A stretch of DNA of 64,000 bases, taken from Polytrichum commune (Eukaryota; Streptophyta; Polytrichopsida; Polytrichales; Polytrichaceae). Shown piece after piece: positions 1-64,000 of this stretch. The translations under genes and the position numbers were made by a program. Positions within the stretch are counted from its first letter, which is position 1, and the number at the start of each line of letters is the position of its first letter. The notes under the pieces are model-generated. The model was not told the origin of the DNA and ran no database searches. It saw nothing but the letters and a program-made list of their open reading frames with translations. The stretch is taken from NCBI GenBank assembly GCA_950295325.1, contig OX485805.1, positions 28,135,501 through 28,199,500 of the forward strand, in the 5' to 3' direction.

Positions 1-558
1 AACAATAGACTTATTTTTCAGGGGCTCAAAAATCACCAAACTGCACAAGGAGGCTCGGTCTTTGTAGGAAATCCTAACCCCAGTCAATACAACACTACTA
101 TGGAGGAACAGACCAGTGTTGGGTTGGTATCATATTTTTTTGATACCAATCAGGCATCCGTAATGAGGATTTCACATTTTTTGCTACCAGTAGGGTATAG
201 GTGATTAACAATATTTATTTTTTTTGATATCATTTGAGTCTATATATTATGCAAAACCCTTCATACCTAGGCAAAATCGCACTAGTATCAATATGGTTTA
301 GAATGTTATTGACCCAAATAAAACCTTGGGTAAACAAAGATTATCTCACCTTGATATACCCACCAAATAACAATTTTTGGTATGAAAAGTTTGATACACA
401 CAAGTAGGTTCATTGATACCATTATTGATGTTGATTAATGATACATTGATTCACCTATATACCAGACCAACATTGTAACAGACCATGCAACTCAAAAAAC
501 TACCATAGTTTCCCCCCCCCCCCAGTACTGATGTAGACTATTGCAATGCATAGAACTG
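1..558. other. No gene seen; AT-rich DNA left of NPR1-like exon 2
   Basis: AT-rich sequence with a short poly-C tract near 512-524. It lies 3' of the second NPR1-like exon on the minus strand, so it is most simply intron of that gene, whose later exons would be beyond the left edge. I found no ankyrin-repeat coding sequence here. Confidence 0.5.
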
Positions 559-658
559 CTAACCTAACCACAATTCTGTCCAGCAGGTCCCCAATGGTGG
601 GAAGGGTGACCCATTTTCCAGGGACTCAGGTATTATCCACCAAAGATAAAAGCATTGC

Positions 659-2538
659 CTGTGTATTGCCCTGCATTGCTTCTCTTGAACTTGCTCCAGA
701 TGACATCCTTCATGTCCAAGCTCGAGACGAAATCTCTTCACACTCTTGAGAGCTTCTCCTGGAATCTCCCTTTCTAGTGTAAAATTATCAATATCTGAGT
801 TGGCTATCACCTTCAAGCAAAGACAGTGCAGGTCAGGAACCTCACGAGTACACGCAAGTTTCGATATATAAAGCACATCCTCCACTTGATAATTGTTGTT
901 GTCCAAATTGTCCATAAGGTATTGCTGCAAATCAGCAGATCCATGTCAGTCTTTTCACAACATCAACATTCCATATAAGGAAAGAAAGATGACTCAAATA
1001 TTGCCACCAGTGTGAAGTATGGTGTTGCTTCATTTCCAAGTTGGTCTAAGTCTATATGTAATATCCGATACCCCACTATGATTGGGTGGATCAAAGATGG
1101 TAGGGTGCACTGGAAATCAAGAGCTAGGAAGGTCACCCATCCAAGTACTATTCCAGTCTTAGGCGGCTGAACCTCGGAGTTCCCGTGAGATCTGGGTTTA
1201 GGCCTTGGGTTTAAGCCACCCCTTTCCATAGGGGCATTTACTAGTGGCATCCTCTACAGTGCAGAAGCTTTTAGACTTTCAATATCTCCATATTCACGAA
1301 GTGTTGAATGAACTCAGGTAGGGAACAACTTCACTTGACAATATAAAGGAGCTTAAAGTCAGTAATATGGAAGCGCTTTGTGATTATGAAAGATTTCAGG
1401 TAAACATCAAGTAGACTACATCCAAGTCGGTACAAGAAAATGTGTAACTAAACGAGTTCAATTATTCACCATGGGTTTCCTGGTTACCCAGACATTACAA
1501 ACTTCTAAATTTAGATACACCAATAATACTGCTTTCGCATTGATTCAATCACATCAAATTACAACATTAAAGCAATGCTCACCAAACATACGGTTGCAAT
1601 TAGTGTATTCTGTTTCTATAGATGCAAGACCTAAATTAATGGAATAAAATCCAGGGTGAGTGGTTGGCCACGAGGAGGAGGAGGAGGATGAGTTAGGACC
1701 TGAGCAAGATTCTTGGGCATTGGGGTCTCAATACTGAAGCGCATGTCAAATAATTCACAAACTTCTAAATTCATATACCATTAACATTGATTCGATCACA
1801 ACAAATTAAAGCATTGCAGTAATGTCCGCCAAACATAGGGTTTCAATTTTTACATTATCTTTCTATGTTTTATAGATGCAAGACCTAAACTATTAAAACA
1901 CACACTCCAGGGTGGAAATTCACATCAGTGATTGGCCATGAGGAGGAGGAAGAGTTGGGAGTTTGGACCTGAGCAAGGTTCTTAAGCTCTGGGATGTCAA
2001 ACACTGAAGCTGAATTCAGAAGCTCCACAGCATAGTCGATTGCCGGTCTACAAGCTAAGTGGTGACAAGTGACATCGCGGCACTCGTTGACAACTGAACT
2101 CATGGATCTCAGTTTCCCTCCATACACATACCCCAACACGGTCTTGAACGCTGCGTACCCTATCCTTCTTCCCTCTCCCACAATGCTACTGAGCTCCAGT
2201 TCCGGTGGAAACTTGCCAGACACCTTGGACGACTTCCCAGTACTGTCCTTGGCCTTCTCTGCAAACACCTTCCGCCAAACCGGGCTCCGAACCGCCAGAA
2301 TGGAGCGGTGCACTGGCACACGTCTGCCATCCACAAGGATAGTCATGTCGCTGTATAACTCCTGACCCGTCAAACTCTCAAAGTCTGATCTCACTTTCTC
2401 CGATTCGCTACTACTCTTTTCCAATTCCTTACAGCACCCGCAGTTGCTGATGCCACCCACACCACCCCTTCCATCTGACAAAAACTGGAATCCCGACTCC
2501 TGTCCTGGCTGAGAGAGCGTGAGATCAAAGTCCGCCAT
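659..2538 (-). CDS. NPR1-like BTB/POZ protein, first two exons (gene continues off the left edge)
   Basis: Exon 1 is complement(1969..2538), 190 codons; exon 2 is complement(about 659..924). Residues ~62-145 are a BTB/POZ fold (YSDMTILVDGRRVPVHRSIL). They are followed by the NPR1-type C2HC finger C153-x4-C158-x-H160-x2-C163 and ACRPAIDYAVELL, a close match in pattern to the salicylate co-regulator NPR1/BOP family. Exon 2 continues the family pattern (QVEDVLYISKLA, then SDIDNFTLE and RLELG). I chose ATG 2538 because the upstream in-frame Met follows only an ATC-repeat run of Ile codons. Exon 1 ends at CAG|GTCC and exon 2 opens after TTTGCAG, phase 0 on both sides. Ankyrin repeats expected downstream are not in the window. 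Arabidopsis NPR1 Cys82 aligns with Ser here and Cys156 with His (family knowledge, by eye). The exon 2 3' border is uncertain: no GT is available, only AG|GCAATG. Confidence 0.85.
1105..1250 (-). repeat. 5S rRNA-derived sequence inside the NPR1-like intron
   Basis: Read on the minus strand, this stretch contains GGAACTCCGAGGTTCAGCCG, then TAGTACTTGGATGGGTGACC, then a GTGCACCC end. That is the order and spacing of the central and 3' parts of plant 5S rRNA, including the C-box region. The 5' third is poorly conserved, so it is a 5S-derived SINE-like repeat or degenerate pseudogene, not a functional 5S gene. Confidence 0.6.
1495..2020. repeat. ~265 bp tandem duplication covering the 3' end of NPR1-like exon 1
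   Basis: About 1495-1758 and 1759-2020 align along their length: shared acttctaaatt, gatgcaagacctaaa, a GAGGAGGA run, and cctgagcaag-ttctt. The second unit is the real exon 1 end with its donor. The first is a diverged copy in the intron that still keeps the AG|GTCC donor-like sequence. Confidence 0.7.
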
Positions 2539-2699
2539 GATGATGATGATGATGATCCTTCCTATGATTTGCACCCTCGCTTGCTCTTAGACTCGGGCCC
2601 TCTACAATGAATTCCTCCCAAACACGTCCATCCACCATTCTCCTTCGAGTGTCTCCCGAGGAAAATCCAGCCAGAGTAGTGTCTGTCCCAACAGACCCG

Positions 2700-3400
2700 C
2701 AATATTTGCTCCCTCCCCTTTAACCTGCAAATGGCTCACAGTCTGGATCCAAATGATACATCTGATCGGCCACTTTCGCACTGTCCCAAGCTCCACTTCC
2801 AATAACCACACCTACGATGACTACAACCCCATTCTCAAACACATGACACCAAAAATCTTTCCATCCCAACCTACCAAGAGTAGATACTGACTCAAGTCAC
2901 CGAAACTTGCAGAAAATGTGCTTAACCCTTCAATCTGCAAATGGGACACAGTCTAGATCCAAACGATACATCTGATCGGCCACCTTCTTATTGTTACTAT
3001 TATTCGGACTGTCCCAAGCTCTCTTCCAAATTACCGCGCCTATGATGACTGCACCCCTCATTCTCAAACACCTGACACCGAAATTCTTCCATCCGAATCT
3101 ATCAAGAGTAGATGCTCACTCAAGTTACCATAACTTGCAGAAAAATGAGCCTTAACCGTTCAAACTGCAAATAGCTCACAGTCTGGATACGTGTGATACA
3201 TCTGATCGGCCACCGTCTTATTATTCTTATTATTCGCACTGTCCCAAGCTCCACATCCAAATTACCACACCTATGATGACTGCACCCCCCATTCTTAAAC
3301 ACCTGACACCGAAATTCTTCCATCCAAACCTACCAATAGTAGATGCTCACTCGAGTCACCGAAACTTGCAGAAAATGCGCACGACCGTTCAGGGAGCTTA
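2700..3400. repeat. Three tandem ~210-230 bp repeats upstream of the NPR1-like gene
   Basis: The anchor gatacatctgatcggcc recurs at about 2755, 2965 and 3195. It is always preceded by ctgcaaat--cacagtct-gat and followed by the same blocks (tgtcccaagct, cacctatgatgactac, ctcaaacacctgacacc). A partial fourth copy ends near 3395. The array lies just upstream of the NPR1-like start on the minus strand, in likely promoter or 5' flanking DNA. I see no strong W-box cluster in it. Confidence 0.75.
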
Positions 3401-3971
3401 CATTTGCTGCTGCTCTCTCTCAACTGCGATGACGTTCTAGTGCCCCCTCGGCTAAGTCGACAGAAAAATGCGAGAAAGAGATGATGATGATGATGAGCTA
3501 ACTTAAGTCATCAGGGATCCTCGTCGCAATTTCTCCCGAATGTAAACAAGTTACTCCCTCTCTTCTGTTCTTATGGGATTGCAGGCAAATTCCAACAAAC
3601 TCTCGCCTGTTAAACTTGACGAAAATGGAAATCGCTCGTTGCTCAACAGATGATCGATCACTGTTGCGGCATCAAGAAGAAACCTAAGAAGAGCCACCTC
3701 CGAAGCAAGCAATCGCCGGAGGAAATTTCTTCTTCCATGCTGCGGCTGGTCCTCCTGGATGTGTGAGTGCGAATCTCGGAAGCGGCCGCCTGACCGAGGA
3801 GGTGCATTGTTTGTTGTTGCTGCGGCACCTGTGCTGTGATCGATGTGTGAGTCTGCGGCGGCGGCGGCGATGATGATGATGAGGCGTGTTCAAGATTGTA
3901 GTTGATAAATTGCCCTTGTTTGTGGAGAGTGCCGCAGTGTAGCATGAGCTCCCTGTGCTAATCCGGGGTAG
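3401..3971. promoter_or_regulatory. GC-richer intergenic region, possible shared upstream DNA
   Basis: Composition shifts from AT-rich to GC-richer between about 3400 and 4360. ORFs on both strands here are short and unrecognisable, with low-complexity GGC and GAT repeats near 3855-3885. It lies between the minus-strand NPR1-like gene and a possible plus-strand exon, so it may hold 5' UTR or promoter DNA. This is inference from position and composition. Confidence 0.3.
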
Positions 3972-4050
3972 ATGCCAAAGCGGGAGCGCAGGAAGAGCGG
4001 GAATGCGGCAGACATGGCGGACGAGGTAGCCGATCTCACCGCTTCTTACG
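3972..4050 (+). CDS. Possible first coding exon of an unidentified plus-strand gene
   Basis: An ATG opens 26 codons starting MPKRERRKSGNAADMADEV and ending at a textbook donor, TTAC|GTAAGT. I do not recognise the product and cannot find later exons in the inverted-repeat DNA downstream. A second perfect donor-like sequence, AAG|GTAAGTAAC, lies at about 4247, so 5' UTR introns or a broken gene are possible. It could also be a chance ORF. Confidence 0.3.
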
Positions 4051-4322
4051 TAAGTAACTTTAGGGCTGCACAACTCTCAGATTCTAGCCCCTTCCTCCCC
4101 CGCATCGCAGCTGAAAAAGGTATCGAACGGTCGATCCACGCAGCACCAGCCACCAGTGAAAAATAACAACAACGCCACCACCTTCCGATTCACTCACGAC
4201 GTCGCCATCGTCGTCATTGGACATAACTAAGCAGTAGAATCCACAAGGTAAGTAACTTAAGAACAACGACGAACGAGGAAGTCGATGAAGATGAAGAAGA
4301 AGACGGCCGAGGGAATCCTGAT

Positions 4323-4349
4323 CCCTTCCCTTCCCTTCCCTTCCCTTCC
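4323..4349. repeat. (CCCTT)n microsatellite
   Basis: Five tandem CCCTT pentamers. Confidence 0.9.
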
Positions 4350-4370
4350 GTTGCACCTGTGGTATCTTAT

Positions 4371-5597
4371 GTGGGTGCTATTTGGTTCGTTTTTCATGTT
4401 CTCCAACTTCGACCGATTAGATTTACACAACAAAACTCCTGATGCATCAGCAAATCTACCATGAAAAATCTGCCAAAATCGCATGGAAATCGTATCTCCC
4501 CTTTATTTAGTTATGGTCATGGGAAGTGCATGTTTCTTGATTTCTTAACTCAATTCATAGATCCTCTCAATTGTGTTCACTATTGAATGTAGAGTACTTC
4601 TTAATATTCAAAGACATTATAGTCCAATCTCTTTTAAACATGTGTCTTTATGATTTGCTCTTTGATCCTCGCCGAATCACACACCAATCAAATCTAGGAG
4701 TTTGATTAAGAAAATGACCGAGTTAAGACCCATCTACCTTAATAAGGCTTGAAGGTGTATTAATTCACACACAACCAAGTAAAAGTTGAAGGTGTGCTTA
4801 AAGGAACATGGGTGTTATTTGGCAACTTTTCTTAATTGGGCCCTTATAAGGTAGAAACACAGAAAACGGTGAATGATTGCTACTAGTGTACTAGACTAGG
4901 GGTAGTATGATTCTTGTCTGGACCTAAAATGGCTCATTTTACAAGTGATGGCCCGAAAAGGATGCAGTGATTGGCTAGATAGATGTTGTTTCACACCCTT
5001 GCGATCACTTTTGGGTGGCATTGAGTTAACCGTGTTGTGTGCATTCGTATGCAAAGTAGGACATTTTGATGCTCAAATTAAGGAGACTCTAGTGTACAGT
5101 TAGGGGGGTTTGACTTACTTGCATCTTTGGGAAACTATAACTAATTAATTACAAAAAATAAAATTACAAAACAACCTGCATTCCTCATCATTTCATCTAC
5201 TCCATCTCTAAAGAATACTGCAAAAAAATTAAGCCACTATTTATGGCCGAATCATCTCATTTTCACCATTTTCCGTATTTGATTGGTGTGTAATTAGGTG
5301 AAGATCAAAGAACAAACACCATAAAGACACGTGGCATTAAGAAAGTGGACTATGTTATCACATTTTCTTAACTACTCCACACTCAATACTGAACACAACT
5401 GGACGGATATGCGTGTTTAGTTAAGGAATCAACAAATATGGACTTCCAATAACCATAACATTATCATGGAAGTTCTGATTTTCAATCCAACTTTTGATGA
5501 TGCTTCGTCATATATTTGCTAATTTATACAAGCTTCATTGTGTAAATTGCATTCGGAGAAGTTGGAGAATATGAAAAATTAACCAAATAACACCCCC
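4371..5597. mobile_element. Non-autonomous element with ~335 bp terminal inverted repeats
   Basis: 4371-4705 and the reverse complement of 5262-5597 align throughout: GGGTG-TATTTGGTT, TTCTCCAACTTC, GATTTCTTAACT, then ACACACCAATCAAAT at the inner edges. The interior has no coding capacity. Long inverted repeats suit a MULE-like or foldback element. I found no convincing target-site duplication, so the superfamily is open. Confidence 0.7.
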
Positions 5598-5599
5598 AT

Positions 5600-6040
5600 T
5601 CCTTAAACTCTTTAACACTAGGGGGTGGTTGTGGTTGTGGGGTACTTTCTTTGATCATGTTTCCATGGGAAAAGCATAATAAATGCTAACCATTCCCACA
5701 ATCATCCCTTACCCATTAAACCCCTTATTACTCCACATGGTTAACCACCCTTGGGGTGGTTGTTCATGCTCATGTGGCATTACTAGAGAGCTTCAAGGCC
5801 AAGGTCCAGGGAGAAAGTTGAGGAGACATCCACTTTAGCACTATAATCAAAAGCTAACAAAGATCAAATTACTTCGATTTTCTCTTGAGCTTGAAACCTA
5901 AACCAATGATATAAAGTAACTCCACCATCAAAACAATCACAAGAATTTGCCAACCAAAAAAAAAATTTATTGTGAATGAAAAAACATAGTAGTTGTGATT
6001 CAATGTGGCGGTTAATCATAACCATATTTGTAGCGTAAAT
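5600..6040. other. No gene seen; includes a small GGGGTGGTT/AACCACCC inverted repeat
   Basis: AT-rich sequence. Around 5620-5760, a GGGGGTGGTTGTGG block and an AACCACCC block face each other, suggesting a short foldback, but I could not define ends. Confidence 0.35.
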
Positions 6041-6044
6041 ACCC

Positions 6045-6560
6045 TTTTCATCTTATAATAGTGGATTTGCGTTTACAATCAACCCTCCTATTGTTGTAAC
6101 ATGTGGAGTGGAGACAAGCAATGTATGGATTCCGGTGTAAGGTTGTTTTTAAGCGTAATTGAAGGCCATTAAAGATGTGCTTGCACCCAACTAAGTAAAA
6201 GTTGATGGTATGTCTAACTACTCTTGTATTTGAAGAGTGGATTTGACCTTGGTGATCGTGCCTCCCATTGGTACATTTTGTGGAGTGGAGACAAGCAGTG
6301 TATGGATTCTAGTGGAAACATTGCCTAAGAATAATTGAAGGGCATTGACGTTGCATTTATACACAAGTATTACAAGTTGGAGGTGCATGTATACTCATAA
6401 TTGAAGAGAGGATCCCAAGTGAATTTGACCTTGACGATCGTCTCTCTATTGGTGCATTCCATGGGGTGGAGACAAACAATTTATGGATACTCATGGAAAA
6501 GTTGTCTAGGACAAATTGTCTCGTACAAATCCTCTCCCATACTTTATCCTCAAATATCTC
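6045..6560. repeat. Three ~180 bp tandem repeats
   Basis: The block gtggagtggagacaagca-tgtatgg recurs at about 6103, 6280 and 6461, with matching flanks (tttgaccttg-gatcgt, aattgaag). No coding function is evident. Confidence 0.7.
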
Positions 6561-7162
6561 TTCCATGGCCCCGTAGAAATCGCAAAGAATATACATCTAG
6601 AGAAAGTCAACTACAACCATCACGACTATTCCCAAGTCAGTCCTAATTACACCTTGTATTGTAGTTGGGCAAGTCAGTGTAGTTGTGGTTGTGGTTGTGG
6701 TTGTCCACCGCATCTTCTCTCCTTATCCCTCATAAATAGAGTCAATGAAAGTAAACTACAACCACCAACTACCAAATCATGTGACCATATTGTGGTCATT
6801 TTTAACTCTACATGCAGATTTGATCGTTAGATATAATATGGTTTTGTCTATCAATTAGCACTTGGAAATCATGCATATTGTCACTCCAAGTTTCAAATAT
6901 GGATTGAGATGGTACGATATCAAAGTGAAGTTGTCTTCAAGTAATCACATAGGCCCAATCTCATTGTGAAACATAACTTATTGATATCCACTCTAAACCA
7001 CAAACCATGGCATATTCACTAAAATATAGGTCTCCAATGACCACATACGGCATACATACCACACACTAAGCTTAAGTTAGACAAGTTGAGAGGTGGTTGA
7101 AAAGAGCATCCTTCTAGCCCGCATTGGAGCCTCTTACGCAATTTTTTGTTTTTTTCCACTCA

Positions 7163-7697
7163 GGGCCGGTTCACACTATGGCCAAACTTCGAGAGGAGAA
7201 GCGTTTGGACCAATGAAAATGCAGAAATGTCCAAAGTCTGTCCTCTCGGCCTTCACACTAGAGACCAAAGTCCAAAGGACATCGCCTCCAAAAGAGCCTA
7301 GGTGGCAACACTTTTAGGAAGATATGGCGCCAAGAGTTCGGCCTCTTGAGCAAAGTTTGGGCCGAGCAAAATGCTCGACCCAAACTTCCGTCGAGAGGCC
7401 GAACTTTTTTTTCATTAAAATATCAATCATTAACAAGATCTTGACCATTAGATTGGAGGGGTTATTTTAAGAAAGGAATAAAGTGGGATGCTCCTTTGGG
7501 TTTGGACTTTGGGCTCGGCCTTTGGAGGCTTCACACTACGGCCATCCAAGTCGAGAGGCCGTGGGAGTTCATGGCCAAAGGCTCCACTTACTATATTTTA
7601 TTGACTATTTTCAACTCATTTCTTTGGACTCTCAACAAAGTTTGGCCACTCAATCCCACAACCTCTTGACTTGGACGGCCATAATGTGAAGCGGCCC
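7163..7697. mobile_element. PIF/Harbinger-like MITE, 535 bp
   Basis: The left end GGGCCGGTTCACACTATGGC and the right end, reverse-complemented GGGCCGCTTCACATTATGGC, form terminal inverted repeats. They are flanked by a 3-bp duplication TCA (7160-7162 and 7698-7700). Length of TSD and a G-rich TIR tip fit PIF/Harbinger; TCA departs from the usual TWA. No transposase is inside. Confidence 0.65.
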
Positions 7698-7700
7698 TCA

Positions 7701-9690
7701 AGTCCACTTTGCACTTCAACATTCAATCCATTACTAGGCTTCCAAAGCTCAGTCGGCTCCTTTATGGATCCCATGTGGATAAAATACAACAAAAGCATAG
7801 TCACATCATGAAGGTGGCTTAGGAACGTCAAGAGTTTGAATTGTCATGTAGTTGGCTCCAAGCGAATTGGGTTTTCAAACATTTGTTGGCTTGTTGTGAA
7901 TTTTCCTTTGTTTTACCATAATCCTCTCTCCCCCCCCCCCCCCCCCCATGATGCCTCACTCTCAGACAAGAACGATGATTGCATCAAGGCAATAACAATT
8001 TACCAAAAATGACCAATTATTATCACATGTGGAGAACAATTCTATAATTGTGTTACATATTGATCATAAAACCATATAAAATGTGAAAGAAAATTACAAT
8101 ATTCATGCAAAAGAGTGGTAACGATTACGAAGAAGATGACGTCATGTAATAATCTTAAAACTCCTTGACATATTCTTGCTCCAAGTGTTGAGAGCTTAAA
8201 GAGTGATCAAGCTCTTAATAGTTCCCCAATGGTTTTGAGTGTTGGATAGAAGCTTGTCAAACTCAAAATCAAAGCTCTTAACTCAACCTCTAGTGTTTTT
8301 ATTTTGGAGAGAGAGCGTGGATGGCGGGGTGGGGGGCCTTGACTTCTTACATCCCAACACCACATCATGTCACCAATGCCTTATAAACCTATGAACAATT
8401 TGAAATTTTGAAATTGTAGACTATACATAAAGACAATTGCATGCGATGATGGTAATCGAATATGCATAAAACACGTTTAAATCTAGGTTATTTGAACAAA
8501 ACAAAATTTCTCTATGTTTCATGTTCATACACACATCAATCTAATTGGAGTAGGTAATGCAATCAATAAAGCAAATAATTCTACATTGAGTCACTTTTGA
8601 CATCCTAAGTTGTAAACAATAGCAAGTAAGCACCTCTATACAGCGCCTCGAGTACCAAAATGGGCCTCTTAATCTTTAATCTCTAAGCATCTAAGAGGCT
8701 TAGATCAGGTCTCTCCAACCCCAAAATTGCGTATTTGGGCTACATATTCTCATTTTTAACTATTCATACTTTAAATGATCATATCTAAAATAAAATCATT
8801 TTTGAGTGCATTATTTGAATAAGTTAAAGACATTGATGTTACTCAAAGATTTATGTTCAAATAAGCAACGTGGGTACCTTTGGATGCAAACATGTACATT
8901 GTATTTTGATCATCAATGTCTAATATGAGTATATTCTTATTTTCTCCTTGACATAAGACAATGTATATATTAAACTTTCAAACAAACAAATTTATAAAAT
9001 ATAATTATAAACTTAGTGAAAGCCTATATAAATATTGTTTTTGGCCGTAGATTGAGACCCCATGTCATGTAAGGGTTAAGGGGTAAGGATTGTGAGTCAT
9101 GGGTCCTTATGAAGCCTTCTTTGTGCAATCTCAATGCAACATAACATTAATCAATAGGCTTGGCCACTCTAAAACTAACTTGGGAGAAACTTAAACCCTG
9201 CTGCATTCATTACATCCATAGGAATATGCCTAATATCATTGTACATGCGTCCATAAGTAAATGCATGTGTAAATTCCCCACACACGCGCGCGCACACACA
9301 CGTAACATTACTCAGCAACATGGGCCCTCACAATATAAAAAGGGGATGATAAGAGTTTAATCTGAATTAGAATCTCTTTGCGCAACTATTTAAACATCCC
9401 ACTGTTATATTCCGAGGACCCATGGAACAAGAGTTGCATGTTGAGTAATTTTATGCAATTGTCGGCACATTGTTGTTATTTTGTTTGAAAGAAAACCATG
9501 TGTGAGTCACATTGTGTGGAATCCCACTGCAGTAACGACAAGGCAATATTGATCATACTAACTCCACTTGCAAACACTAATGAACCTAACATTGTAGCCA
9601 CCCGGGGTGAAAATCAGGAGATTCCTCAACAATCCTCCTCCAATTCCATAACCCACCCAAGTCACTTCAACTGCTGACTAATATTGTGAC
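7701..9690. other. No gene seen
   Basis: AT-rich non-coding DNA with a poly-C tract near 7928-7948, a CA/CG-rich run near 9280-9300 and scattered short ORFs without recognisable domains. Confidence 0.5.
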
Positions 9691-9695
9691 ATAAC

Positions 9696-9842
9696 ATTAT
9701 TAAGCAATGTGCGTTCATTCATGTGGATCCCAGGAATATAACCATGTTATGCCATAGTTTAGTGCATATTCAAATACAACTGCGGCATCCCCATGGTTAT
9801 ATTCATGTGGCCCGCATGAATGAACACACACTGCTTAATAAT
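9696..9842. mobile_element. Short inverted-repeat MITE (family copy 1)
   Basis: attattaagcaatgtgcgtt at the left faces its near-complement aacacacactgcttaataat at the right, with gaatataaccatg / catggttatattc further in. A related copy lies at 13471-13636. Confidence 0.65.
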
Positions 9843-10800
9843 GATATGGAGTCTCTTGCAGAGTTTGAAACATAAGTTAAAACATAAGCAGTCAAATCTT
9901 GACTACCGATTTTTTTCACAATTTGGCTAGAACCACGAAAATATAGTGTGAGGCGAAGAACCAAGAATTTGATTTAGTGGATGTTTGGAAGAAATACATT
10001 TTACTAGATTCTTTATTTTTATTTTGAGACAAAAGGCCAAAAGAGCCAACGCCAAATGCATTAAGAGCCAAGAAAACGTGCCCGTTGCCGGAGGGGCCCC
10101 TTGGGCGCGAAACACTGCCACATAAAAAACCAACAAACGACCCTACCACGGACAACCCACCAGACCCACCAAGCCAAGGACCACCCCCAAGCCGCCAAGA
10201 CCGCACTCGATTGAGCGCCAAGCACCCTAACTACGTTTGCATTTTCCGATTCCATTCCACATGTAATTTGTGCCTTCTACAAAGTACATTCCTAGTGCCC
10301 CCGGTTTGATCAATACCTTGAAGCCTGGGCGTATCGAAGGAACTGCTAACCTAAATCTGTTTAATCGCATGTTCCCACACCGCCTTGGCATGGACAACAA
10401 CTTCATCCCACATACGGTGTTCGACTTTGGATTCATGTCATTGTTCATGGTTGAACACTTTGTCATTGCGCTCAATCTAAATGGTGCAGAGCGTGGTTCC
10501 CCTAAAGAGATGCCAAACTTTAATTTTTCTACCATATTTCTTCGGAATCCTTTCCCCATTTTACTAGATTTTTGGAGAGGCGCCCCTTCCAATGAAGAGT
10601 CAAAACGTACAAGAATAACCTTCTATCCCTGAGCCTGCTTTCCTGGCAAGTTGCCACAACAAATTATACTTTAAACAAGCTACTCCCCAAACTCTGGGAG
10701 TGGTGGTTGCAGTTTGCATTTTGCAGCAGGCCCCCAAAAAAGTTGGGAGAAAGTTATAAAATTTGTGCCAGTGCCCGGGAGGTTTTTGGGCATAGTCGGT
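9843..10800. other. No supported gene; GC-richer patch near 10050-10640
   Basis: Two overlapping ~120-codon ORFs on opposite strands occupy 10227-10632. Neither has recognisable domains, so I do not call a gene. Composition is less AT-rich than the surroundings, which suggests an inserted fragment of unknown origin. Confidence 0.35.
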
Positions 10801-10802
10801 CA

Positions 10803-11767
10803 AGATCAGGGCCCGGGCAGAACCGGCGGTTAGGTACAGATGAACCGGTTGAGTTTGAGAAATAACCAGTTGAAGTTGGAGACTTCCAGAGAATTACATA
10901 TCATTTTAGAGGAATCTATACAAGAATATACCTCAAATGAATGAAAGCAAAACCGGAAGATGTCAACCTATGATGGGGGAGAACCGGCAGTTAGTTACAG
11001 ATGAACCGGTTGAGTTTGAGAAATAACCGGTTGAAGTTGGAGACATCCAAAGAATTACCGATCATTCTAGAGGAACCTATACAAGAATATACCTCAAATG
11101 AATGAAAGCAAAACCAGAAGATGTCAACCTATGATGGGGGAGAACTGGCAGTTAGTTACAAATGAACCGGTTGAGTTTGAGATATAACCGGTTGAAGTTC
11201 AAGACTGCATGAAAATTACTGATCATTTTAGAGGAATCTATAGAATATACCTCAACATGTAACCGGTTGGACTTGCAAACACAAGGATCTCAACCGGTTA
11301 TGCCCAAAAATCTCCCCGATCACTCATGTCAACATGTTAACCGGTTGGAATTAGAATCACTTGGATCTTGACCAACTATTCCCAAAAACTTCCCGAGCAC
11401 TAGTCAAGATCCTCGTGATTCTAAATCAAGCCGGTTATAGGTTGACATCATCTTCCGGTTTTGCTTTCATTCATTTGAGGTATATTCTTGTATAGATTCC
11501 TCGAGAATGATCGGTAATTCTCCGAAAGTCTCCAACTTCAACCGGTTATTTCTCAAACTCAACCGGTTCATCTGTAACTAACCGCCGGTTCTCCCCGATC
11601 ATAGGTTGACATCTTCCGGTTTTGCTTTCATTCATTTGAGGTATATTCTTGTATAGATTCCTCTAGAATGATTGGTAATCCTCCGGAAGTCTCCAACTTC
11701 AACTGGTTATTTCTCAAACTCAACCGGTTCATCTGTACCTAACCACCGGTTCTACCCGAGCCCTGAT
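10803..11767. mobile_element. Foldback element with tandem-repeat arms
   Basis: The left tip TCAGGGCCCGGGCAGAACCG and the right tip, reverse-complemented TCAGGGCTCGGGTAGAACCG, are inverted repeats. Each arm is made of diverged ~170 bp units containing GATGAACCGGTTGAGTTTGA and ATGAATGAAAGCAAAACC, three on the left and about two in reverse on the right. AACCGGTT recurs throughout. No ORF is inside and no clear target duplication was found. A diverged relic of the same unit lies near 43740-43970. Confidence 0.7.
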
Positions 11768-13470
11768 TTTGTGCTAGCGGTGTAACTTAGGTGAAGTAGG
11801 TGGATGAGATGGAATTCTAGTATAAGGTAGACAGCCCATCTTAAAACGCTTCCCTTTTTATAAATAACGTTGATCATCCCAATTAGTGCATGTTACTATT
11901 CGTACTTACGCACTGCTATATCTATTTGATGAGAATGTAGTATTTTATCCAGCAAAGTTATTTATGCTCTACTAAGGATTTGGGCGAACCAACCCATACA
12001 CTCATTCCTTGTTGGATGATTGTAGCCTTGCCTCCAAGGAACCAGTGTACGGGTTGTTTCGCCCCAACATTCTATTAAGGGCCTCGTGAGGCTCCACCCA
12101 ACTATTGACAACAATTGGTATATCTATTCGTACTTATTTTAAAATATTGATTCAAATCTGGATAGTGGGATTGTTTATAGGTTGTTTATTTGAATACTGA
12201 CATGTATCATGGGGGGACAGTGAAAATTATCATGTACATGATTCTTTTGAGGAATCGTTTACATAGTAGTAGTAGTTGCAACAGTAGTTCGTGATATTAT
12301 TCTATATGAACTCAAGTGACAAAATTTAGGGGTAAAATGAATGTTTAAACAATGTTGGGCTTCAAGTCAAATCGAAGATTATATTATAAAATCTAAGATC
12401 AAAGGCATCCTCTTTTAGCTCAAGCACATGAGTATCTTCAATCGTGTCCACTAACATAACATTAAAGCATCCAACCATTATTTTTCTTGTGGTTGCACAA
12501 ATCTAGATATATGGATTCACAAATCGATGATATACATAGGGAGATTCAAAATTTATATTGCAATCTAGGAAGGCAATCGATATCTTTTGGGCACACAAAC
12601 ATAGGGTAAGTCACCACGTGAGATTTGAGATTGCACAAAATTGTGAATTTCCATAACTAGATGTCGAAACTAATGCTTAACCTCACTTTGATGACACTAA
12701 TTTGACTAATGTGTTCAACTCAACAGTTGATAGGAGATACAAACATGGTGATAGTTTTTTTTTTTTTTTTGCCTCATTGATACTCGTTGCCCAAGACTTG
12801 GCAAATCAAACGAAGGTGATGCATGCAACTAAGAAGCAGTGAGAACATGTGCAAGTTTTGTATTGAAATACACATTACATGGTTTATGTATTCTTCTATG
12901 GTTTGTTGTCCATAGGACAAGGATCTAATTTATTGGGTCCCCTAATCGTTAGCACTACACTAAATATTGTATTTGGCATCATATTGTATTGTATTGTATA
13001 ACATTGTGGTAAGTTTTTTTTAGTGACACTTCTTATGAATGAGTTTACAAATATTGTCATCCCAACTTACTTTCAGTTCATCCAAATGCCAATTCTTGAA
13101 ATAAAGGTTGGTATATTATGCATCGTAACATTTATGTGATGGAATGTTGTCATGGATGATTGAAATTTGGACGACAATTATTAATAAGTGACAAAATTGT
13201 AATTGTAAATCTATAATGTCCAATTTTTGTTCCAAGGATGACAAATGATGTTAGGTTTATATTTAGACTTGATGACACTATACATGCAGTTTACAATTGG
13301 TATTAAGCAAGACAATTAGAATTGGTGACACTAATAACAATATTCAGTGTAATACCATTGTCCCATGAACTAAAAACAAGGGATCTATATCATGACAAAA
13401 GTGAAGTATTCACTGGCCACATGGCTCAAGTGCAAGATTGAGGTTGCATTTGTGCAAAGAATATATAACA
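11768..13470. other. No gene seen; one hairpin and dispersed repeats
   Basis: AT-rich DNA. A ~30 bp-armed hairpin lies at 11982-12064. The 12930-13340 stretch resembles 52500-52800 in scattered blocks (GACACTTCTTATG, ATTGTCATGGATGAT), suggesting a degraded repeat family. Confidence 0.45.
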
Positions 13471-13636
13471 TGATTAAGCAATGTGCATTTGTTCATGTGG
13501 AACCTAAGAATATAACCATGCGATGCCTGAACCTAGTGCAATATCAAAGTAAATTTGTGTCTCTTTGCACTATATTGGAGCATCCCATGGTTACATTCTT
13601 AGGGTCCACATGAATGAACACACAATGTTTAATAAT
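13471..13636. mobile_element. Short inverted-repeat MITE (family copy 2)
   Basis: tgattaagcaatgtgcattt faces aacacacaatgtttaataat, with the inner arms gaatataaccatg and catggttacattc. It is the same family as 9696-9842, more diverged. Confidence 0.6.
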
Positions 13637-15260
13637 GTTATGGAAGTCCTCTCGAATAAGATTGCTCTTTGATATGTGTGGATACATCCACCTTCCATTC
13701 TCAAGCATCCAAGTGTCGCAGTGACTAACCTGCTTGGGACTCATTATGGGCATCTAACCACAAGTGTCATTTTTCCTTCCCTTTCTTGCATGCACATCGA
13801 ATTTGAAGCCAAGGCAACCCATACCTAACCCATCCTCCTCTTTAGTTCGACTCTAGTGCATAGAAATGCATGTCTATAGAACATCTAAAAATTGAAACGT
13901 ATGTGTATAGAGATGCCCAAAAATGGTGGTTGAAACTTTAAGGGTTGAGCACTTCGGAGTTCATCACAAAGGCCATAAACAATCTACGAATTGTAGTCGT
14001 TGATGAAATAAAGTCCAAACAACCTATTGAATTTTTGTTAGTAAGATTGCATTATGAATTCCAATAGTAACATGCACTAATTGGGATAATCGGTGTAGCC
14101 CACTTCGCCAAGGATACAAAACACACAGTTAGTATAAGATGATTATTAGTGAATCCAAGTCAAGGTCATAGTCATTTTCCTCATTATTTTTGGAGTTCGT
14201 ATGCATAACTTGTTCTTTATTAACGTGAAGATTATTATGCTCATTTAAGTGGTCCAAAAATGTTCCCCAATTGATGCGGGCATTAAGGTAGAAAAATGGA
14301 AAACGGTGAAAATAAGTTGGTTTGGCCATAATGAATGGCATGAATTTTGTGCGATATTTTTAGAGTGGAGGATAGGAAATGGTGAGGAATGCAAGTTTTC
14401 ATCTGAACCGAAGAGACATGACTTATCCAGCCAATCCCTACATCCTTTTTGGGCCACCACTTTTACAATTAGTCATTTTGGGTCCACACAAGGATCATTC
14501 TACTTCTAGTCTAGTGCACTAGGGTCCAAGCACAATAAAGTGGAAAACTCTTGATCTTTGCACAAGTTTAAGTGAAAGTCATTTAAAACTATATACTCAT
14601 TTCGAATTTTGTGAAAAAATAAATCATAAACATTTTAGAAACATATTGATATACAAAGTCAAGCAATCTATGTTGACCAAAAGTTCTCAAAAATAAATCT
14701 ACATATTTTTAGAAGATGGTGCGAGTGGTATGCAAGTGGTGAAACTGAACAAGTAATTGTCAAAAGAAATGTTTAAAATACAATAAAACTACATTCAATT
14801 GATGATTTTCTACAAAAAAATAGTTGATGATGACCTCAAGTGTATAATGAATTCAAGGAACATGAAAAAATGAAGTTAGAAATAGTTAAGGTCATGAAAT
14901 TTACGTTCAAAACTAGATCCGGCCATTTTCTTTTGAGCATTACTTTTGATGATTAGTTTTGAAGATATCGTATTGGTATTCTACATTTGAGTACTTAACA
15001 CAAAAATTTAGGTCACCATGAAAAAACATGCAATTTAAACAGTAATTTGCTATTATTTTAGGTGTTCTACAAAAGAGAGGATATTGTAACACCTTCTTGG
15101 TCCACTTTACCATGCTTGCACCCACTAATAGCGGTCATTCACCATTTTCCATTTTTCTACCTTAGGCTTCCAATTTGGAACAGTGACATTGGACATAAGG
15201 CACACATAACTTACCACAATGATAAATTTAAGAGTTCCATGTACCTAACAAAAATACATA
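13637..15260. other. No gene seen; weak inverted-repeat signal
   Basis: aaggtagaaaaatggaaaac near 14275 faces a near-complement near 15130-15170, so a ~0.9 kb degraded inverted-repeat element may lie at about 14260-15180. Related sequence appears near 4850. No coding sequence is recognisable. Confidence 0.35.
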
Positions 15261-15815
15261 TTGTTGATTCCAAGTTATGTGTTGGTTTTAGTGGGCCTTC
15301 CAAACATGGGACATACACTATTAAAATGTACCCCCTTTAAACGTGGACTTAATAAAGTTTTACATTGGTCCCCACCAAGTGTAAACCAAATGTGGACCAA
15401 GAGGAATGACCATGCACCAAAAAATGAATGTGCTAATTTTTTTTAATGTATGCTCAAAAAGGGATTAAAAAAAAAAAAAAAAACCAAGTTTGACCATTCT
15501 CTTGTCTTCATCTTGTCTTCTTCCCAGAAAAATATCATTAAAAATCAATTATAACAACATTTATGTGTCATGAGCCCTTGCATTTTCTACTAGAGCACCT
15601 CTTTTTACCTCTCCCACAGCAAAACCCGTTAAATCATGTCAATGGTTAAAGTAGGCCTTAAAATATGTCTTTTGGGGACCTCCCTCGAACTCTATGGTCA
15701 ATCTGACAATTTTTTCCTTGGTGTAAACCGAAGTGGTCCTGGGACAAGTTCAACAGCCAATCACAAATTTTACAGGGCCTTGGGACAACTTCATGGTCCA
15801 TGATGTAAAACATCC
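15260..15815. mobile_element. Degraded, shortened copy of the 18730-19861 PIF/Harbinger-like MITE
   Basis: Shares GTGGACCAAGAGGAATGACC, GACAACTTCATGGTCCATGA and the GTGTAAACCGAAG block with the 18730-19861 and 50510-51714 copies. The left end is degraded and the hairpin core is missing. Confidence 0.6.
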
Positions 15816-15821
15816 CGTAAG

Positions 15822-15880
15822 ACATGAACGACGAGCGGTGAGCAATGAACGGTGAGCAGTATCACATGAGCAATGTGCGG
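15822..15880. repeat. Orphan heptamer repeat matching the 28.47-40.05 kb transposon ends
   Basis: Tandem GAGCGGT / GAGCAAT / GAACGGT / GAGCAGT units followed by TCACATGAGCAATG mirror the left TIR at 28487-28560. No transposon body is attached, so it is a stranded end or a short relative. Confidence 0.5.
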
Positions 15881-16436
15881 CAACCAATTGAAGAATTGGA
15901 TTGTAAGAGATGTCTTGCCTCCAAGAATTCTTGAAGTAGTCCATGAGGAGTAGTTTAGTGTCCAGGTTCAGTACTTGATGTTGTGGGATTTGTAGGTATC
16001 CACTTGGAGCATGAACATGAATGCTTCTCTCGCCATGACTGAGAATGTTCCTTATGCACTTGAGATAATACTAGCTTCCCGTCTTATCCAAATTTGCAAT
16101 TCAGATTCCAATCCATTGTCTTCCTCGTTTGTGCCAGTTTCAACTTCATCTTTTTCTTCATGTCGAAATCGATATCGTATCACTCCATATCAATGTTGAC
16201 ATGTTTGCTCTAACAAAAAAATTCTCGATCTCCTCCTCCATGTTGTGTATGAGCATGATAGGCAGTGTTGGCCGAATAATGACTACATTCCATTCCTTGA
16301 TTGGACCATATAGAGAGACTTCCACAATCCTATGCTGTAAATAAATTCCAAATAACATTTTTATTGATAGTGTGTAATTGACTTCATCTACCGTTTCCAC
16401 AATTCCAAAACTGAGCTCCCAAAATTCTCACAAATA

Positions 16437-16977
16437 CAGTAATCTCCTGCTTAAGTACGCACTTTGAACCATAGCCGTTGGTGCGCACTTACTTGGTAGG
16501 TGCGTAGTTTACTCATATCACTTTCTAGACCCTCTGATTCAATAAATTGCAACAGGAAACGGGTGAAATCCTTGGCAACCCGCTCAACTGAAGCCCAACG
16601 ATGTGAAATTGTTTCAAAGTTGAGCAAGCCGAATGCGCCGAACAAGCGGGCGCTGGGGCGGGAGTATGAAGTTAGTGAAAGCGCCATCCGAAAAGTCTGG
16701 GACAAATGGGAGAACATATTGCACCAACGGCACTAATGTCTACTGATGCCAAAACCCTAAATGGAAGTTGGACATATGTATGGTGAACTGTGACGATCGT
16801 TTGAGACGTTCCAACAAAACAATAACAAACTAACATTGAATGTCAAGTATAAAAAATTCATGCATTCGCAGCAAATGACTTTGCATGACATGTTCATACA
16901 ATAAAGTATGAACCCTGATTTTTGTCAAAAAAAACTGCGCACTTAACCGGGATGCGTACTTAAGCGGGAGATTACTG
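16437..16977 (+). mobile_element. Pogo-like Tc1/mariner element, internally deleted
   Basis: The ends CAGTAATCTCC(T/C)GCTTAAG are inverted repeats flanked by a TA duplication (16435-16436 and 16978-16979). CAGT tips with a TA target are characteristic of pogo/Tigger-type elements. A 78-codon ORF at 16500-16736 (+) contains KRALGREYEVSESAIRKVWD, which fits the CENP-B/psq-type N-terminal helix-turn-helix of pogo transposases. The DDE catalytic region is absent, so this is a non-autonomous deletion derivative. Confidence 0.75.
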
Positions 16978-16979
16978 TA

Positions 16980-18729
16980 CACATTACCATTACAATTATT
17001 TGAGCTCCTTGAATTTCAACAATTACACATTATCACTACAAATAAATGCTCACATGTAAGGGTGCCTTCACGTACTATGTAGTACGTTACGTGTGTTTTG
17101 CCAGAAGCATCAATGTAAGCATGTGACCACTTTGTTGCAGTACCTTGGAAGTCTTGTATATGTTGTGTCGAGAGTGATAGCTCTTTGAAGTAAGGTTTAC
17201 GTGCCTCCAAGCCTTCCAGATTGCAAGCTTCGCATGTTTATTATGTCCACCACCTACGTAGTCCCGTTTTGCATTCACAATATCAGTGTAAAACTTCTCC
17301 GATCCTCCACACAAGGTCCATTCTTCAAAACAAAATTTGCGTGAACCCCATTGAAAGAAGGCTTACTAGGAATATTGTTTTTTTTCCCCCCCAAAACAAT
17401 CGTGTGTCTTTACAAATGACTACATTCTCACTGTGTGCACCTACCAAGGATACAACTCTTTGCATCTCTTCCATTGCTTGGCTTTTCAACTTCTTATCTT
17501 GAATACACCAGATGAACTGGAAATGAAGATGGATTATCTTTTCAACTGTAGGATCGAAAGTGTGTAATGTGCACATATCGACTCGTTCAAGTGGAATGGG
17601 TAAGATGGGTTTCCAACGTGCTAACATTGATCCCGAGCTCATAGGTTTTGTTGATACCAGGGCCACACCAGTAGGCCCAGCCAGAAACACCAGCCCTACG
17701 TATCTCCGGGAATACATGGCTGGGATTTTAGGGCCACTCCAGATATTATACTCCCTCGCTTTGTAAATGCCGCTATCGTTCCAATATCAAACGTTGTTTT
17801 CTCTTGAGAGCAATAAGCTAGAAATACCACAACCCATTACCCACCCTCTAGCCGTGCACTAGACCGCCGTCATAATGGTGAAGTGTCATTTCTAAAACGG
17901 ATCATAGCTCGGCGGCAACTTCAATGCGTGTACACTTAGTGTAGCCAATGGGAGTCGAGTGTTTATGTACTCATGAGGTAACCGATTTAGGCGATGTTCT
18001 GTATGGAAAGGCATGTTACCATGTTCGGTGTAGGGAGAATCTAGTGAACGTGTTGTGGGTTGGACAAACTTTCCACTTTGAAAAGTTGTAGCATTTTTTT
18101 GTTTAGGGCAGAAAAATATGAAACAACTTGCATTCTTCATGAATCCCTCTCGTCTATCTTGGAAAATTATCTCATGATCGTCAGACCAGATGTTCAATGC
18201 GAATCACCTTATTTTCACGGGTTATGGTATTTCTACCTTAGATTGCAAAAATATTTAGCACATGCTCCATGCCCCAAATCACGTTCTGTTTATAGTTTTC
18301 AAATCAGCAGACGAGTGCCATTCAACCCAAATTCGCCCTCTCCCGGGAGTCGGGACGGCCAGTAGTTGTCCTGCATCTTGTGCCTTGATCAAGGAGGGAA
18401 TCTTCGTTTGTTGGAAAACCCAGCACAATAACTTACCTCATGTGACTCTTTCTCCACTAACTTAGAAAGCATCCCACCGCAAATGTTTCACGTTCACGTT
18501 CGCTTTGAACTGCAATATTGTATATTTAGCATTGTTTTTTTGTCTACTATTGGGTCCAATGCTCGGTTCATGATAGGAATGCTGATCCTTTCAACCCTTT
18601 TCCCCATCGATCATATCAGCTTCATCTAATTTAAGAATAAATATGAGGGTTTGCTTGCTACTCAGTCTTGCAATAGGCAATCCACGTTTAGTAATTCGGT
18701 ATTGATTGCAAAAGACTGACTTGTAATTA
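16980..18729. other. No supported gene; one unidentified minus-strand ORF
   Basis: A 130-codon ORF at complement(17325..17717) and shorter ones at 17016-17314 look protein-like (balanced composition, e.g. FIWCIQDKKLKSQAMEEMQR). I recognise no domain. They may be fragments of a decayed transposon gene. Confidence 0.3.
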
Positions 18730-19861
18730 GGGACGGTTTACACCATAGACCATGAACACGTCCCACAGAAGATGCCTTATTCCGCGGTATGAGTTCATGG
18801 TCTACATTACATGGTCCGAGTTCTTAAAAATTTGATTTACAAAGCCGTTGGGCCCCTCACTAGGTGTAAACTGAATGTGGACCAAGAGGAATGACCACAC
18901 ACCAAAAAGTGAAGGTGCTGATTTTTTTAATACATGCCCAAAAAGGGCAATTTTGAAAAAAAATTAAGTTTGATCATTCCTTGTCTTCTCTTGGTCTTCA
19001 CTTGTCTTCACTTCTTGTTAAATGTGTCGAAGATGTGGCTTGCAAATCTTCTCACAACAATTTTTTTTAAATAAAATAAAATGAGCAATTTAATTTGTAC
19101 ATGCTCAATGTAATTTACATGTGACATGTACCTTGTGTTGTCACTACACTAAATAGGATATTTAGTGTTTGATTATATTTAATGTTGTTACCACCCTACC
19201 TTGCTCGACACTAATTTTTAATTCTTTGATAATTAATGTTAGAAGATCTCTCATTGCACTTCTTTTGACTACCCTGATCTACAGTCAATAAACCACTACA
19301 GATTTTTCTTTTTTCTTTTGAAACTGAATTTTGTAAGCATATTGGGGTGTGTAATATACCGTTGGAAAGGTATTTTCAAGACCTTTCCAACGGTATATTA
19401 AAATCCCCGAAATTCCAAACATTGCATTTGGTAGACCAAAAAACAAATCTGCACTTGAATTCTTGAGTTCTAGATGTCCCGCGTTGTTTGGTGAAACACA
19501 TGTGAGCCGGTTTAAGGGGTAGGGCAAAGTAGTGCTGGTATGTCTCATGGGCTATGGTATAATTAAGGCGCTTAAAAGGTAGATTCATTATAAATTTATT
19601 GAAATGGTATTTCTTTGACATGGGCCCTTGCATTTTCCTACCATACCACCTTTCTTGCATCTCTCACCGCAAAACCCATTGGACCATATCAATGCATTTA
19701 TTAGGCCTTAAAAATTATATTGTGGGGACCTCGTCCTCCATGGTCCCTTGGCCATTTTTTCCTTAGTGTAAACCGAAGTTGTCCCGGGAGAACTTCAACA
19801 GCCAATCAGTTGCCTTGCAGAGCCCTGGTCCAACTTCATGGTCCATAGTGTAAACCGGCCC
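18730..19861. mobile_element. PIF/Harbinger-like non-autonomous element, copy A (1132 bp)
   Basis: Starts GGGACGGTTTACACCATAGA and ends with the complement of GGGCCGGTTTACACTATGGA, flanked by TTA on both sides (18727-18729 and 19862-19864). Both the 3-bp TTA duplication and the G-rich TIR tip are PIF/Harbinger traits. No transposase is present. The interior carries a hairpin (TAATATACCGTTGGAAAGGT and its complement, 19349-19399). Copy B at 50510-51714 is in the opposite orientation. Confidence 0.8.
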
Positions 19862-20269
19862 TTAATGCGAATTCGCTTTGATAAGACCTTCGACACGCAG
19901 TTGATGCATAATTTTGAAAATTAACTTTTAAATCAACACCCTAAACCAAAACCTAACATGTAGTGAGGCAAAAAGGTCATACCTATAGGGGCAGAGCTAG
20001 GATTTTGACCTAAGGGTGGTTGATCTCAGGAAATATGGACATATCCAATGTATATTTTATTTTCAAATTTCAACAGGTGGTCAAATTTGATTATTTATTG
20101 AGAGATTTGGACGCGTCGAGGTGACGTCCCCATAAAATTTTTAATAATGTTGTACATATGCAAAGCTTTGGCAATGGTCTTTGCGATACAGAGGATCATC
20201 ATATCGACCATCCAATCATTGCCAATAGTAAGCAGATGTCCAACTTTCCTTTAATGCACTCATAGAAAA

Positions 20270-21517
<1,248 letters not shown>

Positions 21518-21582
21518 GACTTTTCAAAACTTTTACAAAGTTTGAACTTCCTCCTTTCAGAGGCCAAATCCTTCAATAACTT

Positions 21583-22387
21583 CTTCCCTCCTTGTTAGTA
21601 CATTGCACATTTTAACCTTTACACTTTGGAGCATTTTGAAAATATTTTTACTATGTATAACCTTGGAGTACTCACACCACTATGGTTTGTAAGTGTGTAT
21701 CCTTTCCAAACCAATATGTAACTTAAGCCCAACATATACAAAATCAAGTTGAATGTGACTAACTAAGAGTCTTTCAAAGTCATTAACAAGGTATCATTGT
21801 AAAACATGCCTTCTAACTTGTGGAATGTTTACTTCCTCTATACACACTATTTCATAATAAGATGGTATACAAAACCTAATAAGGCCGTCAAACTTGTGAA
21901 GGGTCTGCCTCACCTGTGCCCATGCAACCAACCAACAAAACATTGAGGATTAGTTACGTACACGAGGTGAATAACAGCAGAACCCAATTGTTATCTATGT
22001 CACACAAATACATGAGGCATAATCATACATTTTGTATCCCGAAATACTCACTAACCTCAATGAGTATTCTACCTGTTCTTTGGCCATTTGAGAACCCACA
22101 GCTTGTAGTAAATCACTTTCACTTTCAACAAGCTCCCACCTTGTTTACCCTAATCACCAAAATTACCTAAGGTAAACAGCTTCCACGGTTTACTCTTGGA
22201 AAGGAAGTACTCAAGTGGGCTTCCTCTTAATATACGATTAGGTAATCGTTTAGGACCGTAGATTCGCACCATCAGATCTATGGTCGTTCATCCTTAGTTG
22301 GCCATTGCCTAGTACCAAGGTACAAACTTTTTAGGGTAAAAATTAATTGTGTGGTGTCAGTTGGTTCAAATCAGACCTAGAGCTAGG

Positions 22388-22390
<3 letters not shown>
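21583..22390. repeat. Terminal direct repeat (pLTR-like) A of the Penelope-like element
   Basis: About 0.8 kb, identical by eye to 26886-27692, from CTTCCCTCCTTGTTAG to AGAGCTAGGTAGGAGAG. It lacks TG...CA ends and ends in a GA tract (to ~22421), so it fits a pseudo-LTR of a Penelope-like element better than a retroviral-type LTR. Confidence 0.75.
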
Positions 22391-22422
<32 letters not shown>

Positions 22423-22559
22423 CCCACCACCTTTTGTAAATCCCCTGGTATGTCAAATAAATTCCAGAAATGAGATGCATGTATATACTTATAACAGACA
22501 TAGCATGCCCCCACTTTCGGTTTGCATACCAGCCCTCTAGTATATTCTCTGCTCTGCTC

Positions 22560-24695
22560 TCAGACATAAGCCATTTCTAAGGATTTTCCCAGATTGCTAC
22601 TTATATATATCTCTCTCACAATGTAATAGAAATAGTAGTGCCTAGATAGAGGTGTACCTTGTATAAGCTGAATAAGGTCTGTTACCTTAAACTTGATTGC
22701 TGGGAAAGTTGTGGTTGAAAGGGTCGAGATTACCAGTTGTAAAAGTTTTTGTTTCCGGAAGCCGTTGCTAGAAAGAGTGTTGATCAACTTCTGAATCTCT
22801 TGTCTTGCCAGTATAATGTTATTAGACAGATACAATATAGGAATTGTCTGTGATATTATAACATTATATGCTTGTTTTACTGGTCTACATGAATTAAATT
22901 TTATGTATTGCGTATACGTGAATGGAAGGTCACGTCTCTTATCAAACTTTTGGAGGGAGAATTCTCCTACGTTTTCATTGGATATGGTTACAAGCGCATT
23001 CATGAAGTGTGCCTTGGTACCATGACTAGGGTTTGTGTCAGAGAAATTAGACACTTCCGTCTTAATTTCCAAAATGTGTAAAGGATAGATCCAAAAAGGG
23101 TTATCCATTACCCTTGGTTGTTTGGGATCAAGGAAAAGTTGTGCGTCCCCAATATTGACCCAACAAAGGTCGTCAATATAGCGAAACGCATATGCAAACT
23201 TAGCCATGAGATCCATCCTTCCAAGTTTGGCTAGTCTTTGGATAAATTTAATCTCATACGACATTAGGTAGAGATTGCACCATAAAGGGGAACAAGAGAA
23301 TCCCATTGGGATCCCTAGTGCTTGCTTCCATATCTGGTTACCTAGTCTAATGTAACAGTTAGTGGTGAGCCATTTGTGCAATTCCAAAAATTTAGTGACT
23401 GACATGTAGTTCCAGTTACCATAGTTAGGGCATGTGGAAGCCCATACTACTTTGGATGTTACACCTTGTGTATTAGATTTAAACCAAATATTCATTTCAC
23501 TTCTAGGGTGCTTTCTTTTGAAGTTTTTAACCCCAAGTGATGTGATGAACTCCATGGCTTCAAACAAAGTATCATTACCATTGACCGGAATAGTCTCAAA
23601 GCATCTAGTAATATCCGCAACATAAATGTTGTGAATATTGTTTGGTAAGTTGATACAAAAGTCATTTATGGAGTCTATTACCCAATAAATGGACGTATCT
23701 ACTCGGAGGAAATTTTTGTATCCTTGTATGGTAGTTTTAGCCCACTCCTTAACCTCTTCAAGGAGGGCCATAGTGGCTATGGTAATCAATGTAGCCAAAT
23801 TGACAAAGATGGAACCAAAGGCATTGGTTATCCACCTATACTTCTTTTTATGGAATTTATAGATGGCCATAATATACGGTAGTTCTTTGCCATTGATAGG
23901 TAATTCCATCATAAGTTCTTGCATTGTTACTAGGAGAGGATTAGTTACCTCATCTAGTGACAACCATTTACCATTGGTTATGCAAGGTATGAAGTCAAGA
24001 CTATTGAGTCTATTCAAAGCTTGAATTCTTATGTGACTAACACATATGAAGCAAGCATTGTTAGATGCCTTATCTAATCCTGAAATGTAGACGTGTTTGA
24101 GGATCCAACTCAATTCGTCATTAACAACATTTTCTGAAAAAAGATAAGGTTGCGAGTACCTGAATCCAAACTTGTTTAGCTTGCAAGCTTCAAGTAAAAT
24201 AGTCCTACATCTCCTTCGAACCTCCTTGCAAGCATGCTCCATGTCTACTATATCTGTTATGTTGAGTACCTGGCACACTTGTATGAATGTGTCACATACA
24301 ACTTGGATTACCTCATGTATTACGGTGGGTCTCAAGGGTATATGATTCAAACCCATTTTGAGGGCATGTCTCAGTCCCTTGTGTTGGATGATGGAAAGAT
24401 CCATAGTCCTTACATGACCCATCATTTTTTCTTTTTCTTGGTCATTATCAATTGCTTCCGGGTCAATGAACTTCCTTAGCCTGTTAGAGGAATGACATAT
24501 GCATTTGACCTCTTTTGCCATGAGTTCAGGAATGTCAAAATCTTTGAACACCATGCCTGGTTTATAGCAAAACACAGACATGTTGGGGTGATAACACCAT
24601 GCAAACATAATATTAAAAAGAGCAGGTACAAAATGTGGGATGGAGAGGAACATGAAAATTTCTGAAAAGAATTTTTTCATATGTATCCATTCCAA
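22560..24695 (-). CDS. Penelope-like reverse transcriptase, endonuclease-deficient type
   Basis: An intact 711-residue ORF. RT motifs are in order: an early block at ~206-227 (GLDKASNNACFICVSH), IYKFHKKKYRWIT at ~278-290, motif A ADITRCFETIP at 360-370, motif B GIPMGFSCSPLWCNLYL at 461-477, and motif C FRYIDDL at 504-510 with the catalytic aspartates. A FMNALVTI-like primer grip and a thumb region follow. The early DK block, IPMG and R-YIDD are Penelope/telomerase-like rather than LINE or LTR type. No GIY-YIG endonuclease is visible at either end, no RNase H and no integrase, as in the EN-minus Penelope groups (Athena, Coprina), which are known from non-flowering plants and use free 3' ends. 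It lies 295 bp downstream of ORF1. The lack of stops suggests a recent copy. Confidence 0.8.
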   Translation of the reverse strand: MEWIHMKKFFSEIFMFLSIPHFVPALFNIMFAWCYHPNMSVFCYKPGMVFKDFDIPELMAKEVKCICHSSNRLRKFIDPEAIDNDQEKEKMMGHVRTMDLSIIQHKGLRHALKMGLNHIPLRPTVIHEVIQVVCDTFIQVCQVLNITDIVDMEHACKEVRRRCRTILLEACKLNKFGFRYSQPYLFSENVVNDELSWILKHVYISGLDKASNNACFICVSHIRIQALNRLNSLDFIPCITNGKWLSLDEVTNPLLVTMQELMMELPINGKELPYIMAIYKFHKKKYRWITNAFGSIFVNLATLITIATMALLEEVKEWAKTTIQGYKNFLRVDTSIYWVIDSINDFCINLPNNIHNIYVADITRCFETIPVNGNDTLFEAMEFITSLGVKNFKRKHPRSEMNIWFKSNTQGVTSKVVWASTCPNYGNWNYMSVTKFLELHKWLTTNCYIRLGNQIWKQALGIPMGFSCSPLWCNLYLMSYEIKFIQRLAKLGRMDLMAKFAYAFRYIDDLCWVNIGDAQLFLDPKQPRVMDNPFWIYPLHILEIKTEVSNFSDTNPSHGTKAHFMNALVTISNENVGEFSLQKFDKRRDLPFTYTQYIKFNSCRPVKQAYNVIISQTIPILYLSNNIILARQEIQKLINTLSSNGFRKQKLLQLVISTLSTTTFPAIKFKVTDLIQLIQGTPLSRHYYFYYIVREIYISSNLGKSLEMAYV

Positions 24696-24990
24696 TGCCC
24701 TGCTACAGTAGAAGACGTGTACGATCCCAGTATGATTTGTTTTCTTTTTTCTAGTAACAACTTTCCTACCAAGAGTGTTATATGTGAGTTGTCTCTGATC
24801 AGCTGTTTATACCCAAAAAATATGTTTTAGTATCATAACTAGGTATAACAACATTCTTTGATATATGTTTAATTCACAGCTATAGAAGTACTCACAGACT
24901 AAATAAAAATGAGTATCAGCTGTATTCAAAATTGAAACTGAACTTGCGACTGAAAACGAAACCGAAATAGTATGCCAGGTTGGCTCTGGT

Positions 24991-26730
24991 TTACTCCTCC
25001 TCGTCCCACAGAAGGACTCTGCGCTTAATTGGGGACGTCATATTGTTGGAGTTGCCTGGTGTGTATCCTCCAAACCCGTTGGAGTTAGCTGGTGAGTTGC
25101 CAGGTGGGCCGTTCCCCGTGCTGGCTGTCTGTGAGTTAGCTGGGCTTCCCCAAAGGCTTGTAAGTCGTCCCGAGGGTGGTGTAGACAGGTTAGGGTTGCG
25201 GCCACTCCGTCCACCTCCCCGACCTCGGTACCCTCGGCCGCCTCGTGCAAAGCCGCCGCGACCTCCTGGAGTTCCTCTCCCTCTTCCTCCTACAAAGCCC
25301 CTGTCTGTGGGCGATGAATTCAGATTGAACTTCTATCGCTTGTATGGAGAGGGCGCTTTGCTTGGGGATCCGGGATGTGCAAGAGAGAATTTGGGTCCTT
25401 TGAGGAGTCTCTCAATTTTACTTGCAATAGGAGTGTCTGTGATGTCCATGAGCAACCCCTGATTGGGATTTTCAGAAAGTTGTATAGCTGCACTAATCAT
25501 GTATTCTCTTGTTGTATGGAATACAATTGCAGCCTTGACTGCTACTCTTGCTGATTCTCTCATCCAAATCATGAATGCAGCAAATCTAGCTATTGCAGTA
25601 GGGTAGTTAGGAAAAAAGATTTCCAACTTGTTAACCATGGTCCATACTGCATGATCGAACCATATAATGGATCCTTTGCATCCACTTGTGGCTCTAGGAT
25701 TACAGAGGCATCGCATGTAGGGTCTTTGCACATTCCACATTTCGGATAAGTGCGACTCCTTGCGATTATGACCAGTGGGTAAATCCTGTTTTGTATGAAG
25801 CTTGACCTCAAGGGTGGTACACTTAGCATGATCAAACATGGTAAGTGGAAATGCATGTGTAAGGTCCATTGGTGCTCTCAATACTCCAAAGTTACTCAAT
25901 GCTTGCTTCTTGTACCCTTCCACCTCTTGATCTGTAAATCCTGTCCATGCTTGCCACATAGGGATAGATATAGGAGCAAGGAGGTTTGTATTACCTATAG
26001 CCCACATTCTATGTTGATACTTTGCCACTAGAAGCTCCACACTTCGCGGTGGTTTGATAGGTACCACTGGGCCTTTGCTAGTAACCATGGTGTTCTTCTG
26101 TTTTTCAATTTGAGTAGACAGTATGCCATCACAGTATTCCTCCAGTGCGCTCTTATCGGCTTCAGATATTCGGAGCTTGGCTAGCAGCGGGTGCGTGCTG
26201 CTGCCCTTTCCATCCTCTGGTCCTTTTATCGAACGCACAGACTCGCTGTTGAGTTCATCTTCATTGGCCAGCTTCAGAGTCGCCTCCACCCTCTGTGCTA
26301 TCTCTGCAGACCGAAAAGCATCTGTTTCGTCGTCTGAGATCAGTTCCTGCAGTCTGGACTGAGCCATCCGCAGTCTGCTGATGGTTTTCGTTGTATCAGT
26401 TGTGGCTGTGACAAAGAGTGTTGTCCAGGACGCGAGATCTAGCGTATCCAGGAGTAGCGGTCCGTGCATACCATCATCATCAGCCTCGTTGATGACTGCA
26501 ATATCAGATTCTTGTATGAAGGCATGAAATTCTGGTATATCAATCACTGCCATGGTGGTTTGAACCGCCGGTATGGGGGCAGGTAGCGGAGGCCCGTAGC
26601 CTAGTGTGACCATTTCTGCACTCCATGCTTGAGTTTTTTGATCCGACTGTCTCACATTTTGTTCACAAGCAATGTAAGTATAATAGATAGCACAGATATA
26701 TATAAGAATGGATGGTAGCAGCTTCCACAC
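24991..26730 (-). CDS. Penelope-like element ORF1: unknown core plus RGG-rich tail, one in-frame TAG
   Basis: The frame runs 579 codons from 26730, with a TAG at 25333-25335 (codon 466) and then 113 further codons in the same frame. The tail is rich in RGG/GRG (FVGGRGRGTPGGRGGFARGG), then Asn/Ser/Pro, ending RRVLLWDEEE. RGG boxes bind RNA, so a nucleocapsid-like ORF1 role is inferred. Residues 1-465 match no family I know; the N-terminal LLPSILIYICAIYYTYIA is hydrophobic, and Met at codons ~40 or ~61 could be the true start. The smooth continuation after TAG argues for a recent nonsense change or for readthrough. It is upstream of the RT on the same strand. Confidence 0.65.
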
Positions 26731-26746
26731 TGCTAATGGATGGTCT

Positions 26747-28470
<1,724 letters not shown>

Positions 28471-28689
28471 GGGAAGCTATCTTATGAGCGATGAGCAGTG
28501 AGCGGTGAGCGGTGAGCAGTAACACATGAGCAATGAGCAGTAACATATGAGCAATGATTCCAAATTTAGTAAAGACACACGGGTTTAGGGTACACAACCA
28601 AAATTTTGACAAATTAATTGCATATTTTCAATTGTAAATTGCCAATATTTTAAATGAAGCACAAGTGAAAGGGCCCTATTTCCATAGAT

Positions 28690-28930
28690 CATTTAAAACA
28701 CTTTCAATTCATTGCTGATTTTTATTATAATAATCCAAACCAATACATGTCATTTATTGACATCCTTATACATGTAATTACAACCAACACTTGCACAACT
28801 ACTCACATTCCACAACACCATCAAGCTCAAGTAGGTGCATAACCTCATTATACGTACATGTAGGTGCCATAATTGTGAGCCACTCAAACTGCTCACGGGT
28901 TGAATTAAGGCCCAGAATCTACAAATGAAA
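28690..28930 (-). pseudogene. Truncated duplicate of the transposase 3' end
   Basis: Aligns with 29260-29460: the shared CATTGCTGATTTTTATTATA, ACTACTCACA and a reading TYNEVM-LLEL close to the C-terminus of the transposase. The two copies are separated by a SINE-like sequence. No upstream coding sequence is attached. Confidence 0.65.
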
Positions 28931-28984
28931 GGAAATTAGATATTAGAAATAGTCAATATGTAGGTAACTACTAGATTTTGAAAC

Positions 28985-29180
28985 ATCCGCCTGTGGATGC
29001 GAGTTGTGTAAGAGACTGGTATTAGGTCTGTATCAACCCGGGTTCGAATCCGGTTGGTTACATTGACTGGTGCTATCCCAAATTGAGCTAGTGATAAAGC
29101 AGGAATAATTTATAGGCGGATACCAAGAAGACGTTACTACGCGGATGTGCGTAGAATCTTCTCAATTATTTTTTATTTTT
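28985..29180 (+). mobile_element. tRNA-derived SINE-like sequence
   Basis: CCCGGGTTCGAATCCGG near 29038-29054 is a strong Pol III B-box (GGTTCGAATCC). An A-box-like segment lies ~50 bp upstream, and a T-rich end follows near 29165-29180. The 5' part does not fold into a convincing acceptor stem with the 3' part, so I read it as a SINE, not a tRNA gene. Confidence 0.5.
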
Positions 29181-29374
29181 AGAAACTTGTTATTATTTAT
29201 CCATGTCAATCAATCAAACCGCTCACGGTTGGGTCGTAGTCTAAATAGAAATGAAGTTACTGAATCATTTGAAATACTTCCAGCCCATTGCTGATTTTTA
29301 TTATAAAAATCCAAACAAAAACATGTCATATTTTGACATTCAAATATATGGTACTTAATAGACCATTTGCAATA

Positions 29375-32300
29375 CTACTCACACTCTACAATACCAGCAA
29401 GTTCAAGTAGTCGCATGACCTCGTTATAGGTATATGTAGGTGCATGAATGAACTTGTCACTCTCGTAATCCACCTTGCACAAAAATCTAAACACATAATA
29501 AAGATGTTTACAATACACCCATTTTCCTTTATTTCCCAATGCATGAGAGGACATTTTCGTGAAATCCGGGCATGTGCAATGCGGGATGTCGCCAATTGTG
29601 ACATGGTAGGTGATATCATGCTTGGAGACAATGTTGATTATCACTCCAAAGCCCGGATATGGAATGGCAGTGACCCCAACCACATAGTAACCCTCCATGA
29701 GCCCGGCGCTCTCCCATTTGTTTTTGTGATCCGCTAGCGGTGTTGTTGGATTACGACGCACTGTCTTTCCAAACCTGAATGTAGGGTGGGCGTCCGGGTT
29801 TGGTGGCATAGAAAAATGCGAGCGAGGGATGGGGAGAGTTGCGATTGTTGAAAGTCTACGACGAGGGAACAATGCCTCCCTCTGCTGTAGTTGAAATCCA
29901 GCATCTTCAAGTGCCAAAACCTCCTCTCACGATAGATTGGTACCTATCTTCACCGGCCATGTGTTGGGTACTATAGGCCAGTCCAACACATATTTCTTCT
30001 TACTGCCACTCACACAACGTTTGATGTCGTCAGGGCAAAACCAAAATTCATACTCCACATTGTTGGGAGAGCGAAATTCCTTCCTGAGCCCTTTGTATGT
30101 TGGAGCAGGTGTGCCATGTTTCCCAGTCCCGACTTTGACATTACACATAGTCCCTGTGATGGCCTGCAGTGCCCAACATCGTTTGGCTGAGTTGGGTGGT
30201 AATCTTGTAATGTGCCACTTGGAAGCAAGACAATCTGTCTCTAACACGGATGTAGTATGAGCCACACCATGAATTGTAGAACTCAACGATTCCTCTATGC
30301 GTTGACGAGTTGCTCGGGTGTTCGGACGAGGAATGGAATAGTTCACTTTGTCGGGTCGATGAGAGTCACAATCAACACCCGGTGGTAGGTTGAGTTTGCA
30401 TTTGGTGGAACCAAAGAGCTCTGACCCTTCCAATGCACAATCTCTAGTGTTGACGTCTTCTGCCCCTGGATAAGACTTCATGGCATCGGCCAACATTTTT
30501 GGATCTCCACACCTGACAGCCGCTTTGAGTTTCAAGGATGCTGAATCAGGACCTTTACCATCAGACCCCCCTTTCAACCATGTCCGGTAATTTGCAATTT
30601 GTATGAAGGCACGGATCATGTCGTCCACTGTAGCTTCATATAAACAAGTCATCTTGTTGCCGGACTGTTGGAGCCATTTGTTGTGTACAGTCTCTGCAAG
30701 GTTACATGTTGGCATTTCCGCACGCTCTTCTATTGTCATATCCTATGAACAACACACAAATACAAGGATAAGACAAACATAAGATAAATTATATATCTAG
30801 GTTTGGGTCGTTCAACCCAAAATGACTGCCACGTTTGGGTCGAACGACCCAAACTGCCTACAAGGTTTGGGTCGAATGACCCAAACTGTTTGTTGTTTGT
30901 TATGTACAGTCTCTGCAAGGTTGCATATTGGCATTCCCGCACGCTCTTTTATTGTGATATCCTATGAACAACACAGAAAGACAAAAATAAGAAAAACATA
31001 GGATATATTACATTGAATAATGAAGTTTGATATGTACTTACAAGTAGCATATGGCCACCCCATTGTCTGTAACGAAAGTGCCAAAATCCCAACCACTCTG
31101 AAAGGCCAAGGATGCCTTCTTCGGATGCAGCTCCAGATGACAACCACCAAGAACGAATCACATGGTACTTGGTCTCAGCGTCGTCCATTGTTTTCGCGTC
31201 TTTGTAATCCTTGCATATTTGTTTGTGTTGAAATTGCAAGGATGGTTTGATATACTTTTGGGTCACCTTATCCAAGCTTGCGGACCAATGGAAAAGACAT
31301 GTACGCTCACGTGCAACCATGGGTAGACTTGGATCACCATCCCCGTAAATTGCCCTCACCGCATTCCAATTAGTTTGAGCACTATCAGCCATAAACCCTT
31401 TGAAGTTTACGTTTGATACATCATTATCTGCCATGACAACATTCAAATTTTCCCAAAAGAGAATTTGCGCTGCACCATCTTCAGATTGCATGTCACAACA
31501 CGCAATAGTCAACACTTTACAGTATCGACTGTCGTACACATGGCAAGCCATGGTCGTCCAGTCCTTCAAACGTTTGAGATGGTCAAACATAATCCATGAA
31601 TTCTCCATATCCCCACCGACTTGCATCCTCTTCACAAGCTCCACACCACTACCTGGAAGGTCTACAGACATCTTAAAAACAAACACTTTGTCCTTTGACT
31701 GCCTTGGGAACCGACTACCATGGACGAATTTGAAAGCAGAGTGGTCTTTGAGCGCCATAATACTATCCATAGTTCCCATTCCACTACGCAAAAAACGCTT
31801 TGATCCAGATACAAAGTTACGACAATTTGGAGAGGCAAGAGTGCTGAATTTGTCCATGACGACCTATAGGGATGAACCAACCAAGTGATGGCCTTCGACA
31901 TTTGCGGAAGATTTGAGAAGGTAATTGGCCAAAAATTGTTTGCTCGCCGCCATAACTATGGTTGAATTTTTTGCTGTGGGTGTTTTCAATACTTCATTTG
32001 CAACGCATTGGTATGCCATGTCCAATGATTCACGGCATGTGCCATTGGCCAGAGGGTGATCATGTACACCAAGATGAATGCAAGCCCTGGACATTCCAAC
32101 GGATGTGGAGTGAATGTATATGATTCGAGCATTACACAAAGCAATGCACACAGGTGTGGAACGACATACCTTACACTCGACAGTGGACTTAGTAGGGGGA
32201 ACAACACCCACAGTAAATGGGATAGGAGTTGAACCGGCCCATTCAGTGTTGTTCCGGAGGCCCCCATTGCGATTCATGTAATCATAGTAGTCATTATGAC

Positions 32301-33177
32301 ATTGAAGATGACCAGCACAAGTAGAGCACCGGAAGGACAGTCCAAAGTCATTTTGGATATTCGTGGTTTTGGTGGTGCACCAAGGGTGACCGTCGCACAT
32401 CTTGTCAATGCCGTCCATTGAGCGACCATACGTACTTGGAGCTTTGAGTGCCACATGAGGCAAGAGAAATAAAACATCACCATTAAAAGAAGATGGTAAG
32501 TACTTGACTTCACGAACATCTATACTGTCAAAATCAATGGATGCAAGATCGGACTTTGATCTTTTTTTTGACTTTGTCAGCTTCAAGGCATCAACCATAG
32601 TCAACCCTGTAGATGAAGGTGAAGGGTGTAGTGGAGGACGTTGAGAAGGTGAGATTTGGGGAACCACCTTCTTGTACATAAGACCGCAAGGGGATTTGGC
32701 TACATGTATAGGAAGTTGGGAAGGAGTAGAATGAACACTTCTAAATGGAAATGGCGATGTGTTTGGAAGATCAATAGATGCACAAATGTCTTCTTCTGAA
32801 TCTGATAGCACAAATATACTATCATCAAGGGGTTCCACCTTAACAGGTGTGATAGAGGGAATTTGAACTGTGGATGTACCGGATTCGTTTGTCAAAATGA
32901 CAGTTGAAGCTTGCATTTGAGACTCAGAAAGTTCTATCACCTTAAATGAACCAGGTCCTAAGATCCACATAAAACCAACATCAGTTCTATTTTTTGGAAC
33001 CAAAATCGTTTCATACACCTCTCCATCTGCAGAGTACATCTCATGCTCTAAATACATGGTTCCTATCTGGAGATTGAATCTCAAACTAAATAAATCCTCT
33101 GAAACACTCACATGACCATCATCTTGGAGTGGCAAGATGAAGGGAACAAAAGATCCATGAGCTCTAATGGTAGCCAT
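29375..33177 (-). pseudogene. MULE-like transposase with SWIM zinc finger, two in-frame stops
   Basis: Exon 1 is complement(31042..33177), 712 codons, ending ACTT|GTAAGT. Exon 2 is complement(29375..30742), opening after TTCATAG; phases agree (0/0). In order: a Ser/Pro-rich N-terminal region with an acidic patch (~115-135), a cysteine-rich segment at ~260-300 (FRCSTCAGHLQCHNDY), a MULE-type core with GFMADSAQTNWNAV (~595-607) and CLFHW (~627-631), then NLAETVHNKWLQQ, and a C-terminal SWIM finger C-x-C-x19-C-x-H (CTCPDF ... YCKHLYY). SWIM after a DDE core is typical of MULE transposases; KDZ-type elements are an alternative. In-frame TAG 31864-31866 and TGA 29927-29929 interrupt an otherwise continuous product of ~1165 residues, so this copy is probably inactive. 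Confidence 0.75.
30742..31015 (-). repeat. Partial exon duplication with three palindromes inside the transposase intron
   Basis: The start of exon 2 and its acceptor (30742 leftwards) are copied at 30961 leftwards: ATAGGATAT-ACAATA-AAGAGCG and CCTTGCAGAGACTGTACA occur in both. Between them are three GTTTGGGTCGNNCGACCCAAAC-type palindromes at about 30801, 30833 and 30865, exactly 32 bp apart, the first with one mismatch. The duplicated acceptor may compete with the real one. Confidence 0.75.
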
Positions 33178-33699
33178 AGAAAATTAAAAAAACATATGAA
33201 CAACACATCACAAAAATATGGGGTGAATGTTGCTTTTGTATAGAGTTGTGTGAGGAAATGAATGGAAATAAAAACGTGTGATACAATAATGGATGGAGAT
33301 GAAAGCGTGTGATAAATAACATCTAATAATACAGAAGTGGACATAATACAATAATAGTCAGAGACTATTTACGAGCAAGATATACACAAAACGGCGTCAA
33401 ATACTAAAAGGATTGGTAGAAATTTAAAATATATATGTGTGGACTGACGCAGATGTAGAAAGAATTAAAATTGGTTGGAAAAATAAATTATTGATTATTA
33501 TGAATAGAACAAAGTAGGTGTCAGAAAATTTTGGCGGATATAACAAAAATAAACACATAATGACAAACGCGTTGAAATATCTCGTTCATTGAACACCAAT
33601 TACAACATGTGATCGTAATATACGCCGGATTTTGTGAGATAGATACATTGGAAGAATAAATGATAGTACCTGATAGAAAACATATCATAGACACCAACG
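33178..33699. promoter_or_regulatory. Divergent promoter region between transposase and ParB-methyltransferase genes
   Basis: About 520 bp separates the two start codons, which point away from each other. It is AT-rich, with AAATTTAAAATATATATG near 33420-33440. No specific operators are recognisable, and neither palindrome family occurs here. A bidirectional promoter is inferred from the layout only. Confidence 0.5.
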
Positions 33700-34084
33700 A
33701 TGGTAGACGATGTAGAGAGAACACCCGTGAGGCCGAAGAGAAGACGTAGGAAAGCTTTGTATTTCACTTCCGACAAAAAGAGGTTCAGACTCAGTGTGGG
33801 AAAGAATGATGCAAAAAAGGAAGGGAAAAGAAACTTATTGAGTACGGTAGAAGAAACTGTGAAGACACTGGATTTTGATGCGATGGAGGATGATGAAGGT
33901 GCAAAGAGCAAAGAAGATGTAGACGATCGTATATCAGAGTCCGAATTGAAGACGGGTTCAAAGAAGACGACAAACAAAAAGGTAAATCAGTTCAACGTTC
34001 ACATAATTTGATAGTGTATAAGTTGTAAGTTAGGACGGAGAACCTTGTACGATCACTTACATGTCATGTAGTAGCAATTTATAG

Positions 34085-34530
34085 AGGTTATAAATTGGAG
34101 AGGAGAAACCCTATACGTTAATGCACTTGGTATATAACAGAAATTTAGAAAGGCTAGAAGTCAGGAGGAGAACGCACAGGGTTTATAAGAGCAACTTAAG
34201 AGACGAGAAGTTGGGAGGCGAAACCATGTGCGTTAGCGTACAGGGTTTATAAGAGCAACTTAAGAGGCGAGAAGTTAGGAGGTGAAACCCTGTACGTTAA
34301 CGCACAGGATTTATAAGAGCAACTTAGGAGGCAAAAAGTTGGAAGGCGTTAATAAGGCCAAAAGTTGGGAGGAGAAACCCTGTGCGTTAACGCACAGGGT
34401 TTATAAGCGCAACTTAGGAAGCCCAAAGTTGGGAGTAGAAACCCTGTGCGTTAACGCACAGGGTTTGTAAGCGTAACTTAGGAAGGCCAAAGTTGGGAGG
34501 TAAAACCCTGTGCGTTAACGCACAGGGTTT
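34085..34530. repeat. Palindrome array II: CCTGTGCGTTAACGCACAGG on a 64-bp register
   Basis: The core TGTGCGTTAACGCACA is a perfect palindrome. Matching positions fall at 34227, 34291, then 34381, 34445 and 34509, i.e. 64 bp apart within each run. Degraded or half copies lie near 34112 and 34171. Units share AAACC-TGTGCGTTAACG and a GAGCAACTTAGGAGGC spacer. The array lies in intron 1 of the ParB-methyltransferase gene. Confidence 0.9.
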
Positions 34531-34980
34531 GTAAGAGCAATTTAGGAAGGCCAAAAGTTGGGAAGTAAAACGACTAGGAGAGCCTAAAATTAAAACAAAT
34601 ATCTATTGTATGAATTTAAATCGATGTTCAGAACATAAGAGCAAAAAAACTATTCAAAACGAGGTGAGAATGCAAGAAATGACAAATATGATTACTCAAG
34701 TACTCATGCAATACGTTATAGAAGCTAGAAAATGACATAAAATAGCATAAATTTTTTTTTGCCCCGAAACCCAAATTTACGAGGTGGCCCAAAACAAAGA
34801 AATAGATAGAAGAATGAGAAAAGAAAATCATTTCAAACCAAAACAAAACATCATAAGAATTTGTAGCTACGAAGATTTAGATAATATAGCATATTTTTGT
34901 TTTTTTTTTTATCCCATTAGCATTTTTTCCAGATTTTACAAGTTTTGGCAAATCTACGAATTCCAACATTTCAAAGTCAC
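34531..34980. other. AT-rich spacer between palindrome arrays, no gene
   Basis: Intronic AT-rich DNA with poly-T runs; no repeats or coding sequence are recognised. Confidence 0.5.
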
Positions 34981-34984
34981 GTCT

Positions 34985-35205
34985 CGGCCCTGTGCGTTAA
35001 CGCACAGGGTCTATGTGCTAACGCACAGGCCTTATGTGCTAACGCACAAGGTATATGCGATAACGCATAGTAACTAGAAAGTTGCCAGCACAAACCCTGT
35101 GCGTTAACGCACAGGGCCTACTTGCCTAGCTAGAGGCTTCGCAAAATTGGGCAAGTAGACCCTGTGCGTTAACGCACAGGGTCTGCGCTGGCAACTTTCT
35201 AGCGG
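34985..35205. repeat. Array II palindromes within a large cruciform-like inverted repeat
   Basis: 34988-35068 holds one perfect and three decayed TGTGC-TAACGCACA palindromes about 21-23 bp apart. 35072-35203 is an inverted repeat with ~55 bp arms (CTAGAAAGTTGCCAGC, then the full palindrome, then CTACTTGCC) around a ~20 bp loop, so each arm contains its own perfect palindrome. Confidence 0.85.
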
Positions 35206-35417
35206 CTATGCGGGGCCACGAAGAGCCATGCTAAATATGGCTGCAGGGACAAGTAGTATTAATTGCCACAACCCCAAAGCATTCAGTTTTTTTTCTCTCC
35301 TCCGTCGGACCTGAGCTCATCGCTGCAAGCTCTCTCATCTACAGGTGCAATACAAGGTTTGTTTGCACTTTCGTGGTGACTGGATAATTGCGCATAATCA
35401 GGCGTAAATTGCGGACA

Positions 35418-35778
35418 GTTTGGGTCGGCCGACCCAAACTGTGTGCCTAGTTTGGGTCGGCCGACCCAAACTGTGTGCCTAGTTTGGGTCGGCCGACCCA
35501 AACTGTCTACCTAATTTGGGTCAGTCTACCTAATTTGGGTCAGTCGACCCAAACTGTGAGCATGGTTTGGGTCGACGGACCCAAACTGTCTACCTAGTTT
35601 GGGTCGGCCGACCCAAACTGTGAGCCTAGTTTGGGTCGATCGACCCAAACTGTCTACCTAGTTTGGGTCGGCCGACCCAAACTGTGTGCCTAGTTTGGGT
35701 CGATCGACCCAAACTGTCTCCCTAGTTTGGGTCGGCCGACCCAAACTGTGAGCATGGTTTGGGTCGTTCGACCCAAAC
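35418..35778. repeat. Palindrome array I: GTTTGGGTC-NNNN-GACCCAAAC on a strict 32-bp register
   Basis: Palindromes start at 35418, 35450, 35482, a half copy at 35514, then 35533, 35565, 35597, 35629, 35661, 35693, 35725 and 35757. Spacing is exactly 32 bp except for one 19-bp step. Half-sites TTTGGGTCG are invariant or nearly so, while centres vary (GGCC, GATC, GTTC, others). The spacer is TGTGTGCCTA or TGTCTACCTA. It lies ~250 bp before exon 2 of the ParB-methyltransferase gene. Confidence 0.95.
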
Positions 35779-38700
35779 CTCGCGTCCAACTTTGTTAGAC
35801 CTGTAGTTGGACGCACAGGGTCTGGCCTTGTAGTTTTGGGGTGAGCGGCCACCCTAATCGTACAATATTTAAAGGTACAAATGACTGTGTCTAGAATAAT
35901 TTTTGTCATTCTTCCTTGTGTTCGTGGTATTCTGTTGTTATTGTTGTTGCTATTGCTGTTGTTTTTGTAATGTTATTGCTAATGTGTTGCTACTTGTTTT
36001 GAAATATTTATGAAACTTATTTCATTTGTTTTAGGACCAATCAATGGATTTGGAAAGAACGACTCCTATTTCTAGTGATGATGATTCCACCATGCATTCA
36101 ACTCAAGATCGTCCATCTCAACAAGTTCATCATCATCAGGACATATCGTCAAATCTTCATAATAAGAAAAAGAAAAAAATAAATGAATCCCTCGTTGATT
36201 TTGACTCGGATGAAGATAATGATGGTGACAATAAAACTTATTAAGAGAAAGTGTGGGAGCTTACGAACAAACGAAAGGTCAATTCCACTTCCATAATTTC
36301 TTCAATCCGTGCTGGACCTAATGCTCGCTTGCGTGTACCCTTATGTCGCATGGTTCCTATGCCGATTGTGCGTCCTGCTTTGAAGGGTGATATTACTAAA
36401 TTGGAGGCTGATTTTTTCAATGGTTATCGTGATGGTGACCGTGTGTTTTATATATCGGCCACCGATTCTAAGGGAAACTTTCAATTCGTGGATGATGAGG
36501 TTCGCGCATCTTGGAGCCCAAATTGGGCTCAAGCCAATGTCCTGTTTGAATCTCAATTGGATACAGATTTGTCATTGACGTCAAACAAGAACAAGATATT
36601 TTTTATATGGGATGGAAATCACAGATTTCTTGCTTGGAAAAATTATATTGACCGCGTATATACCGAAGATTATGAACGTCATGTCTTTGTGGATTTTATC
36701 ATTTTGGCGCCCGAGTCTGACGACATTCCAAGTTTGTTGACTACTCTGCATGACATCAACAAGTAATGTTCTTACCTATTTTTTTACACTTATTTCTAGT
36801 TTATATTTTGTTTTCCAAATTATATCATCATGAATCTAATCAATTTAATGTTTTTTTTAGGTCAACCGAAAATTCTCACGTATCCACCAATTTGGTGCAT
36901 ACTTTATATCGGATGCAAAGTATTGGCACCATGCCTTTGACTTCCTTCATAAAGCAACTGGATCCAAAGAGTTATAAACGATGTGAGGAGAAGTCCGTCA
37001 AAACTTGGTATTCTTTGACACGACCAATTTTTTTGGATTACATGTACAGTGTAAGTTCTTCTACCATTGCTAATATGTGCCTTATGTTTATTCACCTTCA
37101 TTTTACATTACATCTATATGAACTTATAAATATTGACTTTTGTTTGATTTTTCAGCAAGAACTTGCTGAGGCTAGCGATATTGCTCTCAACCAGTACAAT
37201 GAAATTCATCCTCTTGAACGGACATCAGACGGAATTTCAAAAGCAATGTCCGCAGCTGTCAACAAAAAACGTGCAATGTTCTCTTCTAGTTTTACGAAAC
37301 AACTAGCGATTGCCGATATCAACCTTACCTCTGCTTTCCTTGAAGAAGTTAAGCACCATTGGGGTTCATTTTCGGTGCCTGAAATGCTACAAGAGAAACT
37401 TCATTATGTTGCTGTCAGTAATGTGGATGCAGAAGTCAAAGTTGGATGGCTCAAGCTTTGGAATGGCAATAGATTTGACAAAGATGCATTGCATTTCCCG
37501 AAATCGCCCCTCTCTGATTCTGCACTTGATGATTGGTTATCAAAGTCTACATATTGGGCACAGTTGGAAAGAAAGGCTATCGAAGAGCTTCAAAGTATTC
37601 TTTCATCTCCTCTTCAGTTGCCTGTAGATGTGCCTACTCTCTTCGAGTATATCCAAACCTGGAAGTTTGCGGCTTTCAATTCAATATTCTATCGTGAATT
37701 CCAAAGCGGAAAAGTTAAAAAACACAACGGTTGGGATGAGCAACCTAATATTGATCTTGTTATGAAACGTGTATTATACAGGTACAACCTAATCTTATTA
37801 TTTTTTTGATTTTTTTTATGCCATTTGTCAAATTATCATGGAATATTTGACTTACAATATTTTTGTGTGTAGGTATTTTCGATATGTTTTGATTCCACAT
37901 AAATGCGTTATAGGGGAACCTCGTTTTTTCCCAAATTGGCGTGACACTGGTGCAGGAGATTCATGCATGTTCACTACTGAGATTTGTTTGGATTGGTCGC
38001 TCCCACACTATGAGGATTGTGGTTGGTATCTTGATTGTCCTAAGGATGCATGTCCGTGAAGTGAGAAGACAATCCGTTAGATAAATGATGCTAAAAATGT
38101 GGATCCTCGTGATACTGCAATTTTGAAAGCACAAATTGTGCAGCTTAAACTTAGAGAGCCAGAACCAAAAGAGACAAAACGTCGTAAGAGGAAACATGTT
38201 CCTGAAACCAAAATACAAGATCAATCGGAAATTTCACAACATAAAGATTTGCTTGTTCTTTCCAATGATTTGGATAAGAATCCACTTGGAGGCGAAAGTT
38301 CAAAGTCTGGGTGCGATGTATTGGAATTTCATTACTCGAGCACCTATGACGCTATTCATCGTGCGCCAACGAATGTTTTGAGAAAATAGTTATTCATACT
38401 GAAGAACTTTCTCACGCTCTCTTTTGCTCGATCTACTGCTGTCAAGAACAAGTCTGAAGGGGTTGAAGTAGGCCCTCCTGAGTGGATCCAATGGCGGACA
38501 TTTCTTGAAAACGTAAGTATTATTGTTTTGGTATTTTCTGTAATGTTCTTACTTTCATTTGGATTTTATTTTGTGTCTTATATTGTGATATGTTGTGGTA
38601 TTTCAGTTCAAAGACAATCGCGAATTTCATGTCATGGGAAGTCCGACTCCATTTGCCATTGACTTGGTTTTTCTGCAATTTCCCGACGGTCTTGACTTCA

Positions 38701-40045
38701 ACCTCTCCAATAGACCTGCTGAAATTCCTCTTTGGAATAAATATGACAAGAAATGCATGGTTGCAACAATGTCCTTGTGCAAGTCCATCTTGTCTGATGA
38801 TGGCGTCCTCATAGTATTTTCTGCTATCGATATGCAAACCAAGAAGGTTTTGAATTCAACCTTACACAACGGCAACATGAAAGTTCTTAGGACTTTTATT
38901 TGCCTCAATTCGTACATGGTGTTCAAGGATCTGGAGTCTCCAACCTACACCGTAAGTATAACATATCACAATTGTTTCTATTTAATTATTTTGGTGTTAT
39001 TTGCATTGTATATAGTTTTAACACAATTTATATTTTTTTGTAGATTCCGGCATTTATGGCTCATGTCTTGGTAAGGGATTTTACTACCACAAAATCCACG
39101 AGACAACCAAACTCCACTTTTTTTGGCACTGGATTGAAAAGCAAAAACTTGCTTTTCAATTTTGTGGATGAAAAAAACATGCTTCTTCAAAAATCGGGAA
39201 GACCTTGGAGGGGGCCATATCAAAAATCGCCGCGTTTTTTTCAAGATCTTATTGAATTGTTTACACCATCGAATGGACGCGTTGTTGATTTGACGTGTTC
39301 CACTGGAGCTTCTATCCTAGCAACACGCGCATGTGGCAGACATCTTCTTGCATTTGAGGGTGATAATGACATGTTTGAGCACATATTGAAACCTCTTTTG
39401 GAAAACGTTTTGAAAGAGGGGTCATCTAAGGAGAATATACAAGATCTCACAAAAGAAGATGATAACCTCTCAGATGAGGAGATGCTTGAATTTGAGTGTA
39501 AGTAAGTTTTAATACAATAAATTTTTATTCAATTCATTCGTTTCATTCAATTCATTGGTTCATTTTTATTTCTTCACATTATTTACATGTTTCATCGATT
39601 TGATTTAAGGAATACGATTGGAAAGAGGACATGTCTCCCGTTTTGGGCACATAGAGAATTCCTACGAAGTCCAAGCCGTAGCCCGCGTCTCCCATCATAT
39701 GCCGAGAATGTTGCAATTGCAATGTTGAATCTCGAAGATTCGGATCCAAATGAAGAATCTTGCTATAGTTCCAAAATCAATTCACAATGCAAAGGTGCTC
39801 GAATATATATAGATGACGAGGAAAAAGATAGTTTCATGTCTAGTGCTACTACTGATGAATAAATTTTTGGACTTCATGTTGTTTATCCTTCTCAACCCTC
39901 TTATTACTAAACCCTAAAATCATCATTTTTAAGGCCACAATTCCACGGTTATAGGATATTGGTGGCCCTATTACCAAAATTTTCATCTTCCTCACTGCTC
40001 ATAAGTTACCGCTCATCGCTCACCGCTCATAAGATAGCACTCCCC

Positions 40046-40530
40046 GTTCAAACATGATCCTTGGCCATGACTAAGTTACTCCAAGTAGAATACTCCTCTT
40101 GGTGATTTGTCCTTGTTCCTCTCACTTTCCGCACGTATCAACTATTCTAGTGAGTATGCACAAAGTCACCTCACCTTGCGCTTGCGTGAATAGTAAGAAA
40201 AGGAGGCTTCTTTTAGGGTCAGGGGTTTATATTGGAGTTCTTACCTATGGTAAGTTCTTCCAAACCATGTTTTTTACCATGGGTTACATACGTGATTCAC
40301 GGTTGTAATCATGGTTACTATACCTCTTTCATCTACATCCTCGTTACATATCTGGTATGGAAAGTATGATCATTTTCCATGTATGTATATGTAGGATCTC
40401 TTGCTTGTATTGTAATCTATTTGTAAAGAAAACAATTTTTAGTTGACTAATGTGAAAGTTTATAATCACAAAGTGTTTAATATCGTAGCCTTGATCAAGA
40501 ACTAGAGAGAGAGAGAGAGAGAGAGAGAGT
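40046..40530. repeat. Old repeat copy 4, right part, ending in (GA)n
   Basis: Continues the homology to copy 1 (AAGTAGAATACTCC, CTTTTAGGG, TTTATATTG, GGTAAGTTC) after the transposon, and ends in a GA tract at about 40503-40530. Confidence 0.7.
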
Positions 40531-41600
40531 TGTTTTCCCGTTGCGGTTCTTTGGGTTGTACCAACTGAGATTTTAGGAATTTGGGGGTTGTAATATACCG
40601 TTGGAAAGCTCTTAGAAAACACCTTTCCGACGGCGTATTTCACACCCCAAAATTTTTTTAACATTGTAGTCACAAAATTGAAAAAAAAATTGTAATCGTT
40701 TTGACATAAATTTCTACTAGTGATGTCAGGGGGCTGACACCCCCCCTGCCTCCACCCCTGCATACATGCAAGGATGAAGTTGTACAAGGTGACCACCCAA
40801 CTTTTACACCGCCTCAATATCCATGAACAAAGAATTATTTTCATTCAATTCAATGCATATTGCTTTCCTGTTCTTAGTTTTTGGACCTGGCAAGGTCTTC
40901 AGTGTGTTATAAATAGAAAAGTAATCACCCATGAAATTACACAGTTTAGCGTTCATCTCCCTATGAAGTAACGTAACATGCCAAAGGCCTTGGTAAGCAT
41001 CCGACTCATAAATTGGAACCAGCAGCTTTGACACCGTGTTGGAATTTTCTGTAAAACCTTGCAAATCAGTTGTGGTGATGCATTCACCTATCTTCGCTAA
41101 GCATTTGTTATTGGCTCTGTCTGTAGGACAGAGAGTGTGCATCAACTTCTTTGTTTCAAGAGCAAATTTCTTAACCACTTTGCATTCACATTTGGACATT
41201 ACTTGTTCTTGTTATTTTTGGTCCAATTTATTTAATGTGGATGTTATATATAACTATAGTTGCTCTCTAGAATGTATTGAAAGAAATCTAGTTAACTACG
41301 GTTATTTTGGCAGTGGTAAATTATTTAAATTTTAAATTTTGGGTGATAAATGAGTAGCTTCAGTCCTTGCCCCACATTTGAGAAGAAGGTGTACAAACTC
41401 CAAGAAAGAGTTGGTATAGTAAATAGCCATGGATTGACATGAGCAAAGTGGGCAGCTACTGTTGCGGTCTTTTGTAGTAAAGGACGGAGCCTCACGGTTC
41501 TACCGTTTTCTTGTTGAGCTTTATAGTAAATGATTGCATCGATGGACTTTCTAATAGGGAATCGACTTCTCATTTGATAAATTCTTAGTAAGCGCCTTCC
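40531..41600. other. No supported gene; hairpin relic and an unidentified minus-strand ORF pair
   Basis: ATATACCGTTGGAAAG and CTTTCCGACGGCGTAT near 40590-40640 resemble the hairpin of the PIF/Harbinger-like MITEs. A 131-codon ORF at complement(40804..41199), starting MSKCECKVVKKFALETKKLM, and an 82-codon ORF at complement(41325..41573) read like fragments of real protein. I recognise neither. They are probably remnants of one decayed gene. Confidence 0.35.
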
Positions 41601-43321
41601 CTAATTGAATTTGAGCATCCTCAGAAGCACATAGTCGTTGCTTTGTATGATTTTTTGCATTACTTTCCTAGATGCGCTTCATGACAGCACTAGATACTAT
41701 GCGCTCATATGCCATGTTAAGCACTACAAATGGGGGAATACCATGCAAATATTGATTATTTGGTGGGTATGTCAAGGTGAGAGTATCTTTGTATACCCAA
41801 GTCATTATTGTTTATGTCAATACCATTCTCAATTGATACTCTAATGATGATTTTGCTTAGGTGTGAAAGTTCTCGCACAGTATCTAGAGCCGAATGATAT
41901 CGATAACAAAAGCACCGTCAAATACCCATATTCTATCAAATCCAAAATGTGAAATCCTCATTATAGATACTCGGATGGTATTTTAAAAAGAAAGAAAAAA
42001 GATGATACCATAACAACACTAATGTAGTGCGAGGTAGAGTGCTTGATCATGTAGCACAAAAGACGCACAACCCAATGGATGAGACCTTTGAGGAGAGGTT
42101 TTCATGTGGGCTATCACCCAACGGTTGGACTGCACAACCTCAAGGCTAGAAGATGCAATCTAAGACTTTGTTATCCTCTTGTGGACAATTTCCTTAGAAT
42201 GCGGTAAGAGGCAACAATGAATATGCAAAGGAAGTGGTGGGGCCAATGTGTTTCACCACTCCCCATAAGAAATTATCTCGCATCAAACCCTAGGGGGGGG
42301 GGGGCAATGAAACAAACACTAACTTTAACATAATTGGTTGCATGTTCATTTCAATTTTTGTCATCAACTTTGATTACTTCAATTGCTTGATCATAATTCG
42401 GTTTGGAATGGCCCACTACACCGTTTACAGTGTTTAGGGTCACGTACGCTATTTGCAAAGGGCCTAAACTACATGCCTAGAGGTCTCAAAGTGTCGTGTC
42501 CATTACTTGCCAATATGATACCAATCATCAACACAAGTAAACTTTTTAAGTGATAATTAATTACATTGTGGCATATAGCATGGTACGTGTGGGGTACTTG
42601 AGATGATAGTTTTGCATGGTAGTATGCAAGAGGAAGCTATTTATGAGCATACCGATGCCAAGTGTCATGAGGTGACACTAATGACGAGGTTGTTGATCAT
42701 TAGTGTAACCCAACATATGCCTCAAAATAGGGTAAGTGAGACTTAATACCCTAAACGGTGTAGCAAAGCACTAATGCTATCAAAAGTTATATAATAACAT
42801 GTGGAATATATTGATGATGGACAATACGGGAATTGATGTTGTGGAAATAAATGTATATGGGTTTCCTATAAGGATGTGTTCCCTATTGAGAACTTGTGGA
42901 AACGAGACATTGCGATTCCGCAAGGATGTATCCCCCCCTTCTCCAAGTAGGTAGGTATTGTGTGTGTTTTGGGAAAGGGGGTTCCATAGTTGAACTTTCA
43001 TGTGTTCACTTTACAATGGCCATTTAAGGTGGAAAGGGTACCATAGTTGCTATTCATCGCGAAATAGTGGCGCCCAAGATCTTGATCGCCGATGTTACAT
43101 TCATACGACCGGCTTATCCAAGTATGAAGATAATCCGAGAGTCCATGTCACCTTTCCAATTTTGATACAAAATATCGATTTTCATGTGCGATGGTAGCTA
43201 TACATGTTAATGCATGTGTTGATTAGAACACATGCAAATGCCCATGTTGATGTGTGACATGAAAATCAACTCAATTTCGGCAAGAAAAGTGCCTCTACTC
43301 ATAAAGTACTCAGGTACATAG
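41601..43321. other. No gene seen
   Basis: AT-rich DNA with a poly-G tract near 42294-42304; only short unrecognisable ORFs. Confidence 0.5.
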
Positions 43322-43665
43322 GTACACTAAAAAGGATATTTATTGTTTGATACACTACATACAAATACACACTAATTGTCAATAACCCTATGAAAGTAAG
43401 TAACATTAAATGTAAACTCAAACACTTAAATATCAACTATGGCAATATGTGGAAGTTAAATATTTGGATTTAGTGTTAGAAAGGATATGAAAAACAAAAA
43501 ACAAAAAAAACAATGATATAAGGAGAATTCCAACATATCTTCTAGTATTCCAACACATTTATGTCTAGCACTAATTGTCAAGGAATTGAAAATCAGCGTT
43601 AAGCACGGTAGGGTGGTAACAACATTAAATATCATCAAACACTAAATATCATTTTTAGTGTAGTG
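43322..43665. mobile_element. CACTA-like MITE, ~344 bp
   Basis: The left end TACACTAAAAAGGATATTTA and the right end, reverse-complemented CACTACACTAAAAATGATAT, are inverted repeats followed by TGTTTGAT. Parts of the same sequence lie inside the larger MITEs near 19140-19260 and 51120-51230. Confidence 0.6.
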
Positions 43666-43739
43666 TTTTCTAGGAGGTGCATAGTGGAACCTTTGGTTTT
43701 TAGCTAAGTAAAAGTGGCACTTATTACAAGATGGAAGGG

Positions 43740-43970
43740 GCAGCGTCCGGGGAGGTTTTTGTGCATAATGAGTCCAGATCCTAGTGTTTCCAAGTTCAAT
43801 TGGTTACATGTTGTGATCTTTCGATTTTCCTTTACTAATTTGACATATATTCTACAAATTCATCTAACATGATTGGTAACTTTCCTGAAGTCTCAAACAT
43901 CAACTGGTTATTTCTCAAACTCATCTGGTTCATCTGTAACAAGCTCTTGGTTCTCCCCGTTCATAGGAGA
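43740..43970. repeat. Diverged relic of the 10803-11767 foldback unit
   Basis: Contains GGAGGTTTTTGTGCATA, TCAACTGGTTATTTCTCAAACTCA and GGTTCTCCCCGTTCATAGG, matching foldback arm blocks with many changes. A (TA)n tract follows at about 44021-44045. Confidence 0.55.
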
Positions 43971-44379
43971 GGGTACTTGGAACTTAGACTTAATTAATGC
44001 AATGGGATATGGGATATGGGATATATATATATATATATATATATATTGAAGCTGTTTTAATTAGCAAGTGTTTTTTTGGAGAAATGATCTGTCAGTTTTC
44101 CAATTGAAATAAGACACACACACACACAAATTGAGGGAATGAAGAAATTGTTGAAGCGTGTTTTTGGCAATAGTTGGTGAAAACATATGGAATGTGGCGG
44201 AGTTACCTCATTAGACATTGTCAGACAACATGTGATGTTGTCCAATTTAGACCTTCATTTGAGAACATACAAATTTAGAAAGCACTTGATTTATGATAAT
44301 GAAATGAAATTGATTTTAAACTCCGTGAAGTCAAAAGGTTTAGGTAACCAAAATTACATCAAGATCGTGTCAAACCAAC

Positions 44380-47150
44380 CGATTCTCTACTGTGGAGGAG
44401 CGTGGTAGCTTCTTTGAGATGGAGAGGCGAATATCAAACTTGTTGGTCCAATTGAAAAAAAAGACTTGAGACTTTCTAATATTATATTCTCAAATATCGA
44501 CATTATATAGGGGTAAGTCCAACACAAAGCGTGCTTCCTTTTAAATTGCATCATAAGACCAAAGGTGGCATAACCTATTATCTCTAGAAATAGGGATAGT
44601 CGACCACTGTCCAATTTCAATGGTTAGTCTATAATTTGAGGTGCAATAAGCAACAATTTGTGCCATGTGTCAAATCCTTGTTTGGCAAGGTGTTTAGAAA
44701 GGGAGGTTGTTTGACTAACCAACGAAGAGGAGAGTAGGTGGCAAGTTGTTGTTGAAAACCGTACTTCACTTAAGAGCATATAATCCCATGGGAAGTTCTC
44801 CATCTTTTTGGCCAACAAAATATGATTCCGTTGCATGTCGAAGAACACGATTTGATGTGAGATATCATATGTATCTTCATGCCCATCTCAAAACCTACCA
44901 ATGAGAGTTTTCCAAGTCACCTCCCAAATCTTTATGGCATGTGTGAAAATTGGAAGCACCAAAGCCTTGATTCGATGGGATTTGAGTTCTTAACATGTGA
45001 CTTCAACTATTGTTTATTTCCTTAACGTGGACATCAAGGGTTTCATTCATGTAGTTTGTTGTCTTTTAATTGATGGCTCAAGGTAACCATGTGAATAAAA
45101 CTCAATCCCAATGTACTTATGTTCACGAGTTATCTCAATTTGGTCTTTGCCTAGGTAAAATGTCTCTTGGTTTACTTTCCTTTTGTTGCGGTCAAAGATC
45201 TTAATCGTGGTCCTAGATATTTTGACATCAAGGCTAGAGGAAGCACAAAAATTATATAGCTTTGTTCAAGAGTGTTTGTAAGCAAGCTCCTGAGCTAGAG
45301 AGCATAACAACATCGTCAACATAAAGGAGAGTGGGAACCATTGTGTGACATAAATATGAAGAATCCTTGCCAATCTCATCCAAATATGTTTCAAGTTCAT
45401 CAATATACAAGCTAAATAATGTGAAGGAAAGAGGATGTCCTTGTTTAACGCCCAACTACCCAAGCTCATGAATGGTTATTTTGAGTGCATTTCACTCAAT
45501 GTTGGTTGTCGAATTCTAATGGACAAGTTTTGAGGTTTAAATGAGATTTATCCATGGGGTCTTGAAACTTGGGATCAAGGGGGGAAACGGACATGAATAA
45601 CCCTTTGGGATATTAGACTATAACATTTGAAGGAAGGGATGCAAAAGAAAATGCCATGTTTTATCCCAAATAATAAGGCCTTTGACCAATCAATTTTACT
45701 TGGAAAATAAGCAAAATAGTTGTGTGATCCACTAGATGGGAATAACTCAATAATTGAGCACCTCCACAAATTCTCATGCCAAAATGTGCAAAACCACAAT
45801 AGGCTATCTACCTTGCATTTGGAGTATGTAAATTATCCCATGTTTCTACCCACATATATGCAAAGAATTCACTAAAAGTCAAAGAGTGTCCAACTGTTTA
45901 AACTAAATGGTTGATGTGAGCAAAAAGGCCATTTTTATACGAACATTAAAAAAATCACTTTTACCAAAATAAAACGTCATTGATGTTCATGCAAAGTTTA
46001 CATTGGAGGGGCAACTATTGATCGAAATCACCACCCTCACACGAACTCCCAACACAATAGAAACGTGATAACTTCCCACTTTGACATTTTCCTCTGCCTT
46101 CGTATGATCTACAAAATGCACGGTTCATGTGAACCTATTGGCGAGACCCCGGGGTCCCGCAAAGACTCGCTTTGAGAATGGAATTAATTATTCATTTTTG
46201 GTTGGGGAGCGCATGTGCAGTTTGCGGTGCTCGATAGTTGGTGTTGCTTTTAGTTTATCATGTTGAAGCGTTGTGTATACACTTGTTTTGAATCCCTTAA
46301 TGGGCTGCTACATGAACTAGTCGGTTATGATTAGCATGCAGATTGGATGATGAAGCCGATTAGCAGTCTCGATAGAGCCTTGAGTGAGACTCTTCCAATT
46401 TTGGCATTAATTTCACAATTAATTTTTTGGATTTTTTTTGCATCGTTGTGTAGATCTCAATGAAAACGATCAATTGCCGCACTTATCTACTGAATCAGAC
46501 GTATATTGACGTTGCTACAGGGTTTGTGCGAGAGTCGGGACCGGGTGGACCCCGGGTCCATCAATAGGTTCATGTGTCTATAGGTAGATATCCATGTTGG
46601 CTTGATGTTTATTTTTATTTTGAAAGCGGATGAATGAATTAGGTGGGGTCAATGTAGGGAAGTAGCCATCCATCAACCAAGAATGGGTTGCTTGGTAGGT
46701 TAGGAGTTAATAATGTCAAACACTACTTCACCGTGTGCATCACTGTTAATTCATACTTTTGCACAAATTGTGGTATACATTGCTTTTACATTTGTTGTAA
46801 ATGAAGTGTTACGCCTAATCGTTGGAGACATTCCCAAAGCTTGTCATGTGAAACTTTGTCAAAAGTTCTTTCTTCTTCTTGAATCAATGAAACGATTTTA
46901 GAGACATTGACTACTTCTTGTTCAATTAAAGTACTGAATGTAAGAATGTGGTCCAAAGTAACTATACCTTCCCTAAAACCTACTCATTGTCTTGTTATAA
47001 CTTCTAGCCACTAAATTAAATAACTTTGTGATTGGCTCACATAGATCATTTTCAACCCATTTTAGAAACTCATGTATTAACGCATGAACTATCTCTTGCC
47101 TTGTGATTTGTCATATCTTTCTACTAGCCCATATCTCTTGCCTTCGGTAA
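44380..47150 (-). pseudogene. Decayed LINE-type reverse transcriptase, interrupted by a MITE
   Basis: Minus-strand pieces follow LINE order. Near 46830-47000: GFREGIVTLDHILTFSTLI, then FDKVSHDKLWECLQRL (motif A region). At 45252-45469: GVKQGHPLSFTLFSLYIDEL (motif B) and LLYVDDVVMLSSS (motif C, YVDD). Frames at 44387-44848 may be the C-terminal part. Many stops and frameshifts separate them, and the 46132-46566 element sits between motifs A and B. The YVDD context is L1-like. Termini were not found. Confidence 0.65.
46132..46566. mobile_element. MITE inserted in the LINE relic
   Basis: AACCTATTGGCGAGACCCCG at the left faces CGGGTCCATCAATAGGTT at the right. GGTTCATGTG occurs at both flanks (46122-46131 and 46567-46576), an 8-10 bp target duplication that suits hAT or MULE families. 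The exact ends are ambiguous by about 2 bp. Confidence 0.6.
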
Positions 47151-47612
47151 AAGCATTTGGAAGTTGAGTCTTCGGAATAAAATAATCATTGATACTTTGT
47201 CACGAGGTTTACAATTTTATGCAATAATCTACTAGTTTTGTGGCGTAAATGGGAGGGTCAAATCATGTTTTTCTTCAAAGCTCTTCCAAAACAATTTGGT
47301 CTAGTTTTAGCAAAAGATGTTGTTCCTTTTAGTTTGCGCTCCAGGAAAGAGTGTTTCTTATGCTAGATCATTGTGTGGTATTTTTCTCAAAGCTATTCTT
47401 CAAGTACTGACCAAATGACTAAAGTTTAACACAATGAAATAGTTTCGCCCAACCTCTTGACAATTGCTATTGGACCATGTGTTGGAAAACCTGCCTTTTT
47501 CTTGCCACCTAGTTATTTCTAGAGAAAATCGGTTGAGCCGCATGTATTATCAAATGTAGCCAAGCTTGACCATGTACAACCAATGAAGTCCAAGTCCCAC
47601 CTTGCATATAGG

Positions 47613-48004
47613 CAGTGTTCAAGATTGAAGCCCTTATATGAGTTTCATTTTGAAGGGCTCTCAAATTTCAGCCCTTCAGTTGAAAGGCTGGTTCAAATAT
47701 GAGACGTCAATCCAAGAATATAGAAATGAAGTATAAAACTCATATTAAACTTGTACATGAATTACATGGTACATGTTTCTAGTACAATGTGGAGAATTAA
47801 GAATCAACCATCTAACTCCACTTCTTGTAGTGACAATGCCCTACACTTGTTGGTTCTTATGGCGAGCAGACTATATTGAGGACTTCAAGTGATGTCTTCA
47901 TTTTCAAGTTGGGGTTGCATGTTGAAGGGCTATTTTGAGAGAGGTATATTTTGAAGGGCCAAATCGTGTTTGAAGGGCATTGAAGACTTCAATCTTGAAC
48001 ACTG
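47613..48004. mobile_element. hAT-like MITE, 392 bp
   Basis: The ends CAGTGTTCAAGATTGAAG are perfect inverted repeats, flanked by a perfect 8-bp duplication CATATAGG (47605-47612 and 48005-48012). An 8-bp TSD and CAGTG tips are hAT hallmarks. The interior has GAAGGGCT repeats and no ORF. Confidence 0.85.
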
Positions 48005-48235
48005 CATATAGGTGAGTTCATGTTTGACAATTAGGACGTATCGGTATGCCTTCTTAGGGTTGGGATGGATAACTTGACATTGATCAAACAAGATTAGAAG
48101 CCTCGATCCTACACTATGACATATTTTGAAGTAGAGAGGACAATGGTCTAACTCAAGTTGTTAACTAACCATGGAAAAATCGCAAATAGAATTGCAAAGG
48201 GAGTTGGGTGACCTATGGAAATAAGTGAAATATTA

Positions 48236-48707
48236 GAGTTATCCGTAAAGTAAGCTGGTGTTTTGACAGATTTTGAGTGCACTATTCACACAAACCCATG
48301 GAAACGCAAAGTAAGGCTCTTGAATTCCGGGGCATAATACACAAGGCCAGGGTTTAGGGTCAGAGCTGGTCTGCTTGTTTTTGGAACTGGTCTGCAGTCC
48401 TTTAGTTTCTCCGGATTCAGGCTGCGACAAATTTGGGGTTGTCCCCGCGGACTTCGCCCCGCCTTGTGAGTGGATCTTCTTTGTTGGCGAAACAGGAGAG
48501 GGCCCTCTGACAAAGCGACGCTAAATTCCCGGGGCGCGCTCGCAACACAGGAGCAAATTTTTTTTTTCACCATTTCCGGTCCCTCAAAAGATTTGTGCTT
48601 GTGTTTTTTTATAGCTACAGACACCTGCTCCACTTTTAGGGCCTGTCACACAATTTTCTCAAATCCAGGCCCAAAACCCTCTCTTCATCTCACTTTACGG
48701 ATAACTC
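48236..48707. mobile_element. Tc1/mariner-like MITE, 472 bp, TA target
   Basis: The ends GAGTTATCCGTAAAGT are inverted repeats flanked by TA (48234-48235 and 48708-48709). No transposase; the ORFs inside are short. Confidence 0.75.
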
Positions 48708-48709
48708 TA

Positions 48710-49156
48710 TTGACATAGTTTTTTTTTACCCCCGTTAAGAATCACAAAGCCGTAGAAGGACAAATTTTCTACCAAATATTGACCGAAAGCATATCTCTCA
48801 ACCATTGTGGTCTAAGAACCTCTAGCATGTTGATCCTATTGACATCAAGATGGAAGTATTGTCGTTGGTGAGAATTAATTCACACATTTGAAATCACCTA
48901 CTATGAATACTCTCCTTGAGTTTGATAAGAAACAAACTTAGTGAAAAGAAGAGTGCAAGGGTCTATAGGTATAGATTTGTAGATTCTGGCACCAAAAAAT
49001 GGAAAGTAGCATATACCAACATAGATATCTATGGATAGACCTATATCATGGTATATTTTAATCCATGTTTGTATGTCCATGTGAGTGAAAGGAGATGTCA
49101 CATTCATCTAGAAATAGACCTCGTAATAAACACATCAATACCATAACGTCCTTGAG
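48710..49156. other. No gene seen
   Basis: AT-rich spacer between two TA-flanked MITEs. Confidence 0.5.
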
Positions 49157-49158
49157 TA

Positions 49159-50100
49159 CCGTAGGTTCATAGCTGGTTCGACACATGTTAGCCGAATAAT
49201 TAATTAAATTACAAAAAGTCGGTTCGACACCTAAAAATAGAATATTCATATTTTCGGCAATTTTCTCTTTCAATTTTAAATTTTCGGCTTAAATTCATTT
49301 TCTATCTTCTATTTAAGCTTATATCTTGTACATCTCTCTTGCATTGAATGACAAGTAAGATGTGAGTGAAGAGTTGAGAATGCTCTGTGCTTTATGCAAG
49401 TAGAGTGGAGTTGTGTTCAACAATGCATATGGGATATGTAAACTTTGAGGTGAAGCACCAAGGTAGATTTCATTTTTATAACACGCATAACTTTTGCATA
49501 GAGTCTTCAAATGACATAAAAGTTGTTGGAGGTGGAAGATTACTTGATTTCTAAACTTTTCTTAGACCAACAAAATTCCAAAAAAGTTGATCTTCTATGC
49601 ACAAATGAGCTCCGAAAAACTATTGTGAACGCATTTTAATTTTTTGATCTTTACACGGCTGCAATGTTTTGTCCATATCTTTTGCATAAAGATTTATTTT
49701 GACACAAAACTTGTTGGAGGTGGAAGAAGGATTGATTTCTCAACTTTTGTTAGTTGGACAAAATTCTATAAAACTTCATCTTCTATGCTCAATTGGACTC
49801 CAAAAATTTGTGTACAACACATTTGAAAAGCCTCACCTAGAGTCTTGCTACTTCTTAACCCATATTCTTTGTGGACTAATGTAAGTGAGCTTGATTACAA
49901 AAGGAGCACCTTCTCTCTTTCAAAATTCACATATGCTTCCCCTGTAAGTAAAACTCTAGTGAGAAGCAAAAATTTCTTACTTTTCGGAAATTTTGAAAAA
50001 TAATTAATTTCATATTCGGCAAAAAATGCCAATAATATTTCAAAATTTTCGGCATCTATTTTTAGAATTATTTTTTGTCGAACCAGCTACGAACCTACGG
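49159..50100. mobile_element. TA-flanked inverted-repeat element with internal tandem repeat, 942 bp
   Basis: The ends CCGTAGGTTC(A/G)TAGCTGG, followed by TTCGACA, are inverted repeats with TA at both flanks (49157-49158 and 50101-50102). Internally, GTTGGAGGTGGAAGA-TTGATTTCT recurs ~190 bp apart. A Tc1/mariner-like assignment rests on the TA target only. Confidence 0.65.
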
Positions 50101-50389
50101 TAGTGTTGCATGGTTGTGTGTTGCCATATCCATATCATGCAGTGGAGAAATGACTATAACCAAGGATATTTACAATTTTCATTTCATCTTTCTCCCAAGA
50201 TTCTACTACGAATGTTGTTAACAAACATACACACACAAGTATGGGAAGGAACAAAAATGGAACCCAAAATTGAGCAGCAATAGAACGCCACAACAACAAC
50301 AACAAAAAGTTGGATTATAAAAAATGCCAATAATTACAAGGGAAATCCACCACCAATAGGGGATCATGATCAACAACCTCCAACGAGAA

Positions 50390-50392
<3 letters not shown>

Positions 50393-50431
<39 letters not shown>
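50393..50431. repeat. (GA)n microsatellite
   Basis: About 19 GA dinucleotides; the flanks (50103-50506) hold no gene. Confidence 0.9.
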
Positions 50432-50434
<3 letters not shown>

Positions 50435-50509
50435 GGACCTAAGAAACCATGAGACAAAACACAAACGAGTGCCCAATTTAACCAAGGGCCGGAGTTACTG
50501 AGCCACTTA

Positions 50510-51714
50510 GGGGCGGTTTACACTATGGACCATGAAGTTGGACCAGGGCTCTGCAAGGCAGTTGATTGGCTCTTGAAGTTGTCCCGGGACAACTTCGGTT
50601 TACACTAAGGAAAAAATGGCAGAGGGACCATGAAGGTTGAGGTCCCCAAAATATAAAATTTTAAGGCCTAATAAATGCACTGACATGGTCCAACGGGTTT
50701 TGCGTTGAGAGAGGCAAGAGAGGTGGTCTCGTAGGAAAAGGCAAGGGCCCATGTCAAAAAAATGACATTTCAAGAATGTTTTAATGAATCTACCTTTTAT
50801 GTGCCTTAATTATATTATAGCCCATGAGACATACCAGCACTACCTTGCCCTACCCCTTAAACCGGCTTACACGTGTTTCATCAAACAACACGGGACATCT
50901 AGAACTCAAGAATTCAAGTGCAGATTTGTTTTTTTGGTCTACCAGCTGCAATGTTTGGAATTTGGGGGCGTGTAATATACCGTTGGAAAGGTCTTGAAAA
51001 TACCTTTCCAACGGTATATTACATGCCCCAAAATGTTTAAAAAATACAGCTGCAAAACAAAAAACAAAAATACATAGTCGTTTAGTGACTGTAGATCAGG
51101 GTGGTCAAAAGAAGCGCAATGGGAAATCTTCTAACATTAATTATCAAAGAATTGAAATTTAGTGTTGAGCAAGGTTGGGTGGTAACAATATTAGACATAA
51201 TCAAACACTAAATATCCTATTTAGTGTAGTGACAACACAAGGTACATGTCACATGTACAAATTGAATCGCTCATTTTTTTTGTAAAAATTGTTGTGAGAA
51301 GATTTGCAAGCCACATCTTCGACACATTTAACAAGAAGTGAAGACAGTTGAAGCCCAAGAGATGACAAGAGAATAATCAAACTTTAAGGCGAAAAGAAGA
51401 AAAAACTAAGTGACAAGATAAGTGAAGGCATGTGTAGGCAAGTGAAGGCAAATTGAAGTCAACAAAATGGTCAAACTTCATTTTTTCGCAAAACTGCCCT
51501 TTTTGGGCTTATATTTAAAAAATCAGCACATCCACTTCTTGCCGCATGGTCATTCTTCTTGGTCCACATTCGGTTTACACCTAGTGAGGGGCCCAACGGC
51601 TTTGTAAATCAATTTTTTAAGAACTCGGACCATGAAATGTAGACCATGAACTCGTACCGCGGAATAAGGCATCTTCCGTGGGACGAGTTCATGGTCTATG
51701 GTGTAAACCGCCCC
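50510..51714. mobile_element. PIF/Harbinger-like non-autonomous element, copy B (1205 bp)
   Basis: Starts GGGGCGGTTTACACTATGGA and ends with its near-complement, flanked by TTA (50507-50509 and 51715-51717). It is the inverted relative of 18730-19861 and keeps the same hairpin (ATATACCGTTGGAAAGGTCT and its complement, ~50976-51023). TIR bases match better than in copy A, so it may be younger. Confidence 0.85.
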
Positions 51715-51717
51715 TTA

Positions 51718-53246
51718 GAAAATGAATGATCCACTTGAGATAGTGAGCCCTCGGGGGGTTCATTTGCGAAAATCGTAGAACAACGTGCGATAAAAAATAA
51801 GGTCTAATATATTCATTGTAGATAAATTTTGTAAAAAACTTACATATAATATAGGGGGTTTTTAAATAGTGAAAAAAGATTACATGTAAAATACCATCAC
51901 ACCTTTATTTTGAATAATACCATACCTTATAATCTTTTATGCAAGGTAAATAGCCCCCCAATAAATAGGTCCCGAACGCATGTGTATGCAAAATATAAGA
52001 GGGAGTGAACCCCCCGAGAGTGAGCCACTTGGTCAATCAACGAGCCACTTAAACAGTTAGTGAGCTACTCAAGATTAGTGAGCCACTTTTACAATAAATA
52101 TGACAATTGGGATTAGTGAACTCCGTAGTTGACCTAGTGCCACTTAAGATTGACCATAGGTCACTTAGGTAAAGGTAAGAGGAGGTGGAAGAGAAGGACG
52201 GCAAAGACATAATTTCTTGACCATTCCCATAAATTTCCCTATACCTAGATAATGAATAGGTAGAATTCATACAACAATTTACCACATTTTGAGTGTATAA
52301 GAGGATGGAGAATATATGGTAGAATATATGCTTTGTTTTGAGGATTTTGCACAACATAATCTTTTATCTTTTCGAAGGAATATGAGATATAACAATCTAG
52401 GAGGGAGGCACATGTTAGGAGCCACCTCTCATTCCATATAGAGTTAGGATTAAAGTTTATGTACATTATTCACAAGAGATAGGCTACGAGAGTTATATTA
52501 AATACGACATTTAGTGTTATATGGTGTTTTATATCATCGTGGTGACTTTCGGATGACACTTCTTATGGATAAGTGAGCAAACATTGTCATGGATGATGGA
52601 TAAGTGAGCAAACATTGTCATGGATGATGGATAAGTTCATCCATTGGCCAAAACCCTACCTTTTCTTGTCAACAACTTGTGATGAAATATTGTCACGGAT
52701 TATTGAAACTTGGGATTAAAAAATAACTTGGTAAGTGACATTAATCACAACAATCAGAAAGTAATTTAGAATAAGTTAGACATTCATCTAAGTCATTCCT
52801 ATAATTCATGGATGGTTATCCTAATTTCATCTATAGTGGCTACAATTAACCTAAACACTTCCCTTAACCAATATTCCTTACCCTAAAGTTTGTTTTTTAC
52901 TTGTATGTCAAGGTTTTGCTTTGTGTGACAGTTATATGGAGTGGTCTTTCTGGAAGACTATGTCACTTGCATTATTGTGATTTTAGGCTTTCTTTGAGTG
53001 TTATTTCATTTTTTTGGACACTCAAAGAAATTAATTTCCCAAAAATTTAGGCACCTTCAAAATTAATTATTTTATGCCCAAGCTGCTAGAGAGCTACGGT
53101 AGTTTTAGGAGTCGAGGATAATTAATTCGTGTGAATAATTTGATTATAGAGCTACAAAGCACGTGAGTGAGAATTGATACTTGAGACTATTATACGTGAT
53201 TAATGAGTCTCACACATGAGAGTACTTACCAATTGGAGTGGAAATT
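51718..53246. other. No gene seen; short tandem repeat at 52560-52640
   Basis: AT-rich. GGATAAGTGAGCAAACATTG recurs with a unit of ~33 bp near 52577 and 52610. Confidence 0.5.
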
Positions 53247-54241
53247 CACTACAAAAAATTGGGGGCACAAATGACTGCAATAAATGACTCACATTGCGTC
53301 ATTCAAGAAAAAAGTGACTGCACGGTGACTAAGGGTCCCTGAAGTCATTGTGGACAAGTTTTAGATCGTGACTTCAATTCAGTTATCACCATCCACTTCA
53401 ACGGAGGACGGATTGAAAATGTCGGGGGTCTGTAGGGCAACAGAGTTTAGGAGGGAAATGACTTTTAAGATTTCGGGCAGGGTCCCTTGTTCCGCTCTGG
53501 CCGGACGACGTGGCATGCCAGCTCAGTATATTGCGTTGTCACTCTTTAGTTGGAATTTAGTCATGTTTAGAGTGACGTGGACTGCCCAGTCACCTTCAAA
53601 GTCAGTCACAAAGAAGTCATTTGCTAGTTTCGCATTTAATATGTTTTGGTCCACGTGGCATTTGCTGCAAAATGATTTTGAAGTCGGTAGATAGTCATTT
53701 ATATGGCGCTAAGTATCACTTCGTCAAGTGCACAAAGTGACCATTAAGTCACAAGTGCGTCACATTTGTGTACTGTATGAGAAGGGTCCCTTTAGCTGAA
53801 GAGTCACAATGATGTCATAAACAGTTGCTTCTTATAGTGGGTACGGTGACAAACAACAACATGGCCTGCTCTGGCAATAACATAATTCAGAACGCAAGGA
53901 AGCAATACACTACGGGACACGGGCAAATGCATTCACGGGGAACATCATTAGCTGCATGGGTAGTTTACGAATAAATGTACATCAACATACTCCTGCACCA
54001 ATGCCGAAACACGGCAAGGAAATACAACAATTCTCTAATCCATTCATGCATGACACGGCAACTTCAACATAGGTAAAAAAGGTTGAGTCGGGAGTACAGG
54101 GTGGTTGTCCATGAAATGCCAACTTAAATGTGGAACTCAATTTCTGCGCTTAAAGATACAAATTACCGTTTCTCATAGAAGACTCACCGTAAGAAATGCA
54201 CCACACTAATCCTATGCTACAAATCACTACCATGTTACCAC

Positions 54242-57200
54242 TCACATATTGGCCTTAAGGTATTTCTGGTCCCATATAGTAGATGTCCCTTTCACATCCT
54301 CAATCTTCTCTTGCTCATCGTCAGAATTGGGAAACATGAGCTTCACCCCTGGAATCAAAATTTCATGTACATCTATCTTCAACCAATTTTCGGGGATGTC
54401 CTGGAAGTGAAACTTGTGTTTCCCTGGAATCCCACTAATCTTCCCGATTGCGACTTTGTGGCGGATGGCGCGCGGGTTCATGAGGAAGACTTCATCGCCA
54501 ATCCGATACTGTACAAAACGTCACCAATTAGTTGTCTAGTGTTTGGGGGTTTCATGCACGGATAAGACATTCAGCAAGGGTACGGTTGAACAACATGCTA
54601 CCTGCTTCGTGGATGGTACAGAAGCTTTCTTCTCTGCGGCGGAAGTAGCCTTTGGTTTCGGTTCTTTCTTCTGCACCTTCACCTGCACAGGCATAAGACT
54701 CAGTAACATGCGACAATCATTGGATGTGAGGGGGGCTGTCCAGGCCGACGACGGGCGGGGGATTACCTGCTGAGGTGACCTCGGTGGTCTCCTGGACCTC
54801 CTTTGCATAGGAGACCCTGCGGCTGGTAATGCTTCTGCAGGCTTCTGGGGAGCGGTCGGTGGCGATGCTTGGGAGTCGAGATCCTTTCCGGCAGACACCT
54901 CGCTATTCAATTCCTCTTGCGCTACGGGGCCACCGTCCTCGGAATTGCTGTCACCGGAAGGTCCTCCACTATCAGGAGTTTTGGGCGTCTTAACAACACC
55001 TTCGGCGGCTACAACCGGCACGTTCTCCTCAGTTCGCGAAGAGGGCATGTCGTGAACGGCCGTTGGACACTTAGTAATGTCAGCCTCATTCGTGGATGTT
55101 GGTGGATCATGGGAGGGATGTTGTGTTCCGGGCACCTCCATCGTTGGGTCCGCCACGTCCGCTTCACTGGGCCCCTGTCTAATCCGTTCTTGGGCCTCCT
55201 GCACTACATTTAGGACCGATCTTGACGTGTCCAGTTCAGACACGCACCGTTCTGCAGCTTCTGCCAATGAATCCACGTCAAGGTCAGTCACAAAGGGGAG
55301 GTCATCATTAGAAATTGATATATCCTCGCTCGCAAGCTTCCGTGTAGTTCGACCACCTTCCTTCCTCCCAGTTGTAGACACAACTTGCTGCTTCTCATTT
55401 CCCGCTCCCTTCCTTGGTTTAGAGGCTTGTTGTTGTTGGTTCTCCAATGCAGATTCTGTCATGGAGGGGCTGCCTTCGTCCAACAACTTCTCCTTCCCTG
55501 TAATGGTCTTGAACATGGTGCGCAATTCCTCCATTGCCACGGCCTGGGCTTTGGAATGCGATAGGAATTGGTCAAACTTGACTTCCACCTCCTTTTTCCA
55601 AGACTCCAGGGATTCCAATCGAGCCGACTCACCTTCCCCACTTATCTGATCACACGAAAGAGCAGAAGATAAATCCAAAAGTCATGTGAGAGTTAGGACA
55701 AAGTCACCACATATGACTCGGTCATCACGAAAGACGTACACCCAACTTATTAGTCACCTTTATGCAACTAAGCAACAACTATTGAGTGACTGCATTTCAA
55801 CTTCAACAATATGGATAAACGAATTCCCACTGCCACTGTCACCCTTACATTTTTTGGGCCGCCGCGTGAGGAACTTGCCACCCTCGTTTCGGCCACATCT
55901 GTGATTCCCGGGCTAGTTTCACGCCCCTCCCTCTGCAAACATGTAAGCAGGAAGCTATTAGCACGAAGTACCTGCAAGGAATACTAAATCGCAGCAAGCC
56001 TGAAACGGTTGAATTGGACTCTCACCAATCGTGCTTCCCGAGAAGCCCTGCCTCTCCTCCCTACGAGTGCATCACTGCGAACGCTTCGTCGAGCAGCCGT
56101 CATCTTCTGCGCTTTAATCTTCTGCGCATCTGTGCTCCAGTACGCCTTCAGGTTGGCCCACTCTGCATCGCTGATGTGAAGAGGAGGTGCGGTGTCCTTG
56201 TCTTTGAGCCACCACAGTTTCAGTCGAGCTCTCTCTGCCTTCAAGTACTTCATCACAGACAGTCGGAAGCCGTGAATGCTCAAGGGATTTCCTAAGTACT
56301 CGAATTCATTGTCTAGGGCAGCTCTAAGTCTTTGCAGCGTGTGATCCTCGTGCTTGGACCACGAAACAACTGACATGTCCAGGCATTTCGGCACCAATTC
56401 CCGTAGGGCTTCATCCCATGCGTTCTTCCCCTCGCAAATCACATCCACTTCTCCGCCTGGTAGAACGAAGACTCGATTTGGTTTCCTCCCGGCTGTAGCT
56501 CGTTGTCGACTCTCCAAATCGTACTCAACTTTCCTCTTTCGCCTGCATAAGCGCTCTGCACTGTCTGGGGCTAGGTCAACAACAGCTTGGCCTTGTAAGG
56601 CTGAACTCTGGCCAGACCAAGGAGCAGCATATGATGGTGGCGGCCCTGCAACCCAAGGGTTTGTGCCGGTCGCCTGGCTAGGAACGTAGTGGCCTGGGAC
56701 CCAAGACCAATTGGGCTGCCCGTAAGATTCCGATGGAGATTGACGAGGAGGAGGCCGCGGTGCAATCTTCTGTGGGGGCAGAACAGGCGCTGGGTTCTCC
56801 TTCCTTGGAGCCCGGCGATTTGACAGGCGATCGGAGTCGGAAAGGTCAGCATCCTCTTCGGATGAATCAACGAGCCTGAGTATCGATGCTGCAGCAACAA
56901 TGTGGAGCACATGACGTGCGAGAGCTAGATTAGGGTGCACCGACTAGGGTTTGGAGATCAGCCAAGCATCACCCAAAACTTGCTTAGTTGAAAACAAATG
57001 CATGGCCCAACCCAAACCCTAAACCATACAGTTGAGGAGCGAAGTGTTTTTTTACCTGTGGCTCTATCGAATCTGTTGGATTGCCGTTCTACATGTCTAC
57101 AAGCAATGGCGAGGTTTAGGATACCTGTGGCAATGTCCTCGTCATTGGTATTCGTCGCCTCCGACGAGGACCCACCCAGGCTCGACATTTTCCCGTTCTC

Positions 57201-57933
57201 CTCACCCCGCTTTTCAACCGGATCTCTCCCGGGGTCCTTTATTGCCGCTTGCCCTCCAAGATAGAGTCGCCTTCCACTTCGACGCACAGGTATATCATCG
57301 TTGTTGTTGGGCTTCTCTGCAAATCGGACCTGCTTGGGCTTCGCTTTGGAGGCCTCCCTGCGTCTCCCCCAAAAACCTAAACCATAAGGCCTCCCACACG
57401 CATGAATCAAACACGCCAACCACAGGCACAAAAGCACAATCTAAACTAACTCAACTTAGACAGAAGACGATGGCACTGTCTGTCATGTTTAGGATCTTGT
57501 CATTCGGAGACTGACCAAAGGGAGAAGAAGACAAATAGCGGGTAGGGTTTGGCAAGACTCTCACGTGGCTACAACGCTCAACCTGAAAATCTCGATTGGT
57601 CCTCCACTTCCCTCTGACTAGTTCCCAACTTCTGATCCAATATGACGTCACTCATTTGTAGTCACGTTCTAGTCAGGAGACATATCATGTGACTTCCATG
57701 TATCCGAATGCCAACTGCTGCATAGTCCACTGGAGGTAAGGACTCACAGACTGCAATAACTTCCACTCAACCTTAAAAATGCGCCGCCATGAGAGCCAAA
57801 CCCTGAGTACTCACCACTCCTGTAGAGCTGCCATAACCGGAGCCAATCTCTTCTGCACCTCCGCCACGTTACGGTCGCGGGCAAGCTCGTAAGCACTCTT
57901 TTCTGGCGGCGTGCCCTCCATCTCCGATTCCAT
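54242..57933 (-). CDS. TNPA-like protein of the CACTA element (Ptta/EnSpm domain), seven exons
   Basis: Model: complement(54242..54508, 54602..54682, 54767..55645, 55849..55932, 56026..56888, 57056..57357, 57815..57933). Every junction is GT-AG with matching phase and no internal stop, 864 residues. Exon 1 encodes YELARDRNVAEVQKRLAPVM, the usual opening of plant EnSpm second proteins. Exon 3 has a Pro-rich stretch, then a Transposase_24 (Ptta/EnSpm) region (~300-425) with ISDAEWANLKAYWSTDAQKI. Exon 5 begins with a coiled-coil-like segment and continues as low-complexity acidic/Ser. The C-terminal exon has IGKISGIPG ... WLKIDVHEI, like the C-terminal domain found with these proteins. TNPA relatives bind subterminal repeats. 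The start is the ATG of exon 1; an upstream exon cannot be excluded. Confidence 0.8.
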
Positions 57934-58624
57934 GAGCTGCGGTAAGTGCTAGATCGTCCTATTCCTCGGAAATTTTGGGCTTTGTAGGACGTGGTTGCTT
58001 ACATGACAACTCGCTGAAGTGAAAGTCACATGTACAAGCAAGACACACAAACCACAACAAAAGTTCGAAATGCACCAAGTCCGCAGACTCTCTCTATCTT
58101 TCACGGAAATGTAGATGTGAAATTAGCCTTCCTCTGTGATGTGAGTTTAAGACTTCCCTTGCTAATGTACGGTGCTTGATTCTTGAATAGGTAGTTGGCT
58201 TGCTGGCGGCTCCCAATTAATCACCAACTACCGAGGAGGTCGGATGTTTCTGCAATGATCTCGCTTCTGAGTGCGTCCCCTAATCCCTACTTTCAAACCT
58301 TTTAGCTTAGGGGTACTCTTAGATGACTTAAACTCAAACGGTAATCCGTGAACGCGGAGTGAACTTCTGTAGTCACTTAGGAGTCCTAGTTGTCGACAAT
58401 GACTTCCACAAGTCATATTGAAGTCACTGTCACCCAAATTCCAGTTAGTCATAAGTCAGTCATAAGTCATTGAAGAGGCATTTTGTAGTCATTCCCATGT
58501 GTCAACAAACCCTAAACCCCAAGAATAGAGGTTAGTGACGCTAGTGACAATTAATAAGTATTTTGTGTCACTAACATCACAATTAATAAGTCCTTAGTGC
58601 TAACTAGAGTTTGTTGACAGTGTT
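57934..58624. promoter_or_regulatory. Divergent intergenic region of the CACTA element
   Basis: About 690 bp lies between the two start codons, with repeated AAGTCAT and GTGACT-like hexamers at 58370-58600 resembling the subterminal repeats. In En/Spm, TNPA acts on such motifs near the promoter; the same is inferred here. Confidence 0.5.
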
Positions 58625-61600
58625 GTGAAGAGGAAAGTCATGATACCCAACAGACTACCGTTGTCTGACAGTAGAAGGCAGCGATTACGAGATGACAGAC
58701 TCTGGGTTAGGGAGTTGAAGCGAGCCAGGGAGTGCAATGTTCAGAAATTGCATTGCCCTTGCATAAATTGTAGGGGGCGTAAGAGACTATTCATACGGAA
58801 CGTGCGGGAGCACCTCATCCAACACGGTCGACATCCTGATTCACGGATTTGGAGAGGCCCAGGCGCTAGAGATTCTTCGGATGAAGAGTGGGAACATCAA
58901 TTCTGGGGACCTATTGAAGTAGAATGTGATGGAGGACATGACGTTGGTGATACAAGTGCTCCGATTGCGCAAAAAACAAATGGGTTGGATGCCACCGTGG
59001 ACACTCGTGGCATGGTCAAGCAGGCACTACCAACAGTGGACGTTCAGGCATATTCTGGGGAGCGGCTTGGCGAGGAAGTCAGGGATGCCTTTGGCATTGC
59101 TGATGCCGTTCATGAAGAATTCAGGGATGCGGAATTCGGTGACGAAGTAGGGGAAGAGGAGTGTCGTGATGAGGAACTAGCAGTTGATGTTGATGTTGAC
59201 AAGGGAGACAGTGACCCCCAACTTGACGACAGGGCCCTACAGGATTCACTGGAGCACTTATATGATGGGTCTCGTTGCAGCAAGCTTGCGGCCACAGTGT
59301 TATTGATGAATTTGTGCACTGTGCACGGAGTGAGCAATCAGTGCGCGAACGAGCTCTTTAGCATTTTGCATCTGCATGTGTTGCCGGAGAACAATACATT
59401 GCCGCGATCCCATCATGCCGCAAAGTCCCTTACTGCAAAGTTGGGTTCGACATACAACACCATCCATGCATGTGAGCACGGGTGTGTGCTATTCCGGGGA
59501 CCCCATGAGGATGCACTTCGCTGTCCTGAATGTGGAGGCCGTAGATACCAAGATGAGGAGCGGCGTTGTTATCCGCTGAAGGTGCTTCGTCACTTTCCCA
59601 TCATTCCACGGTTGCAGTGCATGTACATGAGTCCGAGCATCTCAAAACTGATGGTATGGCATGCAGAGAACCGGAGCAACAAAGACAGAGGGGATGGCTT
59701 GGTTAGACACCCCTGTGACTCGAAGGCATGGCGGCATTTTGAGGAAAATGTCGACCCGAGCTTCGCACTTCATCCTCGAAACGTCCATTTCGCTTTGGCA
59801 GCCGACGGAGTGAACCCTTACAAGCAGAATCAATCCACATGGTCAACGTGGCCCGTTCTATTGCTGAATTACAACTTGCCTCCATGGCTGAGCACCAAAT
59901 TTTTTTTTATGATGATGGCTCTATTGATTCCAGGAAAGGAATCTGTGACAGCTGATGTGTTTGACGTGTACTTAGAGCCTCTTGTGGATGAATTGTTGGA
60001 GTTATGGGCTGGAGTGCCTGCTTACGATGTATCAGAAGTTGCAGGCTCGAAGACTTTCCAATTGCGTGCCATGTTGCTATGGACAATCCATGACTTCCCA
60101 GGCTACGGCACCGTTGGCGGTTTTGCTCATCAAGGCTACGTGGCATGTCCTTGCTGTGGAGAGGATTTAGGCGCAGAGCATTCAACCGAACTTGCTAAGC
60201 AAACTTACGGTGGTACTCGACATTGGCTGCCTGAAGGTCACCCGTACAGGTCACCTGAAATGAAGGACCACTTCAATGGAGAGATGGAACATCGACCAAA
60301 ACCAAGGGAAGTGACAGTGGAAGACCAAATTCGACATGCTCTGGAGTGCGAGGCTTGGAGGGCCGACGGAAATAGGTGGGGTGCTCCTGGAGATCCTTCC
60401 AAAGTACATGGTGTGAAACGTCTCAGCATTCTCTTCCGCTTGCCGTATTGGAAGGTCAGTGACTAGATCCCCATTGAAATCTCGTGGAATGACTTAAAAA
60501 TGACTGTCACTGAACTACATGGGGTACTATCGTAAGTGCTTACTGAGTCACTGCGTAGACATACAGACTTTGTAGTGAAGTTGATTTACTCTCAGGAGAC
60601 TCGGAAATGACTTTTCTCTGTCTGTAATGTTTAGAATCTTCTCATTCGGAACACGTTGGACGTCATGCACTACGAGTTGAACCTAGCAAAGAACTTCCTG
60701 AAGACCATCGCAGGGAAGAAGGACACCGTAAAAGTTAGAAGAGACTTACAAAGGAGGAACATTATACCACACCTGTGGCTAACACCAAACCCACGAAAGG
60801 CAGGGAAGATGGTGAAACCACGCGCTTCTTATGTCTTGTCCGATGCAGAATTTGACAAGTTTGTGAAGTGCATTGAGTCCTTAAAGACGCCTAATGGTTA
60901 CTCTTCAGACCTTGGCAAATGTCTCCGAAAGAAGAACTTTGGGGGGTTAAAGTCCCACGATTACCACACTCTGATGCAGCAAGTAATGCCACTAGCTCTG
61001 CGTGGACTGATGGAACCCGGACCTCGCACGGCTGTCATGAGAATGTGTCGGGTATTTCGCCGGTTGTGCACGAAAGTGTACAATCCCGCAGATTTTCCAT
61101 CACTTGAAGCGGATGTGGCAGAGAGCATGGCGTTATTGGAGATACAATTTCCACCCTCATTTTTTGACATCATGACGCACCTCCCATATCACTTGGCAAA
61201 GGAGCTGGACTTGTGTGGCCCAGTTAGTGCCCGTTGGATGTATCCAGTCAAACGTTTTATGAAAGTGTTGAAGAACCATGTCAGGAACATGGCGCGTCCA
61301 GAGGCTTGCATGGCGGAGGGTTACTTGAAAGATGAATGCATAGGCTTCATTACCGAGTACCTCCACCGATTTGAAGGAACTCAAAGACGTGTATGGGATG
61401 AAGACGAAGAATATGGAGATGCTGAGGAGGTCCTGCAAGGGCAGGGAAACCGTACGTTATGAGTCCAGAAATGAGAGTTGTAGCCCACCAGTACGTGCTA
61501 TCAAATGCCTCGGCTATGCAGGATCTGTTCATGTAATTTGGAACTGACCATTGTACGTGTTGGCCATGCTTGAAGTGAATCTGGAATCACTGTCGTGCAA

Positions 61601-62418
61601 GAAACATTTGGGGATGCCATGCTTATTGAACCATTGTGTGTCCCAATTTCAATCATATCCTGGGACACTCATTACCATGTTTTTGTAGAGCGTGGAGTTT
61701 GGAAGCAGATGAGAATCGGGGAACTCCTGTTCTAGCAGACTGGATTGAACGCACAGTGCAGGCATCTAATTTAGATTTGCGGAAGCCGGAAGACATGGAC
61801 CGGTTTCTCCTAAGTAAGAGGCCATCACAAAGAGCGACTAGGTATGGCAGAGTACTTGCGTTTGGTAACTGCTTTCGAGTGGACGATGCCAACACCGAAC
61901 ACTTGGTGAGCTACAACTCCGGGGTAGCGTCACTTTTTCAGGAGGTGTCCAAGAATTCCCAGGAATCTTCTGTGAACTACGTGGGAGTATTGAAGGACAT
62001 ACTAGAGCTGGATTATGGTGCTCTGACTATGAAGATAATTCTTATGCGATGTGAGTGGATTAAAACCCAAGACAATCGAGGCAACCCCACATACATCCGC
62101 GACGATGCAGGATTCCTTACAGTGAACTTCCGCCACAAACTCCCTCGCCTGGCAGACCCTTTCATCTTTCCGAGCCAGGCGACACAAATCTTCTTCTCAG
62201 ATGTTATTGAAAGACCTGGGTGGAAAGTTGTGTTACGGAAAGAGGCACGAGCTAGACGGGAAGTGGTGGAGGTTGCAGACGCATTTATTTGCACATCAAC
62301 GAAGAGTACCGGTTTAAGAGCTCCAGACAGATTGCCCGTTCCTGCAGGCACAATAAATCTAGTTGGTGCGATCGAATTGTCTGAGGAAGACAATGTGCTA
62401 GCAAATGCAGGGTATTAG
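58625..62418 (+). CDS. CACTA transposase TNPD/tnp2, three exons, probable frameshift
   Basis: Exons 58625-60454, 60635-about 61532 and 61689-62418. Exon 1: transposase-associated Zn region (~44-68; HCPCINCRGRK, VREHLIQHG), acidic linker, then tnp2 (~245-600) with YNTIHACEHGCVLFRG, CPECGGRRY, SSTW-type WPVLLLNYNLPPWLS, and CPCCG. Exon junction 1 restores YWKNLLIRNTLDVMHYELN, a tnp2 hallmark. Exon 2 ends with a DUF4218-like region (MTHLPYHLAKELDLCGPVSA). The annotated frame stops at 61462, but PYVMSPEMRVVAHQYVLSN continues in another frame at 61455-61532, so a 1-nt shift near 61440 is likely. Exon 3 has a DUF4216-like segment (LDYGALTMKIILMRCEWI). The first Met at 58625 or the sixth codon could start translation. 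Confidence 0.85.
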
Positions 62419-63127
62419 GAACTAATGCAATTTACTAGCCATGGCTGTATCATTCAAGTTGATGCGAAATTATGTTAAGGATTTAGGGTTTTCATGTAGA
62501 TTCATTTTAGGTGCCGGGTCAAGTATTTGTGGCGTGTACATTCTTGTGTGCACTGTGTTCCCAATTTTGTGCAATTATTGAACATATTCAGCCACGAATA
62601 TATCCTCATTGTCATTCCCTAAACAAGGAAGTTCCCCCCCCCCCAAGCAGAAGCTGCGTTGGCATCCGAAAAAATCAAACCCAAGTATTGTGGTGATGAA
62701 GAACCCTATGACTGATAATCCGTCACTCAAAAAGGACTGCGATCACGTCATCATAACAAACTGCCCGTGAAACTTTTGTGTGATGACCTGGTTGTCCATG
62801 TGAAAACATAGAGTCATTTTGTAGTCAAGTGACAGTGGAATACCCACGCATGGTAAGTCACTGTAGTGGACTTATATGACTGCGAGACTTCGTGAGACAT
62901 CCGTCGTCTCCATCCAGCCTCATCCCAGTCTGTTCAATGGAAAAATGCGGATGAACGTGGCACGTCGCAGCAGGTTCATCTTTAGTCACACTCCATCACT
63001 ATGTAGTGACTCGAAGACCGTGGCTAGAGCTTGAGTAGTGCCAAAAGTGAATCTGGAGTCATTCAGAAGTAACTTCGGACATGAAGTCATTTCTTGCAGT
63101 CACATTTACCCCCGGTTTTTAGTAGTG

Positions 63128-64000
63128 AAAGACTTCAATGTTGTGATAGGATTACTTGACATGTGCAAAAATGAGAGAGGAACAATTTAAGAATGTTGGT
63201 ATGGGAAAGTATTTATGAAAGGTGGAGGGATAGTGCTCGTGGAGAGAGAGAATACATACAAAGAGAAGTGATGTTTGAGCATATTATTCTATTCAACTAG
63301 ATAAAATATCATTGCTAGAAGTCAAGAAATATTACTCAGAAATAAGTAATCACTTGTGTATATAAGTTATCCTATCATTATTCACCTCCTATAAAGACAA
63401 CTAATCATACTATATCGAAGTCACAAAAGTGATCGATTGTTTACATATTGGAGGAACTAAGAATAATGAAAAAAAATACATATACGCACAACAAATTGTG
63501 AAGATTTCCGTAATTTTATTAGTGTGATTAGATTACAGGGTGAGATTGTTATGCAATGAGTATCAAGTGACCTATATATAGAGAGAGATAATTATGATGA
63601 TTTCTATTAAAAATATATTGTAATGATTTATAGCTACATTTATTTGCTAACTATATTGTAGTGGAAGTCTATCATATAAACATAATTTATAAGAAGAGAT
63701 TAAAGAATTGAGAAAGATGTTAGGAATGATGCGAGGATGTTTCCTTAAGATATTAAAAGTTTAAGAAAGTTGAGAATTAGTCGAGGTATTGTCAGACATG
63801 TGGAGAGGAAGTCTTTCCTACATGATACGAGAATGTCCAACCACAACTTGGTGATTGATAAATTTATGGCCACCTACATCTTACCATAAAAACAACTCCA
63901 ATAATGAAGATCAATGAGTAGGAGGATAAGAAAAAAAACAAAGGAGGAGAGGGTTTCGATTTAAATGAGATAGTTAGAGAGTGTGATCATTTATTGATGA
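63128..64000. other. No gene seen
   Basis: Strongly AT-rich DNA outside the CACTA element; no ORF over 60 codons and no recognised repeats. Confidence 0.5.

Follow-up and report, generated by a model that had tools for sequence, protein, structure and literature searches.

The window analysed here (the whole stretch of 64,000 nucleotides from Polytrichum commune, contig OX485805.1 of assembly GCA_950295325.1, positions 28,135,501 to 28,199,500 of the forward strand) contains, at 28471-40045, a Mutator-like (MULE/IS256-type) TIR transposon that carries two divergent genes. Its ends, and a related site outside the element, are as follows.

28459..28470, no strand: left target-site duplication, GTTCAAACATG(A), 11 or 12 bp, a direct repeat of 40046-40057
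28471..28557, plus strand: left TIR, starting GGGAAGCTATCTTATGAGCG, with heptamers TGAGCRR
39991..40045, minus strand: right TIR; the reverse complement of the end at 40045 matches the left TIR
40046..40057, no strand: right target-site duplication, the repeat of 28459-28470
20726..21197, plus strand: unoccupied homologous site, with the target copy at 20954-20964

Both TIRs start with GGG, have GCTATCTTATGAGCG.TGAGC in common, and then continue as TGAGCRR heptamers. The alignment of one 60-bp end against the other scores 28, as compared to at most 14 for the shuffled left end (n=1000) and at most 17 for the remainder of the window (every 3 bases, both strands), where the best match is a heptamer remnant near 15.8 kb; no partner end for the heptamer stretch at 15822-15875 was found within the window. 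The left flank is 86.7% identical to 20726-20964 over 240 bp and the right flank 74.6% identical to 20954-21197 over 260 bp, and these two matches overlap at the empty site by the 11-bp duplication, in agreement with a length of 11 bp. The MULE superfamily is described by TIRs with target duplications of 8-11 bp (PMC6446971); the element in the window has both, its duplication of 11 (or 12) bp being at or just above that upper limit. A previous sequence-only reading of this DNA had proposed a MULE-like element of ~11.6 kb with heptamer-built TIRs, an 11-12 bp target duplication and an empty site at 20954-20964, and these proposals are borne out by the TIR and flank alignments. The two genes are arranged as follows.

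29375..30742, minus strand: transposase exon 2, with the SWIM pattern (CTC...YCKH) and an in-frame stop at 29927-29929
30743..31041, minus strand: transposase intron, with three class A palindromes and a duplication from the exon 2 start
31042..33177, minus strand: transposase exon 1, with an N-terminal beta-rich domain, a Cys/His-rich region, a DDE/RNase H-like core and an in-frame stop at 31864-31866
33700..33981, plus strand: plus gene exon 1, a Lys/Arg-rich N-terminus and the least certain exon
36035..36762, plus strand: exon 2, a charged leader and the ParB/Srx-fold domain with its DGNHR motif; in-frame stop at 36242-36244
36861..37050, plus strand: exon 3
37156..37781, plus strand: exon 4
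37873..38512, plus strand: exon 5, with in-frame stops at 38057-38059, 38078-38080 and 38387-38389
38607..38951, plus strand: exon 6, the methyltransferase N-half, with LQFPDG in place of D-P-P-Y
39044..39501, plus strand: exon 7, the methyltransferase motif X/I region (GPYQKS, VVDLTCSTGAS)
39610..39862, plus strand: exon 8, the C-terminus and stop

Splice sites in these models (two exons on the minus strand, eight on the plus) were set by eye, without a gene finder, and were then checked by script, which confirmed the GT-AG introns and consistent phases of the two divergent genes as previously read. Several intact relatives of the plus gene begin at the exon 2 ATG. In-frame stops break up both genes (four in the plus gene, two in the minus gene), so that neither full protein can be made: this is an inactive, dead copy.

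MULE transposases are RNase H-like DDE enzymes related to IS256, and fold modelling identifies the minus-strand gene as a transposase of this MULE/IS256 type. The solved fold nearest to its core is that of ISCth4, of the IS256 family, followed by integrase cores and Hermes, with the likeness to ISCth4 lying at the level of the fold only (9% identity, rmsd 12.1 over 164 residues). IS256 and ISCth4 differ from the present element in being prokaryotic, and are not known to have a SWIM finger or introns. The CxC..CxH pattern of a SWIM finger is present, its match to PF04434 (E 0.02, 14.8 bits) falling under the 19.6 cut-off, and a sequence search returned 112 relatives; together with the fold, these support the earlier identification of a MULE transposase with a SWIM finger. 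The Pfam MULE transposase profile matched neither the exons in the window (E<=1), nor four relatives (E<=1), nor 45 relatives (E<=0.1), with the exception of one Transposase_mut match at 0.034, and a scan of viral contigs with the transposase alignment found no relative. Within the intron, 30896-31013 duplicates 30677-30794 at the start of exon 2, at 88%.

The plus-strand gene belongs to a family. Two of its exons, used as queries, returned 42 relatives, 35 of which are 69-97% identical across the aligned part, and partial and frame-shifted members are among them; it is thus a family of many members and not a gene seen once. A query with residues 165-1100 of the protein against 5.8 billion proteins gave 6498 candidates and no match, presumably because the length filter dropped exon-sized open frames; exon-sized queries worked. 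A tree of the window copy and 14 of 30 exon-2 relatives shows only that the window copy lies inside the close family. One plus-gene exon, scanned against viral contigs, found no relative. Rfam gave no match at gathering thresholds.

It is unlikely, although this is the alternative that survives best, that the plus gene represents a host family (or one captured once from bacteria) with no role in transposition, and that the palindromes described below are a satellite-like expansion or sites for host transcription factors. MULEs do capture host fragments (PMC13317346), and seven exon-2 relatives, at just 39-47% identity, might belong to the host or to other elements. Against this, the gene has introns of its own and sits between the TIRs, its close relatives are abundant, and the partial copies (16 of the 30 exon-2 relatives span the 155-residue core in part only) and frame changes in several of them resemble decaying transposon copies, with short-contig ends possibly accounting for some. 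Cluster sizes, with some close clusters of the two genes large (P0001 with 33, P0114 with 39 and P0120 with 53) and others of 1-6, do not discriminate a host gene from a transposon gene.

The non-coding parts of the element hold 22 palindromic sites, each of 22 bp and in two classes, which occur nowhere else in the window; their patterns were absent from viral contigs.

30801..30886, no strand: three class A palindromes in the transposase intron at 32-bp spacing, one perfect outside the centre and two with 1-2 mismatches
34224..34527, no strand: class B array, CCCTGTGCGTTAACGCACAGGG, five sites (three perfect) at spacings of 64, 90, 64 and 64 bp
34988..35181, no strand: three more perfect class B sites, at 34988, 35095 and 35160, with differing flanks; those at 35095 and 35160 sit within a 63-nt inverted repeat that is 90% complementary
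35418..35778, no strand: class A array, GTTTGGGTCGNNCGACCCAAAC, eleven sites at 32-bp spacing save for one gap of 51

These clustered palindromes may be binding sites of the plus-gene protein and, by analogy with VANC, they would make a self-recognising role for that protein more concrete. That the transposase itself binds them, as internal enhancer sites, appears doubtful, since they lie far from the TIRs (the left end is 2.3 to 7.3 kb away, the right end more than 4 kb) and the TIRs possess heptamer repeats of their own. A role as RNA, in which long hairpins of the transcripts would feed small-RNA silencing or regulate splicing, is more doubtful still: the predicted folding of the arrays is far above that of shuffled sequence (z -21.5 for class A, -16.8 for class B), but such folding is unavoidable for any palindromic array, a dimeric DNA-binding protein is a better match to the central 2 bp, which vary, and to the spacers, which are less conserved, and three perfect class B sites have unlike flanks.

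The C-terminus of the plus-gene protein is a beta-class DNA-methyltransferase fold. Regions corresponding to motif I and motif X can be recognised in it and align with phage methylases, with VVDLTCSTGAS at the SAM-binding motif I opposite the phage VVDLTMGSGST (PHROG E about 1e-5). N6_N4_Mtase was the sole Pfam match of the plus-gene exons scanned; NCBIfam gave sub-threshold matches only, methyltransferases for exon 7 among them; a comparison of exon 7 to PDB sequences returned two unrelated rows and then the DpnA methyltransferase at 0.58 and 0.72; and the four weak matches in plasmid records were all methyltransferases. In beta-class N6-adenine and N4-cytosine methyltransferases the catalytic motif IV reads D/N/S-P-P-Y/F/W. 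It is D-[VLI]-P-Y in five aligned phage enzymes and Q-F-P-D in the window copy, and among the 11 relatives readable at this position, all of them close to the window gene, the family has Q-F-P-D or variants and D-P-P-Y in none. An active enzyme, one that would place N6-methyladenine or N4-methylcytosine on the element, has the alignable motif I and motif X regions in its favour but is improbable in view of motif IV; as a methyltransferase without its usual catalytic motif, the protein is likelier to bind than to methylate, and on this sequence evidence it is probably a non-catalytic reader.

The product of exon 2 is modelled as holding a ParB/sulfiredoxin-fold domain. The G-x-H/R-R motif of that superfamily forms its nucleotide pocket, and the window copy has DGNHR at the corresponding motif, where 13 of the 17 relatives that reach it have DGNH and 8 of the 17 have DGNHR. 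The ParB alignment found no relative in scans of viral contigs and prokaryote genomes and retrieved only a ribosomal protein (E 0.034) from PDB sequences, while 23 ParB-exon rows gave scattered weak single-row Pfam matches only. The modelled ParB fold and the methyltransferase matches together support the earlier proposal that this protein joins a ParB to a methyltransferase. The least probable alternative is that the ParB fold serves as a nuclease or nickase that aids transposition, for which the reported nicking of DNA by the bacterial ParB-methylase fusion Bce_0392 (PMC5512222) is a precedent, but which leaves the palindrome arrays unexplained.

We prefer, at a probability of roughly one half, a MULE with an accessory protein of its own that binds DNA sequence-specifically and serves anti-silencing or regulation, with that protein or a partner binding the palindromes. 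The anatomy of the element, its insertion, the modelled folds, the motif loss in the close family, the many relatives of both genes and the palindromes are established here; palindrome binding by the accessory protein and an outcome of anti-silencing or self-regulation are inferred. The transposase, with its DDE core and SWIM finger, would mobilise the element via the heptamer-built TIRs, and the likeliest job of the accessory protein, in which a ParB/Srx-fold domain is fused with a beta-class methyltransferase fold that has lost its catalytic motif, would be to recognise its own element's DNA. The protein or its partner would bind both palindrome classes, which lie upstream of the plus gene or in its first intron, and in the transposase intron, and would do so cooperatively, since the sites recur at intervals of 32 and 64 bp, close to 3 and 6 turns of the helix; once bound, it would control the element's expression or chromatin state, as VANC does in VANDAL elements. 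A bolder version, which we regard as rather unlikely, is that a bacterial-type ParB module and parS-like palindrome arrays were taken over together, with the protein loading and then spreading or clamping via its nucleotide pocket and so keeping chromatin open (or copies together) without host machinery, in a manner unrelated to VANC, TET or SET.

VANDAL MULEs of Arabidopsis with VANC carry arrays of element-specific motifs, located in introns and in non-coding DNA upstream, that grow by tandem duplication (PMC5735166, PMC10398659). The present element likewise combines a MULE with an accessory gene and such arrays, the layout of its 22 palindromes (in one copy, in this window) resembling that of VANC targets, and SWIM is among the zinc fingers of the VANDAL group (PMC6446971). 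It differs in its ParB/methyltransferase-fold gene, which gave no VANC-like Pfam match in the exons scanned, in its motifs, which are palindromes of 22 bp where VANDAL has 9-base motifs in a single orientation, and in a target duplication of 11-12 bp against the 9 bp given for VANDAL (PMC6446971). Bce_0392 of Bacillus cereus and similar bacterial and phage fusions share the ParB/Srx and adenine-methylase folds (PMC5512222), whereas here the pair belongs to a plant DNA transposon, in a nuclear gene that is spliced; its middle part is long and its motif IV degenerate. TET/JBP genes carried by fungal transposons, and SET genes carried by oomycete MuDR and HarbingerS elements, are similarly accessory and enzyme-like with potential action upon epigenetic marks, but belong to other enzyme families and other hosts (PMC12730594).

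Few transposons carry anti-silencing or chromatin factors of their own (those found were VANC, TET/JBP and SET), and among the papers listed by literature searches none described a ParB-methyltransferase family in a transposon. The element points to such a family in a plant nuclear genome and offers a candidate protein-DNA pair that is open to direct testing. If the preferred reading is correct, a ParB fold, a dead methyltransferase fold and palindromes would represent the silencing problem solved anew by means of a partition-type module of prokaryotic kind, and the transposon would be controlling its own DNA in a novel manner. The sequence-only reading is supported in part: the palindrome arrays and the in-frame stops in both genes are additions to it, and the arrays and the degenerate motif IV shift its interpretation. 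CpG content, as a potential trace of protection against methylation, says little, as the plus-gene exons (observed/expected 0.83) are similar to the arrays (0.82-0.89), with flanks at 0.52-0.64; within the palindromes themselves, 40 of 44 CpGs are kept.

Inspection of the sequence by itself had pointed to a TIR transposon with a target duplication and an unoccupied homologous site, and that observation was confirmed. The terminal inverted repeats start with GGG, followed by tandem TGAGCRR heptamers, and the 60-bp ends were found to align with a score of 28, versus a maximum of 17 in the remaining window. Both flanks, compared separately, matched a place elsewhere in the window (20726-21197), where the matches join in a single copy of the 11-bp target without the element between them. 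This junction, together with the target copies, is a clean signature of insertion; given one changed flank base, the duplication is possibly 12 bp long instead of 11 bp. The anatomy of the element and the identities of its genes, taken alone, are very probably correct. A 52-bp stretch at 15822-15875, displaying 86.5% identity to the left TIR heptamers and having no partner end within the window, is perhaps a remnant of a related element. Adjoining the empty site, region 21415-27870 resembles a recent LTR retrotransposon, with 21582-22421 and 26886-27725 as two identical 840-bp segments and a weak reverse-transcriptase match between them (22563-24806, minus strand, E 5e-4, below the cut-off).

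A scan of the whole window, allowing up to 3 mismatches and controlled by 100 shuffles, detected two classes of 22-bp palindromes in non-coding parts of the element.

The element and its palindromes (window coordinates)
28471-40045: the element, between two copies of GTTCAAACATG(A)
30801-30886: class A trio, 3 sites, in the transposase intron
34224-34527: class B array, 64 bp spacing with a single 90-bp gap
34988, 35095 and 35160: single class B sites
35418-35778: class A array, 11 sites, 32 bp spacing with a single 51-bp gap

All 14 class A sites (GTTTGGGTCGNNCGACCCAAAC) and all 8 class B sites (CCCTGTGCGTTAACGCACAGGG) in the window lie inside the element, and neither class occurred in any of the 100 shuffles. 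Class A half-sites share 96% pairwise identity over all 14 sites and 97% within the array, around a variable 2-bp centre (GC, AT, TT, AA, GT or AC), and the ten spacers of the array share 77%. Among the 8 class B sites the cores share 94% identity, compared with 75% (26 bp before) and 88% (16 bp after) for the flanks of the five array sites; six of the eight sites are perfect, three of them in dissimilar flanks. At 30677-31013 the beginning of transposase exon 2 is present twice, as a 118-bp duplication (88%) whose copies are separated by class A palindromes, and a 63-nt inverted repeat (35064-35212; 90% complementary, 23-nt loop) directly upstream of the class A array holds two class B sites.

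By their sequence, both classes look like putative sites of a dimeric DNA-binding protein, and spacings of 32 and 64 bp would correspond to about three and six DNA turns. The arrays could conceivably act as RNA, since both, as RNA, fold far better than shuffles, but such folding is expected for any array of palindromes. In the DNA-binding reading, the ParB/dead-methyltransferase protein of the plus gene (eight exons, plus strand) would recognise the palindromes, and that recognition would regulate or protect the element; we give this whole statement a probability of roughly 0.5. The closest working model is VANC of the VANDAL elements, an accessory protein that binds arrays of motifs within the introns and upstream sequences of its own family and removes silencing, the arrays changing through tandem duplication (PMC5735166; PMC10398659). 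The present arrays have a layout of the same kind, occupying the transposase intron and either the upstream region or the first intron of the plus gene; the accessory protein differs from VANC. The sequence-only reading had suggested such an anti-silencing role; its interpretation is supported in part and has been extended. The insertion, the genes, their modelled folds, the loss of the usual catalytic motif and the arrays are demonstrated; binding and anti-silencing would be the conjectural steps.

The plus gene lies within the TIRs. Searches with its exon 2 and exon 6 pieces returned 42 relatives (30 and 12, respectively), which are proteins without genomic context from which pairing with a transposase gene is not readable. 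Identity in the aligned part was 69-97% for 35 of them and 39-47% for seven exon-2 relatives. A 155-residue core is complete or near-complete in 14 of the 30 exon-2 relatives and partial in 16, several of which display a frame change; such partial, frame-shifted relatives resemble decaying transposon copies, and ends of short contigs may account for some. Cluster sizes varied widely in the transposase and plus-gene searches and are not decisive on the plus gene's transposon membership.

A literature search found no paper joining ParB with MULE, SWIM, methyltransferase, transposon, or with Mutator-like transposase. By title or abstract opening, no such element appeared among the matches listed on adenine methyltransferases or adenine methylation with eukaryotic or DNA transposons, among those listed on land-plant transposable elements with DNA methylase, or in work on sulfiredoxin and transposase in plants and on Physcomitrella. 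ParB-methylase fusions are already described in bacteria (PMC5512222), and one plant protein carries a ParB domain preceding a DCD domain (PMC1182354), an architecture different from that of the plus-gene protein.

Downstream of the transposase gene, 28985-29180 is perhaps a SINE, carrying a tRNA-like B box (GGTTCGAATCC); it is flanked by two copies (28688-28867 and 29264-29443, 79% identity) of the transposase gene end and its 3' flank. Elsewhere in the window were observed CACTA-type transposon genes at 58604-62415 (Transposase_21, 5e-65; DUF4218; DUF4216), a set that marks plants and from which the host is taken to be one, 161-bp tandem units at 10815-11759 with AACCGGTT, apparently in both orientations to judge from the consensus units, and a minus-strand open frame with a BTB/POZ domain at 1888-2586.
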